Assembly (NCBI GenBank): GCA_029265715.1
Contig: JAJUGZ010000017.1
Location: forward strand, 1-56,158
Direction of reading: 5' to 3'
Length of the DNA: 56,158 nt
Source of the DNA: Bacteroidota bacterium
GTDB lineage: Bacteria; Bacteroidota; Bacteroidia; Bacteroidales; Prolixibacteraceae
Part shown: in pieces, positions 1-56,158 of the stretch
How the letters are laid out: each line of letters opens with the position of its first letter
Position numbering within the stretch: position 1 is the first letter of the stretch
The notes under the pieces: generated by a model
Told to the model about the DNA's origin: nothing
Seen by the model: the letters and a program-made list of their open reading frames with translations, nothing else
Database searches by the model: none
Made by a program: the position numbers and the translations under genes

Positions 1-21
1 CGGGGCTTTGTTTTTTTGTTC

Positions 22-62
22 GTTTAAACCTGACAGGTTTTCGAAACCTGTCAGGTTTAAAC
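22..62. repeat. Perfect 41-bp palindrome (19-bp arms, 3-base loop)
   Basis: The left arm (22-40) and right arm (44-62) are exact reverse complements around the loop TCG; the arm core is AAACCTGACAGGTTT. No T-run follows on either strand, so it is not a standard intrinsic terminator. It looks like a REP-like dispersed palindrome of the kind found in many Bacteroidota genomes, which is recollection rather than a search result. There is no second full copy in this window. Confidence 0.75.
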
Positions 63-623
63 TGACCCGGGGCGTTTTCCGACAAAAAATGTGAGGGAAC
101 GGATTTGTTGACAGCCAGCAGCTGCTCCGGGTGAAAAAAGGTGGCTGGCCAGCCAGGAGGTTATCCTGGTAAACAATATCCACATGTTAATTCCGGGAAA
201 CGGCAAAAAGTCCCCCCCCGTTATATATTTAACAACATATCATATAGAGCTTGATTTTTAACTTGGGTTGGCAGGTATCCGGTTCATACAGAAAATGGGA
301 AATTCAGTCAAGCGAGAGGTCGGAAAATAAAAATCTTTATAATGTCAGCCATAATGAATCGATGGGACAAAAGATGAAAAGCAACCTTAATGATTGATAA
401 GAAAATTTGCAAAAGCAAAAAATAAAATTTATACTTAGTGCCACAATCGTGAATTCTTGTATTGTCTGTATGTTGTCAGTTTTCTGATAATGAATTATTT
501 TCAAAAAGGAATCCGTTCATTCAAACAGCTGTCAGCCGTCGAATAAAACGAGCCATTGAATGGCCCATATTCAATAAAACTAGTTGTTAGTAAACTGCAT
601 TAAACCTCTTAAAACATTTTATT
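63..623. other. AT-rich intergenic stretch without recognisable gene
   Basis: About 560 bases with no convincing open reading frame, RNA gene or clear promoter. It has a short poly-C run near 213-220 and the small imperfect repeat CCATTGAATGG near 553-563. It presumably carries the promoter of the secreted-protein gene at 624, but no TTG/TAnnTTTG pair could be identified. Confidence 0.5.
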
Positions 624-1148
624 ATGAAAACAAAAGCCGTTGTTTATTTCATTTTGCTGGTTGTTGGCATTTTCTTGAATGTTGGACATGCTTTTTCTCA
701 AAAAACGAAAGACCAAAAAAAAGCAATTGATGCTTTTATTACTGCGACAACCAAGTCAGCAGAGGCAAGTGAACCCGTACCTGGTGCTGAAATTACCGTT
801 GAACAATACCCCGGTCCGGTAATCATCAAAAACAAAAGCGGAGAAAGCGGACCTGCTGAAAAAACTCAATTTGATGTTATTCTTAAATCAAAAATGAAGA
901 CGAATGATCAAGGAGAATTCAGTCTCAAATTAACAAAGAAACAACTGAAACAGCTTCCTGAAGAGTTTTACCTAAAGGTTACGATTATGCCTAAAAACCG
1001 CAAGCAATATAAAACAGATCAAGATTTTGTAATCTTAAAACTCAACAAATCAGATGGAGCTGAATTCAAATTTGTTGTAACTTTTGAAAAATTGAAGAAT
1101 AAATCCAACAAAGGCACTTTTGCTGTTAACGGGAAAACGCAATCATAA
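624..1148 (+). CDS. Small secreted protein, unknown function
   Basis: A 174-residue protein with a clear N-terminal signal peptide: lysines at 2 and 4, a hydrophobic stretch to about residue 20, and likely cleavage after the Ala-Phe-Ser near 23-25. Residues about 50-140 contain PGAEITVEQYPG and TNDQGEFSL, resembling the carboxypeptidase-regulatory-like (beta-sandwich) folds common in exported Bacteroidota proteins. The C-terminal third is lysine-rich. It stands alone, with trpS convergent downstream. I do not recognise a family and no catalytic motif is visible. The start is the only ATG giving the signal peptide. Confidence 0.75.
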   Translation: MKTKAVVYFILLVVGIFLNVGHAFSQKTKDQKKAIDAFITATTKSAEASEPVPGAEITVEQYPGPVIIKNKSGESGPAEKTQFDVILKSKMKTNDQGEFSLKLTKKQLKQLPEEFYLKVTIMPKNRKQYKTDQDFVILKLNKSDGAEFKFVVTFEKLKNKSNKGTFAVNGKTQS

Positions 1149-1465
1149 TCTCCTTTTGCTCATATCTGGAGAACTGAAACAACGATCAATTCATCAATCG
1201 ATATTGTCTTAAGAACGTACGAAAACATTTAGTCTCCACTTTGTATCAAACAAGAACCTGATACGAAATGGTTGGTATTTATTCAGCCATAGTCTGGTAA
1301 GTAAAGACTTGAAGGCGAAAACGGTCGCTCGCAAATTGGTGACAACCTTCAGATTCTGCCTCACAACGAACACCCTTGCGCTTGGCTAATGGTTGGTAAC
1401 TACCCATCCCCATAAGGGACTTGCTCCTTCCAGGTAATAAGCATGCACGGCGCGCCACAAAAAGC
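1149..1465. other. Intergenic block of uncertain origin
   Basis: About 315 bases between the secreted-protein gene and the trpS terminator. From roughly 1260 to 1460 it is more GC-rich than the flanks. A 67-codon arginine- and cysteine-rich frame is open on the minus strand (1279-1482), but it overlaps the terminator hairpin and has no family resemblance. It may be a remnant of the non-coding end of a mobile element; this is a guess. Confidence 0.3.
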
Positions 1466-1495
1466 AAAGCCAGCCGAAACAATCCGACTGGCTTT
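1466..1495 (-). terminator. Intrinsic terminator of trpS
   Basis: Read on the minus strand, AAAGCCAGTCG pairs with CGGCTGGCTTT (11 bp, one G-T wobble) around an 8-base loop and is followed by GCTTTTTG. It lies 25 bases past the trpS stop codon. Confidence 0.8.
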
Positions 1496-1520
1496 ACTTT
1501 ATGGTGCTTTTGCTTGTTTT

Positions 1521-2522
1521 TTAAAACAGGCGTTTAAACCCTATTACCTCTTTCACTTCCTGAAGCGTACGGACTGCCGATTCTCGTGCTTTTTCAGCGC
1601 CAATGCGGGCCACTTGGGCTAAATAGGCATCATCCTTCAAGATCTCCAGGATGCGTTCACGAATTGGGGCAGTAACGGCGATAATATCTTCGGCCAACTG
1701 TTTTTTCAGGTCGCCGTAACGAATCTCGCACGAATTGTATGCTTTTTCGAAATGGTCCACCACATCCGGCGTTGAAACAATCTTCAGAAGGGTGAACAAA
1801 TTTTCAACCGGTTCGGTCTTTTTGCTGTTCGGCTCAGTCGGGCCGGCATCGGTCACGGCGCGCATCACTTTTTTACGGATCTCTTTCGGGTCTTCGTACA
1901 GAAAAACACCGTTCCCTTCCGATTTTCCCATTTTGCCGCTGCCATCCAAACCCGGCACCTTAATCATGTCGCCGCCATCGAAGGTAAACGGACGCGGGAT
2001 CGGAAACACTTCCTGTTTATACATCCGGTTGAAGCGCCCGGCAAACTTGCGGGCCATTTCCAGGTTTTGTTCCTGATCTTTGCCAACCGGCACAAATTCG
2101 GCTTTATGGATAATGATGTCGGCAGCCATCAGAACCGGATAAGTCAGCAAACCGGCATTCACGTTTTCGGGTTGCTTGCGGGCTTTTTCCTTAAACGAAG
2201 TGGTACGCTCCAGCTCGCCCAGATAAGCATTCATGTTCAGGAACGTGTACAACTCGCACACCTCCGGAACATCGCTCTGAATAAAAATGGTCGATTTTTC
2301 CGGATCGATACCGCATGCCAGATACTCGGCCAATACCTGTTTCACACCAGCCTGCAAATTTTCAGGAGTTGGGTGCGTGGTCAGCGAATGGATGTCGGCA
2401 ATAAAAAAGTAACAGTTGTAATCTTCCTGCATGCGCAAAAAGTTACGCACAGCTCCGTAGTAGTTGCCCAAATGCAAATATCCGGTCGGCCTGATGCCGC
2501 TAACAACAATTGGTTTTATCAT
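1521..2522 (-). CDS. trpS: Tryptophanyl-tRNA synthetase
   Basis: Charges tRNA-Trp with tryptophan using ATP; a cytoplasmic class I aminoacyl-tRNA synthetase. The 333 residues match the usual bacterial length. The class I HIGH-type motif is HLGN at 17-20, within the TrpS signature RPTGYLHLGNYYG, and the KMSKS loop is KMGKS at 197-201. The family block GLLTYPVLMAADI is also present. The gene is single, with its own promoter upstream and a strong terminator downstream, and is divergent from dnaE. The start at 2522 gives the canonical N-terminus with the Rossmann strand beginning at residue 5. Confidence 0.97.
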   Translation of the reverse strand: MIKPIVVSGIRPTGYLHLGNYYGAVRNFLRMQEDYNCYFFIADIHSLTTHPTPENLQAGVKQVLAEYLACGIDPEKSTIFIQSDVPEVCELYTFLNMNAYLGELERTTSFKEKARKQPENVNAGLLTYPVLMAADIIIHKAEFVPVGKDQEQNLEMARKFAGRFNRMYKQEVFPIPRPFTFDGGDMIKVPGLDGSGKMGKSEGNGVFLYEDPKEIRKKVMRAVTDAGPTEPNSKKTEPVENLFTLLKIVSTPDVVDHFEKAYNSCEIRYGDLKKQLAEDIIAVTAPIRERILEILKDDAYLAQVARIGAEKARESAVRTLQEVKEVIGFKRLF

Positions 2523-2582
2523 GATTCTGTAATTTCAAACATTCAACTCCTGCCCCGCTCATGGTCAGGAAAATAAGCGGAG

Positions 2583-2613
2583 CAAAAATACATGAACTAA
2601 AATCAAATAACAA
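2583..2613 (-). promoter_or_regulatory. Bacteroidota-type promoter of trpS
   Basis: On the minus strand, TATTTTTG (2583-2590) matches the -7 consensus TAnnTTTG, and TTG (2611-2613) lies 20 bases upstream as the -33 element. It sits about 60 bases before the trpS start codon. Confidence 0.6.
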
Positions 2614-2775
2614 CAACAAAAACGGTGAGCACTAATCAACGTTGAAAAATGAACCCGCACCTCTTTTTTCATGTTTTATCAACATTGCCCGATTTTCGGA
2701 ATTGAATTCACTAAATTTACTTGCTGAACTTTTTCACTCCCCGGAATTCCGGCACACTTGGTTAATTTATTGGTT

Positions 2776-5700
2776 ATGATCCCTTTTACGCATTTACATG
2801 TTCACTCGCAATATTCCATTCTCGACGGCGCGGCAAGCGTACGCGGATTGGTTATGAAAGCTAAAAACGATGGCATGACTGCCCTGGCCCTGACCGACCA
2901 CGGCAACATGTTTGGCATCAAAGAATTTTACGACACTTGCAAAAAAGAAGGCCTGAAACCAATTCTCGGCTGCGAAACCTACGTAGCTGCCCGCTCACGT
3001 TTCGACAAAACCGACCCGAAGATCGACCGCTCCGGATATCACCTGATTTTGCTGGCCAAAAATGAAAAAGGCTACCGGAACCTGCTGAAACTGATTTCGG
3101 CCTCGAACATCGACGGTTTTTACTACAAACCACGTATCGACAAGGAAATTCTGAAGGAATGCAGCGAAGGTCTGATTGTTTCGTCGGCTTGTCTGGGCGG
3201 CGAAGTACCCCAGCATATCATGAACGGACATGACCAGGACGCTGACGAGGCTATCCGCTGGTTTAAAGACATTTTTGGCGACGACTACTATTTGGAACTG
3301 CAACGCCACCCCTCCGAAATCCCGCAATTGCGTGCCGAAGTTTACGACAACCAGGTAAAAGTCAACGAACGGATACTGGAACTTGCAAAAAAACACGGGG
3401 TTAAGGTTATTTGCACCAACGACGTGCACTTTATCAATGCCGAAGACGCCGACGCCCACGACCTGTTAATCTGCCTCAATACCGGAAAGGACCTCGACGA
3501 CCCCACCCGCATGCGCTACACTAAACAAGAGTGGTTTAAAACCACCGAAGAAATGAACCTCCTGTTTGGCGATATTCCGGAGGCATTGGCCAACACCCAG
3601 GAAATTGCCGATAAGATTGAGAATTACGAGCTGAACTCCGACCCGATCATGCCCGTTTTCCCCATCCCGGAAGAATTTGGCAAAGAAGAAGATTACCTCT
3701 CGAAATATACCGAAGCTCAGCTGATCGAAGAATTCGGAGAACATGCCTTTCACCGGCTGGGTGGATACCATAAAGTTTTGCGCGTGAAGTTTGAATCCGA
3801 CTACCTGGAACATTTGACCTACAAAGGCGCTTATATCCGGTATGGCAACCCTCTTCCGGAAGATGTGAAGGAACGGATTGATTTTGAACTGAACACCATC
3901 AAAACCATGGGTTTCCCGGGATACTTCCTGATCGTGCAGGACTTTATCAATGCAGCCCGCGAAATGGGCGTCCTGGTTGGCCCCGGCCGTGGTTCGGCTG
4001 CAGGCGCAGTAGTTTCCTATTGCGTGGGAATTACCAACATCGACCCTATCCGGTACGACCTGCTGTTCGAACGCTTCCTGAACCCCGATCGTATTTCGAT
4101 GCCCGATGTGGATATCGATTTCGACGACGACGGCCGCCAGATGGTACTCGACTGGGTGACCGAAAAATATGGCAAAGACAAAGTAGCCCACATCTGTACC
4201 TTTGGCACGATGGCGACCAAGCTTGCCATACGCGACGTGGCCCGCGTGTTGAAGCTCCCGCTCCCGGATGCCGACCGTTTGGCAAAGCTGGTCCCAGAAG
4301 CCCCCAAAATGAGCTTTGAAAAAGCATATAAAGAAAGCCCCGAACTGAAGCAGGAATTAAACTCGCCCAATGAATTGGTCCGGCAAACACTCCGGTTCGC
4401 CGAAACATTAGAAGGCTCGGTTCGCCAAACCGGCGTACATGCCTGCGGTATCCTGATCAGCCGCGACCCGCTGACCGACCATATCCCGGTTATGCCAACC
4501 AAAGACGAAGAACTGCTTACAACGCAATACGACGGCCATTTTGTTGAAGCCATTGGACTGTTAAAGATGGACTTTCTGGGGCTGAAAACACTGTCGATCA
4601 TCAAGGAAACTCTTGAAAACATCCGCCGCTCAAAGGGAATTGAAATCGATATCGACAAAATCCCGATGGACGATGCCAAAACCTTCGAACTGTTCAGCAA
4701 TGGCGATACCACCGGTGTGTTCCAGTTCGAATCGCCCGGAATGAAAAAACACCTCCGCGCGCTGAAGCCCAACCGGTTTGAAGACCTTGTGGCCATGAAC
4801 GCCCTTTACCGACCAGGCCCTATGGAGTACATCCCGTCTTTTATCCGGAGAAAACATGGCCAGGAAAAAATTGAATACGACCACCCGCTGATGGAACCAT
4901 ACCTGAAAGATACCTACGGAATTACGGTTTACCAGGAACAGGTTATGCTCCAGTCGCGTGCATTGGGCGGTTTTACGCGAGGCGACTCCGACTCGCTCCG
5001 GAAAGCCATGGGTAAAAAAATCAAGGCCATGATGGACAAGCTGAAAGCTAAGTTCCAGGAAGGCTGCCTAAACAATCCGGAGTTTATGAAAGGCTGTGAC
5101 GGCAAGAAAAAACCGGAAGAACTGATCGATAAAATCTGGGGCGACTGGGAAGCATTTGCCAGTTACGCCTTCAACAAGTCTCACTCGGTTTGTTATGCGT
5201 ATGTAGCCTACCAGACCGGTTACCTGAAAGCCCACTTCCCGGCCGAATTTATGGCGGCCAACATGAGCCGGAACCTGAGCAACATTACCGAGATCACCAA
5301 GCTGATGGAAGAAAGCAAACGCATGAAACTGAATGTGCTTGGCCCGGATGTAAATGAAAGTCATGTGAAATTTACGGTAAACAAACGCGGCGATGTACGT
5401 TTCGGCCTGGCAGCCGTGAAAGGCGTTGGCGAAGGAGCGGTCCTCGACCTGCTGAAAGCCCGCGAAAAAGGCGAGTTTACCGATATTTACAATTTCGTTG
5501 AACGTGTGAACCTGCAATCGGTAAACAAGAAAAACCTCGAGGCCCTGGCCATGTCCGGAGCTTTCGACGGATTTAAAAAGCATTTCCGCAGCCAATTTTT
5601 CGCCCCCGACGAAAACGACCAGACGTTCATCGAAAAACTGATCCGCTACGGAAACAAGATGCAATTCGAAAGCCAAAATTCACAGCCGTCGTTATTTGGC

Positions 5701-6411
5701 GAGGTGATGGCCAGCGAAACGATCCAGAAACCCGAAGCTCCCTTTGTCGAAGAATGGCCCAAGATTGTTCTTCTTGAAAAAGAAAAAAGCCTGATCGGGA
5801 TTTACCTCTCGTCCCACCCGCTTGACGAATATAAGTTAGAGGTCGAAAATTTCGCGACAAAGGATGTTTCGTTAAAAGACCTGAACAACAACATCGAGCA
5901 GCTCAAAGGGCGCGAGCTGACATTTGCCGGTATGGTGACCGAGGCACGCGAAGCCTTCGGCAAAACCGGAAAACCCTATTGCCACATGGTGCTAACCGAC
6001 TATACCGATTCATATAAAATATTCTTCTTTGCAAAAGACTATGTTGATTTCAGCAAATTCTGCAAACCGGGCCTCTACCTGCTTGTAAAAGGGGTCGTCC
6101 AGCAACGGTTCGGGCAGGATCAGCTTGAATTCAAAGTTTCACGCATCGAAGAACTTCGCGAAGTACGGCAAAACCTGATAAAAAGCCTGACGGTTGAAAT
6201 GCCACTGCCGGTCATTAATGCAGCCATTGTAAACGAACTGGAAAGCCTGACCGCAAAAAACAAAGGGAAAGTCATCCTGAAATTTAATATCTGGGACCCG
6301 GAAACAAAAATGACACTCAATCTGTTCTCAAGAAATGTGAGAATTGAAATCAACGATGAAATTCTTTCATTTTTTGACAAATACGATGACCTTGCTTTTA
6401 AAATTAATTAG
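2776..6411 (+). CDS. dnaE: DNA polymerase III alpha subunit
   Basis: The replicative C-family DNA polymerase, 1211 residues from the ATG at 2776. An in-frame TTG six codons earlier is possible, but the family normally begins at the PHP domain, which here is HLHVHSQYSILDG right after the start. Domains in order: PHP (about 1-270), polymerase palm with PDVDIDFDD at 443-451 and the third catalytic aspartate in KMDFLGL (D599), fingers, tandem HhH near 870-930, and a C-terminal OB fold (about 1020-1120, RELTFAGMVTEA). It shares an intergenic region with divergent trpS. The promoter of trxA lies inside its 3' end. Confidence 0.97.
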   Translation: MIPFTHLHVHSQYSILDGAASVRGLVMKAKNDGMTALALTDHGNMFGIKEFYDTCKKEGLKPILGCETYVAARSRFDKTDPKIDRSGYHLILLAKNEKGYRNLLKLISASNIDGFYYKPRIDKEILKECSEGLIVSSACLGGEVPQHIMNGHDQDADEAIRWFKDIFGDDYYLELQRHPSEIPQLRAEVYDNQVKVNERILELAKKHGVKVICTNDVHFINAEDADAHDLLICLNTGKDLDDPTRMRYTKQEWFKTTEEMNLLFGDIPEALANTQEIADKIENYELNSDPIMPVFPIPEEFGKEEDYLSKYTEAQLIEEFGEHAFHRLGGYHKVLRVKFESDYLEHLTYKGAYIRYGNPLPEDVKERIDFELNTIKTMGFPGYFLIVQDFINAAREMGVLVGPGRGSAAGAVVSYCVGITNIDPIRYDLLFERFLNPDRISMPDVDIDFDDDGRQMVLDWVTEKYGKDKVAHICTFGTMATKLAIRDVARVLKLPLPDADRLAKLVPEAPKMSFEKAYKESPELKQELNSPNELVRQTLRFAETLEGSVRQTGVHACGILISRDPLTDHIPVMPTKDEELLTTQYDGHFVEAIGLLKMDFLGLKTLSIIKETLENIRRSKGIEIDIDKIPMDDAKTFELFSNGDTTGVFQFESPGMKKHLRALKPNRFEDLVAMNALYRPGPMEYIPSFIRRKHGQEKIEYDHPLMEPYLKDTYGITVYQEQVMLQSRALGGFTRGDSDSLRKAMGKKIKAMMDKLKAKFQEGCLNNPEFMKGCDGKKKPEELIDKIWGDWEAFASYAFNKSHSVCYAYVAYQTGYLKAHFPAEFMAANMSRNLSNITEITKLMEESKRMKLNVLGPDVNESHVKFTVNKRGDVRFGLAAVKGVGEGAVLDLLKAREKGEFTDIYNFVERVNLQSVNKKNLEALAMSGAFDGFKKHFRSQFFAPDENDQTFIEKLIRYGNKMQFESQNSQPSLFGEVMASETIQKPEAPFVEEWPKIVLLEKEKSLIGIYLSSHPLDEYKLEVENFATKDVSLKDLNNNIEQLKGRELTFAGMVTEAREAFGKTGKPYCHMVLTDYTDSYKIFFFAKDYVDFSKFCKPGLYLLVKGVVQQRFGQDQLEFKVSRIEELREVRQNLIKSLTVEMPLPVINAAIVNELESLTAKNKGKVILKFNIWDPETKMTLNLFSRNVRIEINDEILSFFDKYDDLAFKIN

Positions 6412-6421
6412 GCTAATTTTG
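6392..6421 (+). promoter_or_regulatory. Promoter of trxA inside the dnaE 3' end
   Basis: TTG (6392-6394), 19 bases, then TAATTTTG (6414-6421), a near-ideal Bacteroidota sigma-ABfr promoter. It ends 46 bases before the trxA ATG and overlaps the last codons of dnaE, so trxA can be transcribed separately. Confidence 0.7.
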
Positions 6422-6467
6422 TGATGGATTTGACTATAAAAGTATTAACATATAAAAATATTGAGTT

Positions 6468-6785
6468 ATGGCTTTAGAAGTTAATGATGCGAATTTTGAA
6501 GAGATCGTTCTTCAGTCGGATAAGCCAGTTTTGGTTGATTTTTGGGCAGAATGGTGCGGCCCGTGCCGCATGGTAGCTCCTGTTGTTCAGGAACTTGCCG
6601 AAGACTATGCCGGAAAATTAATTGTAGCCAAAGTAGATGTTGACAGCAATCCGGGAACTGCTGCCAAATATGGTATCCGTAATATCCCGACTATCTTGTT
6701 CTTTAAAGGGGGCGAGGTTGTGGAAAAACACGTAGGAGCTGCTCCCAAAACAACACTTGCCTCAAAAGTTGAGAGCATCCTTTAA
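6468..6785 (+). CDS. trxA: Thioredoxin
   Basis: A 105-residue cytoplasmic disulfide reductase that keeps cysteines reduced with electrons from thioredoxin reductase. The active site is WCGPC with the redox pair C30/C33, preceded by the usual VDFWAEWC strand-helix junction. The cis-proline loop is NIPTI near residue 75. Length is standard and there is no signal peptide. It has its own promoter, and a hairpin follows 25 bases after the stop. Confidence 0.97.
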   Translation: MALEVNDANFEEIVLQSDKPVLVDFWAEWCGPCRMVAPVVQELAEDYAGKLIVAKVDVDSNPGTAAKYGIRNIPTILFFKGGEVVEKHVGAAPKTTLASKVESIL

Positions 6786-6810
6786 TTTCTTTTGAAAAGA
6801 AGATATTTGG

Positions 6811-6841
6811 GGCATAGGAAAGAAATTTCTTATGCCTTTTT
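6811..6841 (+). terminator. Intrinsic terminator after trxA
   Basis: GGCATAGGAAA pairs with TTTCTTATGCC (one G-T wobble) around the loop GAAA, followed by TTTTTATTTT. It ends only about 12 bases before the start codon of the next gene. Confidence 0.7.
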
Positions 6842-6853
6842 ATTTTGAATGGC

Positions 6854-7786
6854 ATGAACAATCTTTTCGATATACAGCAGTTTCAGCAGTTCGACAACCT
6901 TGAACTGATTGCGCACGAGGTCGTCGAAGGCTTTATTACCGGGCTTCATCGAAGTCCGTTTCACGGATTCTCGGTCGAATTTGCCGAGCACCGCCTTTAC
7001 AATACAGGCGAATCGACCAAGCATATCGACTGGAAGCTGTTTGCCCGCACCGATCGCCTGTTCGTCAAGCAATACGAAGAAGAAACCAACCTGCGCTGCC
7101 AGATTGTAATCGATACCTCGTCGTCGATGCTTTTTCCTTATGAGAAAGGTAAAAAAGCGCAGATGAACAAGCTGGCCTACTCGGTTTATTCGGCTGCCGC
7201 TTTAATTTATTTGCTCCGGAAGCAACGCGACGCCGCCGGCCTGACTCTTTTCTCAGAGCATGTCGAATTTCATTCACAGGCCCGGCTATCGTCTGTTCAT
7301 GCCGAATTACTCTACGGGCAACTGCTGCGGTTATTGCAGGCCGATCAGAACCCGCTCCGAAAAAGGACCAATGCCGTAGATGCGCTCCACCAGATTGCCG
7401 AAAGCATTCACAAACGCTCGCTGGTCATTATTTTCAGCGACATGATTGAGCAAACCGATAAAACCGATCAACTGTTTGAAGCCCTTCAGCATTTACGGTA
7501 CAACAAACACGAGGTTTTGCTCTTTCACGTAACCGACCATCGCCAGGAACGCAATTTTGAATTTCAAAACCGTCCGTACCGGTTTGTCGACCTCGAAACA
7601 GGCGAACACATCCGTTTTTCGCCCCAGGATATGAAGAACAATTACCAGGCAGCCGTAAAGCTCTATTTCGAAGATTTAAAGGTTAAATGCGGGCAATATC
7701 ACATCGACCTGGCCGAAGCCGATATCAATGAAGACTTCAGGCACATGCTGTTCTCGTACCTGATCAAACGCAAAAAATTGTTTTAA
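6854..7786 (+). CDS. DUF58 family protein (von Willebrand-like fold)
   Basis: A 310-residue cytoplasmic protein of the DUF58 family, usually linked to MoxR ATPases and von Willebrand factor A (VWA) proteins in membrane or chaperone-like complexes of unclear function. The family signature RLYNTGESTKHIDWKLFART lies at about 47-66. A MIDAS-like DTSSS follows at 87-91, with the second metal-site motif near IIFSDMIEQTD. No MoxR gene lies next to it, which is unusual for the family. I chose the ATG at 6854 over an in-frame TTG at 6845. It ends 3 bases from the convergent gene at 7790. Confidence 0.85.
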   Translation: MNNLFDIQQFQQFDNLELIAHEVVEGFITGLHRSPFHGFSVEFAEHRLYNTGESTKHIDWKLFARTDRLFVKQYEEETNLRCQIVIDTSSSMLFPYEKGKKAQMNKLAYSVYSAAALIYLLRKQRDAAGLTLFSEHVEFHSQARLSSVHAELLYGQLLRLLQADQNPLRKRTNAVDALHQIAESIHKRSLVIIFSDMIEQTDKTDQLFEALQHLRYNKHEVLLFHVTDHRQERNFEFQNRPYRFVDLETGEHIRFSPQDMKNNYQAAVKLYFEDLKVKCGQYHIDLAEADINEDFRHMLFSYLIKRKKLF

Positions 7787-7789
7787 CGG

Positions 7790-9043
7790 TTATCGCTGGC
7801 GGTTGTTCTGCCATTGGTACCAGGTTGCCGAAGCAAAATAGCTCCGGAGCATCCCATCAAACAACTTAACTGCCTGAAGCCGGGTGTACAGGTTGTTTAT
7901 TTTGGCAATTTCCTCCGGATACTGATCGTTTCGCTTTGTGATAAACGTTTTGAAATCAATCATGTTTTTATCAAAATCGCCTTTATACTTTTCTTCACCG
8001 ATATAATACAAATTGCCAGGCAGCTGTATTTCATCCTGATTGATTTCGGGCAAATAGCGGTTGAAAATGTCCGGCGCATCCTGAGATATTTGCTTTCTCC
8101 AGTTGTAATACAATTTGATCTGTTGTTCCAGCGCCTTTTCGTTATCTGATTTCGATTTGGAGTTCAGCGTTTCAAGCTTCTCGGTGGTCGTTTGGAGCAA
8201 ACGGCCCAATTCATCCCAGGCGGCCTTTACCTTGGCAATCCGTTCGATATCCTTATAAGGCTGGTCGCTGGGCAAACCAATAATCAGGATGGTTGTTTTG
8301 TATCCCGGGTTTGTCTGCTCGGCCTGATGTATCGCATCGTGCAACGCATTCACATTCGACTGCAAAGTCCGGATACTTGCCGGAACGACCGAGAAATTCA
8401 GTTTGGCCAGATTAGCCTCCACTTCATCGAACGATTGCTGGATCAGGTTGGCTTTTGCCCGGATTGAATCGTTGGGAATGCCTTTGGCAACAATATTCCG
8501 GGAGTTAAACCATACTTCGTTGGCCCCCGACACATTCAGGTAGATGATTGCTTCGGCCACATTTTCTTCCAAGCTGCTGTTTTCGCCCTGTACAAGCTCC
8601 CAGGTCGCTTTCAGGATCACACGCACGTACGACTGCGGAAACTCGTTCGATATGACGGTCAACGTGGCATCAGCACTGTTTTCGTCGGCATATTCCACTT
8701 TGATGTTTGAATCCGTCAGATACTGCACCGACAGGTTTTTCAGGCGCCACTCATAATCTTCGCCATTCAGGCGGTAGAGTAAATGCGAATCATCGCGTTG
8801 TAAGATCTGCCCCTGGGGAAGAATATCGGCATAGGTTTCCGGAAACTTTACGTAGTCTTTACGGCCTCCCTCCAGGGAAGAAGTTATTTTCAGGACCTGA
8901 TTGGGGTTTACGACAATGTTATCGCCGCTCTTGTAAAGCGTCCCATCAATTTTGACAAATAAAAATGGTTTCCGAACAGGTTGCACCCCAACAACCGACC
9001 CAACCATGAATACCAGAATCCAAAACGCTATGAACCTTTTCAT
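7790..9043 (-). CDS. Secreted or periplasmic protein of unknown function
   Basis: 417 residues from the ATG at 9043, chosen over an upstream start at 9085 because it places the signal peptide (MKRFIAFWILVFMVGSVVGV) at the N-terminus. After a beta-rich first half (about 25-190), residues about 190-310 are predicted to be mostly helical with coiled-coil-like spacing (EVEANLAKL, TEKLETLNSKSKSDNEKALEQQ). No catalytic or binding motif is recognisable. It lies downstream of the sus arm on the same strand, separated by 101 bases without an obvious terminator, so read-through is possible. It is tail-to-tail with the DUF58 gene. Confidence 0.7.
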   Translation of the reverse strand: MKRFIAFWILVFMVGSVVGVQPVRKPFLFVKIDGTLYKSGDNIVVNPNQVLKITSSLEGGRKDYVKFPETYADILPQGQILQRDDSHLLYRLNGEDYEWRLKNLSVQYLTDSNIKVEYADENSADATLTVISNEFPQSYVRVILKATWELVQGENSSLEENVAEAIIYLNVSGANEVWFNSRNIVAKGIPNDSIRAKANLIQQSFDEVEANLAKLNFSVVPASIRTLQSNVNALHDAIHQAEQTNPGYKTTILIIGLPSDQPYKDIERIAKVKAAWDELGRLLQTTTEKLETLNSKSKSDNEKALEQQIKLYYNWRKQISQDAPDIFNRYLPEINQDEIQLPGNLYYIGEEKYKGDFDKNMIDFKTFITKRNDQYPEEIAKINNLYTRLQAVKLFDGMLRSYFASATWYQWQNNRQR

Positions 9044-9144
9044 GTCGCCGGAATTTATAATTGTGAAGATACCTAAAATAGGCAAAAACCCATTAGAAAG
9101 AAATGATCTTTAACACCACTTCCCGGCAGAAGAACAGGACATGG

Positions 9145-11904
9145 CTAATATTTAATCAGTTTCTGCGAGAATAATCCGGCTTCCGATCTTACCTGAATGA
9201 CATATATCCCGGGAACATATCCCGACAGATCCACTTGTACCTGGCTTTCATTGCTCGCCCCACACGTTTTCAACAGCCTCCCTTCCGGAGAAAAAAGCCT
9301 GACTTCGGATGCTCCAATAGGCATTTTAACCGTAATTCCCGATGAAGCCGGGTTCGGGAAAACAATAAGCGGCGAACTCAGTTTCTGCCAAGCCGGTGCC
9401 GCCGTCGAAAAGTCTTTATATGGCGGTAGTTCTACATCCGAATACAAGCGGTATTCGCCCGGTTGAAGGGTCATCTGTTCGCTGGTGTTTGTCACGGTTT
9501 TTTTTGCTCCGGAAAAATATTCGTACCAATCACCGGTATGTTGGAATGCCGGATCGATGGTTGTTTGTGTTACCCCAAAGTTTCCCAGGACCAAAATATG
9601 GTGATTCCCGTACTCAAGCTTTATTTTTTTCACAGAACCAGACACATCCAGCGACTCGGCCCCATCGGTAAATACCGGAAATTCCTGACGCAAATGCAAC
9701 ATACCGGTATACACGCTGAACAACCTCAGCCGGACCGAATCTTCATAATAATCCCAGACAACCGGTTTGGGCGAGGTCCGGCAATCCGACGAGACCGAGC
9801 CGTTTTCACACCGGTTGATCGAATAATCGTACCCCAGTTCGCCAAACTGCCAAATCATTTTCGGGCCGGCCAGCGACAGGAAAAATGTTGCCGCCATCTC
9901 GTTCCGGTTGAGCGCCGTGTTTAAGTTTTTAATGTTATAACTTCCGGAGGAATTGCCATACATCCGGTTTTTGTACATCAGGCGCTCTTCGTCATGACTT
10001 TCCATGTAAGCAACCAGCCCGGGCTTAGAGTAACCACGCATTTGGTACGAAGCCCATGAAAAATTAGAATTTCCACCATCGTTGTATCCCATGGTCGCTT
10101 CGTTGAAATTGTAATTGGCATTGCCCCAAACGAGCATCCCGTTTTTGTAGGCAGCCAGCTCCTGTTCTTCTGTGTTGGCTGCAAAATGCTCAAGAATTAC
10201 AAACGCTTTCGGATTAACAGCCCAGATTTTATCAGCCATCCGTTCCAGAATTGCAATACGCGAAGCATCATACCCGCTCCCATCGCCCGGCGTGTTTGTA
10301 AACCCTTTGGTAAAGTCGAACCGGAACCCATCCACCCGATACTCGGTCAGCCAATAGCGCGTAACCTGATCGACAAAATCTTTGGTCGCCTGACTTTCAT
10401 GGTTAAAATCGTACCCCCAGCTATACGTTGTGTTTGGCGAAGACACATTGAACCACGGATTATTGGCAGCCGGACGGTTATTGGCGCTGTCCCAGTACAT
10501 TTTTACCAGCGGGCATGACCCATAAGCATGGTTTAACACCATATCCTGAATGACCACAAAACCTTGCCGGTGACATTCGTCGATCAATGCTTTCAGATCG
10601 TTCTTGGTTCCGTAGGCTTTATCCGGGGCAAAGTAAAAATTCGGGTTGTATCCCCAACTGCTATTTCCTTCGAACTCGCTGAAAGGCATCAGCTCAATTG
10701 CATTTACCCCTAGTTTTTTCAGGTATTCCAGTTTTTCCTGAACCGCCCTGTAGGTTCCATCGTTTGTAAAATCACGGACCAATAATTCATAAACAACCAA
10801 TTGGCTGGCCGATGGAATATCGTAAGTGGTATTTTCCCAGTTATAGGCCGGCTGCCCGGTCTCCAAAACAGAGGCACGGCCTTCGGCTTTTCCATCCGGA
10901 TAGGCAATTAAATCCGGATAAACGGTCGGTGAGATATACTGGTCGTCATAAGGATCAGATACCTTGTCGGTGTATGGATCTGCCACTTTCAGGGCACCAT
11001 CAATAAGGTATTGATAAACATATTCTTTCCCGGGCACGAGGTTTTCGAGAGTCAGCCAAAAATAATTGCCATCTTTTTTCATCTGGTAGGCATTATCGGG
11101 AAGCCAGTTATTAAAATCGCCCGTAACGAAAATATGGTTTTTCCCCGGCGCATAAAGTATCAGGGTAGCTGATTGTTCGTCGATGTAGTTAACCCCGTTT
11201 GGCAATCCGGCAGGCCTGCCTTCATCCACAGTCGTTTCACGGACACAGACATAAACAGAGTCGACGATGATGGTCGAGCTTTGGATGGCTTTTGCTTTTA
11301 ACCAGTAATTTCCGGCATCAGGGATGGTCACGGTCCTGGAAATTGAAGTTCCTGTTTCGGAAGCAATTTCCTGTTTGTTCAGATATAGTTTCAGTTCGGC
11401 ACCAACTGTTGCCGAAGCGGAAAACAGGAACGATTCATTTTTTTCAAAAATATTGATCTCCGAGGGTGATGTGATGCTTAAATTGAGCCCTTCGGTATAA
11501 ACATCAACGAGAAGGTCATTGGTTTGTTTGCTTGCATCGGCCGAACGAAAAACGAAAGCCAGCTTTTTAACTTTCTCGGTCGAAAGAACGGAATAATAAC
11601 TAATAATATCCGGAGTAATGGTTAGTTCGTAAATTCCTCCGCCTTTGTTGGTAAGCTTGGGCTGTACAGAATTGTTTCCCCAGGTGCCGATCACATGCTG
11701 CCAGGAAGACGAGCCTTCGAGTATAACTCCGGTGTGAGCGTATAAATCGGACGTAAAATATCCTAACCGACTTTCTTTTGACGAATCGAATGTTATGGTT
11801 ACCGGCTTGCTGTCGATTGGAAGAGCCGGGTTGGTTGTTATGCTTTGGGCCGATAAATAAACCGGTAACAACACAGATATCAGGAACAAATAAAGTCGGG
11901 TCAT
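9145..11904 (-). CDS. T9SS-secreted GH13 alpha-amylase with N-terminal beta modules
   Basis: 919 residues from the ATG at 11904 (signal peptide MTRLYLFLISVLLPVYLSAQ). Order: a starch-binding-like module (about 20-145), an Ig-like module (about 145-230), a CBM48/isoamylase-N module (about 245-335, FVTGDFNNW), the GH13 barrel (about 365-750), and a type IX secretion C-terminal sorting domain (last ~75 residues, FPNPASSGITV to VIQVRSEAGLFSQKLIKY). Predicted catalytic triad: nucleophile D530 (GFRFDF), acid/base E572 (ILEHF), and D638 (ESHDEE). It is last in the susCDEF-like operon and probably takes the place of the SusG lipoprotein by hydrolysing starch outside the cell or at its surface. Export through T9SS is inferred from the sorting domain. 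Confidence 0.92.
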   Translation of the reverse strand: MTRLYLFLISVLLPVYLSAQSITTNPALPIDSKPVTITFDSSKESRLGYFTSDLYAHTGVILEGSSSWQHVIGTWGNNSVQPKLTNKGGGIYELTITPDIISYYSVLSTEKVKKLAFVFRSADASKQTNDLLVDVYTEGLNLSITSPSEINIFEKNESFLFSASATVGAELKLYLNKQEIASETGTSISRTVTIPDAGNYWLKAKAIQSSTIIVDSVYVCVRETTVDEGRPAGLPNGVNYIDEQSATLILYAPGKNHIFVTGDFNNWLPDNAYQMKKDGNYFWLTLENLVPGKEYVYQYLIDGALKVADPYTDKVSDPYDDQYISPTVYPDLIAYPDGKAEGRASVLETGQPAYNWENTTYDIPSASQLVVYELLVRDFTNDGTYRAVQEKLEYLKKLGVNAIELMPFSEFEGNSSWGYNPNFYFAPDKAYGTKNDLKALIDECHRQGFVVIQDMVLNHAYGSCPLVKMYWDSANNRPAANNPWFNVSSPNTTYSWGYDFNHESQATKDFVDQVTRYWLTEYRVDGFRFDFTKGFTNTPGDGSGYDASRIAILERMADKIWAVNPKAFVILEHFAANTEEQELAAYKNGMLVWGNANYNFNEATMGYNDGGNSNFSWASYQMRGYSKPGLVAYMESHDEERLMYKNRMYGNSSGSYNIKNLNTALNRNEMAATFFLSLAGPKMIWQFGELGYDYSINRCENGSVSSDCRTSPKPVVWDYYEDSVRLRLFSVYTGMLHLRQEFPVFTDGAESLDVSGSVKKIKLEYGNHHILVLGNFGVTQTTIDPAFQHTGDWYEYFSGAKKTVTNTSEQMTLQPGEYRLYSDVELPPYKDFSTAAPAWQKLSSPLIVFPNPASSGITVKMPIGASEVRLFSPEGRLLKTCGASNESQVQVDLSGYVPGIYVIQVRSEAGLFSQKLIKY

Positions 11905-12005
11905 TTTATACGTCTTTTTGAAATTAAAATTGAACAGGTTGCAACTTGAAAAACAAAGAAGCTGCCCCAAAAGGAACAACTTCTTTGCATTGTTGGTTTT
12001 ACTTT

Positions 12006-13520
12006 TTATTGAATTGAGTATGTGCCATTTACCAGATTAAGCTTAATCGTGTAAGTCCCGGCTGCGTCGATCTTGATATTGGAACCGCCCCATGACAAAT
12101 TGGAAGGCGTTCCGCCCAGGTTGATCGTCCAATCATGATTTGCACGGAACTTAAATTCACCTTTGCTCAGAGTTGCAGTCACAGTCCAGGTGTTGTCCGC
12201 ATTAGGAACCATATCAATATCGTTACCCCAGCCACCTGCAGCGTCACCAGTGATACTCCACTGAGTTACCGTGTATTTGTAATTATTGGGCGACGACAGG
12301 TTCATCATGATGGTATACGTTCCGGCCGTTGCAACGGGAATATTATCGCCGCCGGCATCCAAAACGCCATCTTTACCGGTATCGCCGTAATTCAAATCCC
12401 ATCCACCGTTTGCCCTGAACTTAAACTCAGCGGCAGTTAACGGAATGGTGGCCACCCATTGTTTGAAGAACGAGCTGTAAACCATTGCCTGGTCAGCAGC
12501 CCAACCACCGGCAGTTGCCGAACCAATCACACCCCAGGTTGTTTTGGTTGCCGTGTAGGTAAGGTTCGCCAAATCAAGTGTAAAGTAGTAATAACCGGGC
12601 GAAGAAACACTCAGGTTGCCGGCCCCGCCATCGGCGCTTAATTTTCCGTCCGAATCGCCGGCACCATAATTCGGGCCATCCCAGTTTTTCTGACTGACAA
12701 ACTTGAACCCATTTGTGTTAGGCAAATAGACATAGCCACGGACCAACTGATTATCGGACGTGTTCATCAACGAATCGGTTGCCGCACCCGGGTTCCATCC
12801 TTGGAAATCACCGGCTACCCACAAGGTGACGATGGCCTGAGGAGTTGTAAATGAAACTTCAGAACCGTATGCTGTTCCGGCGCTGTTGGTTGCATAAGCC
12901 CGTACGTAGTATGTTGTCAACCCTTTCAGGTCAGCAAGAGAACTTGTAAAGGCGCCTTTCCCTGTTCCGTCGGTTGTTTTACTATCGGCAACCGTTGGAT
13001 TGGGTTTGGTGCTATAGCAAACACCGCGAGCCGTAACAGTTGCTCCGCCATCATTGGTAACCTCACCCCCTCCGGAAGCTGTTGTGCCGGAGGTTGCTTT
13101 GAAAACACCGGTTGTAACTGTGGGTACAACGGGCAGCGTGGTGAATGTTATTTCCTCGCCGTAAATCGTGCCATTTTCTGTCAGCGCATACGCGCGGGCA
13201 TAATAGGTTGTTGCATAATTCAACCCCGAGAGCGTGACAGCGAATGTTGCCGAAACATTGCTCATATCGGAAAAAACTACTTTGCTGTTTGCCGTTGTTG
13301 GGTTTGCAGCAGTGTTGTAACAAACCCCTCTTTCTGCAAATCCACTGCCTTGGGCAACGACAAAACCCACAACGGTTGCAGAGGAAGAGGTAATATTCTG
13401 GGTTTTAGACGTAGCGAGCTTCGGATCTAACCGGACATCCGACATTTCCTCGGTGCAAGATGCCAACAGCATGCTCACGGGAACAAGGATCGCCAGTATT
13501 CTGTATATTATTTTTTTCAT
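12006..13520 (-). CDS. SusF-like surface starch-binding lipoprotein
   Basis: 504 residues with a lipobox ending at C22 (LLASC) followed by acidic residues (TEEMSD), typical of Bacteroidota surface lipoproteins. Two tandem fibronectin-like repeats (about 35-120 and 122-225) share RGVCYxTxxNPTxAxSK. Three SusE/F-type carbohydrate-binding units follow, each with a Trp/Gly-rich opening such as GDAAGGWGND and a closing EFKFRAN-DW-NLGG type motif. It should hold starch at the cell surface for the SusCD importer. The SusE-like gene is 74 bases upstream. The fibronectin-like pair in place of the usual N-terminal fold is distinctive. Confidence 0.88.
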   Translation of the reverse strand: MKKIIYRILAILVPVSMLLASCTEEMSDVRLDPKLATSKTQNITSSSATVVGFVVAQGSGFAERGVCYNTAANPTTANSKVVFSDMSNVSATFAVTLSGLNYATTYYARAYALTENGTIYGEEITFTTLPVVPTVTTGVFKATSGTTASGGGEVTNDGGATVTARGVCYSTKPNPTVADSKTTDGTGKGAFTSSLADLKGLTTYYVRAYATNSAGTAYGSEVSFTTPQAIVTLWVAGDFQGWNPGAATDSLMNTSDNQLVRGYVYLPNTNGFKFVSQKNWDGPNYGAGDSDGKLSADGGAGNLSVSSPGYYYFTLDLANLTYTATKTTWGVIGSATAGGWAADQAMVYSSFFKQWVATIPLTAAEFKFRANGGWDLNYGDTGKDGVLDAGGDNIPVATAGTYTIMMNLSSPNNYKYTVTQWSITGDAAGGWGNDIDMVPNADNTWTVTATLSKGEFKFRANHDWTINLGGTPSNLSWGGSNIKIDAAGTYTIKLNLVNGTYSIQ

Positions 13521-13594
13521 TTTCGACTTTGTTTATAATGAATTAAAAGCATTTGCAAGCGCCCTCCTTTTCAGGGAAGGCACTCTGTTTCGCG

Positions 13595-14632
13595 CTAATT
13601 TTTCACAATGGTAAAAGTACCCGTTTCAGAACCGGAGGTTTCGTTGGTAATGGTAAGCCTGATCGTATAATTACCAGCAGTAACCGCGATATTCGATCCG
13701 TTGTGTACCAGGTTGGTGGTTGTACCACCCAGGTTCCAGGCCCAGGCATCGTTCAAACGGAACTTGATATCGCCATCGACCAGTGTAATCGTGATGTACC
13801 AGGTTCCTGACTTCGAATCGTAGTCCATCTTTTGATCCGGGGTATCCCAGCCATTCGGGGTAGCCGAACCAACAAGTCCAATCCGATAAGGTTCCAATGA
13901 ATAGGTTAACGCATTTGTATCAACTTTCAACCGGTACCACCCGCTTCCGGGATCAGTCGGGACAGCAATTGCCGAGCCATTTACAGCCAGTCCCGATCCG
14001 CCGGCCCCGTAGGTTTTGTTTGTATCCGGGTCTTTCAGCGTAAATGGCTTAGACGTATCCAACTTCACAAAGCCAACATACTGCCCGTTGCCTAAAGCTG
14101 ATTCAACTTTTTGAGTCATTCCTGAGTTAATCAGATCGAGGCGTGGCTGCCCATACGGGGTTACGGTTACCGTTTTCGTGGCCGAGATGTATTCAAACGG
14201 ATTACTGCTTGTTCCCGGTGCAGTGGTCCCAGCATCGACAACCAAAACGGCACGGATACGCAAATCGGCCGATGTTGCCACATCTGCATCAAATTTTTTC
14301 AGCAAAAGGCCATTCAAGCTACTGACCGTAAACTGGATCAAGGTATCCTGAACCCCGGAATACAAGGTAACCGGATCGACAAAGTTAGTCCCGGAAACAC
14401 AGGCTTCGAGGAAATAGGTTGCTGAAGCCTTGAACCCCGGGTCAACCGGCGTCCCGACAAACGAAATGATGTTTGCCCCGTTGGTTCGCAAAAGGGTCAA
14501 ATCAGGAACGGTTGAAATGGAAGGTGCAATCGGGTTGTCAAGCATATACACTTTGGTCCCGTCCTCTTCGCACGAGAACAAAAGACCGAGCAACCCGATA
14601 AGAGCCAGATATATTTTGAAATTTCGTTTCAT
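13595..14632 (-). CDS. SusE-like outer-membrane starch-binding lipoprotein
   Basis: 345 residues, lipobox ending at C21 (LLFSC) followed by EEDG, a surface-export type signal. Residues about 35-140 form a SusE-type N-terminal Ig-like domain (PDLTLLRTNGANIISF). The C-terminal part (about 245-345) carries one SusE/F starch-binding unit with IGLVGSATPNGWDTPDQKM and DIKFRLNDAWAWNLGG, closely similar to the repeats in the next gene. It lies 18 bases downstream of susD in the same operon. Role: starch or maltodextrin binding at the surface. Confidence 0.9.
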   Translation of the reverse strand: MKRNFKIYLALIGLLGLLFSCEEDGTKVYMLDNPIAPSISTVPDLTLLRTNGANIISFVGTPVDPGFKASATYFLEACVSGTNFVDPVTLYSGVQDTLIQFTVSSLNGLLLKKFDADVATSADLRIRAVLVVDAGTTAPGTSSNPFEYISATKTVTVTPYGQPRLDLINSGMTQKVESALGNGQYVGFVKLDTSKPFTLKDPDTNKTYGAGGSGLAVNGSAIAVPTDPGSGWYRLKVDTNALTYSLEPYRIGLVGSATPNGWDTPDQKMDYDSKSGTWYITITLVDGDIKFRLNDAWAWNLGGTTTNLVHNGSNIAVTAGNYTIRLTITNETSGSETGTFTIVKN

Positions 14633-14650
14633 TGTTCAGTATTTTAAGGT

Positions 14651-16264
14651 TTAGTAACCAGCATTTTGTGTAACATTTGGATTGGCAGAAACTTCGTCTC
14701 CCGGTATGGGGAAAATGTTCAAGTGCGAATCGGTTTGGGTCCCGGCATAAGTTCCGCCTTTCCATTGCCATTTGTAGGTGCCATTGGTGAACTGCCCGAA
14801 ACGGACCAGATCGGTACGGCGCTGGGCTTCGTAGTAAAATTCGCGGCCACGCTCGTCGAGCAGAAACTGAGAAGTTAACTGGGCTGTGGTTATGTTGCCG
14901 GATGTGTTGCCATAAGCCCGTTCCCGGATTACATTGACATCTTTCACCGCATTGGCTTTATCGCCCAGGTTGAACAATGCCTCGGCCCTCATCAGGTACG
15001 CATCGGCCAGCCTGAAAATCGGGAAATCGGTACATGCATAAGCCGGGTTGTAGGTCGCCGGCAAAGTTCCATCGCTGTTTTTTGCCGTGAATTTATATAC
15101 GCCAATCCCGTAATCGCCGCTTGAAGAAGCACTCGGGATGTTCATGCTTTTCTTCATCTTCAGGAATACGCGTTTGTCTTTGCATTGCGAGAACAGAACA
15201 TCGGTTGACGGAACCTGTACATTTCCGTAGGTAGCCAATGTATCGACCAGCACATTCATGAATTGTTTGCGCGCCCGGTTCCCGTTCCAGTTGGTGTTCG
15301 AAGTCAAACCATGAAAATCCTCGGCCCGGATGTATGTTGCATCGCTCGAAGATTCGATGATGAACGTTGTCCCGACGTAACCCTGGGTGTAAGTGCCATC
15401 CTGCTCCCAGGCAAAAATCATTTCCGGGTTATGTTTGCCATCGTTATCGGCGCTGAAGTTCTGACGATAATTTGTAGCCAGGGAGTATTTGCCGCTATTG
15501 ATGACTTTATCACAATAGATTTTACAGCTGTCCCATTTAGCCGTCCCGGTATAAACTTCAGCATTCAGGTAAAGTCGTGCCAGTAACATCCAGGCAGCTG
15601 CTTTATCGGCCTGTGGATAAGAGAATTTGGGTTCTCCCAATTTATTTTCAATGTCGTGCAGTTCGGAAACCAGATACTTAAACAAGTCGGCCCGTTTGAT
15701 CTGCTTTGGATAGAATTTTCCGACGCCATCTTCTTCGGTTGTAAATGGCGGGTTCCCAAACAGATCGATAAACCAGTAATAGGCCAATGCCCTTAAGAAA
15801 CGTGCCTCTGCATTGTACCGCATAACATTGGCGTCTGTACTTCCATTTGTCAGCTTGATAAAATCGTTGGCATACGTAATACTTAACCCCAAGCGCTGAT
15901 ACAATGCTGTCAGGAACGGGTTGCTCGGGCTCCAGGTTTGCGTGTTCAGGTCGGAAATCCCCACATCGCCCCAAGCACAAATAGCCTCATCGGTGGTTAT
16001 CTCCTGAAGGTTCCACAGAGCGCGCATGGTGGTAAAGAAGTTATCGTCTGAAGCGCTAATGTCGGCGCCTCCGTTAGCGCCTTGTCCCGCAATTATAAAA
16101 CTGGCATAGATTTTACCCAATACTTCTTTCATGTATGTCGGGTCATCACTTAAGTTCCCGGCCAAAATAGTATCCGGATCTTTAGGCGTAACATCCAAAT
16201 CGTTCACGCACGCTGTGATAAACAGGGCGGAAAGAATAATGCCTGATATGATAAATTTTTTCAT
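14651..16264 (-). CDS. susD: SusD-like starch-binding outer-membrane lipoprotein
   Basis: 537 residues of the SusD/RagB family, the lid of the SusCD importer that captures oligosaccharide. Lipobox ends at C19 (FITAC), followed by VNDLD. The TPR-like helical core is visible, with the family block ARFLRALAYYWFIDLFGNPP near 155-175 and the C-terminal LLDERGREFYYEAQRRTDLVRFG near 470-490. It ends in the short Gly-Tyr tail common to the family. susC lies 21 bases upstream. Assignment to starch rather than another glycan comes from the surrounding enzymes. Confidence 0.95.
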   Translation of the reverse strand: MKKFIISGIILSALFITACVNDLDVTPKDPDTILAGNLSDDPTYMKEVLGKIYASFIIAGQGANGGADISASDDNFFTTMRALWNLQEITTDEAICAWGDVGISDLNTQTWSPSNPFLTALYQRLGLSITYANDFIKLTNGSTDANVMRYNAEARFLRALAYYWFIDLFGNPPFTTEEDGVGKFYPKQIKRADLFKYLVSELHDIENKLGEPKFSYPQADKAAAWMLLARLYLNAEVYTGTAKWDSCKIYCDKVINSGKYSLATNYRQNFSADNDGKHNPEMIFAWEQDGTYTQGYVGTTFIIESSSDATYIRAEDFHGLTSNTNWNGNRARKQFMNVLVDTLATYGNVQVPSTDVLFSQCKDKRVFLKMKKSMNIPSASSSGDYGIGVYKFTAKNSDGTLPATYNPAYACTDFPIFRLADAYLMRAEALFNLGDKANAVKDVNVIRERAYGNTSGNITTAQLTSQFLLDERGREFYYEAQRRTDLVRFGQFTNGTYKWQWKGGTYAGTQTDSHLNIFPIPGDEVSANPNVTQNAGY

Positions 16265-16285
16265 GTCTGTGTTTCGTTAGAAAGG

Positions 16286-19243
16286 TTAATACGAGAAGCT
16301 TATACCCAACATAAACACCCGAGGCCTGGGGTAGAAATTGTTGTCGATACCGCCCGATACTTCAGGATCAAGTCCTTTGTAATCGGTAATTGTAAATACG
16401 TTTTGAACGGTAAAACTGATACGGGCGCTTGATTTTTCCCAGATATCATCGTATGTATAGCCAACGCTTAAGTTATCGAGTTTAAAAAATGAAGCGTTTT
16501 CAACAAAGTAATCGCTGGTAAACTGTCGTTTTACGAAATTGGTTTCGCTCAGATACTTCGGGAAGTTTTTCCAATATCCGATCTGGGACATTTGGTCGTA
16601 TGAGGCTCCTGCTGCAACCTGGTTATAAACGTAATTGCCGAGACTTACCCTTGAAGAAGCCGACATATCCCAGTTTTTATAGGTAAAGCGGGCCGAGAAA
16701 CCCATTAAAACATCAGCGACCGGATTGTGGTAGATATACTTGTCGTTGTTATCGCCATTAACGGCTCCGCCCTGACCTGAAAGGTCGACATAAAGACCTT
16801 CAATCGGGTTGCCATCCGAATCGTAAACCTGCTTGTTCACGAAGAACGAATAAGCCGGATAACCAACCCGTGTTACCTGTTTCTGGCCGGTAAAAGCATC
16901 GCCATAAAGAACCCCGATATAATTCGGGTCATCGGTCAGCAGCAATTTGGTAATTTTGTTTTTGTTGTATGTAAGATTGAATCCCAAATTCAGCGACATA
17001 TCCTGTTTCGAAATCGGAACCAGGTTCAGCGAAACCTCAATTCCCTTATTTTCAAGGCTCCCCACATTAGTTAGCAACGTATTGGAGAAGTTACTCCCGG
17101 TCGGGATTGTTACCGTATTCAACAAATCTTTGGTCTCGCGTTTATACAGGTCAACCGAACCAGCAATCCGGTTATGGGCAAACCCAAAATCAAGCCCGAC
17201 ATTCTGCGTGGTTGTTTCTTCCCATTTGATGTCCGGATCGTAGGCGCTTGGACGTAAAGTCGGGAGAAATTCCCCGCCGATCGGGTAATATGAACCGGTA
17301 GATGAAACCGTGTAGCTGGCCTGGGCCGGATAGTCGTTGCCAATATCCTGCTGGCCGGTAACACCCCAGCCTAAACGAAGCTTCATGTCGCTCACGGCTT
17401 TTACATTTTTCAGGAACGATTCATCTTTAATTTTCCAGGCAAAAGCGGCCGATGGGAAAAGACCCCATTGGTTCTTGCCGATAAAGCGGGAAGAACCGTC
17501 GTCGCGGATGGTGAAAGTCAGCAGATATTTATCGAGCAACGTATAGTTCAAGCGTCCGAAGAACGAAACTAAGTAGTTTTCGGTAATGAATACCGAATTT
17601 TCTGTTTCCTGGTATGGATGGTTTGCATCAACAACGCCACGGGTCAATGTGTGCCCTTCCCGTTTAAAATGCTGCCACGAATAACCACCCGTCAAATCAA
17701 TCTTGCTCTTCAATCCAGTCAGGTCTTTGTTGTAGTTCATGTAGAAATCGAGCAGGTTATTGTAGTTTTTCCCGTCGTAATTGCTCAAACGGCCCCATAA
17801 CGGACTGGTAAGCACCGATGGTGAGGTTGTTGGGCGGTTGTTGTGGCCTTCGCTCTTGGCATAGTCGGTTGCCAGGTTTAAGTTGGCCTGAAGGCCTTCG
17901 ATAAACGGCATTTTGTAGTTGAACTGAGCGTTAGCAATCACCCGTTTCACTGTCGATTTATTATCTACAGCCAGTAATTGTTCAACCGGGTTCGGGGTAC
18001 CAAGGTTTGCTCCGTAATTGCTCCACTGAAAATAACCGTCGGTATTCAAGCTTCCGTCTTTTATCGGCTTGGTCGGATCCATGTTGATAGCGCTGCCAAT
18101 AGCCCCGGTATCTCCGAAATTGTTATCGGTAGTCATCCCTTTCACGTTGGCATTTACTTTCAGGTTGCCATTAAAAAACGTCGGGTCGATGCTGACAGAA
18201 CCCGTCAACCGTTGCAAATCGGTGTTTTTAAGGATCCCATTTTGCTTTGTGTATCCGACCGACACGCGGTAAGGCATCGATTTATATGCCCCGGAAACAC
18301 TCAGGTTGTTATCCTGGGAAATAGCTGTCCTGAAGATTTCCTTCTGCCAGTTTGTATTTCCGTTCCAAAGCAGGTCAAAACTATCGGCGCCATACAAATC
18401 TTTATGATCCACTGCAATCTGACGAAGTTCATCGCCTGAATAAACATCGATATACTTAATGGCGCTTGAAACAGAGGTGTTGACATCCAGGTTGATTCGA
18501 AGCGGGCTCCCCGCTTTTCCTTTTTTGGTTGTAATCAGGATAACACCGTTAGATGCACGCGAACCATAAATCGCGGTTGCCGAAGCATCTTTCAGGATCG
18601 TAAACGTTTCGATATCATTGGGGTTAACAAACGACAGGAAGTTGCTACTCCCTGAAATGTTATTGTTGTCGAGCGGGACGCCATCGATGATAATCAACGG
18701 ATCGTTCGAGGCATTCAGGGAAGATCCCCCGCGCACCCGGATGGTAGCACCACTGCCCGGAGCACCGCCAGCCGTGGTGATAACCACACCGGCACTCTTG
18801 CCAACCAACAAATCCTGTGGCGAAGTAATGGCCCCCTTATTAAAATCTTTTGAACTTACTGCAACCACCGATCCGGTCGCATCTTCTTTCTTTACCTGAC
18901 CATACCCGATTACAACAACCTCGCTTAGTTCTTCGGTACTAACGGCCAGCTGAATAGAGACATTCGTCTGTCCTTGAAAGACTATTTCCTGCGAAACATA
19001 GCCTACAAACGAAAACTGGATAGTTTGTCCCCGTTCCGGCTCGATCCTGAAATTACCATCCATATCCGAAAGGGTTCCGTTGGTTGTCCCCTTCACAACT
19101 ACGGTAACGCCAGGCAAGGCTTCCCCCGTCGAGCGGTCGGTCACCTTACCGGTTAATACTGCTTTCTGTGCATAGGCAAATTGCACCAGCAACAACGAAA
19201 GTACCAGCATTAATACTTTTAGGTTTTTGCGAATAATCCTCAT
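16286..19243 (-). CDS. susC: SusC-like TonB-dependent outer-membrane transporter
   Basis: 985 residues. Signal peptide to about residue 25 (VQFAYAQ), CarboxypepD_reg-like domain about 27-112 (GKVTDRSTGEALPGVTVVVKG), TonB box/plug about 112-235 (EVVVIGYGQVKKEDATGSV and ATAIYGSRASNGVILITTKKG), then the 22-strand barrel ending in a terminal aromatic residue (GISFSY). It imports maltooligosaccharides in a TonB-dependent way with SusD. No N-terminal STN domain is present, so this receptor is not coupled to FecR-type signalling; control is more likely by the adjacent LacI-type regulator. First gene of the left arm. Confidence 0.96.
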   Translation of the reverse strand: MRIIRKNLKVLMLVLSLLLVQFAYAQKAVLTGKVTDRSTGEALPGVTVVVKGTTNGTLSDMDGNFRIEPERGQTIQFSFVGYVSQEIVFQGQTNVSIQLAVSTEELSEVVVIGYGQVKKEDATGSVVAVSSKDFNKGAITSPQDLLVGKSAGVVITTAGGAPGSGATIRVRGGSSLNASNDPLIIIDGVPLDNNNISGSSNFLSFVNPNDIETFTILKDASATAIYGSRASNGVILITTKKGKAGSPLRINLDVNTSVSSAIKYIDVYSGDELRQIAVDHKDLYGADSFDLLWNGNTNWQKEIFRTAISQDNNLSVSGAYKSMPYRVSVGYTKQNGILKNTDLQRLTGSVSIDPTFFNGNLKVNANVKGMTTDNNFGDTGAIGSAINMDPTKPIKDGSLNTDGYFQWSNYGANLGTPNPVEQLLAVDNKSTVKRVIANAQFNYKMPFIEGLQANLNLATDYAKSEGHNNRPTTSPSVLTSPLWGRLSNYDGKNYNNLLDFYMNYNKDLTGLKSKIDLTGGYSWQHFKREGHTLTRGVVDANHPYQETENSVFITENYLVSFFGRLNYTLLDKYLLTFTIRDDGSSRFIGKNQWGLFPSAAFAWKIKDESFLKNVKAVSDMKLRLGWGVTGQQDIGNDYPAQASYTVSSTGSYYPIGGEFLPTLRPSAYDPDIKWEETTTQNVGLDFGFAHNRIAGSVDLYKRETKDLLNTVTIPTGSNFSNTLLTNVGSLENKGIEVSLNLVPISKQDMSLNLGFNLTYNKNKITKLLLTDDPNYIGVLYGDAFTGQKQVTRVGYPAYSFFVNKQVYDSDGNPIEGLYVDLSGQGGAVNGDNNDKYIYHNPVADVLMGFSARFTYKNWDMSASSRVSLGNYVYNQVAAGASYDQMSQIGYWKNFPKYLSETNFVKRQFTSDYFVENASFFKLDNLSVGYTYDDIWEKSSARISFTVQNVFTITDYKGLDPEVSGGIDNNFYPRPRVFMLGISFSY

Positions 19244-19589
19244 TTTTCAAAAATTATAGGTTTAATTCATTCTTTAATCAATTCATTGTCATTGATTTTA
19301 ATGTGTAACTCATGTTAGTTAGTCGTCAAAAAAAATTCCGTTTTGTGTTAATTCCGGGACCAAAATATGGATTCCGAATATTAGATTTTATGTTTTTTAA
19401 TTGCTGACTTTCTGCAAACGTTTGCGGTGTCGTTTGCGCCCAATATGTTATAAAACAAGTAGTTGCCGGTCGGTAAAAATCCATATTCTTTTTTTTCAAA
19501 AACTTTGATAAATTCAGGATCAAAACCAAAAAGCTTTTACATTCGCAGGTCTGATTAAGGCTTATTGAAACAACTATCCAGCTAAAAAC
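19244..19589. promoter_or_regulatory. Divergent control region between susC and lacI-type gene
   Basis: 346 bases that must hold promoters for both susC (minus) and the regulator (plus). No perfect TTG/TAnnTTTG pair was found for either. The best minus-strand -7 candidate is the imperfect TATTTTG at 19361-19367. The palindrome described separately at 19414-19425 lies about 50 bases upstream of that candidate, and CGTTTGCG at 19431-19438 looks like an extra operator half-site. Confidence 0.55.
19414..19425. promoter_or_regulatory. LacI-family operator upstream of susC
   Basis: GCAAACGTTTGC is a perfect 12-bp palindrome with the central CG step typical of LacI/GalR-family operators. The same core occurs in the larger palindrome at 20676-20695 before the transporter operon. 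A site far upstream of susC would fit activation or looping as well as repression. Confidence 0.7.
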
Positions 19590-20609
19590 ATGAGAAGCAA
19601 CCAGATAACAATTAAAGATATTGCCCGCATTTTAGGAATTTCCGCCTCAACCGTATCCCGGGCCCTGAAAAACCATCCGGATATCAGCATCGAAACCAAA
19701 AATGCAGTTAACGACCTGGCCGAAAAACTAAAATACCAGCCCAATGCGGTTGCCCTCAGTTTAAAAAACAGCCGAAGCAACACTATTGGCGTCATCATCC
19801 CGGAAATCGTACATTACTTCTTTTCGTCAGTTATAAGTGGAATCGAGGACGTTGCATCTCAAAACGGATATACCGTGATTATTTGCCAGTCGAACGAAAG
19901 CTACGAGCGCGAGGTTGAAAATACCAAAGCTTTGCTTTCGCACCGGGTAGATGGCATCCTGGTCTCGATCTCGAAAAACACCACCGATTTTACCCACCTG
20001 ACCGACATTCAGGAAAGTGGGATCCCCTTAGTTTTTTTCGACCGGGTGGCCAATGGGATCGAGGCCGACCAGGTGATTATCGACGATTTGGAAGCCTCTT
20101 ACCGGGCAACCCGCCACCTGATTGAGTCGGGATGCAAGCGCATCGCCCACTTTGCCGGGCCGCTGAACCTGCTCATAGGCCAACACCGTCTTGACGGGTA
20201 CCTGAAAGCGTTGGAAGAAGCCCGTATTCCTGTCGACAAATCACTGATCATCGAAGCCGACTCGTTTGAAAAAGCCCATAACGCGATATTGGAGCTGATT
20301 GAGTTCAGAAATTTACCCGATGGTATTTTTGCTGTAAATGACCTTACAGCCATTGGCGCCATGCAAACCCTCCAGAAAAAAGGCATCAAAATACCCGACC
20401 AGGTTTCCATTGTGGGATTCAGCGACGGCCGCTTCTCGGGAATTACAGACCCTACGCTTACCTCAGTCGACCAACATGGGTACGAAATGGGAACCACCGC
20501 CGCCGAAATGCTGATGGAACATATTTTTAAATCTCCGGAAAACCGGACCCCGGAAATAAAGATCCTCCAGGCCGACCTGATCGTCAGGGGCAGTTCGGTA
20601 AAAAAATAA
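19590..20609 (+). CDS. LacI/GalR-family transcriptional regulator of the starch locus
   Basis: 339 residues. The N-terminal helix-turn-helix (about 7-27: IKDIARILGISASTVSRALK) and hinge helix (YQPNAVALSLKN) are standard, followed by a periplasmic-binding-protein-like sensor domain (NTIGVIIPEIVHYFFSSVISGIED onwards) of usual length. It sits between the two arms, and perfect LacI-type palindromes flank it on both sides, so it very probably binds them and responds to a maltodextrin-derived ligand. This differs from the SusR system of Bacteroides thetaiotaomicron, which is a membrane-bound regulator. Ligand and sign of regulation are not known from sequence. Confidence 0.93.
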   Translation: MRSNQITIKDIARILGISASTVSRALKNHPDISIETKNAVNDLAEKLKYQPNAVALSLKNSRSNTIGVIIPEIVHYFFSSVISGIEDVASQNGYTVIICQSNESYEREVENTKALLSHRVDGILVSISKNTTDFTHLTDIQESGIPLVFFDRVANGIEADQVIIDDLEASYRATRHLIESGCKRIAHFAGPLNLLIGQHRLDGYLKALEEARIPVDKSLIIEADSFEKAHNAILELIEFRNLPDGIFAVNDLTAIGAMQTLQKKGIKIPDQVSIVGFSDGRFSGITDPTLTSVDQHGYEMGTTAAEMLMEHIFKSPENRTPEIKILQADLIVRGSSVKK

Positions 20610-20639
20610 CGATCCGGTATTCTGCTCGTGCCCTTTGTG

Positions 20640-20669
20640 AAAAAATCTCAGGGAAATGAAGATTTTTTT
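20640..20669 (+). terminator. Possible weak terminator after the lacI-type gene
   Basis: AAAAAATCT and AGATTTTTT can form a 9-bp AT-rich stem around an 11-base loop, ending in a T-run, 30 bases past the stop codon. The stem is weak. Confidence 0.35.
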
Positions 20670-20675
20670 ACTTGT

Positions 20676-20695
20676 CGTTGCAAACGTTTGCAACG
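20676..20695. promoter_or_regulatory. Perfect 20-bp LacI-family operator before the transporter operon
   Basis: CGTTGCAAACGTTTGCAACG is identical to its reverse complement across all 20 bases and contains the same GCAAACGTTTGC core as the site before susC. It lies 65 bases upstream of the -33 element of the promoter at 20761-20792. Confidence 0.8.
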
Positions 20696-20760
20696 GTGTT
20701 TTCAGCCCGAATTCAGGGCTCTTTTATCAGTTGTATAAGGGCTTACAAACGATCAACCCC

Positions 20761-20792
20761 TTGCTTTTTAATAAAAAAGGCAATTATCTTTG
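20761..20792 (+). promoter_or_regulatory. Promoter of the transporter/phosphorylase operon
   Basis: TTG (20761-20763), 21 bases, then TATCTTTG (20785-20792), matching the Bacteroidota TTTG/TAnnTTTG consensus. It is about 117 bases upstream of the transporter start, leaving a leader of roughly 110 bases, and is preceded by the 20-bp LacI-type palindrome. Confidence 0.6.
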
Positions 20793-20908
20793 TACCCGTA
20801 ATTCCACGTTAGTTTATTCCGCAAAATACTTCCGTTACGTCCCTGAAGATGACCTGAAGGGCACGTCGTCTGTTTTTTCCAGCTAATAATTTGGTAAAAC
20901 AACATGGT

Positions 20909-22267
20909 ATGAATAAAAAGCCAACCTTGAAATTTTGGCAAATCTGGAATCTGAGTTTCGGATTTCTGGGAGTGCAGTTTGGGTTTGCCCTGCAAAATGC
21001 AAATGCAAGCCGGATACTCTCGAACTTAGGCGCTGAAATTGATACACTCTCATTTTTCTGGTTAGTGGCCCCGACCATGGGACTGCTCGTACAACCACTG
21101 GTCGGAGCTGCCAGCGACAAAACATGGACCCGACTGGGACGACGTTCCCCCTATATATTGGGGGGCGCCCTTGTCTCAATGATCGCTATGTTTTTTATGC
21201 CCAACGCCCCGTTTGTGATTAAAGCCGGCGGACTTGGCGCCTTGATTTTCGGGGCCGTGATGCTCGCACTAATGGATGGTTCGTTCAACGTGACATTCCA
21301 ACCATTCCGGGCACTGGTTGCCGATATGACCCCCGAAGAACAACGAAACGTCGGGTACTCCGTTCAAAGTTTCCTGATCAATCTGGGCGCAATTATCGGA
21401 TCGCTGTTACCTTACATCCTGACAGCAGCCGGGATCGAAAATGTAGCCGCCGCTGGCAAAGTTGCCCCTTCGGTAATCTGGTCGTTTTACATCGGAGGCT
21501 CCATGTTGCTGCTAAGCGTGCTGGTCACGGTCCTGAAAACCAAAGAGTACCCACCGGCCCAATTCGAGGCATACAACAATATTTCTGAAGAAGAAAAAAC
21601 TAAAAAAGAAAGCTTCTTCTACCTGCTCCTGAATATGCCAAAAACAATGAAACAACTGGCGTTGGTACAATTGTTTTCCTGGTTCCCGCTGTACCTGATG
21701 TGGGTGTATTCAACCTCTGCATTTGCCCAGCATTACTGGGGAACAGCTGTAACCGACACAAGTTCTGAAGCTTATAACCAGGCCAGCAACTGGGTCGGGG
21801 TTTGCTTTGGGGCTTACAGTCTTTTTGCAGCTATTTTCTCGACAGTTATGCCTTTTCTGGTTAAAGCTACCAGCCGAAAGGTTGTTTATTCCGGATCGCT
21901 ACTTCTGGGTGGGTTAGGTTATATCTCGACTTATTTTTTTAATAACCAGTATCTGTTGTTGTTATCCATGCTCGGCATCGGTATTGCCTGGGCTGCTATT
22001 CTGGCTATGCCCTACGCAATCTTATCCGGCTCTCTTCCACCCAAAAGAATCGGGATTTACATGGGATTATTCAATCTGACCGTGGTAATACCCCAGATTA
22101 TTAGCGGAATCTTCGGAGGCCCTATTCTAAGGTTATTTTTCCACTCAGAAGCCATTTACATACTGGTTTTGGCCGGGGTTGTAATGATTTTGGGATCGCT
22201 GGCAGCCCTGTTTGTAACCGATACAAGCGAGCACTCCTCCGGCAACCAATATGGGGGCAGACACTAA
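20909..22267 (+). CDS. MFS maltose/disaccharide transporter (SLC45/GPH type)
   Basis: 452 residues from the ATG at 20909. An in-frame TTG at 20891 was rejected as it only adds six polar residues. An integral inner-membrane protein with about 12 hydrophobic segments. The start LKFWQIWNLSFGFLGVQFGF and the motif VGAASDKTWTRLGRRSPYI (MFS loop 2-3, D-x3-RxGRR) are typical of sucrose/maltose:proton symporters. As first gene of the operon, ahead of beta-phosphoglucomutase and maltose phosphorylase, it most likely takes up maltose or short maltodextrins from the periplasm. Substrate assignment is by context. Confidence 0.9.
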   Translation: MNKKPTLKFWQIWNLSFGFLGVQFGFALQNANASRILSNLGAEIDTLSFFWLVAPTMGLLVQPLVGAASDKTWTRLGRRSPYILGGALVSMIAMFFMPNAPFVIKAGGLGALIFGAVMLALMDGSFNVTFQPFRALVADMTPEEQRNVGYSVQSFLINLGAIIGSLLPYILTAAGIENVAAAGKVAPSVIWSFYIGGSMLLLSVLVTVLKTKEYPPAQFEAYNNISEEEKTKKESFFYLLLNMPKTMKQLALVQLFSWFPLYLMWVYSTSAFAQHYWGTAVTDTSSEAYNQASNWVGVCFGAYSLFAAIFSTVMPFLVKATSRKVVYSGSLLLGGLGYISTYFFNNQYLLLLSMLGIGIAWAAILAMPYAILSGSLPPKRIGIYMGLFNLTVVIPQIISGIFGGPILRLFFHSEAIYILVLAGVVMILGSLAALFVTDTSEHSSGNQYGGRH

Positions 22268-22288
22268 AAATTAGAAAGGAAAAACCGA

Positions 22289-22939
22289 ATGATTAAAGCT
22301 TGTTTATTCGACCTCGACGGGGTCATTGTCGACACGGCCCGGTTTCATTATATCGCATGGAAAAGCTTAGCCAATGAACTGGGATTTGAATTCACCGAGA
22401 AAGATAACGAACGGCTCAAAGGCGTCAGCCGGATGAAATCACTTGACATATTACTCGAAATTGGCCAACTGACTTTTACAGAATTGGAAAAAGAAAAACT
22501 GGCCGACCGGAAAAATAAACTGTACGTCAGCTACATCGAACAAATGACACCGAACGATACGCTGCCCGGCGTGGCCAGTTTCCTGACCGGGCTAAGCGAG
22601 AAAGGCATAAAAACTGCGCTCGGATCGGCCAGTAAAAATGCTCCGCTTATCCTGGAACGCATCGGACTGGGCCATTTGTTCGACGCCATTGTTGACGGGA
22701 ACAGCATATCGAGCGCCAAACCCGACCCGGAGGTATTTCTGAAAGGCGCTGAATTACTGGGCGTGGCCCCCGAAAATTGTGTGGTTTTTGAAGATGCCGT
22801 CGCCGGATTAGAAGCCGCCCGTAACGCGGGCATGCCATGTATCGGGATTGGAGATCCGGAAATACTGAATCTGGCCGATAAAGTCATCCCGGGCTTCGAA
22901 AATTTTGGAGTAAATGATCTGATTAAGTTCTACAGTTAA
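22289..22939 (+). CDS. pgmB: Beta-phosphoglucomutase
   Basis: 216 residues, HAD superfamily with a small cap. The catalytic aspartates D8 and D10 in LFDLDGVIVDT sit at the same residue numbers as in the Lactococcus lactis enzyme. The substrate-discriminating cap (about 15-90), the TALGSASKN motif II serine and the KPDPEVF lysine (motif III) are all present, as is the acidic motif VFEDAVAGLEAA. It converts beta-glucose 1-phosphate to glucose 6-phosphate. That substrate is exactly the product of the GH65 phosphorylase encoded 45 bases downstream. Confidence 0.95.
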   Translation: MIKACLFDLDGVIVDTARFHYIAWKSLANELGFEFTEKDNERLKGVSRMKSLDILLEIGQLTFTELEKEKLADRKNKLYVSYIEQMTPNDTLPGVASFLTGLSEKGIKTALGSASKNAPLILERIGLGHLFDAIVDGNSISSAKPDPEVFLKGAELLGVAPENCVVFEDAVAGLEAARNAGMPCIGIGDPEILNLADKVIPGFENFGVNDLIKFYS

Positions 22940-22984
22940 TCAGGTAAATAACTGGAGAGTTTAAGGACAATTAAAATCTGCAAA

Positions 22985-25306
22985 ATGAAGAATTATATCA
23001 TACACGACGAATGGAGAATCATCGAAGAAGGCTTCCATCCACAAGAAAACAGGATCACAGAGAGCCTGCTTAGCATCGGTAACGGGCGTAGTGGGCAACG
23101 GGCCAATTTCGAGGAAAAATACAGCGGCGACAGTTTACGGGGCAGCTACATCGCCGGCGTTTATTATCCCGATAAAACCCGCGTAGGCTGGTGGAAAAAT
23201 GGCTATCCGGAATATTTTGCAAAGATTCTGAACGCAGCGAACTGGATCGGGATCAATGTCCGGGTCAACGGAAAGGAACTCGATCTGGCCAAAACAAAAA
23301 TCCTTTCATTCCGTCGCGAAACCAATATGCAAAACGGACTACTGACCCGTCATTTTATCGCCGAAGTTACAAAAGGAAAGCAAATCGAAGTAAAATCGTC
23401 GAGGTTCCTCAGTCTGGCCGATCAGGAAATCGGAGCCATCCGCTACTCGGTAAAAGCCTTAAATTTCTCTGGAAAGATCACCATGAAACCATACATTGAT
23501 GGCGATGTGGTAAACGAGGATTCGAATTACGATGAAAAATTCTGGATTGAAATTGACCGCAATTTAGACCCCTCCGGCTCGGGATATGTAACCATGGACA
23601 CCCGAAAAACAGCCTTCCGGGTTTGCACGGGCATGCAGTTCCAGGCTTTCATAAATAACAAGCTGGTTACTCCGGAACTAACCCTGATTAATCAGGAAAA
23701 ATATATTGCGGCCGAGTTCTCCGTAAGATTAAACCAGGGCGACGAGCTGACACTTGAAAAATATGCCGCCAATGCCTCTAGTCTTTATCACCCCAAAAGC
23801 AAATTGCCCGAAACAATTGGCAAGGTCTTAAAACGCGCTGCGTCCCAGGGATTCGACAAACTATTTGAAAAACATGAAAAGCTGTGGGCCAAACGCTGGG
23901 AAACAAGCGATATCCGGATTGAAGGAGACGTTGCCGCACAGCAGGGAATCCGCTTTAACATTTTCCATCTCAATCAAACCTATCTGGGCGACGACGAACG
24001 TCTCAATATCGGGCCCAAAGGGTTTACCGGCGAAAAATACGGCGGAGTAACTTACTGGGACACTGAAGCTTACTGCCTTCCTTTTTATCTGGCCACAGCG
24101 CCCCAACAGGTTGCCAGACATTTGCTGCTTTACCGGTATAAGCACCTGCCCAAAGCCATTGAAAATGCTGCCAAACTCGGCTTCAGCCATGGCGCAGCCC
24201 TTTTCCCGATGGTAACCATTAATGGCGAAGAATGCCACAACGAATGGGAAATTACCTTTGAAGAAATCCACCGCAACGGAGCCATTGCCTATGCCATCCA
24301 CAATTACATCGAATACACCGGTGACCGCGAGTATCTGGCGCCTTACGGATTCGAAGTGTTACTGGCCATCTCGCGGTTCTGGGCTCAGCGCGTCAATTGG
24401 TCCGACGATAAGCAAAAGTTCGTCATGCTTGGAGTTACCGGGCCAAACGAATACGAAAACAATGTAAACAATAACTTTCACACCAGCTACATGGCTGTGT
24501 GGACTCTGAAATACACCCTTCAGGCAATTGAATACCTGAAAAAAGAACACTCGTACCTTTATGAGGAGCTGGTTACCAAAACCCATTTTAACGAATTAAA
24601 AGAAACCGCCTACTGGAAAAACATCATTGCCAACATGTACTTCCCGTACGACAAAACCCGCGATATTTATCTCCAGCAAGACGGGTTCCTGGATAAAGAG
24701 CTGATCCCGGTCAGCCAACTCGATCCGGACGAAAGGCCCATCAACAAAAAATGGTCGTGGGACCGTATCCTGCGTTCGTGCTACATTAAACAGGCCGATA
24801 CCCTGCAAAGTATATACTGGTTCGAAGACGAATTTGGCCAGGAAAGCATTACCCGTCACTTTGATTTTTACGAACCGTTTACCGTGCACGAATCGTCGCT
24901 TTCCCCATGTGTTCACGCCATTCTTGCTGCCTCGATCGGCCGCAGGGAAAAAGCGTACGAAATGTACCTGCGTACAGCCCGCCTCGACCTGGATAATTAC
25001 AACCACGATACCGAAGACGGCCTGCACATTACCAGCATGGGTGGAACCTGGATGGCTTTCGTCCAGGGATTCGGCGGCATGCGCGTCAAAAACGGGCGTC
25101 TGCATTTTAACCCATTCATTCCGGAAGGCTGGCAATCTTATTCGTTCCGGATCAACTTCCGGGGTGCCCATCTGGAAATCAGCATGCAGAACACCCAATT
25201 CCGCCTGTTGAACCACTCCGACATCACCATCCGGCTTGTTATATGGGGGCAGGAGCAGGAACTAAAAGGCAATCAGGAACTAACTTTTGAAAAACCAACT
25301 AAATGA
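22985..25306 (+). CDS. GH65 maltose phosphorylase
   Basis: 773 residues, the usual GH65 length: N-terminal beta-sandwich (about 1-270), linker, (alpha/alpha)6 barrel (about 310-690) and small C-terminal sheet. The general acid is in GVTGPNEYENN, E489, close to Glu487 of Lactobacillus brevis maltose phosphorylase. There is no signal peptide, so it is cytoplasmic. It splits maltose with phosphate into glucose and beta-glucose 1-phosphate, saving one ATP per maltose. The neighbouring pgmB supports this. Kojibiose or trehalose phosphorylase are less likely alternatives, given the starch context. The stop overlaps the next start (ATGA). Confidence 0.92.
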   Translation: MKNYIIHDEWRIIEEGFHPQENRITESLLSIGNGRSGQRANFEEKYSGDSLRGSYIAGVYYPDKTRVGWWKNGYPEYFAKILNAANWIGINVRVNGKELDLAKTKILSFRRETNMQNGLLTRHFIAEVTKGKQIEVKSSRFLSLADQEIGAIRYSVKALNFSGKITMKPYIDGDVVNEDSNYDEKFWIEIDRNLDPSGSGYVTMDTRKTAFRVCTGMQFQAFINNKLVTPELTLINQEKYIAAEFSVRLNQGDELTLEKYAANASSLYHPKSKLPETIGKVLKRAASQGFDKLFEKHEKLWAKRWETSDIRIEGDVAAQQGIRFNIFHLNQTYLGDDERLNIGPKGFTGEKYGGVTYWDTEAYCLPFYLATAPQQVARHLLLYRYKHLPKAIENAAKLGFSHGAALFPMVTINGEECHNEWEITFEEIHRNGAIAYAIHNYIEYTGDREYLAPYGFEVLLAISRFWAQRVNWSDDKQKFVMLGVTGPNEYENNVNNNFHTSYMAVWTLKYTLQAIEYLKKEHSYLYEELVTKTHFNELKETAYWKNIIANMYFPYDKTRDIYLQQDGFLDKELIPVSQLDPDERPINKKWSWDRILRSCYIKQADTLQSIYWFEDEFGQESITRHFDFYEPFTVHESSLSPCVHAILAASIGRREKAYEMYLRTARLDLDNYNHDTEDGLHITSMGGTWMAFVQGFGGMRVKNGRLHFNPFIPEGWQSYSFRINFRGAHLEISMQNTQFRLLNHSDITIRLVIWGQEQELKGNQELTFEKPTK

Positions 25307-27150
25307 AACAACTCAGCTTAATCCTTTTTATCCTCCTGGCATGTATCCAGGTTTTTGCAGGGAAAAACGAAATCAATCGCGTTGAACCAATGTTTTGGTG
25401 GACCGGTATGAAAAATCCGGCGCTTCAACTGATGGTGCATGCCCCCGAAATAGCTACAACCAGCGTCGAACTGAATTATCCGGGCGTTGAACTAAAAAGT
25501 ACCGCTCGTCAGGGAAACCCGAACTACCTGTTTATAAACCTGACAATTGCCCCGGAAACCAAGGCCGGGTCGTTCGATCTTGTTTTCCGGAGAAACCAGA
25601 AAGAAGTTTACCGCACCACCTACCAGTTGCTCGAACGCGAACCCGGCTCAGCCGAACGCAAAGGGTTTGACAATTCGGATGTCATTTACCTGATTACCCC
25701 CGACCGCTTTGCGAATGGAAACCCGGGGAACGACAATATACCCGACATGAAAGAAACGGCCAACCGGGCCGATTTTAACGGACGACATGGCGGCGACATT
25801 GCCGGGATGCAGCAACACATCGGGTATCTTGAAAACATGGGTTTTACAGCCGTCTGGGTAAACCCGGTACTCGAAAATAACATGAGCCGCACCTCGTACC
25901 ACGGCTATTCGACCACCGATTTTTACCGCGTCGACCCCCGTTTCGGGACCAACGAAGAATACCGCCAGTTCTCGAAAGAACTAAAAGCACACGGCATGAA
26001 ACTAATTATGGACATGATTTTCAACCACATTGGTTCCGAACACTGGTGGATGAACGACCTCCCCTCGAAAGACTGGCTGAACGCGTACCCGGATATCCAG
26101 ATCACCACACACCGCAGAACGGTAAACGAGGATCCGCACGCCTCCGAAACCGACAAACGCGGCATGACCGATGGCTGGTTTGTTACCTCGATGCCCGACC
26201 TCAACCAGCGCAACCCGTTCCTGGCCACCTACCTGATCCAAAACAGCATCTGGTGGACCGAATACGCCGGATTATCGGGCATCCGAATGGATACCTACCC
26301 TTATCCGGACAAAAACATGATGGCCGAATGGACCCAACGCATGCTCGAAGAATATCCGCATTTAGGCATGGTTGGCGAAGAATGGAGCTTAAACCCGGGA
26401 ATCGTGGCCTACTGGCAAAAAGGGCAGAAAAATAAAGACGGGTATGTTTCCTGTTTGCCCAGCCTGATGGACTTCCCGGTACAAAATGCAGTGGTTTCAG
26501 GATTAAATGAAAAAGAAAACTGGGACAGCGGATTAATCAAAATCTACGAAGCACTTGCAAACGACTTCTTATATCCCGATGCCAACAAACTGGTTATTTT
26601 TCCCGACAACCACGACATGTCACGCATCTACACCCAACTGCACGAAAACGATAAACTCTTCCGGCTGGCTACTGCCTTTTTCCTGACATCGCGCGGAATT
26701 CCGCAAATATTCTATGGAACCGAAATCCTGATGGCAAATCCCACAAGCCCCGAACACGGAATTATCCGTAGTGATTTCCCGGGCGGCTGGGCCGGCGATA
26801 ACATCAATGCCTTCACCGGACAAGGACTTTCGGACAAACAGAAACAAACCCAGGATTATTTCAGGAAACTGCTGAACTGGCGGAAAAACCAACCCGTGGT
26901 ACACGATGGTAAACTCAAACACTATGTACCCCAGAATGGCCTGTATGTTTATTTCCGCTACAATGAAACCGGCTCGGTCATGGTCATCCTGAATAAGAAT
27001 GATGAACCCAGAGAGCTGGAAACATCCCGCTTTGCCGAATCATTAACCGGATTCCAGACCGGAACAGATATTGTTAGCGGAGCCAGCCTGAAGGATTTGT
27101 CGCACATCCAAGTCCCGGCAGCCTCGGCCATGATTATCGAGTTAAAATAA
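25303..27150 (+). CDS. susA: SusA-like neopullulanase/cyclomaltodextrinase, GH13
   Basis: 615 residues with a type I signal peptide (LSLILFILLACIQVFAG), so periplasmic. Residues about 22-110 are a cyclomaltodextrinase N-terminal domain (RVEPMFWWTGM). The GH13 barrel follows, with VIYLITPDRFANG near residue 126, nucleophile D330 (GIRMDTYP), acid/base E359 (VGEEWS) and D438 (PDNHDMSR). A cyc-maltodextrinase C-terminal domain closes the protein. It cuts imported maltooligosaccharides or pullulan to shorter products. Translationally coupled to the phosphorylase gene by a 4-base overlap; susB follows after 20 bases. Confidence 0.94.
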   Translation: MKQLSLILFILLACIQVFAGKNEINRVEPMFWWTGMKNPALQLMVHAPEIATTSVELNYPGVELKSTARQGNPNYLFINLTIAPETKAGSFDLVFRRNQKEVYRTTYQLLEREPGSAERKGFDNSDVIYLITPDRFANGNPGNDNIPDMKETANRADFNGRHGGDIAGMQQHIGYLENMGFTAVWVNPVLENNMSRTSYHGYSTTDFYRVDPRFGTNEEYRQFSKELKAHGMKLIMDMIFNHIGSEHWWMNDLPSKDWLNAYPDIQITTHRRTVNEDPHASETDKRGMTDGWFVTSMPDLNQRNPFLATYLIQNSIWWTEYAGLSGIRMDTYPYPDKNMMAEWTQRMLEEYPHLGMVGEEWSLNPGIVAYWQKGQKNKDGYVSCLPSLMDFPVQNAVVSGLNEKENWDSGLIKIYEALANDFLYPDANKLVIFPDNHDMSRIYTQLHENDKLFRLATAFFLTSRGIPQIFYGTEILMANPTSPEHGIIRSDFPGGWAGDNINAFTGQGLSDKQKQTQDYFRKLLNWRKNQPVVHDGKLKHYVPQNGLYVYFRYNETGSVMVILNKNDEPRELETSRFAESLTGFQTGTDIVSGASLKDLSHIQVPAASAMIIELK

Positions 27151-27161
27151 ACTGTTCTTAG

Positions 27162-29315
<2,154 letters not shown>

Positions 29316-29337
29316 TAACCGCATAACATAAACGGAT

Positions 29338-30687
29338 ATGAAGAAACTTCTTATTTTCTTCCTGGCAGGACTGTTATTTGCCTGCAACCCTCCGGGGAAA
29401 AAGCCTGAATCTGCCGGCCCTGTTGTTCCGGAGTGGTGCAACAATGCCGTACTTTACGAAGTAAACATCCGGCAATACACCCCGGAAGGGACATTCAATG
29501 CCTTCGCAAAACACCTTCCACGCCTAAAAAATCTGGGCGTCGATATTCTCTGGATTATGCCCGTCAACCCCATTTCAGAAAAGAACCGAAAAGGGTCGCT
29601 CGGGTCTTATTATTCGGTGAAAGATTACAAAGCCATCAATCCGGAGTTTGGAACAATGAACGATTTCAAACAACTGGTTAACCAAGCCCACGAACTGGGG
29701 ATGAAAGTTATTATCGACTGGGTTGCCAACCACACCGGATGGGATAATCAATGGATTTACGACCACCCCGACTGGTACACCACCGATTCAACCGGCGCAA
29801 TTATTTCCCCCGATCCGGATTGGACCGATATTGCCGACCTGAATTTCGAATCGAAACCCATGCGCAGGGCGATGATCGAAGCCATGAATTTCTGGGTCAA
29901 AGAAACCGATATCGACGGGTTCCGTTGCGATGTGGCCTGGGGAGTACCGCAGGACTTTTGGGAGGAAGCACGTGCCTCGATTGATTCAGTTAAGCCGGTT
30001 TATATGCTTGCCGAAGACGAAGATCATCCGGGATTCCTGAAAAAAGCGTTTGACTCAAATTATGCCTGGGAGCTGCACCATATTTTGAACGATGTGGCCC
30101 AAGGTAAAAAAACAGCCCAGGACATCAAAGCCTATTTCGACGGTACAAACAAAAAATATGCTCCCGGATCGTTCCCGATCCAATTTATCACTAACCACGA
30201 CGAAAACAGCTGGAACGGTTCGGAATACGAACGCATGGGCGATGCCGTAAAAACCTTTGCCACGCTAACTTTTACCATCGAAGGGATGCCTTTGTTATAC
30301 AGCGGCCAGGAAGCCGGGTTAAAAAAACGCCTGCGCTTTTTCGAAAAAGACACAATTAACTGGGCCGACACCACCATGCAAGCATTTTATCGCTCATTAA
30401 TTATCCTGAAACACACCAATCCGGCACTTTGGAACGGGAATTCAGGCGCCCCCATCGTTTTCGCAGAAACATCGGCCCCGGATCAAACGCTGGCATTTAC
30501 CCGGACAAAAGAAAACAACCAGCTACTGGCCATATTCAACCTTTCGCCGAAGCCGGCAGAATGCTCCGTGAAGTTGCCGGCAGCCGGAACGTACCAGGAT
30601 TATTTCTCCGGAGAAACAAAAACATTCGGGATAGATACAAAACTTGATTTAGACAAATGGGCGTATCGGGTCTATGTCCAAAAATAG
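29338..30687 (+). CDS. Lipoprotein GH13 alpha-amylase family enzyme
   Basis: 449 residues. Lipobox ends at C16 (LLFAC); the following NPPGKKPES lacks the acidic surface-export patch, so it probably faces the periplasm. The barrel begins at VLYEVNIRQYTPEGTFNA with predicted nucleophile D198 (GFRCDVAW), acid/base E226 (MLAEDEDH) and D288 (TNHDENSW), then a short C-terminal beta domain. It is compact, with no N-terminal starch-binding module. It is last in the right-arm operon, 22 bases after susB, and a terminator follows. Exact specificity (maltogenic amylase, alpha-glucosidase) cannot be read from the sequence. Confidence 0.92.
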   Translation: MKKLLIFFLAGLLFACNPPGKKPESAGPVVPEWCNNAVLYEVNIRQYTPEGTFNAFAKHLPRLKNLGVDILWIMPVNPISEKNRKGSLGSYYSVKDYKAINPEFGTMNDFKQLVNQAHELGMKVIIDWVANHTGWDNQWIYDHPDWYTTDSTGAIISPDPDWTDIADLNFESKPMRRAMIEAMNFWVKETDIDGFRCDVAWGVPQDFWEEARASIDSVKPVYMLAEDEDHPGFLKKAFDSNYAWELHHILNDVAQGKKTAQDIKAYFDGTNKKYAPGSFPIQFITNHDENSWNGSEYERMGDAVKTFATLTFTIEGMPLLYSGQEAGLKKRLRFFEKDTINWADTTMQAFYRSLIILKHTNPALWNGNSGAPIVFAETSAPDQTLAFTRTKENNQLLAIFNLSPKPAECSVKLPAAGTYQDYFSGETKTFGIDTKLDLDKWAYRVYVQK

Positions 30688-30718
30688 ATCGGACCGTTCA
30701 GGGTTACGGTTACAGTTA

Positions 30719-30747
30719 AAAGCTTGCCCCTGTGGGCAGGCTTTTTT
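30719..30747 (+). terminator. Intrinsic terminator of the right-arm sus operon
   Basis: AAGCTTGCCC pairs with GGGCAGGCTT (one G-T wobble) around the loop CTGT and runs into TTTTTT, 32 bases past the lipoprotein amylase stop. Confidence 0.85.
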
Positions 30748-30843
30748 AGTTTGCAGAACATAAATAATTCCAAAATGATTTGGTAACCCTCCGGTTGATT
30801 TTTTCGAATTATTAAACAGAATACTCACTAAAAAACTACAGCC

Positions 30844-31944
30844 ATGGAAGAAAAGCTCATAACACTTGTCCTTCTTCCCTATCCGAAGGCTGAGATTTTA
30901 CGTTCATTGCTTGAGGCTGAAGGGATTGATTGTTTTTTAGAAAATGTCAACCTCCTGCAAGGTGCGGTTGCCTCCGGGGTCAGTGTAAAAATCCGGGAAA
31001 AGGACCTTAGCAAAGCCTTCCCAATCCTGGAAGAAATGCTGGGTAAAGTCATGAAAGACACCAGCCGAAAAGAAAACTATCTTCTGGTTCCGGTTGACTT
31101 TTCGACCTATTCGAAAAAGGCCGTCAAACTGGCATTCCAGATTGCCCACAAAATCAAATCGCAACTTGTTATTTACCATTCCTCTCCTCAACCCGGAGCA
31201 ATGACGATCCCGTATTCAGACGTAATTGTTTATGATTCGGCCCTTTTCCTCCGCTATGAATTAGCCGAAGAAGAAACCCGGAAAAAATTCACCGAGTTTA
31301 TGTCTGAGATAATCGCCGGAATTGGCGAAAAGGAATGGAAAAAAGTGCATCACGAATACATCGTTAAAGTGGGCGACCCGGAAGAAGACATCCTTTCTTA
31401 CTCCCGAAAACACCCGCCGAGACTAATCGTCATGGGTATTCGCGGAAGCGGTGCCCAGGAAGGCGACCTAATGGGCAGTATCACCGCAGGAGTGATCTCG
31501 CGGGCCAAAGTTCCTGTATTGGCAATTCCGGAAATCTGTTCGGAAGGGTGGCTCGACAACCTCAAGACCATTGGCTATGCAACCAACTTCGATGACGAGG
31601 ATTTTGTCGCAATAGACAAGTTGGTCAACCTGGTAAAGACGTTCGACGCAAAAGTCATCTGTGTCCACGTCAAGCAAACGGAACCCGATGAAGTTGACCT
31701 GGCCCGACTGAACAGCATGAAAGATGTCCTAATTGAAAAATATAAGAAATCTGATTTTGAATGCCAGCTACTTCAGGGACCCGACGTTTTGCCTGCCCTC
31801 GATAAGTTTATAACAGAAAACAAAATTGATGTTTTAGCACTGACAACCCATCGACGGAACCTGATTACAAGGATCTTTAACCCGAGCATTGCCCGGCAGA
31901 TGGTTTTTCACAGCAAAACACCCTTATTAATATTCCATGCCTGA
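30844..31944 (+). CDS. DUF2007 domain fused to two UspA domains
   Basis: 366 residues, cytoplasmic. Residues about 4-68 match the DUF2007 'putative signal transducing protein' fold (LVLLPYPKAEILRSLLEAEGI, then VKIREKDLSKAFPIL). Two universal stress protein domains follow (about 77-222 and 232-366). The first keeps a nucleotide-binding glycine pattern (MGIRGSGAQEGDLMGSITAGV); the second ends in THRRNLITRIFNPSIARQMV without those glycines, so only one may bind ATP. Single gene between two strong terminators. Role: probably stress or energy-state response, partner unknown. Confidence 0.85.
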   Translation: MEEKLITLVLLPYPKAEILRSLLEAEGIDCFLENVNLLQGAVASGVSVKIREKDLSKAFPILEEMLGKVMKDTSRKENYLLVPVDFSTYSKKAVKLAFQIAHKIKSQLVIYHSSPQPGAMTIPYSDVIVYDSALFLRYELAEEETRKKFTEFMSEIIAGIGEKEWKKVHHEYIVKVGDPEEDILSYSRKHPPRLIVMGIRGSGAQEGDLMGSITAGVISRAKVPVLAIPEICSEGWLDNLKTIGYATNFDDEDFVAIDKLVNLVKTFDAKVICVHVKQTEPDEVDLARLNSMKDVLIEKYKKSDFECQLLQGPDVLPALDKFITENKIDVLALTTHRRNLITRIFNPSIARQMVFHSKTPLLIFHA

Positions 31945-31962
31945 CGAAGGCTGAGTAAACAA

Positions 31963-31994
31963 ACGAGGCTGCCTGAATCATCAGGCAGCCTCGT
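31963..31994. terminator. Bidirectional terminator between convergent genes
   Basis: ACGAGGCTGCCTGA and TCAGGCAGCCTCGT form a perfect 14-bp stem with the loop ATCA. It separates the UspA gene from the convergent operon that ends at 32017. Confidence 0.85.
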
Positions 31995-32016
31995 CTCTTA
32001 TTGCAACCAGCCCTAA

Positions 32017-34578
32017 CTATTTCGAAACGGTGATTTTCTTCACTCTACTTTTCACCCGCCCGTCCGGAGTAATTGCCTCTACTTTTATCAGAAAGTCGGA
32101 TTGAACCTGGCTCGCCGGAAAATAAAGCTCTGCCTGCCCTGTATCGGTTACCTGTATGTCGGGGTTCCAATACAACGTTGTCCGACGGTCGTTATCCCCG
32201 GTTTTTTCAGGGACAACAAACTTGCGAGGAAGACGGTATTCCCCGTTGTACGAAACAGCCGTTTCTTCTTCTTTACTCTCCCGCTCCTTGATCTCAGGCC
32301 CACGTTTAGTGAAAATTTCAACCAGCCCTACCGAGTTTAATCCGGTGTACCGTTGGATATCAATTGGGCTGGTCGATACGTTAATATGATCAACCTCGGT
32401 TGGGGAAATATTGCTTATCGCCGAAATATCAGTCCCAACCTGCTGCCCGTCGACCACCAAAAGGGCACCTCCCTGATAATTGAGCGAATTCTGCGACCCG
32501 TAAAACACAATCTGGTTACTCATAATCTGGTAGGGTTTTATCACTTTAATGATATCCAGAATGTTTGTCGAGTTATTCAGCAATTTTTTATACGAGTCTT
32601 TTGTATTGTTTTGGACAACCTGTTTCACCGGCTTCCCAAACAACGCCGGGTTCAACGAATAATAATCATCGAGCGCCCAGTTTTGATCGGACAACTGAGA
32701 GGCCTTGCCCACCACCCAATCTCTCAATTTCTGGTCAAACGACTTATCAAAGACGATTTTTAATGCCTGCTTTCCATCAGGCGCTTCTGCCTGCGCCGAA
32801 TAATCAGCAATATTTCCGGGATTGACTTCCGGGAAACAAAAAATCCCTTCGAAATCGGTCGTTTGTGTTGCCAGTTTCAGGCTTTTCTTATTCACCAGAC
32901 TGACCTTTGCCCCAGGAACCGGATTTCCGTCACGATCCAAAACCGTGCCCCAGACACCAATCTCATTCGATTTTGCCCGGGTTTGAACCTGCGGATTGAA
33001 AAGTTGAACCTTCGCCCAATCCAGTCCGATCGGTTTATTGGCCAGTAACAAATAATCAAACACGGGGTTCTTCAAATCGTCAAACGCCCCGCAACCCAAT
33101 GGGTCAAACACCGGGCGCCCGAGCGCGGCGTTGACTTTTAGCTGCTCAAAAATTTCGGGGGCCCGATTTCCCTGAAAAAAACCGTCGCTAACCGATACAG
33201 CCAAAATACCGGGAACCGGTTTGTCTCCGGACGAAAGCTTTATCTTCAGGTTGATGTTTTCGCCAGGCTTGTATTGTTCTTTGCCTGGGTCGACCGTAAG
33301 CTTCAAATCGTCCGATTTCTGGAGGTAAATGATCCGGTTTGCCAGAGGAAATCCTTCGTTGCTGAATACCGAAAGCAGGCAAAGTCCATCGGGCAAATCG
33401 GCAACCGGAATTTTCACCCGGCTTTGGGCATCAACGGTTATATCGGCTGCCCAATAAATGTTGCTGCCACACAGTGCCATAATGGCCACGTCGTGTTTCT
33501 TTTTGTCTCCAAATATTAAATTAGCTGATACATAAGCGCTGTCGGTTTTCACAATCGAAAATGCCAACCCATTAGGATTTGCATCTGGCAATTCAACCGA
33601 TTGCCCCTTACCCATATCGCTGGTCAGCACCAGCTTATATTTTTCTCCGGCTTCGGCAACGAACGGAAAAAGTCCGCATCCATTAACAATTGTTTTTGTG
33701 ATTGCTATTTGGTTCCCTTCGCGGTCGATAATTTTCCCGTCCACCTCAACCGGAATTCCCAATAAATTAGAAGCCGTAAAACCAATTTTCACCGGAACCC
33801 CGGCGACCAACGAACCTCCCTCCGGATAAAACCTGACCTGGATCAGATCCAGGTTCGTCTGCAACACCAGCTGCTTCGACCAGGTCTGTTTCGAATCGGA
33901 TATTTTTACAACAAACGGGTAGCCATTCGATTGAGCGGGAACCGGGTACCGAATCATAGCCTTCCCTAATTCGTTGGTCTTCAGTTTTCCTTCGGCTAAA
34001 ACATCTGCGCCAGTCGAGATTTGATATTTTAGCGTGTAATTCTTTTCTGCTTTCCCCGCAAGATCTTTGATTTTTACTGCAATATCCGTGTTTTCGCCCG
34101 ATTTAAGAACCGGCCTGAAGTTTTCAGTCTCAACGACAACGGAATTATCAAACAAGGGATCAATCTTCAAAGGCTTGACAAATACTTCGTCGATATTGAA
34201 TTGTTGGGGCGAGTAAGCCACCAAAAAATAATTACCGCCTGATGCGGTTGCCGGAACATCCAGATCGCTATATAAAACACCATTTTCAACCTGATATTTG
34301 TCGCCGGAAACCAACGTTCCGTCAGCCGAATACAACCGTACAACCAAATCGGTCTTCCCGGGGGAAAAAGCCAGGTTGCTGTTGAGTACCGCAGCCCGAA
34401 ACCAGATGATGTTTCCGGGCTTGTAGGTATCCTTATCGGTGAAAAGATAAATTTTTTCGCAGGGGTAAGATTTGTAATAGTCGTTAAGCTGAGCCTGAAG
34501 CTTTGAAACAGGACTTTTTTGCTGAGCAAATATTCCGGAGAAGAAGAATAAAAGAGCGATTAGCAAGGTACATTTCAT
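32017..34578 (-). CDS. Large exported MG2-like protein with C-terminal plug-like domain
   Basis: 853 residues from the ATG at 34578, selected because it gives the signal peptide (MKCTLLIALLFFFSGIFAQ) and follows the upstream stop by 10 bases. The start YPCEKIYLFTDKDTYKPGNIIWFRA is an alpha-2-macroglobulin MG2-like module; further beta-sandwich repeats follow (about 130-520). A CarboxypepD_reg-like module sits near 575-645 (GVWGTVLDRDGNPVPGAKVSL). Residues about 720-785 (GALLVVDGQQVGTDISAISN, GLVEIFTKRG) resemble a TonB receptor plug without a barrel. Last gene of the sigma/FecR/STN operon. Function unknown; a surface or periplasmic scaffold is likely. Confidence 0.8.
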   Translation of the reverse strand: MKCTLLIALLFFFSGIFAQQKSPVSKLQAQLNDYYKSYPCEKIYLFTDKDTYKPGNIIWFRAAVLNSNLAFSPGKTDLVVRLYSADGTLVSGDKYQVENGVLYSDLDVPATASGGNYFLVAYSPQQFNIDEVFVKPLKIDPLFDNSVVVETENFRPVLKSGENTDIAVKIKDLAGKAEKNYTLKYQISTGADVLAEGKLKTNELGKAMIRYPVPAQSNGYPFVVKISDSKQTWSKQLVLQTNLDLIQVRFYPEGGSLVAGVPVKIGFTASNLLGIPVEVDGKIIDREGNQIAITKTIVNGCGLFPFVAEAGEKYKLVLTSDMGKGQSVELPDANPNGLAFSIVKTDSAYVSANLIFGDKKKHDVAIMALCGSNIYWAADITVDAQSRVKIPVADLPDGLCLLSVFSNEGFPLANRIIYLQKSDDLKLTVDPGKEQYKPGENINLKIKLSSGDKPVPGILAVSVSDGFFQGNRAPEIFEQLKVNAALGRPVFDPLGCGAFDDLKNPVFDYLLLANKPIGLDWAKVQLFNPQVQTRAKSNEIGVWGTVLDRDGNPVPGAKVSLVNKKSLKLATQTTDFEGIFCFPEVNPGNIADYSAQAEAPDGKQALKIVFDKSFDQKLRDWVVGKASQLSDQNWALDDYYSLNPALFGKPVKQVVQNNTKDSYKKLLNNSTNILDIIKVIKPYQIMSNQIVFYGSQNSLNYQGGALLVVDGQQVGTDISAISNISPTEVDHINVSTSPIDIQRYTGLNSVGLVEIFTKRGPEIKERESKEEETAVSYNGEYRLPRKFVVPEKTGDNDRRTTLYWNPDIQVTDTGQAELYFPASQVQSDFLIKVEAITPDGRVKSRVKKITVSK

Positions 34579-34588
34579 AGCAGTAAGG

Positions 34589-36184
34589 TTAATTGGCAGA
34601 GAATTTAATGTTATCGGGGTCATTGTGCGAATCAGGAGCATCAGGAACGCCCCTTGACTCGCTTTTGTTATAAAACTTTTTAAGAGCTTTACGCAGGTCT
34701 TCAGAAGGCTGAATAATGTTGTAATCGCCCCAGAAATCCTTGTCATAGCCAACAATAATGTCGGTAAAGATATCTTTGGGGCTAAAAAGTTCGTTCTTTT
34801 TGTAGCGCACTCCATCGTCTTTTCTCAGGTCAGTTACCAAAAGATCTGAGGTACTGTGAAAGATGGAGTTTATGTTGTCGTTTTTACTTCTCACCCTAAA
34901 TTTAACCGATGTTTTTGCCGTATTAAAATACCACTTCCCGTCGAAATTCCGGTAAGTCACCTCATAATTTACATCGAGAGGCCTGACATTAAAGTTCTTC
35001 GGTTTTTTTTTTATCAATGATTTTCTGGCAAATTTCAGTCCGACGCGCCCCAGCCCAAATTCAGCATGCACCAGTGCATACGAATCCATATCAACAAAAA
35101 GCTTCCCTTCGTAACAGGGATAATTAACTTTTTCTTTAGGCTTAAAACGGATCACATACGTATCGCGGTCGTTATAATCAATAACCTGCTCGACACTATA
35201 CCGGTAATAACTCCGAAATTCCGGGTCTAAAAATGTATCCATGGTTTTTATCACATCGAGCTTGGTTATGTAATACGGCCCTCCCTGAATTTTGAAATCG
35301 ACCCACTGGAACGGTCTCACATCCGGGCTTTTACGCCCTTTTATGAATTTTACCCGGTCTTCCTTGTTGGGATCCTCGTAGGACGCTTTCAGTATCTCCA
35401 TAACTGCCTCCGAAACATTTATATAATCTTTATCCTGCTTAAGCACTTCCCGATAAAACGAAGTCATAATAACCGGGGCGCCCGTATAGTTTTGAGACAC
35501 TTTGCCCAACATTTTTTCAATTACCAATTCGGGGTCAACAGCTGTAACTTTTACTTCACTAAGTTTGATCGGGACCGGTTGCATATAAACCCGCAGATTA
35601 TCCTGGATCAAGGTTTCAGCCCGGAATTTTTGCTGTTTATAGCCTAAACAGGAAAAAACAACGGTATCAACACGCAGTGAGTCGGCAATCTTTATTTCAA
35701 AATCTCCATCAACATTCGAGATTGTACCGATAGCCTTTCCAAACAAGGAAACACTGGCCCATGAAACCGGGTCGTTGGTGTCTTTTTCAACAACCTTTCC
35801 GGCTATCGTGAGATATACCGGCTTATTCTCCGGCTTTTCTTCTTTTTCGGCGGAAAAATTTACCGATTGCTGGCGGGTTATGATGATCTGGTCCTGGAGA
35901 ACCTGAAATAAAAAGCGGCGATCAAAAATACGGTCTAATACATCTTTAAGCGGGGTTTCTTTAACCGAAAGATCGATCTTTTTATCGGCATTAACAGTTA
36001 CAGGGTCGTAGGAAAAAAAATAATGAATCTGCTCTGTAATTTGTTCAAGAACAGCGGCAATAGTTTCTGATTTAACATCTAATGTGACCTTCTTGTTAAA
36101 AGCCAGGTTATCTTCCTGTTGCCCAAATGATAATAAGCTTGACAACAGGAAGATAACCGGGATTAACCCTCGCCAAAAATTCAT
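34589..36184 (-). CDS. STN plus CarboxypepD_reg-like exported protein
   Basis: 531 residues, signal peptide to about residue 21 (LLSSLLSFGQ). Residues about 35-105 form a secretin/TonB N-terminus (STN) domain, with AAVLEQITEQIHYFFSYDP and VKETPLKDVLDRIFDRRFLF. A CarboxypepD_reg-like domain follows (about 127-205, IAGKVVEKDTNDPVSWASVSL). The remaining ~320 residues are beta-rich with Tyr/Lys/Arg and hold no TonB barrel of receptor length. The STN domain is the part of FecA-type receptors that touches FecR, so this protein probably interacts with the FecR encoded in the same operon. It starts exactly where the upstream gene ends. Confidence 0.82.
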   Translation of the reverse strand: MNFWRGLIPVIFLLSSLLSFGQQEDNLAFNKKVTLDVKSETIAAVLEQITEQIHYFFSYDPVTVNADKKIDLSVKETPLKDVLDRIFDRRFLFQVLQDQIIITRQQSVNFSAEKEEKPENKPVYLTIAGKVVEKDTNDPVSWASVSLFGKAIGTISNVDGDFEIKIADSLRVDTVVFSCLGYKQQKFRAETLIQDNLRVYMQPVPIKLSEVKVTAVDPELVIEKMLGKVSQNYTGAPVIMTSFYREVLKQDKDYINVSEAVMEILKASYEDPNKEDRVKFIKGRKSPDVRPFQWVDFKIQGGPYYITKLDVIKTMDTFLDPEFRSYYRYSVEQVIDYNDRDTYVIRFKPKEKVNYPCYEGKLFVDMDSYALVHAEFGLGRVGLKFARKSLIKKKPKNFNVRPLDVNYEVTYRNFDGKWYFNTAKTSVKFRVRSKNDNINSIFHSTSDLLVTDLRKDDGVRYKKNELFSPKDIFTDIIVGYDKDFWGDYNIIQPSEDLRKALKKFYNKSESRGVPDAPDSHNDPDNIKFSAN

Positions 36185-37777
36185 TTAAAATATCTTTTTC
36201 AGGTAAAATTCAGTTTTTATTTCCTGACCGTTTCGCAACACCGTCATTTTAATCCGTTTGTCCTCTTTACTTTGAAACAGCAGATTAATATCGTTCAAAT
36301 TTAATGATTTATGGCTTGTGTTGTTCACGGCAATGATCTGATCATTTTCCTGAAGTCCGGCATAATAGGCCGGAGAATTTTCGCGAACTTCTGAAATTAA
36401 GAAAATGGGAAGCCCGGGCATCGGGTTCGTAACTTCCATTCCGCTCATATTGTAGTTAAACGGATCTGAAAGATCGGCTCCCGGACGAAGGGTCAATCGT
36501 TTATTGGGATAGTCTATGGTAACATAAAACCGGCGAAGAATCTCAGCCCCAAGCGTTCCATTCCGGTCGTTGCTGTTGATTAACTGATCAACCAGCTCGT
36601 TTTCGGGGAAAGCCACAATCGGCTCATACAACACAAGCGGGCCAACCCAGATGGCGCCAATCCGGCCCTTCTTGCCATACAGGTCTCCGTTCAACCCACG
36701 CCCAAGAAAGGTTTCGATGTTGCTTTCGGGCAGACTTATTCTCGAATCAGAATTGGTCGAAAGCCACAAAGCATCACTGGCGCCGGTGTCAAGCAAAAGT
36801 TTAACCGGGACTTCTTCGTTCTTGTCAGTCATAATACTTGTGCGTACATACGGTTTATCGCCTTCGAAAATCAACGGAAGGATAATATCTTTTTCCCGAT
36901 CTTTATAATCATAATACTCCGGTTTAATCAAGGTAAGTTTTTGCGCCGGGTAATCGATTTTAACGATATAGTCTTTAAACAAATTAAACCCGATTAATCC
37001 ATGCACAGGAATTCCGAGGATATGAGAAATCTGAAAATTCTCGTTAATCACCATGTGAATTTCCTGATCGTAGGCAACCAGTCCCTGAATGTTGATGTTG
37101 TTATTTCCCGATCTGTAGGCCGTTAGCTGCTCCCCTTCTCCAAGCCCTTTAATATTAATGGGCTGTAAAAAATTCAGGTTTAACTTGTTAACAAACGGCA
37201 ATTCGGTAATGATTGGATACCGTACCCCGGTATCCAAGATAAAATTCAGGGTGTCTGAATTATTGATTACAACCGGAATAATGATCAAATTGCTGGCCGA
37301 TTTAAAGTTGATCGTAATTGACTTCTTTTTGGGGTTTTCAAACACAAATCCCGATTGCGGCGTGTAATTCCGCATTTTTTTGTCGTAGTCAACACTTTTG
37401 TTCATCGGGACATAATCCCGAACAACTAATATATTATCCTGAATTTCGAACAGCAGATAGAAGTCTTTCATTAACTGATCGAGAACGTACTTGATGGGTT
37501 TATTCGAGATATTCAGATTAATGTTCTTCCCATCAATTAGTTTCGAGTTGTAGGAATAATCCAGCTTCAAATAATCACAAATCCGTTCGATAACGTTTGA
37601 AAGCGATTCGTTCTCAGCATAAATACTGATGTTCTGATCCAGGATATTTTCTGTTTGATCCTGCTTTAGTTCACCTTTCTGTGTAGGTTTTTGTGCAAAG
37701 GAAGGAAAACCAAAGAATGACAATAAAATATACATTATGAAAACCGATATGGCGGTTTTTGTTTTCTTTGATTTCAT
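36185..37777 (-). CDS. STN domain, two-lobe aspartic protease and PDZ domain
   Basis: 530 residues with a signal peptide (IMYILLSFFGFPSFAQ). STN domain at about 48-120 (SNVIERICDYLKLDYSYN, NKPIKYVLDQLMKDFYLLF). Two retropepsin-type active-site motifs follow: D182-T-G (FILDTGVRYP) and D330-T-G (LLLDTGASDA), 148 residues apart, each opening an aspartic protease lobe. This arrangement could form a complete active site in one chain. A PDZ domain (about 445-525, SPAYYAGLQENDQIIAVNN) ends the protein. It lies 19 bases downstream of FecR. Retropepsin-PDZ proteins are known in Bacteroidota; the STN fusion and the sigma/FecR context suggest a signalling protease, which is inference. Confidence 0.85.
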   Translation of the reverse strand: MKSKKTKTAISVFIMYILLSFFGFPSFAQKPTQKGELKQDQTENILDQNISIYAENESLSNVIERICDYLKLDYSYNSKLIDGKNINLNISNKPIKYVLDQLMKDFYLLFEIQDNILVVRDYVPMNKSVDYDKKMRNYTPQSGFVFENPKKKSITINFKSASNLIIIPVVINNSDTLNFILDTGVRYPIITELPFVNKLNLNFLQPINIKGLGEGEQLTAYRSGNNNINIQGLVAYDQEIHMVINENFQISHILGIPVHGLIGFNLFKDYIVKIDYPAQKLTLIKPEYYDYKDREKDIILPLIFEGDKPYVRTSIMTDKNEEVPVKLLLDTGASDALWLSTNSDSRISLPESNIETFLGRGLNGDLYGKKGRIGAIWVGPLVLYEPIVAFPENELVDQLINSNDRNGTLGAEILRRFYVTIDYPNKRLTLRPGADLSDPFNYNMSGMEVTNPMPGLPIFLISEVRENSPAYYAGLQENDQIIAVNNTSHKSLNLNDINLLFQSKEDKRIKMTVLRNGQEIKTEFYLKKIF

Positions 37778-37796
37778 GACTTCAGCCTAAGAGAGA

Positions 37797-38822
37797 TTAA
37801 GAATGTGCTTTTAGAATATACTGCCCGTTTGCCTGAACTAACTCAAGATTGAACGTGGTCTGGATAACCTTCAGAATGAAATCAACCGAGTAGTTGTTAA
37901 ACTGGGCCGACAAGAGTAGGTTGTTTAGTTTATCGTCGGATACCACAATATCCACTTTGTAAACTTTTTCAAGGTTGGCAATTACTTCTTTTAACGAAGT
38001 CTCCCTGAAAATCAGGTTGTGCGTCTTCCAGGCTAAAAAGTTGGGATCGTTGTTCGTCGTTTTGAGAAGATCATTACTGGCGCAGATCAATGTTCCTTTA
38101 TCGCCCGGATCAAGGATCAGTTCATTGGTTTTTGCGATCGTAGCAACTTTGTTCGAAACCTGCACTTTACCGGTTTCAACAATCACTTCCACTTTTTCAG
38201 CTTCCGGATATGCATTGACATTAAAGCTGGTACCTAAAACTTTAATCTGCGCATTTCCTGCGTGAATAATGAAAGGTTTATGTTTGTTTGGTTTAACTTC
38301 AAAAAACGCTTCTCCCTGAATTGAAACTTCGCGTTTATCCCGCGAAAACCGTTCCGGATAATTAATCCGTGTATTGGTGTTCAGGCTTACGACAGTTCCG
38401 TCAGGAAGCTCGATGGTTTTAATGGCATTCGCGCCGGCGATCACTTCGTTTATTTGACGCGAAAGAGCATTGTCGCGGATGTACTGATATACAACTGTAC
38501 CCAGCACAATAGCCAGCACAACCATCGCTGCAACTTTCAAAAATGGCTTTAAGGCAAACTTTTCAGAATTAAAAATCCGGAATGTTTTGGATGGAGTTTT
38601 TATCATCTGCCGTTTCACATTTTCCCAGCCCTTCTGCTCCGAATGCTTTTTCAACTCGAAGTAAAGGTCCACCTGCGAAACCAGTTCTTTCAACTTCCCC
38701 ATTTCCTGCATGTCCATTAAATCTTCATCTCCGACAAGCTCATTGTCGAAGATCGAACGGGCTGCAAGCTCCCACTTCCGGGTTTCTATATCTTTTTCTG
38801 CTTTCATTCGCCTATAAGACAT
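37797..38822 (-). CDS. FecR-type anti-sigma factor
   Basis: 341 residues (336 if the ATG at 38807 is used). The cytoplasmic N-terminal part (about 1-95) should hold the sigma factor. One membrane helix follows (about 98-115, FLKVAAMVVLAIVLGTVVY). The periplasmic FecR domain has the signature IKTIELPDGTVVSLNTNTRINYP, and the C-terminal DUF4974 (SLKEVIANLEKVYKVDIVV) has an STN-like fold. In FecIR systems the receptor STN domain signals to this region. It is 33 bases downstream of the sigma gene. Here the downstream partners carry STN but are not SusC receptors. Confidence 0.95.
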   Translation of the reverse strand: MSYRRMKAEKDIETRKWELAARSIFDNELVGDEDLMDMQEMGKLKELVSQVDLYFELKKHSEQKGWENVKRQMIKTPSKTFRIFNSEKFALKPFLKVAAMVVLAIVLGTVVYQYIRDNALSRQINEVIAGANAIKTIELPDGTVVSLNTNTRINYPERFSRDKREVSIQGEAFFEVKPNKHKPFIIHAGNAQIKVLGTSFNVNAYPEAEKVEVIVETGKVQVSNKVATIAKTNELILDPGDKGTLICASNDLLKTTNNDPNFLAWKTHNLIFRETSLKEVIANLEKVYKVDIVVSDDKLNNLLLSAQFNNYSVDFILKVIQTTFNLELVQANGQYILKAHS

Positions 38823-38855
38823 TGGAGTAAACCCTTACCCCTAAATGCATCATTT

Positions 38856-39434
38856 TTATTTTTTTATAATCATTAATAACGAGAACAGATGTGTACTGTA
38901 CTCCTTCAATTCATCTCGCAAAAACTTTAATGCCAAACCCATTTGGGCCTCAACCGTTTTTACCGAAATATTCAGGGTCTCGGCAATCTCTTTGTACTTT
39001 AACCCTTGCTCCCGGCTTAGGCGAAATATCTCCTGCCGCTTGGCTGGCAATGCATCGATACAATCTTCGATTTTCTTCCGAAGCCCAACTTCCATAAAAT
39101 ATTTCTCCGGATTAATGTCTTCCTGAGAATTCTCCATCACATTCTGGGCATACTGCTGCCTGATTTTCTGGTGTTGAATGTGATTCAGACACTGGTTCCG
39201 AACTGACCGAAAAAAATAATGTTTCACCGAACTTTCGATATGAAGCTGGTCGCGCTTCTCCCAAATCTTCACAAACATTTCTTGTACGGTTTCTTCAGCC
39301 AGTTCAACATCATTCAGAAACTGACGGGCAAAAAAGCACAACGACGAATAATACCTCCGGAAAAGCACTTCAAAGGCCATTTCATCTCCACTTCTAAGTT
39401 TCTGATAAAGAATTTTATCGTCTAATTGCTCCAT
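38856..39434 (-). CDS. ECF RNA polymerase sigma factor, FecI-like
   Basis: 192 residues from the ATG at 39434; an upstream start at 39461 adds nine residues. Sigma region 2 is visible at about 14-80 (LRSGDEMAFEVLFRRYYSSL, AEETVQEMFVKIWEKRD) and region 4 at about 120-175 (LPAKRQEIFRLSREQGLKYKE, ISVKTVEAQMG). It belongs to the Bacteroidota ECF group that pairs with FecR. First gene of the five-gene operon and divergent from the DUF3332 gene; no clear housekeeping promoter was found in the 179-base gap. Confidence 0.95.
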   Translation of the reverse strand: MEQLDDKILYQKLRSGDEMAFEVLFRRYYSSLCFFARQFLNDVELAEETVQEMFVKIWEKRDQLHIESSVKHYFFRSVRNQCLNHIQHQKIRQQYAQNVMENSQEDINPEKYFMEVGLRKKIEDCIDALPAKRQEIFRLSREQGLKYKEIAETLNISVKTVEAQMGLALKFLRDELKEYSTHLFSLLMIIKK

Positions 39435-39613
39435 GATCTGCCCGCAATCTGTTTCTCTCAATCTCTGAACCGGCTAAAGGTATAAAAATTTCCTTTTCTG
39501 ACCGGGATCATTCGATCGACAGCAACAATTTGTTCAAAGATTTCGGAACCGTCATAAAACAAACCCGACAATCCACTCGTTTAAATGAACATTAAAACAA
39601 ACAATCAGAAACT

Positions 39614-40153
39614 ATGAAGAGAACAAAAATTGCATCAGTTGCACTGGTTCTTGCAGCAAGCATTCTGCTTACCTCCTGCTACGGATCATTTAAATTGACC
39701 CGTAACCTCCACGAGTGGAATGGAACGTTAGGCGATAAATGGATAAATGCATTGGTATTTTATGGCCTGCTTGTTGTTCCTGTTTACGAAATTGCCGTCA
39801 CGGTCGATGCCGTTATTTTAAACACCATCGAATTCTGGACCGGAGATAATCCGGTAGCCATGAAAGATGGCCGGCAAACCGAAAAGATTGTTAAAAACGA
39901 AAAAGGCACGTACAAGATCACCGCACAAAAAAACAGGATTATCATCGAAGGAATTGACGGACCGGAAAAAGGTAAAACCGTTCGGTTGCGGATTAACGAA
40001 CAAAACCGGGCGCTTTACCTCGAAAAAGAAAACCAACTGGTTAAGATTGCTGAATACGATCAGGATCAACAACTTGTTAGTGTATTCAAGAACGACGGGA
40101 CAGTCCATAACTACAAAATAAACCAGGACTTACCGCTGGCGATGACACATTAA
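39614..40153 (+). CDS. DUF3332 family lipoprotein
   Basis: 179 residues. Signal peptide and lipobox end at C22 (LLTSC). The DUF3332 hallmark follows: YGSFKLTRNLHEWNGTLGDKW, then a hydrophobic segment (INALVFYGLLVVPVYEIAVTVDAVIL) that may be a membrane or amphipathic helix. A beta-rich C-terminal half has little similarity to anything I know. Function is unknown for the family. Divergent from the ECF sigma gene; no operon partner. Confidence 0.85.
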   Translation: MKRTKIASVALVLAASILLTSCYGSFKLTRNLHEWNGTLGDKWINALVFYGLLVVPVYEIAVTVDAVILNTIEFWTGDNPVAMKDGRQTEKIVKNEKGTYKITAQKNRIIIEGIDGPEKGKTVRLRINEQNRALYLEKENQLVKIAEYDQDQQLVSVFKNDGTVHNYKINQDLPLAMTH

Positions 40154-40184
40154 AAGCTAATTTCAGATTTTTTACCCGATTCGT

Positions 40185-40214
40185 TTTGCACTACCAAAAA
40201 TTCAGTTATTTTTG
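40185..40214 (+). promoter_or_regulatory. Promoter of tRNA-Leu
   Basis: TTTG (40185-40188), 18 bases, then TATTTTTG (40207-40214), a very good Bacteroidota promoter whose expected start point is about 10 bases before the mature tRNA. Confidence 0.7.
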
Positions 40215-40231
40215 CAGCCGGTTTACCAAAG

Positions 40232-40315
40232 GCCCGGGTGGCGGAATTGGTAGACGCGCTGGACTCAAAATCCAGTGATAGCAATATCGTGCGGGTTCGA
40301 TTCCCGCCCCGGGTA
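40232..40315 (+). tRNA. tRNA-Leu (anticodon CAA)
   Basis: 84 bases. Acceptor arms GCCCGGG and CCCGGGT pair (one G-U). The anticodon stem CTGGA/TCCAG encloses the loop CTCAAAA with anticodon CAA, reading UUG. A long variable arm, typical of class II leucine tRNA, precedes the T arm GCGGG-TTCGATT-CCCGC. The CCA end is not encoded. Confidence 0.97.
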
Positions 40316-40320
40316 CAAAA

Positions 40321-40360
40321 GAGCCCCTCAATTAAAAAATTTGAGGGGTTCTTGTTTTTT
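40321..40360. terminator. Terminator after tRNA-Leu
   Basis: GAGCCCCTCAA pairs with TTGAGGGGTTC across an AT-rich loop, followed by TTGTTTTTT. It lies between the tRNA and the convergent YbaK-like gene and may serve both. Confidence 0.8.
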
Positions 40361-40369
40361 ACAAAGCTG

Positions 40370-40831
40370 TCAGCAACTGAATTTGCCCACTTTAGGCCGA
40401 ACCAATTCAGCATAGTCGCGATACGACAACCGGATCAACTCGGTATGGGTTCCGGCATTGAATGCAATCTCCGGATCTTCAGTCAGGCTCTCAGCAACAT
40501 AAACATCCATTCCGTAGAGGTTCCCGAACGGCGGCATAGCACCGGGTTCGCAATCAGGAAACATGTTGATAAATGCCATTTCGTTGGCCAGCTCAATATT
40601 CTGAGCATGAGTAACCTCCCGTAATTTTTCGAAATCGATATGACGGGTTGCAGGAAGCACAGCCATCGCCATTTTCCCATCCACTTTAATCATAACCGTT
40701 TTAGCCATCTGCTTTCCGGGGGTATGTGACATGGCCGCTATTCGCTGAGTTGTCGAAGCTGCAGCATGCCTGATGGATGAATAGGCAACATGTTGGCTGT
40801 CTAAGTATTCTTTTAATCTGTTTGCCATCAT
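40370..40831 (-). CDS. YbaK/EbsC-type aminoacyl-tRNA deacylase
   Basis: 153 residues, the size of free-standing editing proteins that hydrolyse mischarged aminoacyl-tRNA (Cys- or Ala-tRNA-Pro and relatives). Visible features are the start KEYLDSQHVAYSSIRHA, the conserved lysine block KQMAKTVMIKVDGKM and PGAMPPFGNLYGMDVYV with the family GxxxPxG-type loop. It is next to tRNA-Leu but convergent, so adjacency need not mean function. The specific substrate cannot be assigned. No signal peptide. Confidence 0.88.
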   Translation of the reverse strand: MMANRLKEYLDSQHVAYSSIRHAAASTTQRIAAMSHTPGKQMAKTVMIKVDGKMAMAVLPATRHIDFEKLREVTHAQNIELANEMAFINMFPDCEPGAMPPFGNLYGMDVYVAESLTEDPEIAFNAGTHTELIRLSYRDYAELVRPKVGKFSC

Positions 40832-40948
40832 AAAAGCCTCCCTTCTTTTTTATCCTGATACGTGATTCTGCCGGAAAGTTTTACGGGAACAACTATTTTT
40901 TCAACATCAAGTCTAAAATTACCGGTGAATTACAATACCCGAACCACA

Positions 40949-41758
40949 TTACAACGTTTGTTCCTGCTGCTTCTTCATCACCTTCCCCGAGACCAAAAAA
41001 ACAACCGGTTTCCCTGAAACAGGATTGGTTTGGGTCACAACCACCGTGTTCCATACATCTTCGATATTCCGAAAAGTCAGGACCTCTTCCGGAGTACCGC
41101 TGGTATGCAGTTTACCTTCATTTACCAGGAACAGATGATCGCAATATTCTGCGGCCAGGTTCAGGTCGTGAATCACCATCAAAATCGTCAGTCCGGTTTG
41201 CTCGTTCAGTTCCTGCAACAAGTTCAGTATATGCACCTGATGGGTAATGTCGAGATGAGAAGTAGGCTCGTCCAACAACAGCAGTTGCGGCTGCTGAGCC
41301 AGCGCCCGGGCAATTCCGGCAAGTTGCTGCTCGCCGCCGCTGAGTTCCGACATCAGCTTATCGCGAAAGCGCCATGAACCGGTTTTTTTCATCATCTCGC
41401 AGGCAATGCGGTAGTCTTCTTCTGTTTCGAAAAAAGTAAACCTCGCGTGATGTGGAATTCGCCCCATCAGCACATAATCCTCCACGGTCATGTCGCCCGC
41501 CTCGATAAACTGACTGACGATAGCAATCTGTCGCGCTTTTTGCCGCAGTGACATTTCCCGGAGGCTTTGCCCATTTAATCTGATCTGCCCCTCGCTCAGG
41601 GGCAAGGTGCCGGCAATTCCCCTGAAAAGCGTGGTCTTTCCGGATCCGTTGGGCCCGACAATTCCGGCGAAACTGCCTTTGCCTACGCCAAATGAAATAT
41701 GATCGAGCCGGAACTGACTGTATCCACAGCAAACGTTATGTAATTCGAGCAGGTTCAT
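40949..41758 (-). CDS. btuD: Cobalamin (BtuD-like) ABC transporter ATP-binding protein
   Basis: 269 residues. Walker A GPNGSGKTT at 35-43, signature LSGGEQQ at 139-145 and Walker B LLLLDEPTSHLD at about 159-170. The FecE/BtuD/HmuV group is indicated by size and by the C-terminal tail after the H-loop (MVIHDLNLAAEYCDHL). It powers the adjacent BtuC-like permease. Substrate is inferred as cobalamin from the riboswitch, the adenosyltransferase and the binding proteins upstream in the same strand run. A 150-base gap separates it from the permease gene, with no feature seen there. Confidence 0.88.
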   Translation of the reverse strand: MNLLELHNVCCGYSQFRLDHISFGVGKGSFAGIVGPNGSGKTTLFRGIAGTLPLSEGQIRLNGQSLREMSLRQKARQIAIVSQFIEAGDMTVEDYVLMGRIPHHARFTFFETEEDYRIACEMMKKTGSWRFRDKLMSELSGGEQQLAGIARALAQQPQLLLLDEPTSHLDITHQVHILNLLQELNEQTGLTILMVIHDLNLAAEYCDHLFLVNEGKLHTSGTPEEVLTFRNIEDVWNTVVVTQTNPVSGKPVVFLVSGKVMKKQQEQTL

Positions 41759-41908
41759 ACGTTAATTTTAAAAGACGATCTGTAAAATATAAAATGAGCT
41801 GTTTATCTGACTCTCCACCGACGTTCGCTGGCTCAGGTCTTGGAGTGAATGTGATTCCAATAAAAGTTCAATTTGATGAATACCGATCATTTTTTACAGA
41901 AATGATGG

Positions 41909-42922
41909 TTAATTTTTACCTTTTAACAACGACCGGCGGCTCATGAGCAGGAAAACCACGCCGCCCACCATCCCGGTGATCACCCCAATGGGAAGCTCGT
42001 TGGGCGCAATGATGGTTCGGGCAATCACATCGCAAGCCAACAAAAACGAAGCGCCCAGCAGAAACGAACTGAGCAGCAGGATGCGGTAATCCGATCCGAC
42101 CAACCGGCGCACCAAATGTGGGATGATCAGTCCGACAAAGCCGATTACCCCGGCAACAGCCACGCAAATACCGGCCAAAAGCGAGGCCAGCAGAAACAGG
42201 ATCCGGATACTCAGGTTGGTATTGATGCCCAGGTGCGAGGCCTTTTCTTCGCCCAGACGCAACGCATTCAACGGCTCAACAAACAGGTAAGCCACCACCA
42301 GCGAAATCAATGCTGTAACCAGTGTAATAACAATCAGACTGGTGTCTGGCTCATCGAGCGAGCCCATGATCCAGAAAATAATACCGTGCAGGTTTTCGGT
42401 TTCGGTGGTCGACATCAAAAACATCATCGCCGACGAAGCAATGAAACTAACCATCACCCCCGTAAGCAACATACTCTGAATATTGACTTTACCATGCCGG
42501 GAACTGATTGTATAAACAAGAAAGATCACCAAGAAAGCACCCGCAAATCCGGATAGCGGAAGCATGAACGACCCGATCAGGCGATGAAGCCCGGTAACCA
42601 CCACCAATGCCACGCCCAGCGAAGCGCCCCCCGAAATGCCCAGCGTGTACGGCTCGACCAGCGGATTTCGATACACGCCCTGCAAAATAACACCGGAAAG
42701 ACTGAGCCCCCCCCCCACGGCAGCTCCCAGCAGCATGCGCGGAATACGGATTTGCTTCAGGATCATGTACTCCATGCTGTCGGGCTTCCCCTGCAGAGTA
42801 GGAATTATGTCGGTTATCCCGATGTTAAGTTCGCCACTGGTGAGCGACCAAAGGGCTGTCAGGAGCAACAATACCAGAAATGCCCCGGAAAAAATAAGCC
42901 AAACGGTGTACTTTCGTTGCAT
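41909..42922 (-). CDS. btuC: Cobalamin (BtuC-like) FecCD-family permease
   Basis: 337 residues from the ATG at 42922, which overlaps the adenosyltransferase stop by a few bases; a TTG at 42937 was rejected. About ten hydrophobic segments. Family blocks IRIPRMLLGAAVGGGLSLSGVILQGVYRNPLVEPYTLGISGGASLG and GVIGFVGLIIPHLVRRLVG are present in pieces typical of FecCD permeases, including the GLIIPH coupling-helix region. It carries corrinoid through the inner membrane with the ATPase encoded next. Confidence 0.92.
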   Translation of the reverse strand: MQRKYTVWLIFSGAFLVLLLLTALWSLTSGELNIGITDIIPTLQGKPDSMEYMILKQIRIPRMLLGAAVGGGLSLSGVILQGVYRNPLVEPYTLGISGGASLGVALVVVTGLHRLIGSFMLPLSGFAGAFLVIFLVYTISSRHGKVNIQSMLLTGVMVSFIASSAMMFLMSTTETENLHGIIFWIMGSLDEPDTSLIVITLVTALISLVVAYLFVEPLNALRLGEEKASHLGINTNLSIRILFLLASLLAGICVAVAGVIGFVGLIIPHLVRRLVGSDYRILLLSSFLLGASFLLACDVIARTIIAPNELPIGVITGMVGGVVFLLMSRRSLLKGKN

Positions 42923-42926
42923 GTTT

Positions 42927-43457
42927 TTAAAATTCAATTCCTTCGCGACTGGGTATATCCTGATCGTACGGATGTTTCACCTTGGTAACATGACTCACGT
43001 AATCGGCGCGGACAATCAGTTTGTCGGTAGCTCCGCGCCCCGTCATCACCAACTCGGTATGTTCCGGCTTATGGCTTATAAAGTCAAGAAGCTCTTCTTC
43101 TGCCAGATAGCCATCTCGGACCGATATCAGAATTTCGTCCATGATGAGCAGATCAGGCTCATTTTCAGTCAGGTAGCCGGAGAGAAATTGCAATCCCTCT
43201 CGAACTTCGCGCTGAAGTTGTTCCCGCGTCAGGGTTTTGTTGCAAAACGGGTGACCACCGGTAAACCCGAAAATGGTTGCTCCCAGTTTCTCGAGGCTCT
43301 GTATTTCGTTGTATCCATATAACTCCGGGCGTTTGTGAAAATGCGCGTAACAAACCCTGAACCCGTGCCCTAAGGCTCGGATTGCCAGGCCAACAGCAGC
43401 TGTTGTTTTACCTTTTCCGTCGCCAGTGTAAATATGAATCAATCCTTTGTTTTTCAT
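42927..43457 (-). CDS. cobO: Corrinoid adenosyltransferase (CobO/BtuR type)
   Basis: 176 residues. The N-terminal P-loop is GDGKGKTT at 12-19, followed by AAVGLAIRALGHGFRV. The family core LLIMDEILISVRDGYL and the C-terminal RGATDKLIVRADYVSHV are present. It transfers the adenosyl group from ATP to cob(I)alamin, making coenzyme B12 from imported corrinoid. It overlaps the permease gene, so salvage and import are coupled. Upstream lie 287 bases with no gene. Confidence 0.94.
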   Translation of the reverse strand: MKNKGLIHIYTGDGKGKTTAAVGLAIRALGHGFRVCYAHFHKRPELYGYNEIQSLEKLGATIFGFTGGHPFCNKTLTREQLQREVREGLQFLSGYLTENEPDLLIMDEILISVRDGYLAEEELLDFISHKPEHTELVMTGRGATDKLIVRADYVSHVTKVKHPYDQDIPSREGIEF

Positions 43458-43744
43458 AAGTATAAATTTTCAATGTAGGTTCGTACAATTTTCGTAACAG
43501 CTCTTGCTTTTCAATAAAATTCGCACCGGTATGGAATTGAGCTTGCGAAATCCGCGAAGCGAATAGCCATTTGTACATTTTCGGTTTGTATGAGCAGTGG
43601 TCTTATGGCTATCTCATCTGTTTATAATTTGATTTTTATTTAATTGCCTAACGGAACTCGCCATTATTATCATGCTCCTGTATGTAAGACTATCTCTCAT
43701 GGCTCGTTTCATGTGTTGTTGTCTTTTAAACTACCCCTCCGTCT

Positions 43745-44554
43745 TTATTGATAGGTTAACCGGATAATTTCTTCGAGCGACTCGACAAAATCGAACGGAG
43801 TTGCGCTGCTCGTTTTTTCCGAATCGAGTATGAAAATCTTACGTAACCTGGCCGCATTCAGCATTGGGTATTTTTGCCAGGTTTCTTTTTCTTCGTTTCC
43901 CGCCAAACCCATCGTTACGATGAGAATGACATCCGGGTTCCGGACCAGCACATTTTCACGGGAAATAGCTCCGTTTTTCAGGTCTGAAGCGATGTTTGTT
44001 CCTCCGGAAAATCGGATAAAATCGTCCATAAATGTGTTCGGAATTGCACAAAACAGCGGATTGGCACCGATCTGCAAAAACATTTTGGGATGTTTGCCGG
44101 CCGGGACTTTCTTTCGGACTTCGGCGATCCGTTTTTTTGCATCGTCAACCATGGTTTGAGCTTCGACAGCTGCATCAGTTAACTGCCCCAGTTTGAGCAA
44201 ATAGCCACAAACTTCATCGAACGATTTTGGATACGGAAAATACTCAACCCTGATCCCGGCTTTCCGGAAGGCATCGAGCGTTTCCGGATTGGTGAGCGAT
44301 GAAGCGATAATTAAATCAGGCTTCAGGCTCAGGGTTTTTTCGATATTTACCGAAACAGCGCTGGCTACCACCGAAACCTGATCTTTTGGATCGGGTTTGC
44401 AGAAATTGGTACACCCGACCAGCCGGTTTTGCCTTCCCAACAAATAAATTTCCTTGGTAACCGATGGGACCAGCGAAACGATGCGTTTGGCCATTTGTGC
44501 CTGTGCCTGAAAACTAATCAGTAAGGTTATCAGTAAAATCTTAATTTGTACCAT
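43745..44554 (-). CDS. btuF: BtuF-like periplasmic cobalamin-binding protein
   Basis: 269 residues with a short signal peptide (IKILLITLLISFQAQAQ). The mature part starts with the class III binding-protein pattern RIVSLVPSVTKEIYLLGRQNRLVGCTNFC and continues with LKPDLIIASS and a long central helix. It should deliver corrinoid to the BtuCD transporter in the periplasm. It is 15 bases downstream of a second, signal-less homologue. The pair share PSVTxExxxLxRQxxLVGxTxFC. Confidence 0.88.
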   Translation of the reverse strand: MVQIKILLITLLISFQAQAQMAKRIVSLVPSVTKEIYLLGRQNRLVGCTNFCKPDPKDQVSVVASAVSVNIEKTLSLKPDLIIASSLTNPETLDAFRKAGIRVEYFPYPKSFDEVCGYLLKLGQLTDAAVEAQTMVDDAKKRIAEVRKKVPAGKHPKMFLQIGANPLFCAIPNTFMDDFIRFSGGTNIASDLKNGAISRENVLVRNPDVILIVTMGLAGNEEKETWQKYPMLNAARLRKIFILDSEKTSSATPFDFVESLEEIIRLTYQ

Positions 44555-44569
44555 TGTTTCAATTTGATT

Positions 44570-45442
44570 TTATTGGGATTTTGGGATATTGTTTGTAATC
44601 GCCTTCCAACATTCCATTCCAACTGTTTTTTTAATCATTTCCCCTGCTTCTTCATGCTGTCTCTCTAAACCAGGTTCTAACTCCGGATGAATAATCCGGA
44701 GCAGGTTCGCAAACCCTTCAACAGCCCGGGGGCCGGGACGCGAAAGCAGTTCCCCGTCGAGAAAATACACCTTGTTTTCCCTGACGGCCTTCAGGTTTCT
44801 CAGTATTTCATCCTCCTGAAGCAGCCCGCCCAGCGTTTTCCACTCGTTGCTGTAGCTGGTTTTCGGCACGATGATAATTTCCGGATCGGATTCGGCAATG
44901 CTTTCGGCCATTCGTTCCGGGTCAACGGGAATATGGGTCCCACCAGCCAGTTTGATCAGCAAATTGGTCTGGCACTTTTTTTTCCAACTGCAACACGGCT
45001 CGAACGTGCAGAAATAGCAAACACGTATTTTCGGTACTTTTTCTGCCAGTTCGAACAAGCAGTTAAGCCCCGATTCGACGGTTTGTGCCAATCTCCCGGC
45101 TTCAGGCTCACAGTTTAGAATTTGCCCGGTCTGGCGGATAGTTTTCGGTGAATCGGTTAGTTTTTGGGCAGTAACCCGCTCAACCCGAATCCCCTGTTGC
45201 CTGATCAGGTCAAGCTTGTCGGCATTGTGCAAATCGGTCGCCACCACCACGTCGGGTTTTATCCGAATGATGGCCTCCAGGTCGGGCGTGGCAAAGCCCC
45301 CGATCTTAGGCCATCGCCTGGCTTCGTCGGGGAAATTACAAAAGTCGGTTGTTCCCACCAGCAGATGTTGGCGGTTCAGGGCAAAAGTGGTTTCGGTAAC
45401 CGATGGCGCCAAAGAGATAATCCGGAGTTTTTCTTCCATCAC
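44570..45442 (-). CDS. BtuF-family protein lacking a signal peptide
   Basis: 290 residues. The binding-protein fold starts at once (LRIISLAPSVTETTFALNRQHLLVGTTDFC), and the previous gene ends only 3 bases before the start codon, leaving no room for a signal peptide. It is probably cytoplasmic. A cysteine cluster, CYFCTFEPCCSWKKKC at about 146-161, is absent from the neighbouring homologue and could bind metal or a corrinoid. Next to a PP-loop ATPase and under the same riboswitch, it may act in intracellular cobalamin handling. This role is inference. Confidence 0.8.
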   Translation of the reverse strand: MMEEKLRIISLAPSVTETTFALNRQHLLVGTTDFCNFPDEARRWPKIGGFATPDLEAIIRIKPDVVVATDLHNADKLDLIRQQGIRVERVTAQKLTDSPKTIRQTGQILNCEPEAGRLAQTVESGLNCLFELAEKVPKIRVCYFCTFEPCCSWKKKCQTNLLIKLAGGTHIPVDPERMAESIAESDPEIIIVPKTSYSNEWKTLGGLLQEDEILRNLKAVRENKVYFLDGELLSRPGPRAVEGFANLLRIIHPELEPGLERQHEEAGEMIKKTVGMECWKAITNNIPKSQ

Positions 45443-45445
45443 TGG

Positions 45446-46093
45446 TTAATTAAGTTCAAGAAACCAGTGTTCGTCGTAAAAAGTAACAGCCCCTTTTTGC
45501 AATTCAACAGGCCGGGTAAACAGAGGGCCATCAAACACGAAGGTGTGAAACTCGCCATTTTCGGCACAAACATCAATTCCGGGCATCGAAACAAGCCGGG
45601 CTACCAGTTCCTGATCGTACAATTTCCCGATAAATTCTTCCGGAAGATACCGTGAATGCACCGAGACCAGCAACGTTTTAAAGCCTGAAGCTATAAATTC
45701 AGAAGCCAATTCGGTCGTTGAATTGTCCCAAAGCGGGAAAATGGGCTCGATGCCTGCTTCCTGACAGACACGTTCGATCCAGACTCGATGTTCGCGCAGG
45801 TAAATATCGCCAAAGACACCACCTTCAAATCCTTCGGATTTCAGTTCGCGCATAACCGATTTGAAATCTTGTTCATATTCCCGACGAGTGGTTTCTTTTT
45901 GCAGAAGCCGGATGTTCATAGCTGTTGCCTGACGTGCAAGCAGTTCTTTTTTCTGCCCGTGCGAACGCGAATATGCGGTATAGCGGTCGCACATATTTAC
46001 CAGACAGGCAACATCGTGTTCGCCGTCCAGTCGGGTCCGATAAAGAGCCAGCATGCAGTCTTTGCCCCCACTCCATGATGAAAAAACCTTCAT
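45446..46093 (-). CDS. Dph6-family PP-loop ATP-binding protein
   Basis: 215 residues. The PP-loop SGGKD lies at 8-12 (SSWSGGKDCMLALYR), as in diphthine-ammonia ligase/MJ0570-type ATPases, with the family block GGVFGDIYLREHRVWIERVCQE near 115-136 and EFHTFVFDGPLF near the C-terminus. Bacteria lack diphthamide, so the eukaryotic reaction is not expected. As first gene behind the cobalamin riboswitch, it may amidate or otherwise ligate a group to a corrinoid or its side chains. That is a hypothesis from context. Confidence 0.82.
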   Translation of the reverse strand: MKVFSSWSGGKDCMLALYRTRLDGEHDVACLVNMCDRYTAYSRSHGQKKELLARQATAMNIRLLQKETTRREYEQDFKSVMRELKSEGFEGGVFGDIYLREHRVWIERVCQEAGIEPIFPLWDNSTTELASEFIASGFKTLLVSVHSRYLPEEFIGKLYDQELVARLVSMPGIDVCAENGEFHTFVFDGPLFTRPVELQKGAVTFYDEHWFLELN

Positions 46094-46189
46094 TTCGCTA
46101 TGTTTTTAGCCCCAGAGAAAATGAATTGGAAAACAACCTGGCTTCCATCGATCTTTTTCCCCGAAGATTCGAATTAAACAAACTTTGTT

Positions 46190-46345
46190 TGGACAGGTCT
46201 TCTGGCTTACCCGGTTTCAACAGCCTTCCCGTCGGTCATCGACCCAACAGTGGCACAGAAGATTGAAACCTTTTCGCGGGCTTACAGCAGCGGGGACTGC
46301 TCCGGAATTTTTGAATTATTTTCAAATCACCGGATTCCCTTATTA
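46190..46345 (-). ncRNA. Cobalamin riboswitch
   Basis: On the minus strand the conserved elements appear in order: GGAATCCGGTG (about 46329-46339), CCGGAGCAGTCCCCGCTGC (46286-46305), GTAAGCCCGC (46276-46285), GCCACTG (46248-46254), GGGAAGGC (46223-46230) and the B12 box AGCCAGAAGACCTG (46194-46207). It lies in the leader of the PP-loop gene at 46093. Downstream, AAACAAAGTTTGTTT can form a hairpin and may be part of the expression platform. Expected effect: cobalamin binding turns off the import/salvage cluster. Confidence 0.95.
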
Positions 46346-46386
46346 AGGCATTCACACAAACGGCGAAATAGCCATCCAAAACAGCG

Positions 46387-46394
46387 CAAAAGTA
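46387..46394 (-). promoter_or_regulatory. -7 element of the riboswitch transcript
   Basis: TACTTTTG on the minus strand matches TAnnTTTG. No good -33 element is visible at the usual spacing. Transcription would start about 30 bases before the riboswitch. Confidence 0.45.
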
Positions 46395-46483
46395 AAAATA
46401 TTATCCGGAGATTCGTTGTTTTAATCAAGACAATGTATTTGAAAAACAAATCTTGAGATGCATTATATCTTGGAATGATTCAA

Positions 46484-46491
46484 TATATTTG
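46484..46491 (+). promoter_or_regulatory. -7 element before the response regulator
   Basis: TATATTTG matches TAnnTTTG exactly. No TTG lies at 19-21 bases upstream. A start point near 46498 would exclude the ATG at 46475 and favours 46523 as the start codon of the gene. Confidence 0.45.
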
Positions 46492-46522
46492 GGATGAATT
46501 ATTTAGAATAAAAGCAACCAGT

Positions 46523-46894
46523 ATGAACAATCGACCTCCCCACATCGTGATTGTTGAAGATGTAGAATCGAATTTTCTATATCTCAATGCTGTACTCAAC
46601 AAAATAAAAGCAAAAATATTTTGGGCCAAAAACGGGAAAGAAGCTGTTGATATTTGCTTGGATGGAAATGAACCTATTGATTTGGTGCTGATGGATTTGC
46701 AAATGCCCGAAATGAACGGGTACGAAGCCGCACAGGAAATTAAGAAAATCAAGCCCGACCTTCCGGTCATTGCGCAAACGGCTTTTGCCATGTCTGACGA
46801 CCGCGACAAGGCGTTGGAAGCAGGCTGCGACGATTATCTGGCCAAACCCATAAAATCGAAAGATTTGCTGGATATGGTCCAAAAATATTTGTAA
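46523..46894 (+). CDS. Single-domain response regulator
   Basis: 123 residues, a receiver domain alone. Acidic pocket VIVEDVE at about 8-14, phosphorylation site D58 (VLMDLQMP), and K108 (LAKPIK). No output domain, so it would work through protein contact or as a phosphate relay. The receiver resembles those at the C-terminus of hybrid kinases, but no kinase is adjacent. Divergent from the cobalamin cluster. Start 46523 was chosen over 46475 because the -7 element lies between them. Confidence 0.92.
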   Translation: MNNRPPHIVIVEDVESNFLYLNAVLNKIKAKIFWAKNGKEAVDICLDGNEPIDLVLMDLQMPEMNGYEAAQEIKKIKPDLPVIAQTAFAMSDDRDKALEAGCDDYLAKPIKSKDLLDMVQKYL

Positions 46895-46918
46895 CCAGCC
46901 TCCCTGAAGAAATATTGG

Positions 46919-46950
46919 AACGTCCATCGAATTTTCGGTGGACGTTTTTT
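46919..46950 (+). terminator. Intrinsic terminator after the response regulator
   Basis: AACGTCCATCG pairs with CGGTGGACGTT (11 bp, one G-T wobble) around a 6-base loop and ends in a T-run. Confidence 0.85.
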
Positions 46951-47023
46951 GTAACTAACTGACCGGTTGAATACCAAGGATTGTTACCTTTACCGGTCAA
47001 ATTAATTTAGCATGGCAGGTTTT

Positions 47024-47467
47024 ATGACAGAAAAAGACACCACCGCCCAAAAACAGTATTTACTCGATCAGCGGTATTTGAAAATGGCCCACATCTGGTC
47101 GCAAAATTCGTATTGCAAACGCCGACAGGTAGGGGCATTGCTGGTAAAAGACAAAATGATTATTTCGGATGGGTATAACGGGACCCCGTCAGGATTTGAA
47201 AACAACTGCGAAGATGAAAATTTTAAAACCTATCCTTACGTTTTGCATGCCGAGGCTAATGCCATTACAAAGGTTGCCAAGTCGAACAACAGCAGCGATG
47301 GAGCAACCCTGTATGTTACCTCTTCCCCGTGTCTCGAATGTTCCAAGCTCATCATCCAGGCCGGAATCAAACGAGTGGTTTTTTCAGACAACTACCGGTT
47401 GGAAGATGGTATCAACCTGCTAAAACAAGCCAATATCGAAGTTGTGCAAATTAATCTGGACGAGTAA
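47024..47467 (+). CDS. dCMP deaminase family protein
   Basis: 147 residues from the ATG at 47024; an upstream ATG at 47012 adds four residues. It is a zinc-dependent deaminase of the ComEB/dCMP type. Zinc ligands are H75 with catalytic E77 (HAEANA) and the pair C103/C106 (SSPCLEC). The dCMP-type insert SYCKRRQVGALLVKDKMIISDGYNGTPSGF is characteristic, including the NGTP loop. It makes dUMP from dCMP for thymidylate synthesis. It lies 39 bases before the S41 protease gene and may be co-transcribed with it. Confidence 0.93.
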   Translation: MTEKDTTAQKQYLLDQRYLKMAHIWSQNSYCKRRQVGALLVKDKMIISDGYNGTPSGFENNCEDENFKTYPYVLHAEANAITKVAKSNNSSDGATLYVTSSPCLECSKLIIQAGIKRVVFSDNYRLEDGINLLKQANIEVVQINLDE

Positions 47468-47506
47468 ATAATTCACTGAAAACAAAACAAGTTCAAACAG
47501 AAAGCC

Positions 47507-49114
47507 ATGAACAACAGAAAATTTTCGATTTATATTCCTTTGTTGCTGGCCGTTTCGATGGTCGCAGGTATTTTTTTGGGAATCCGGGTAACCAGGACCG
47601 AAACGCTAAACCCGGCCAGATTGTCGTTTGGACGGGGCAACAAGCTGAACAACATTCTCGACCTGATTGCCAACTATTACGTCGATTCGGTCTCAACCGA
47701 CAAACTGGTAGAAGAATCAATTCCCGACATCCTGAAAAGACTCGATCCGCATACAACATATATCCCGGCCAGGGAAATGGTTGAAGTTGAAGAAGAAATG
47801 CGTGGAGATTTTGGCGGTATCGGCGTTCAGTTTTCCATCCAGAACGACACCGTAATGGTCGTCGATGTGGTTTCGGGCGGACCATCGTCCAAATTAGGCA
47901 TCATCCCGGGAGACCGGATTGTTCAGGTAAACGACACATTAATCGCTGGTGTAAAAATCCAGAACAACGATGTACTGAAAAAACTCCGGGGAGAAATTGG
48001 CACCAAAGTAAAAGTGGGAATTAAACGAAAAGGGATCAAAGAGATAATTGATTTTAACATTACCCGTGGCGAAATTCCTATTTACAGTGTCGATGTAAGC
48101 TACATGATCGACCCGCAGACCGGCTACATCAAAGTAAGCCGTTTTGCCGAAAAAACATACGAAGAGTTTATGGAAGCCATGAATAAAATTGATCGGCAAG
48201 GCGCCCGGAAAGTCATTGTAGACCTTCGCGGAAATACAGGCGGCTATTTGACAGCCGTCATCCGCATGGTAAACGAGTTTCTTCCGCAAGGCGCGCTGAT
48301 TGTTTATACCGAAGGACATTCTCAGCCAAAGAAAACTTATAACGCCGATGCCAAAGGTAAATTCCGCGATAAGGAAATTGTGGTCTTGATTGACGACTTC
48401 TCGGCTTCGGCCAGCGAAATTTTCTCGGGCGCCATTCAGGATAACGACCGCGGCTGGCTAGTTGGTCGCCGCTCGTTCGGGAAAGGCCTGGTTCAGGAAC
48501 AAATTCCGTTCAACGACGGAAGCGCCTTACGCCTGACTGTAGCCCGTTACTACACACCGAGCGGCCGTTGCATCCAGAAATCGTATGAGAAAGGGACCGA
48601 CGAATATTATCATGACCTGGCAGAACGCGCAGAACATGGCGAGTTCCAACAGGCCGACAGCATTCAGTTTAACGATTCGTTGAAATACCAAACAATAAAA
48701 GGGCGCACAGTGTATGGCGGCGGCGGCATCATGCCCGACTATTTTGTCCCGGCCGATACATCCGGTTATTCTCCATATTTCCAGAGAATCGTACAGAAAG
48801 GCTTAATTTACCAGTTTGCCCTTGATTATGCCGACCGCAACCGTGAAACATTAAAGCATTATACAAAAGCTTCTGAATTCGAAAAATATCTTCGGGGTAC
48901 AGGGATTCTTCAAAAGTTTGTGGCTTATGCAAGCGCCAAAGGCGTATCGCCCAATGCCTCCGACCTGAACATCTCCGGCATGATTATCGAGACACAAACA
49001 ATGGCTTACATCGCCCGGAATATTATCGGCGAAGAAGGTTTTTATCCGATCATTGCAAACATTGACAATGCCTTGCAAAAAGCCGTTGCAGTTTCGAAGT
49101 TGCCCATGCCATAA
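47507..49114 (+). CDS. S41 C-terminal processing peptidase (CtpA/Prc type)
   Basis: 535 residues. An N-terminal membrane anchor or signal (IYIPLLLAVSMVAGIFLG) is followed by a cap domain, PDZ (about 90-180, VVDVVSGGPSSKLGIIPGDRIVQV) and the S41 core. The probable catalytic dyad is S301 (FSASASEIF) and K326 (SFGKGLVQ), 25 residues apart as in E. coli Prc. A C-terminal helical extension (about 420-535) is usual in Bacteroidota members. It works in the periplasm on C-terminal tails of exported proteins. It may be co-transcribed with the dCMP deaminase. Confidence 0.93.
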   Translation: MNNRKFSIYIPLLLAVSMVAGIFLGIRVTRTETLNPARLSFGRGNKLNNILDLIANYYVDSVSTDKLVEESIPDILKRLDPHTTYIPAREMVEVEEEMRGDFGGIGVQFSIQNDTVMVVDVVSGGPSSKLGIIPGDRIVQVNDTLIAGVKIQNNDVLKKLRGEIGTKVKVGIKRKGIKEIIDFNITRGEIPIYSVDVSYMIDPQTGYIKVSRFAEKTYEEFMEAMNKIDRQGARKVIVDLRGNTGGYLTAVIRMVNEFLPQGALIVYTEGHSQPKKTYNADAKGKFRDKEIVVLIDDFSASASEIFSGAIQDNDRGWLVGRRSFGKGLVQEQIPFNDGSALRLTVARYYTPSGRCIQKSYEKGTDEYYHDLAERAEHGEFQQADSIQFNDSLKYQTIKGRTVYGGGGIMPDYFVPADTSGYSPYFQRIVQKGLIYQFALDYADRNRETLKHYTKASEFEKYLRGTGILQKFVAYASAKGVSPNASDLNISGMIIETQTMAYIARNIIGEEGFYPIIANIDNALQKAVAVSKLPMP

Positions 49115-49128
49115 AAGTTCCCGGGCAC

Positions 49129-49154
49129 TGTAACTATTCAGATAGCAGTTCGTC
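49129..49154 (+). promoter_or_regulatory. ECF-type promoter before the sigma gene
   Basis: TGTAAC (49129-49134), 16 bases, CGTC (49151-49154), then TTAC. This is the -35 AAC/-10 CGTC architecture of ECF sigma promoters. It closely resembles the site at 50735-50761 in the same locus, suggesting autoregulation. Confidence 0.65.
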
Positions 49155-49184
49155 TTACTAAATGAATTTAGCAAGGCACAGGCA

Positions 49185-49670
49185 ATGAATGTCAAAGAAT
49201 ACAACCAGGCGGTTGATCTGTATTCAGATGGTATTTACCGGTTTATCCTGAAAAATATCCGCGATGAAGAACGTGCGCGCGATATTGTTCAGGACAGCTA
49301 TGAAAAGTTGTGGAAAAACCTGGATAATGTGAATTCGCTGAAAGTGAAGCCGTATCTTTTTTCTACAGCTTACCACACCATGATTGATGTGGTGCGCAAA
49401 GAAAAACGGCAAACATCAATGGAAGGCCATCTCCTGCCCGAAGACATTCATACGGAGCAATACTCCGATCTGAAAGAAATTCTGCACGAAGCAGTAGGCA
49501 AACTTCCGGAAATACAACGCTCGGTTGTTTTGTTACGCGACTACGAAGGATACTCCTACAAAGAAATTGGAGAAATCACCTCTTTAAGCGAGGCCCAGGT
49601 AAAAGTTTATATTTTCCGGGCCCGGGTTTTTCTGAAAAACTACATTGGCAAACTTGATGTATTGGTTTGA
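49185..49670 (+). CDS. ECF RNA polymerase sigma factor
   Basis: 161 residues. Region 2 spans about 8-70 (AVDLYSDGIYRFILKNIRDEERARDIVQDSYEKLWKNL in overlapping blocks) and region 4 about 105-155 (LPEIQRSVVLLRDYEGYSYKEIGEI, LSEAQVKVYIFRARVFL). The anti-sigma gene starts 2 bases after its stop, so the pair is translationally coupled. An ECF-type promoter lies 31 bases upstream, so it probably drives its own expression. It is not FecI/FecR-like: the partner has no FecR domain. Confidence 0.94.
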   Translation: MNVKEYNQAVDLYSDGIYRFILKNIRDEERARDIVQDSYEKLWKNLDNVNSLKVKPYLFSTAYHTMIDVVRKEKRQTSMEGHLLPEDIHTEQYSDLKEILHEAVGKLPEIQRSVVLLRDYEGYSYKEIGEITSLSEAQVKVYIFRARVFLKNYIGKLDVLV

Positions 49671-49672
49671 TT

Positions 49673-50728
49673 ATGAATATTTCCAGAGATAATTACGAAG
49701 CTTTTTTCCTCGATTACCTCGAAGGCAATCTTCCTGAAGACCAAATCGATCAGTTTATCGATTTTTTGGAGCAAAACCCGGATTTGCGACAGGAACTGAA
49801 AACCTTCGAAAACATTAAACTGCCCAAAGAGGAAATATCGTTCCCGGACAAGGGGAATTTATATAAACCGTCGAACAGCTACACGTCTGATTTTGACAGA
49901 AAAGCAATTGCCTTCATCGAAAATGAACTGAGTGAAGAAGCAAAAGCCCGTTTCCTGCGCGAAGTTGAAGATAACCCGCAACGAATGCATGATCTGGAAA
50001 TTTATAAGTTGACCCGGCAGGTTCCCGATATGCGAATTGTTTTCGACCGGAAAGGGACCCTTCACCGGTCATCGCAACGCGTTTTGTTCATACGCCGCGC
50101 CAGTATTGCTGCCGCTGTTCTCGCACTGATGGTTGCCATTGCATCAATTGTTGATTTTAGCCGAAAGCCGGCAATCGTTGTGCCTGAAAAAGTTGAAACA
50201 GCCGCATCAGCACCTGAGCCAGAAAATGCACCGGTCGAAATAACCCACCCAGCCAACCAGGTTGTGTCTGAAGAAAAAGAAGAGCCAACAAAAATACTTG
50301 CCTCAAGTCCGGTCCGAACGGCACTGCCAGCGCCATCAAAAACCGATACTCGCCAGCCTGCTGAAAAAGAGATTATAATCGACCCGGTTCCTGAAGCTCG
50401 CACCAAAATAACCGCATTGACACCCCGACAAGCCGAATTTAGCGGTGAAGATATTGGCAAACTTGAACTGGCCGCCATTCCGACGCGAAAAGAAACCATT
50501 GATCAAAGCCGGCAACCGATAACTGTCGACCAGTATTTCATTGCCAAAGTGAAAGAAGCCGGCAATCAACGGTTGAACGCCGCAGCCCGGCTTTTACGCA
50601 CCGGACTAAACCTGGCCAGCGAACTGTCGGGCGACCGGATCGACTATCAGGAAGAAAACGGGAAAGTGAAAAGCATTGAATTTGAGTCGAAACTACTGGC
50701 CTTTACCATTCCTGTAAGAAAAAAATAA
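49673..50728 (+). CDS. Single-pass membrane anti-sigma factor
   Basis: 351 residues from the ATG at 49673; a TTG at 49667 overlapping the sigma stop is less likely. The cytoplasmic part (about 1-140) begins SRDNYEAFFLDYLEGNLPEDQIDQF, which resembles anti-sigma zinc-finger-like regions but without the HxxxCxxC motif. One membrane helix (about 147-165, ASIAAAVLALMVAIASIVDF) leads into a Pro/Glu/Thr-rich periplasmic linker and a C-terminal helix (NQRLNAAARLLRTGLNLASEL). It should hold the sigma factor until an envelope signal arrives. The signal is unknown. Confidence 0.85.
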   Translation: MNISRDNYEAFFLDYLEGNLPEDQIDQFIDFLEQNPDLRQELKTFENIKLPKEEISFPDKGNLYKPSNSYTSDFDRKAIAFIENELSEEAKARFLREVEDNPQRMHDLEIYKLTRQVPDMRIVFDRKGTLHRSSQRVLFIRRASIAAAVLALMVAIASIVDFSRKPAIVVPEKVETAASAPEPENAPVEITHPANQVVSEEKEEPTKILASSPVRTALPAPSKTDTRQPAEKEIIIDPVPEARTKITALTPRQAEFSGEDIGKLELAAIPTRKETIDQSRQPITVDQYFIAKVKEAGNQRLNAAARLLRTGLNLASELSGDRIDYQEENGKVKSIEFESKLLAFTIPVRKK

Positions 50729-50734
50729 ACTCGC

Positions 50735-50761
50735 TGTAACAAACCGGAGAACCTCTTCGTC
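50735..50761 (+). promoter_or_regulatory. ECF-type promoter before the first barrel gene
   Basis: TGTAAC (50735-50740), 17 bases, CGTC (50758-50761), then CTAC. It differs by only one base of spacing from the site before the sigma gene (49129-49154) and has no TAnnTTTG element, so the outer-membrane gene is probably a direct target of this sigma factor. Confidence 0.65.
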
Positions 50762-50880
50762 CTACGGTCAAATGTTAAAGTTACAAAGCCATGAAACGTT
50801 TATTTATATTTAAAAATCCGACTGGTTCGCAAGGTTCATTAAACCGTCCGGGCCAGGCAACAAAAACAAACGCTTACACG

Positions 50881-51792
50881 ATGAAAAACTTACTTGTCCT
50901 GCTGATCTTCGTTGCAATGACAACAGATCTGGTTAATGCCCAAAATTCGGGGAATCCTGAACACAAAGTCCGGATTTCGGTCTCGATCGACAGCAAAAAG
51001 GATAAAGACTCTCTGGATGGTGAAATCCTTGCAATGACCAATGATTCGGTAAAAAAAGACACCACCCATGTCCGGATTGGCTCAACCGGATTTGATGTCA
51101 TTGAAGACGAAGACGGAACAGAATATCATTTCGGGAAATCACATCACAAACGCAAAAACGGCAGCGACCGGTTCGACGGACACTGGGAAGGTCTGGACCT
51201 GGGGTTTAACTCATTCGCCAAAACTAATTATTCGGGCTACGAATCTTACGACGGGTTCATGGATCTGAACCAGCCCAAATCGCTCGAAGTAAGCTGGAAC
51301 ATCAGTGAAATCAACATTGGGCTGCAACGCGAAAAAAATACCATTGGATTGATCTCCGGGCTCGGTCTGACTTTCAACAATTATCGCTTTGACCAACCGT
51401 ATACGCTGGTCAAGGAAAATGGAAAAGTGAAGCCACAACAGCTGACCTACGAAAACCTTTCGAAAACCAAACTGGCTGTTTCGTATTTAACCGTCCCGCT
51501 TTTAATGGAGTTTCAGGTACCGGTAAATCATCACGACGGCCGCTTGTTTGTGAATGCCGGTGTTGTAGGCGGAGTAAATATCGGGTCGCACACCAAAGTG
51601 AAATATGGCGACACCAAAGACAAAGACCACAGTAATTTCTCTATCAACCCATTCAAATATGCCGCTACCGCCCGAATTGGCTATAAAGATATCAGCCTGT
51701 TTGCCACCTACAATCTGAACCCACTGTTTAAAGATGGGAAAGGCCCGGAATTAACCCCGTTTACCATTGGAATTGGCCTGATCTCGTTTTAA
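50881..51792 (+). CDS. Outer-membrane beta-barrel protein (first of pair)
   Basis: 303 residues from the ATG at 50881, chosen over 50791 because it supplies the signal peptide (KNLLVLLIFVAMTTDLVNAQ). After a charged, Asp/Lys-rich region (about 22-95), the sequence HWEGLDLGFNSFAK opens a barrel of the PorT/OmpA-like type with alternating strands (NTIGLISGLGLTFNNYRF, YLTVPLLMEFQVPVNHHDGRLFVNAG) ending in Phe (GIGLISF). It lies behind an ECF-type promoter and is followed by a related gene. Function unknown; possibly an envelope stress response target. Confidence 0.85.
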   Translation: MKNLLVLLIFVAMTTDLVNAQNSGNPEHKVRISVSIDSKKDKDSLDGEILAMTNDSVKKDTTHVRIGSTGFDVIEDEDGTEYHFGKSHHKRKNGSDRFDGHWEGLDLGFNSFAKTNYSGYESYDGFMDLNQPKSLEVSWNISEINIGLQREKNTIGLISGLGLTFNNYRFDQPYTLVKENGKVKPQQLTYENLSKTKLAVSYLTVPLLMEFQVPVNHHDGRLFVNAGVVGGVNIGSHTKVKYGDTKDKDHSNFSINPFKYAATARIGYKDISLFATYNLNPLFKDGKGPELTPFTIGIGLISF

Positions 51793-51822
51793 TTTTAAAC
51801 ACACACCATATCAACGATCAAC

Positions 51823-51854
51823 GAGCTTGCTTCACGGAGCAGGCTCTTTTTTTT
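51823..51854 (+). terminator. Intrinsic terminator between the barrel genes
   Basis: GAGCTTGCT pairs with AGCAGGCTC (one G-T wobble) around a 6-base loop, followed by eight T. It separates the two barrel genes into distinct transcripts. TACATTTG at 51868-51875 could be the -7 element for the second one. Confidence 0.75.
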
Positions 51855-51913
51855 GCATACTTATCCGTACATTTGCTTACTTAATGCCAAAAACAGAAAC
51901 TAAAAACAAAACA

Positions 51914-52717
51914 ATGCGTCTATTCTTGTCGGTTTTATTCATTTGCCTGAATCTATTACCTGCTTTATCGCAAAGCCGCGATACCCTCCGGCTTCAAAGC
52001 AAATCCGGAAGTAAGTTTTCAAGCCTGATTGACATTCAGGATCTGACCAGACAAGGATTTAATTATTATGAAGATCATTTTAAAGGGCACTGGGCCGGCG
52101 TCCATATTGGGATAAACGGCTTTGCAAAGGCAGATTACAGCAATTACCCGGCCGATCAGGATGGTTTCCTGGACAATAAACTGTTTTGGTCGAATGTGCT
52201 GGACCTGAACCTGCTCCAATGGTCTATCGGCATGCAAAGCAGCCGGAATACCATCGGGCTGGTCACAGGAGTTGGCCTTGGGCTTCAGACTTACCGGCTC
52301 AATAACAATACCTCAATCCGGGAAGATGCTGACGGAAAGATTTATCCGGTCAGCTTGTATTACGAAGACAATCAAAAGTCGAAGTTTTCGTCGGTATATC
52401 TGGGAGTGCCGCTTTTGCTCGAATTTCAGGTTCCGATCAATCATTACGCAAACCGGCTGTATTTATCGGCAGGCATTCAGGCTGGCAACCGGTTAAACAG
52501 CCACACCAAGATAAAGTACCGCAAAGATGGCAAAAAAGAAAAACTCAAATCGCCGGATGACTTCTCGATGCGCGACATGCGATATTCGGCCATGGTCCGG
52601 CTGGGCTATCGCCGGATTAATGTATTTGCTACTTACGATTTGGTCCCGCTGTTTAAAGATACAAAAGGCCCGGAAGTTTATCCGTTTTCTGTCGGATTGT
52701 CGTTACTCTCATTTTAA
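51914..52717 (+). CDS. Outer-membrane beta-barrel protein (second of pair)
   Basis: 267 residues from the ATG at 51914, which gives the signal peptide (RLFLSVLFICLNLLPALSQ). It is a paralogue of the preceding protein: HWAGVHIGINGFAKADYSNY, DGFLDNK, SSRNTIGLVTGVGLGLQTYRL, YLGVPLLLEFQVPINHYANRLYLSAG and the closing SVGLSLLSF all have counterparts at matching places. It lacks the long charged N-terminal segment of the first copy. It has a terminator before it and a possible TAnnTTTG promoter, so it may not share ECF control. Confidence 0.84.
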   Translation: MRLFLSVLFICLNLLPALSQSRDTLRLQSKSGSKFSSLIDIQDLTRQGFNYYEDHFKGHWAGVHIGINGFAKADYSNYPADQDGFLDNKLFWSNVLDLNLLQWSIGMQSSRNTIGLVTGVGLGLQTYRLNNNTSIREDADGKIYPVSLYYEDNQKSKFSSVYLGVPLLLEFQVPINHYANRLYLSAGIQAGNRLNSHTKIKYRKDGKKEKLKSPDDFSMRDMRYSAMVRLGYRRINVFATYDLVPLFKDTKGPEVYPFSVGLSLLSF

Positions 52718-52757
52718 CCTGCATTTTCAAACTACTTACAACTAAAATACTTCAATC

Positions 52758-53462
52758 ATGAGACTTTTACTCATTAGCAATTCCACCATGCCTGGTGAAC
52801 CTTATCTGGATTATCCGAAGTACGAAATCCTCCGTTTCCTGGGCGAGAAACCAGTTCATTGCGTCTTCATCCCATATGCAGCCGTCACATTTTCGTACGA
52901 CGAATATGAACAGAAAGTAGCCGAACGGTTTGCTCAAATCGGGCATTCGGTGAAAAGCATTCATCGTGCAGATGATCCGGTCAAAGCCATTGAACAGGCC
53001 GAAGCCATCGTGGTTGGCGGCGGAAACACCTGGAAGTTGGTCCGGGCCATGCGCGAAAACCGGCTTTTTGAGGCAATCCGGAGAAAAGTATGGCAAGGAA
53101 CGCCCTATCTGGGCTGGAGCGCCGGATCGAATGTTGCCTGTCCGACGTTGCGTACAACCAACGACATGCCAATCATCGATCCATGTGGATTCGATACCCT
53201 GGGGTTGGTTCCTTTCCAGATAAACCCACATTATCTCGACAAAAATCCGGAGGGCCATGGTGGAGAAACACGTGAACAGCGTATTCAGGAGTTTCTCGAA
53301 ATCAACCCCGATACCTATGTAGTTGGCCTTCGCGAAGGAACCATGCTCGAAGTAAACAACTCCGGGATAAAACTGATTGGCAACTTACCGGCACGGATTT
53401 TCAAAAAAGGCCAGGAGCCCAGGGAACTGACTTCCGGCGACGATTTTGGTTTTTTGATATAG
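52758..53462 (+). CDS. pepE: Peptidase E (alpha-aspartyl dipeptidase)
   Basis: 234 residues of family S51. The catalytic serine is S121 in LGWSAGSNVACPT, with H158 (INPHYLDKN) and E193 (LREGTMLEV). All three sit one residue from the Salmonella PepE triad Ser120/His157/Glu192, so the whole fold is collinear. It splits dipeptides with N-terminal aspartate in the cytoplasm. It lies 40 bases after the second barrel gene on the same strand, with no visible terminator between them. Confidence 0.95.
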   Translation: MRLLLISNSTMPGEPYLDYPKYEILRFLGEKPVHCVFIPYAAVTFSYDEYEQKVAERFAQIGHSVKSIHRADDPVKAIEQAEAIVVGGGNTWKLVRAMRENRLFEAIRRKVWQGTPYLGWSAGSNVACPTLRTTNDMPIIDPCGFDTLGLVPFQINPHYLDKNPEGHGGETREQRIQEFLEINPDTYVVGLREGTMLEVNNSGIKLIGNLPARIFKKGQEPRELTSGDDFGFLI

Positions 53463-53527
53463 CAGATATTTTGTAAAAAATAGTTGTCACGAACAACCTG
53501 TCAGCTCGATTTGAAGAAAGCTTCAGA

Positions 53528-53535
53528 TATTTTTG
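53528..53535 (+). promoter_or_regulatory. -7 element before the histidine kinase
   Basis: TATTTTTG matches TAnnTTTG. The predicted start point near 53542 lies after the upstream in-frame start at 53484 and so supports 53565 as the start codon. Confidence 0.45.
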
Positions 53536-53564
53536 TATTTTGGCTTTCCCTAAAACCAAGGCTT

Positions 53565-56033
53565 ATGAGCAGGTTGTTTGTTTATCTGAGCAGCGAATAC
53601 AGCTACCAGCAGTTCCTTCCTTTGCTAGACAAATTGACAAACAGTAAGATTATCTTCCTGGACAATGCACAATTGTTTGAAAAGGTATCCGGTTTTTTTT
53701 CTCCGGGCAACCTACTGATCCATTACCCTGATTATCAGTTAATCTATGGCATCCTGGAAAATACACGAATTTTCCCTCAGGGTGTGTCTGTGATTTTAGT
53801 CGGACAAAATAACCTTCCGGAACGGTCAACAAAGCACAGAATCCGGTTTTTACCCGAAGATTTTTCGCCCCGCGATCTGGAAACTCTGCTTGCCCGCGAA
53901 AGCGAGGTTACAGGATATACCAATCTAAAGGCAAATCTCCGTAACGAGCAATATTTCCTGCAAATGCTGATGGATAACATCCCGGATACAATTTATTTCA
54001 AAGACCGGGATTCCCGGTTTATCCGCATCAACAAAGCCCAGGCAAAAACATTGGGGATAACCGATCCGGAAGAGGCAATTGGCAAATCGGATGCTGACTT
54101 TTTTGAGAAGGAACATGCCCGACAAGCTTACATTGACGAGCAGGAGTTGATGCAAAGCGGCAAACCAATTATCAACAAGCTCGAATACATAAAAACTTCG
54201 GCAGGATACCGGTATGTCAGTGCGACCAAAGTCCCGCTAACCGACGAATCCGGAATCTGTACCGGAATGGTTGGGATAAGCCGCGATGTTACCAACGAAC
54301 AACTGGCCGAACAAGAACTGATGCACGAAAAAGAGCTGATGAATTTGCTGATGGACAATATCCCCGACCGGATTTATTTCAAAGATGTTAACTCGCGTTT
54401 TATCCGGGCCAATAAAGCGCTGGCACAAATTTTCGGCCTGAAGAACCCGGAAGAACTTTATGGGAAAACCGACTTTGATTTTCATGATCCGGCCCACGCC
54501 GAACAAGCTTTCAGAGACGAACAGGAATTGATGAAAAACGGCCTGCCCCTGGTAAATAAAGTTGAAAGCCACATCCATAACGGAGAAACCCGTTGGGAAA
54601 CATCCACCAAAATCCCCTTGTTTAAAAATAAAGAACTGATCGGGATGGTGGGTATTTCGCGTGATTTTACCCAGCAGAAGATACTCGAAGAAAAACTGAA
54701 AAAAGAAAAAGACCTGCTGCAAAGCCTGATGGACAATGTGCCGGATTATATCTTTTTTAAAGATACCGGGAGCCGCTACATCCGGATAAACGAAGCCCTG
54801 AGAAAGGAAATGGGACTCCGGAGTTCCGACGAAATTGTGGGTAAAACCGATGCTGATTTCTTCTCGCCAGAAATGACCGATTTGTTCCACAACACCGATC
54901 ATGACATTTTTGAGAACGGGAACGCATCAGTCAACCAGATTGTGGAAACAACGTTTAAGAACGGCCGGACCTTGTGGTTGTCGACTACGAAAATGCCAAT
55001 CCGAAACGCCAAAAACGAAATAATCGGGCTGGTAGGCATCTCACGCGACGTGACAGTCCAGGAAATGACCAGGCAAAGCTATCGGCTGGCAAAAGAGAAA
55101 GCCGAAGAAGCCAACAAAGCCAAAAGCCTTTTCCTGGCAAACATGTCGCACGAAATCCGGACCCCGATGAACGGCGTCATCGGGATGGCCGATATCCTGA
55201 AACGGACAAACTTAGACGACGTGCAGAGAGAATACCTGGACATTATCATGAAATCGGGCCAAACCCTGCTGTCGATCATCAACGATATTCTCGACTTTTC
55301 CAAGATCGAATCAGGCAAAATGGAACTGGAAAATATTCCGGTCAGCATCCGAAACATTGTAGAAGAAGTGGCAGACATCCAGGTCTTTCACGCTAATGAA
55401 AAATCGATTGACCTGATAACCTTCGTCGATGCCGGTATCCCCGATTTTGTATATGGCGATTATGTCAGGCTGAAGCAGGTTATCACTAATCTGGTAAACA
55501 ATGCTATCAAGTTCACCTCAAAAGGCGAGGTGTACATTTCGGTTGAACATGCCGGACAATCCGGGAACCTTCACGATTTGCAGTTTAAAGTTATTGATAC
55601 GGGCATCGGTATACCCAAAGAACATCAGGAAAAGTTGTTCAGCTCGTTTACCCAGGTCGATAACTCGACAACCCGGAAGTATGGTGGAACCGGCCTGGGC
55701 CTGGCCATCTCGCAACGGCTGATCTCGGCGATGGGCAGTGAAATTGTTCTCCGAAGCGAAGAAGGGAACGGATCGGAATTCTCATTTGTGCTCCGGATGA
55801 AAGAAGCCCGGGAAGAACAGCCCGATGCCATCAACCTGACAAACGTTTCGTTTAAAAACCTGAACGTCCTGATTGTTGACGATAACAAAACCAACCGGAA
55901 AATATTCAGAGAATATCTCGAAAACTGGGGCGTAAATGTTTTTGAGGTTTCAAACGGATACGATGCGTTAAAAGAACTTCCCCGGATGGTTGCCGACGGA
56001 ATAAAAATCGACATCGCTTTAGGGCATCTCTAA
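53565..56033 (+). CDS. Hybrid histidine kinase with three PAS repeats, receiver cut short
   Basis: 823 residues from 53565. An N-terminal ~120-residue domain (unrecognised, pseudo-receiver-like) precedes three PAS repeats whose shared opening (MDNIPDTIYFKD, MDNIPDRIYFKD, MDNVPDYIFFKD) starts at residues 136, 263 and 389. Then come HisKA with H529 (MSHEIRTPMNG), HATPase_c (N-box NLVNNAIKFT, GTGLGLAIS) and a receiver starting LNVLIVDDNKTNRKIF. The receiver stops at IKIDIALGHL before the phosphorylated aspartate. GGGCATCTCTAAAAA at this point looks like the end of an insertion sequence, so the gene is probably interrupted. No membrane segments, so a soluble sensor. The kinase core is intact. Confidence 0.9.
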   Translation: MSRLFVYLSSEYSYQQFLPLLDKLTNSKIIFLDNAQLFEKVSGFFSPGNLLIHYPDYQLIYGILENTRIFPQGVSVILVGQNNLPERSTKHRIRFLPEDFSPRDLETLLARESEVTGYTNLKANLRNEQYFLQMLMDNIPDTIYFKDRDSRFIRINKAQAKTLGITDPEEAIGKSDADFFEKEHARQAYIDEQELMQSGKPIINKLEYIKTSAGYRYVSATKVPLTDESGICTGMVGISRDVTNEQLAEQELMHEKELMNLLMDNIPDRIYFKDVNSRFIRANKALAQIFGLKNPEELYGKTDFDFHDPAHAEQAFRDEQELMKNGLPLVNKVESHIHNGETRWETSTKIPLFKNKELIGMVGISRDFTQQKILEEKLKKEKDLLQSLMDNVPDYIFFKDTGSRYIRINEALRKEMGLRSSDEIVGKTDADFFSPEMTDLFHNTDHDIFENGNASVNQIVETTFKNGRTLWLSTTKMPIRNAKNEIIGLVGISRDVTVQEMTRQSYRLAKEKAEEANKAKSLFLANMSHEIRTPMNGVIGMADILKRTNLDDVQREYLDIIMKSGQTLLSIINDILDFSKIESGKMELENIPVSIRNIVEEVADIQVFHANEKSIDLITFVDAGIPDFVYGDYVRLKQVITNLVNNAIKFTSKGEVYISVEHAGQSGNLHDLQFKVIDTGIGIPKEHQEKLFSSFTQVDNSTTRKYGGTGLGLAISQRLISAMGSEIVLRSEEGNGSEFSFVLRMKEAREEQPDAINLTNVSFKNLNVLIVDDNKTNRKIFREYLENWGVNVFEVSNGYDALKELPRMVADGIKIDIALGHL

Positions 56034-56158
56034 AAACCCCTTTTTCTCTGTCTATAGTTGACGTCTTTGTTGCCTAAGGCTGGGCCATGCTTCTTGTTGT
56101 TTTTTTTATAAAGCACACATAATCAGTGTTTTATGTTATTTTTTGTTGATTAATGGAC
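56022..56158. mobile_element. Probable left end of an insertion sequence (partial)
   Basis: At 56022 the receiver reading frame loses all family similarity and the sequence becomes GGGCATCTCTAAAAAC followed by AT-rich DNA. A GC/AT switch and a stop codon right at the junction fit an IS terminal repeat. No transposase start is visible before the window ends, so the family and the second end cannot be seen. An assembly artefact at a contig edge is an alternative. Confidence 0.45.

Follow-up and report, generated by a model that had tools for sequence, protein, structure and literature searches.

A five-gene operon from a Bacteroidota bacterium encodes an ECF sigma factor (P1), a FecR-type anti-sigma factor (P2), two non-receptor STN proteins (P3, fused to a protease, and P4, fused to a LolA-like domain) and an MG2 protein (P5), with no TonB receptor found within the operon. 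The operon, the domains, the catalytic residues of the protease, the conserved linkage of these genes and an RseP-family protein encoded in the genome are shown. It is possible, with a likelihood a little short of even, that they form a FecR-type cell-surface signalling system whose TonB receptor has given way to STN-tagged periplasmic proteins, and which would work like sigmaE-RseA-RseB-DegS.

All five genes lie on the minus strand of the window, that is, the whole stretch of 56,158 nucleotides that was analysed, and the gaps of 33, 19, 0 and 10 bases from P1 to P5 given in the first-pass annotation are borne out by the gene coordinates. P1 (38856..39434, 192 aa) starts with an ATG at 39434, an in-frame TTG being also present at 39461, and matches the Sigma70 r2/r4 profiles and, at 183 bits, the Bacteroidetes family TIGR02985. 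P2 (37797..38822, 341 aa) has profile matches to FecR (residues 128-221) and FecR_C (270-330), together with a hydrophobic stretch at about residues 94-115, read by eye, and a GT motif, V-[LV]-G-T-S-F, at 195-200, which is kept in 34/34 FecR. Below the operon, in the convergent gap that separates it from a Usp gene on the opposite strand, there is a terminator-like hairpin of 14 pairs (31963..31994), listed on the plus strand and, as a palindrome, also located 3' of the operon on the minus strand. An S41/PDZ protease gene is found elsewhere in the window (47507-49114). Ahead of the sigma gene, the sequence TTTTTATACCTTWGC, which we take to resemble the usual Bacteroidetes -7 box, is seemingly conserved in several genera; when it was searched for in the genome with one mismatch allowed, 9 matches were obtained against 6 for the reversed control, and the derivation of a regulon from this motif was dropped.

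Domain make-up of P3, P4 and P5

P3 (36185..37777, minus strand, 530 aa) looks secreted, its signal-peptide-like start being followed by an STN/FecR_C-type domain (about residues 46-124), a protease (about 145-440) and a PDZ domain (460-525). The two-lobe aspartic protease with PDZ that had been read from the sequence is recovered by direct Asp_protease_2 and PDZ profile matches in the window protein and by two D-T/S-G motifs in one chain, with a pepsin/tethered-retropepsin fold. The catalytic residues are D182, kept in 34/34 members of set A1 and 53/54 of set A3, and D330 (34/34 and 54/54, respectively); the g17 genus departs from the motif in lobe 2, with DLG in place of DTG (4/4). Judged by these motifs and the modelled fold, P3 is a two-lobed aspartic protease of clan AA, for which proteolysis itself is predicted.

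The STN domain claimed for P3 is missed by Pfam in the window copy, which has no STN or FecR_C match at E<=0.1, whereas within the family FecR_C is matched in 25/34 proteins and STN in 16/34 (Pfam, E<=0.01). The claim is supported by an HMM built from 29 receptor STN domains of the same genome as the window, which matches 35/35 in-family P3, 0/26 out-of-family P3 and 0/175 shuffles, and by hhalign, which aligns the P3 STN with the receptor STN at 96.7%. The AlphaFold model, whose pLDDT is <50 for the greater part of the segment, shows no confident STN but neither confirms nor refutes one; a receptor-plug HMM finds no match in P3. Relatives of P3 that lack the STN are widespread in many other families, and in the five whose N-terminus was inspected the signal peptide leads straight into the protease.

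P4 (34589..36184, minus strand, 531 aa) begins with a signal-peptide-like segment, followed by STN (about residues 32-104), CarboxypepD_reg (125-213) and an antiparallel beta domain (about 215-500); a low-confidence linker (residues 107-120) lies behind the STN in the AlphaFold model. This agrees with the earlier description of the protein as STN plus CarboxypepD_reg plus a beta-rich region: STN and CarbopepD_reg_2 are direct Pfam matches in the window protein, the receptor-STN HMM matches 34/34 P4, and Foldseek finds the beta region LolA/RseB-like. Its best match is the LolA-like structure 3bk5 (E 4.5e-7), with P. gingivalis LolA3 at E 6.5e-5; RseB (2p4b) is matched at E 6.2e-5. 'LolA-like' is a safer label than 'RseB-like', because the RseB match is only the fifth in the list, behind those to 3bk5, a SusC N-terminal extension, DUF1329 and lipovitellin, and has a TM-score of 0.30 on the target and an rmsd of 13.6 A. 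No second (C-terminal) RseB domain is seen in P4, the weak Pfam matches to LolA_like (3/32) and MucB_RseB (1/32, at E 0.054) are equalled in score by chance families, and the LolA-like domain, when compared by itself with PDB sequences, gave chance matches only. The receptor-plug HMM has its best stretches on P4 in the CarboxypepD part. STN-less CarboxypepD-LolA-like paralogues of P4 also exist.

P5 (32017..34578, minus strand, 853 aa) is an optional member of the operon, not found in 12/34 in-family loci, with profile matches to MG2 and to CarboxypepD_reg (542-600). The plug-like domain proposed for it (about residues 690-765) holds in part: the receptor-plug HMM matches 17/23 P5 and hhalign aligns the segment with the receptor plug at 96.3%, but 0/25 members match Pfam Plug at E<=0.01 and the window member reaches only E 0.045 with the HMM.

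The first-pass annotation had correctly placed non-receptor STN proteins beside FecR; the STN is borne out for P4 by Pfam and the HMM and for P3 by the family HMM and hhalign, and neither protein is a TonB receptor, given frames of only 530 and 531 aa and models with other folds. Its further suggestion, that a TonB transducer is split over three proteins, is not supported, in view of the STN-less relatives of P3 and P4 and of the optional P5. Since those relatives exist and P5 is missing in the 12 loci, the STN appears, from sequence comparison, to have been joined onto unrelated periplasmic proteins, with no breakup of a receptor.

Conservation across genomes

A receptor-sized STN frame comes after 31 of the 35 FecR matches in the window's genome; complete STN frames that are not receptors come after only one, the FecR of this operon. 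The order sigma-FecR-P3-P4, adjacent and on the same strand, was found by script in 33/34 fetched in-family loci and in 70/80 named loci (71/80 on adding L247 by tblastn), the two sets being overlapping; the remaining named loci comprise six broken by contig ends and three that hold P3 without sigma/FecR. P3 and P4 adjoin in all the 33 and 70 four-gene loci of these sets. Two cultured environmental species, Draconibacterium orientale and Sunxiuqinia elliptica, are represented among the loci. The loci being related, such counts reflect few independent events. The linkage of the STN-bearing P3 to FecR is conserved in related genomes, within one Bacteroidota family; the 26 out-of-family proteases include none with an STN and none with an adjoining sigma/FecR.

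Sigma-FecR-P4 without P3 occurs in g2, g9, f60 and f105. The first two lie within the family tree, and neither is among the 107 genomes with P3. In the tree of P1+P2+P4, g17, which has P3, groups with g2+g9 at 100% ultrafast bootstrap; this calls for P3 to have been lost from g2/g9 or gained a second time, and a simple late insertion of P3 is unsupported. Of the genomes to which the three loci with P3 and without sigma/FecR belong, two (G059 and G095) lack any P4 match at E<=1e-40, and their FecR matches are distant only. The STN of P3 shows no relaxation in the three loci (mean z 0.53, 0.71 and -0.58), which counts against the site-1 reading of P3 set out below. P3 as an invariable part of the switch is rejected by g2/g9, by the other families without P3 and by these three loci. 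Because sister lineages hold sigma-FecR-P4 without P3, P4 is read as the central transducer and P3 as an addition that can be lost.

A possible mechanism and its rivals

In the proposed mechanism, the cytoplasmic part of FecR would hold P1, and the STN of P4 would dock on FecR's own C-terminal STN-type domain. The docked P4 would shield FecR, as RseB/MucB shields RseA/MucA, while its LolA/RseB-like domain would sense a lipid, a lipoprotein or another envelope ligand. P3 would dock by its STN on FecR or P4. Release of P4 and/or the capture of an exposed C-terminus by the PDZ domain of P3 would allow the pepsin-like active site to make the site-1 cut in FecR. RseP would then release the sigma factor, and an RseP-family site-2 protease is encoded in the window's genome. 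Docking, shielding, cleavage, ligand, regulon and the STN-FecR contact are what we infer. In favour of this mechanism are the conserved gene order, the STN found in in-family P3 only, the two conserved Asp residues and the fold of the protease, the LolA-like domain of P4, the GT motif of FecR, the RseP-family protein and the presence of P4-STN behind sigma-FecR even without P3. Against it, P3 is absent from g2/g9, where another protease must cut FecR, and persists in the three loci without sigma/FecR. Also on that side are the Prc-type S41 protease implicated elsewhere, together with the S41/PDZ gene of this window, the DLG of the g17 genus, the AlphaFold model without a confident STN in P3, the low rank of the RseB match, the seemingly secreted nature of P3, the motif that yielded no regulon and the relatedness of the loci.

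The same P3-less loci (g2, g9, f60, f105) are compatible with P4 acting alone as sensor-transducer, P3 being an operon-made quality-control protease held at FecR/P4 by its STN and a general protease (e.g., Prc-type S41) opening the switch. The persistence of P3 without sigma/FecR, the widespread STN-less relatives and the implication of Prc in other systems agree with this; however, it explains neither the STN on P3, seen only in this family among the sampled genomes, nor the position of P3 directly between FecR and P4 in 71/80 loci, and we regard it as rather doubtful. Less likely still, P3 would cut P4, or the linker behind its STN, and not FecR, tuning the amount of free STN that shields FecR. 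The low-confidence P4 linker at 107-120 and the adjacency of P3 and P4 in every four-gene locus would suit such a cut, which would resemble the one suggested for CtpA in the signalling domain of FoxA. The available sections of PMC11637429 propose that a protease detaches the signalling domain of the transducer, which afterwards protects the anti-sigma factor. P4 is nevertheless retained without P3 in g2, g9 and other families.

The STN-type domains might also make no contact with FecR, docking P3 and P4 on each other or on another periplasmic partner, with the linkage to sigma/FecR reflecting co-expression only. The available text of PMC7186176 reports that isolated PupR STN subdomains failed to bind the PupB signalling domain, and the P3 STN is as conserved as expected in the three loci without sigma + FecR. 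Against this stand the presence of the STN in the FecR-linked family and its absence from 26 unlinked relatives, its known role as signalling domain of FecR partners, and the occurrence of STN-P4 behind sigma-FecR in other families too, so that we find the idea distinctly improbable.

If the proposed mechanism holds, this FecR system seemingly senses through a LolA-like periplasmic protein instead of a nutrient receptor, and therefore the envelope state is indicated as the signal. How Bacteroidota sense envelope stress is, to our knowledge, little understood. Three papers, in their accessible sections, call the enzyme that makes the site-1 cut in FecR-type anti-sigma factors unknown or unidentified, although Prc is implicated (PMC8144685, PMC11637429, PMC7186176), and P3 is a concrete and testable candidate for it, because it is an operon-encoded protease bearing the docking domain of known FecR partners. 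More tentatively still, a widespread periplasmic pepsin-like PDZ protease may have gained an STN and become a dedicated, docked FecR site-1 protease paired with an STN-tagged LolA/RseB-like sensor of lipid or lipoprotein; this would be a convergent sigmaE-type envelope-stress module made from cell-surface-signalling parts, with the STN as a general docking system of the Bacteroidota periplasm.

Comparison with known systems

No matching system turned up in the literature listings examined. With FecI-FecR-FecA, Fox and Pup, the operon shares an ECF sigma factor, a membrane FecR with C-terminal STN-type domain and GT motif, partners with an N-terminal STN and a genome encoding the RseP family; it differs in having no TonB receptor and in the protease and LolA-like partners co-operonic with sigma and FecR. 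STN-STN contact between transducer and FecR-type regulator, and protection from proteolysis, are described in the available parts of PMC11637429, PMC7186176 and PMC8144685, the first two of which already implicate a Prc-type S41 protease in cutting FecR-type regulators. PUMA3 of Pseudomonas aeruginosa (VreA-VreI-VreR) likewise has a barrel-less periplasmic STN protein with a sigma and an anti-sigma factor (PMC2729926, PMC4971064), which, as portrayed there, sets a precedent for a non-receptor STN partner, so that a receptor partner is not universal. VreA, however, is a single STN protein (two here), has a size of about 23 kDa and is predicted to end in a TolA/TonB-like domain, and no protease, CarboxypepD or LolA-like domain is named for it in the accessible sections of these papers.

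P3 has partial counterparts among aspartic proteases. PerP of Caulobacter crescentus is a retropepsin-type aspartic protease whose target is a polarity protein rather than an anti-sigma factor, and we know of no STN in it. A review lists it alongside PodJ and MmpA, a site-2 protease, in its table of such cascades (PMC10202637, table as available). RloA is also a secreted bacterial retropepsin-like aspartic protease with a DTG motif, but is described as a homodimer, whereas a single chain of P3 carries both lobes, together with PDZ and STN, and is tied to a sigma factor; the word 'PDZ' is absent from the text of the RloA paper (PMC12239564). PDZ-aspartyl proteases are listed as a functionally uncharacterised family in the accessible part of PMC6411480.

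The closest parallel in logic is sigmaE-RseA-RseB-DegS, or AlgU-MucA-MucB-AlgW, with a sigma factor, a membrane anti-sigma factor, a LolA-fold shield and a PDZ protease; MucB/RseB shields MucA/RseA, lipid releases it, and AlgW/DegS are PDZ proteases (PMC7400510, in the sections available). DegS is membrane-anchored according to the excerpted text of PMC8144685, whereas P3 is seemingly secreted. In the operon described here, the anti-sigma factor is FecR and not RseA, the protease is pepsin-like aspartic and not an HtrA serine protease, and docking would proceed through STN domains, with a P4 in which no RseB C-terminal domain is seen.

Domain composition of the operon

The five genes form an operon on the minus strand, with gaps of 33, 19, 0 and 10 bases, as the first-pass annotation had stated. 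P1 (39434-38856, -) is an ECF sigma factor, its TIGR02985 match scoring 183 bits (cut-off 126), and P2 (38822-37797, -) carries the Pfam domains FecR and FecR_C, the V-[LV]-G-T-S-F motif of FecR being present in 34/34 sequences. Pfam recognises Asp_protease_2 and PDZ in P3 (37777-36185, -), STN and CarbopepD_reg_2 in P4 (36184-34589, -), one part of which matches DUF5686 below the cut-off, and MG2 and CarboxypepD_reg in P5 (34578-32017, -). By eye, P3, P4 and P5 alike begin with a signal-peptide-like stretch.

In the source genome (4.2 Mb, 200 contigs), P2 has 35 matches at E<=1e-10, and this arrangement was seen at one of them. In 31 of them an STN follows at 301-777 bases, in a frame of at least 1,090 aa, and in one it lies in a frame cut by the contig end; two show no STN match within 2.5 kb, where a divergent STN could escape detection. 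Behind the remaining match, that of the window, lie two STN proteins, 530 and 531 aa long, the STN of P3 being a family-level call.

Pfam calls no STN in the window's P3 at E<=0.1. Among 34 P3 family members, the window's included, Pfam STN is matched by 16 (best 5.5e-6) and FecR_C by 25 (best 1.3e-7), both at E<=0.01. These two domains belong together structurally: in PupR, a FecR-type regulator, the C-terminal subdomain has been identified as an STN (PMC7186176). When 29 STN domains of receptors encoded in the source genome were made into an HMM, it matched, at a threshold of 0.01, 35/35 P3 (window E 2.1e-5 at Z=1000) and 34/34 P4, and none of 26 P3 homologues from outside Prolixibacteraceae, 34 FecR, 23 P5 or 175 shuffled P3 controls. 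In hhalign, the P3 STN reached 96.7% against receptor STN, 98.7% against the P4 STN and 83.9% against FecR_C, and the P4 STN 98.9% against receptor STN; control values were 0.2% for P3 STN against plug and 3.2% for plug against STN. AlphaFold models P3 with a mean pLDDT of 76.7 and is silent on this domain, most of residues 23-121 having a pLDDT under 50. The STN proposed earlier for P3 is thus borne out at family level by the HMM and the profile alignment.

The protease region of P3 is modelled with pLDDT 65-94 per block of ten residues, and its fold resembles two-lobed pepsins and a tethered HIV-1 protease dimer (3nxe, TM 0.68 on target). The motif aspartates of lobes 1 and 2, D182 and D330, are conserved in 34/34 sequences each in alignment A1, and in 53/54 and 54/54, respectively, in alignment A3; the lobe 2 motif is DLG in all four members from genus g17. 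Taking into account this pepsin-like modelled fold and the conserved aspartates, proteolytic activity is likely. Pfam upholds the aspartic protease and the PDZ, and the model the two lobes.

In the AlphaFold model of P4 (mean pLDDT 85.0), an STN-like unit is accompanied by a CarboxypepD_reg domain and by a large domain of antiparallel beta structure, in line with the composition previously read from the sequence. The top Foldseek match was 3bk5, a LolA-like domain for lipoprotein sorting (E 4.5e-7, TM 0.42 on target), followed by a SusC N-terminal extension, DUF1329, lipovitellin and then RseB; Escherichia coli RseB (2p4b) gave E 6.2e-5, TM 0.30 and rmsd 13.6 A, and P. gingivalis LolA3, the seventh match, E 6.5e-5. 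The C-terminal fragments match Pfam LolA_like weakly in 3/32 cases (best 0.0015), MucB_RseB in 1/32 (0.054) and DUF5686 in 5/32, values that can be due to chance, since an unrelated phage family matches 6/32 (best 0.0039). The beta domain is labelled LolA/RseB-like as a modelled likeness, homology not being claimed. Frames of ~590-680 aa elsewhere (G522:C34, G476:C96, G591:C1, G618:C1:2506833) match the STN and CarboxypepD parts of P4 and not its C-terminal domain; further non-receptor STN proteins with different tails seem to exist.

In P5, MG2 is found in 25/25 members, and Pfam Plug in none of these at E<=0.01. A receptor-plug HMM matches 17/23 P5 and hhalign gives 96.3%; the plug-like segment formerly noticed in this MG2-like protein is genuine at family level. 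P5 was found in 22/34 in-family loci and is outside the operon core.

Elsewhere in the window, an S41/PDZ (Prc/Ctp-type) protease gene (47507-49114, +) lies just 5' of a second ECF sigma gene (49185-49670, +), which overlaps a gene for a 353-aa protein without clear Pfam family; two OMP_b-brl_2 proteins come after it (all within 47507-50728, +). A B12-type uptake locus (40949-46394, -) is headed by a cobalamin riboswitch (46394-46175, -); the cluster has a gene for a periplasmic binding protein, and a permease and an ATPase of the ABC type can be read there by eye.

Distribution of the operon and of its parts

P3 is matched in 107/140 genomes of Prolixibacteraceae, the source genome included. 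Among 34 other in-family loci, fetched to spread over genera with long contigs preferred, sigma, FecR, P3 and P4 are adjacent on one strand in 33 (gaps -38 to 506 bases), the sole locus with P3 alone being L104. A search of named genomes gave 165 loci, the best 80 of which come from Sunxiuqinia, Draconibacterium and Mangrovibacterium, all Prolixibacteraceae, and from Maribellus, Mariniphaga, Gaoshiqia, Tangfeifania, Puteibacter and others, with many MAGs; this set includes L104 (as L261) and overlaps the former in further genomes. Within these best 80 of 165, the four genes are intact in 71 (70 by script, L247 by tblastn), and six are consistent and cut by contig ends (L250, L267, L287, L299, L300, L302), P3 being broken into two frames in L299. 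The linkage of the STN-protease to FecR is therefore conserved across related genomes. Three records titled as Chitinophaga pinensis, Chlorobiota and Odoribacter MAGs (L225, L267, L301) hold P3 68-82% identical to the window's, and their taxon names are probably wrong.

In the remaining three of these 80 loci (L261, L263, L288), P3 stands without sigma and FecR. L261 and L288 lack P4 too, P3 running into an rbfA-like gene; in L263 the contig ends ~300 bases past P3, so P4 cannot be judged. The P3 STN of all three is intact, its conservation no lower than expected and not relaxed. G059 and G095, genomes with P3 and without the operon, have no P4 at E<=1e-40; their best FecR matches reach 1e-28 to 1e-29, against values of 1e-65 to 1e-80 reached by the G099 and G036 orthologues.

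Conversely, P3 was not found in genera g2, g8, g9, g12 and g13, none of which is among the 107 P3-bearing genomes. Thirteen g2 and g9 loci, from genomes with STN-bearing P4, contain no P3 (0/13). All seven from g9 have sigma-FecR-P4-P5 (FecR in two frames in L311); of six from g2, four have sigma-FecR-P4, one FecR-P4 without a picked sigma frame, and one is cut by the contig end. Several further g9 genomes show an STN-less P4 paralogue only; in g8, no P4 match reaches E<=1e-40. Since g17, which has P3, groups with g2 and g9 at 100% in the tree of P1, P2 and P4, P3 was probably lost in g2 and g9. Outside the family, four genomes show a near full-length P4 match, STN included; in three the order is [STN-less P4 paralogue]-sigma-FecR-P4, and the fourth (G168) has neither sigma nor FecR nearby. 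L211, L212 and L213 carry the STN-less CarboxypepD-LolA-like paralogue directly 5' of sigma-FecR-P4, giving two LolA-like proteins per cluster.

The protease itself extends to 43 genomes of the order (198 searched) and 40 of the class (295 searched). These out-of-family matches begin no earlier than query residue 127, save in G195 (from 91 in a stop-containing frame, with the open frame matching from 139) and G295 (a second, weaker match from 113). In 26 of the 43 order-level loci, the best-scoring minus two partial ones, the match begins at residue 136-152, and no sigma, FecR, P4 or P5 match lies beside the protease (0/26), although eight of these loci span at most 12 kb (two less than 8 kb) and a neighbour could be cut off.

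A possible signalling mechanism and known systems

Before the signal, according to PMC11637429, the transducer STN sits on the C-terminal part of its FecR-type regulator, protecting it; Prc degrades that part, the site-1 protease is given as unknown, and it is suggested that STN domains might contact PDZ proteases as well. PMC8144685 describes E. coli FecR as cleaved first by unknown periplasmic protease(s) and then by RseP, and the source genome encodes an RseP-family protein. According to PMC7400510, MucB, like RseB, shields its anti-sigma factor until lipid-triggered release, and the cutting enzymes are the PDZ proteases AlgW/DegS.

Compared with this sigmaE/AlgU logic, the operon offers one part per role: FecR, a LolA/RseB-like STN protein and an STN-bearing PDZ protease. 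P4 would shield FecR and P3 would cut it, a tentative model to which we give somewhat less than an even chance. The main doubts come from the lineages without P3, the loci with P3 only, and general Prc-type proteases.

In five of eight P5-less loci read downstream (L098, L099, L105, L108, L120), rbfA and a LolC/E-like permease lie on the same strand past P4 of the four-gene operon; families were checked for L098 and L105, LolCE scoring below its curated cut-off. These neighbours fit an envelope theme, though they may be due to chance.

Neither an STN-aspartic protease nor a sigma-FecR-P3-P4 operon is described among the full-text literature matches listed, a scope outside which most subscription journals fall. 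A barrel-less STN partner has a precedent in PUMA3/VreA; the kind is therefore already known, and the variant with an STN-aspartic protease is new.
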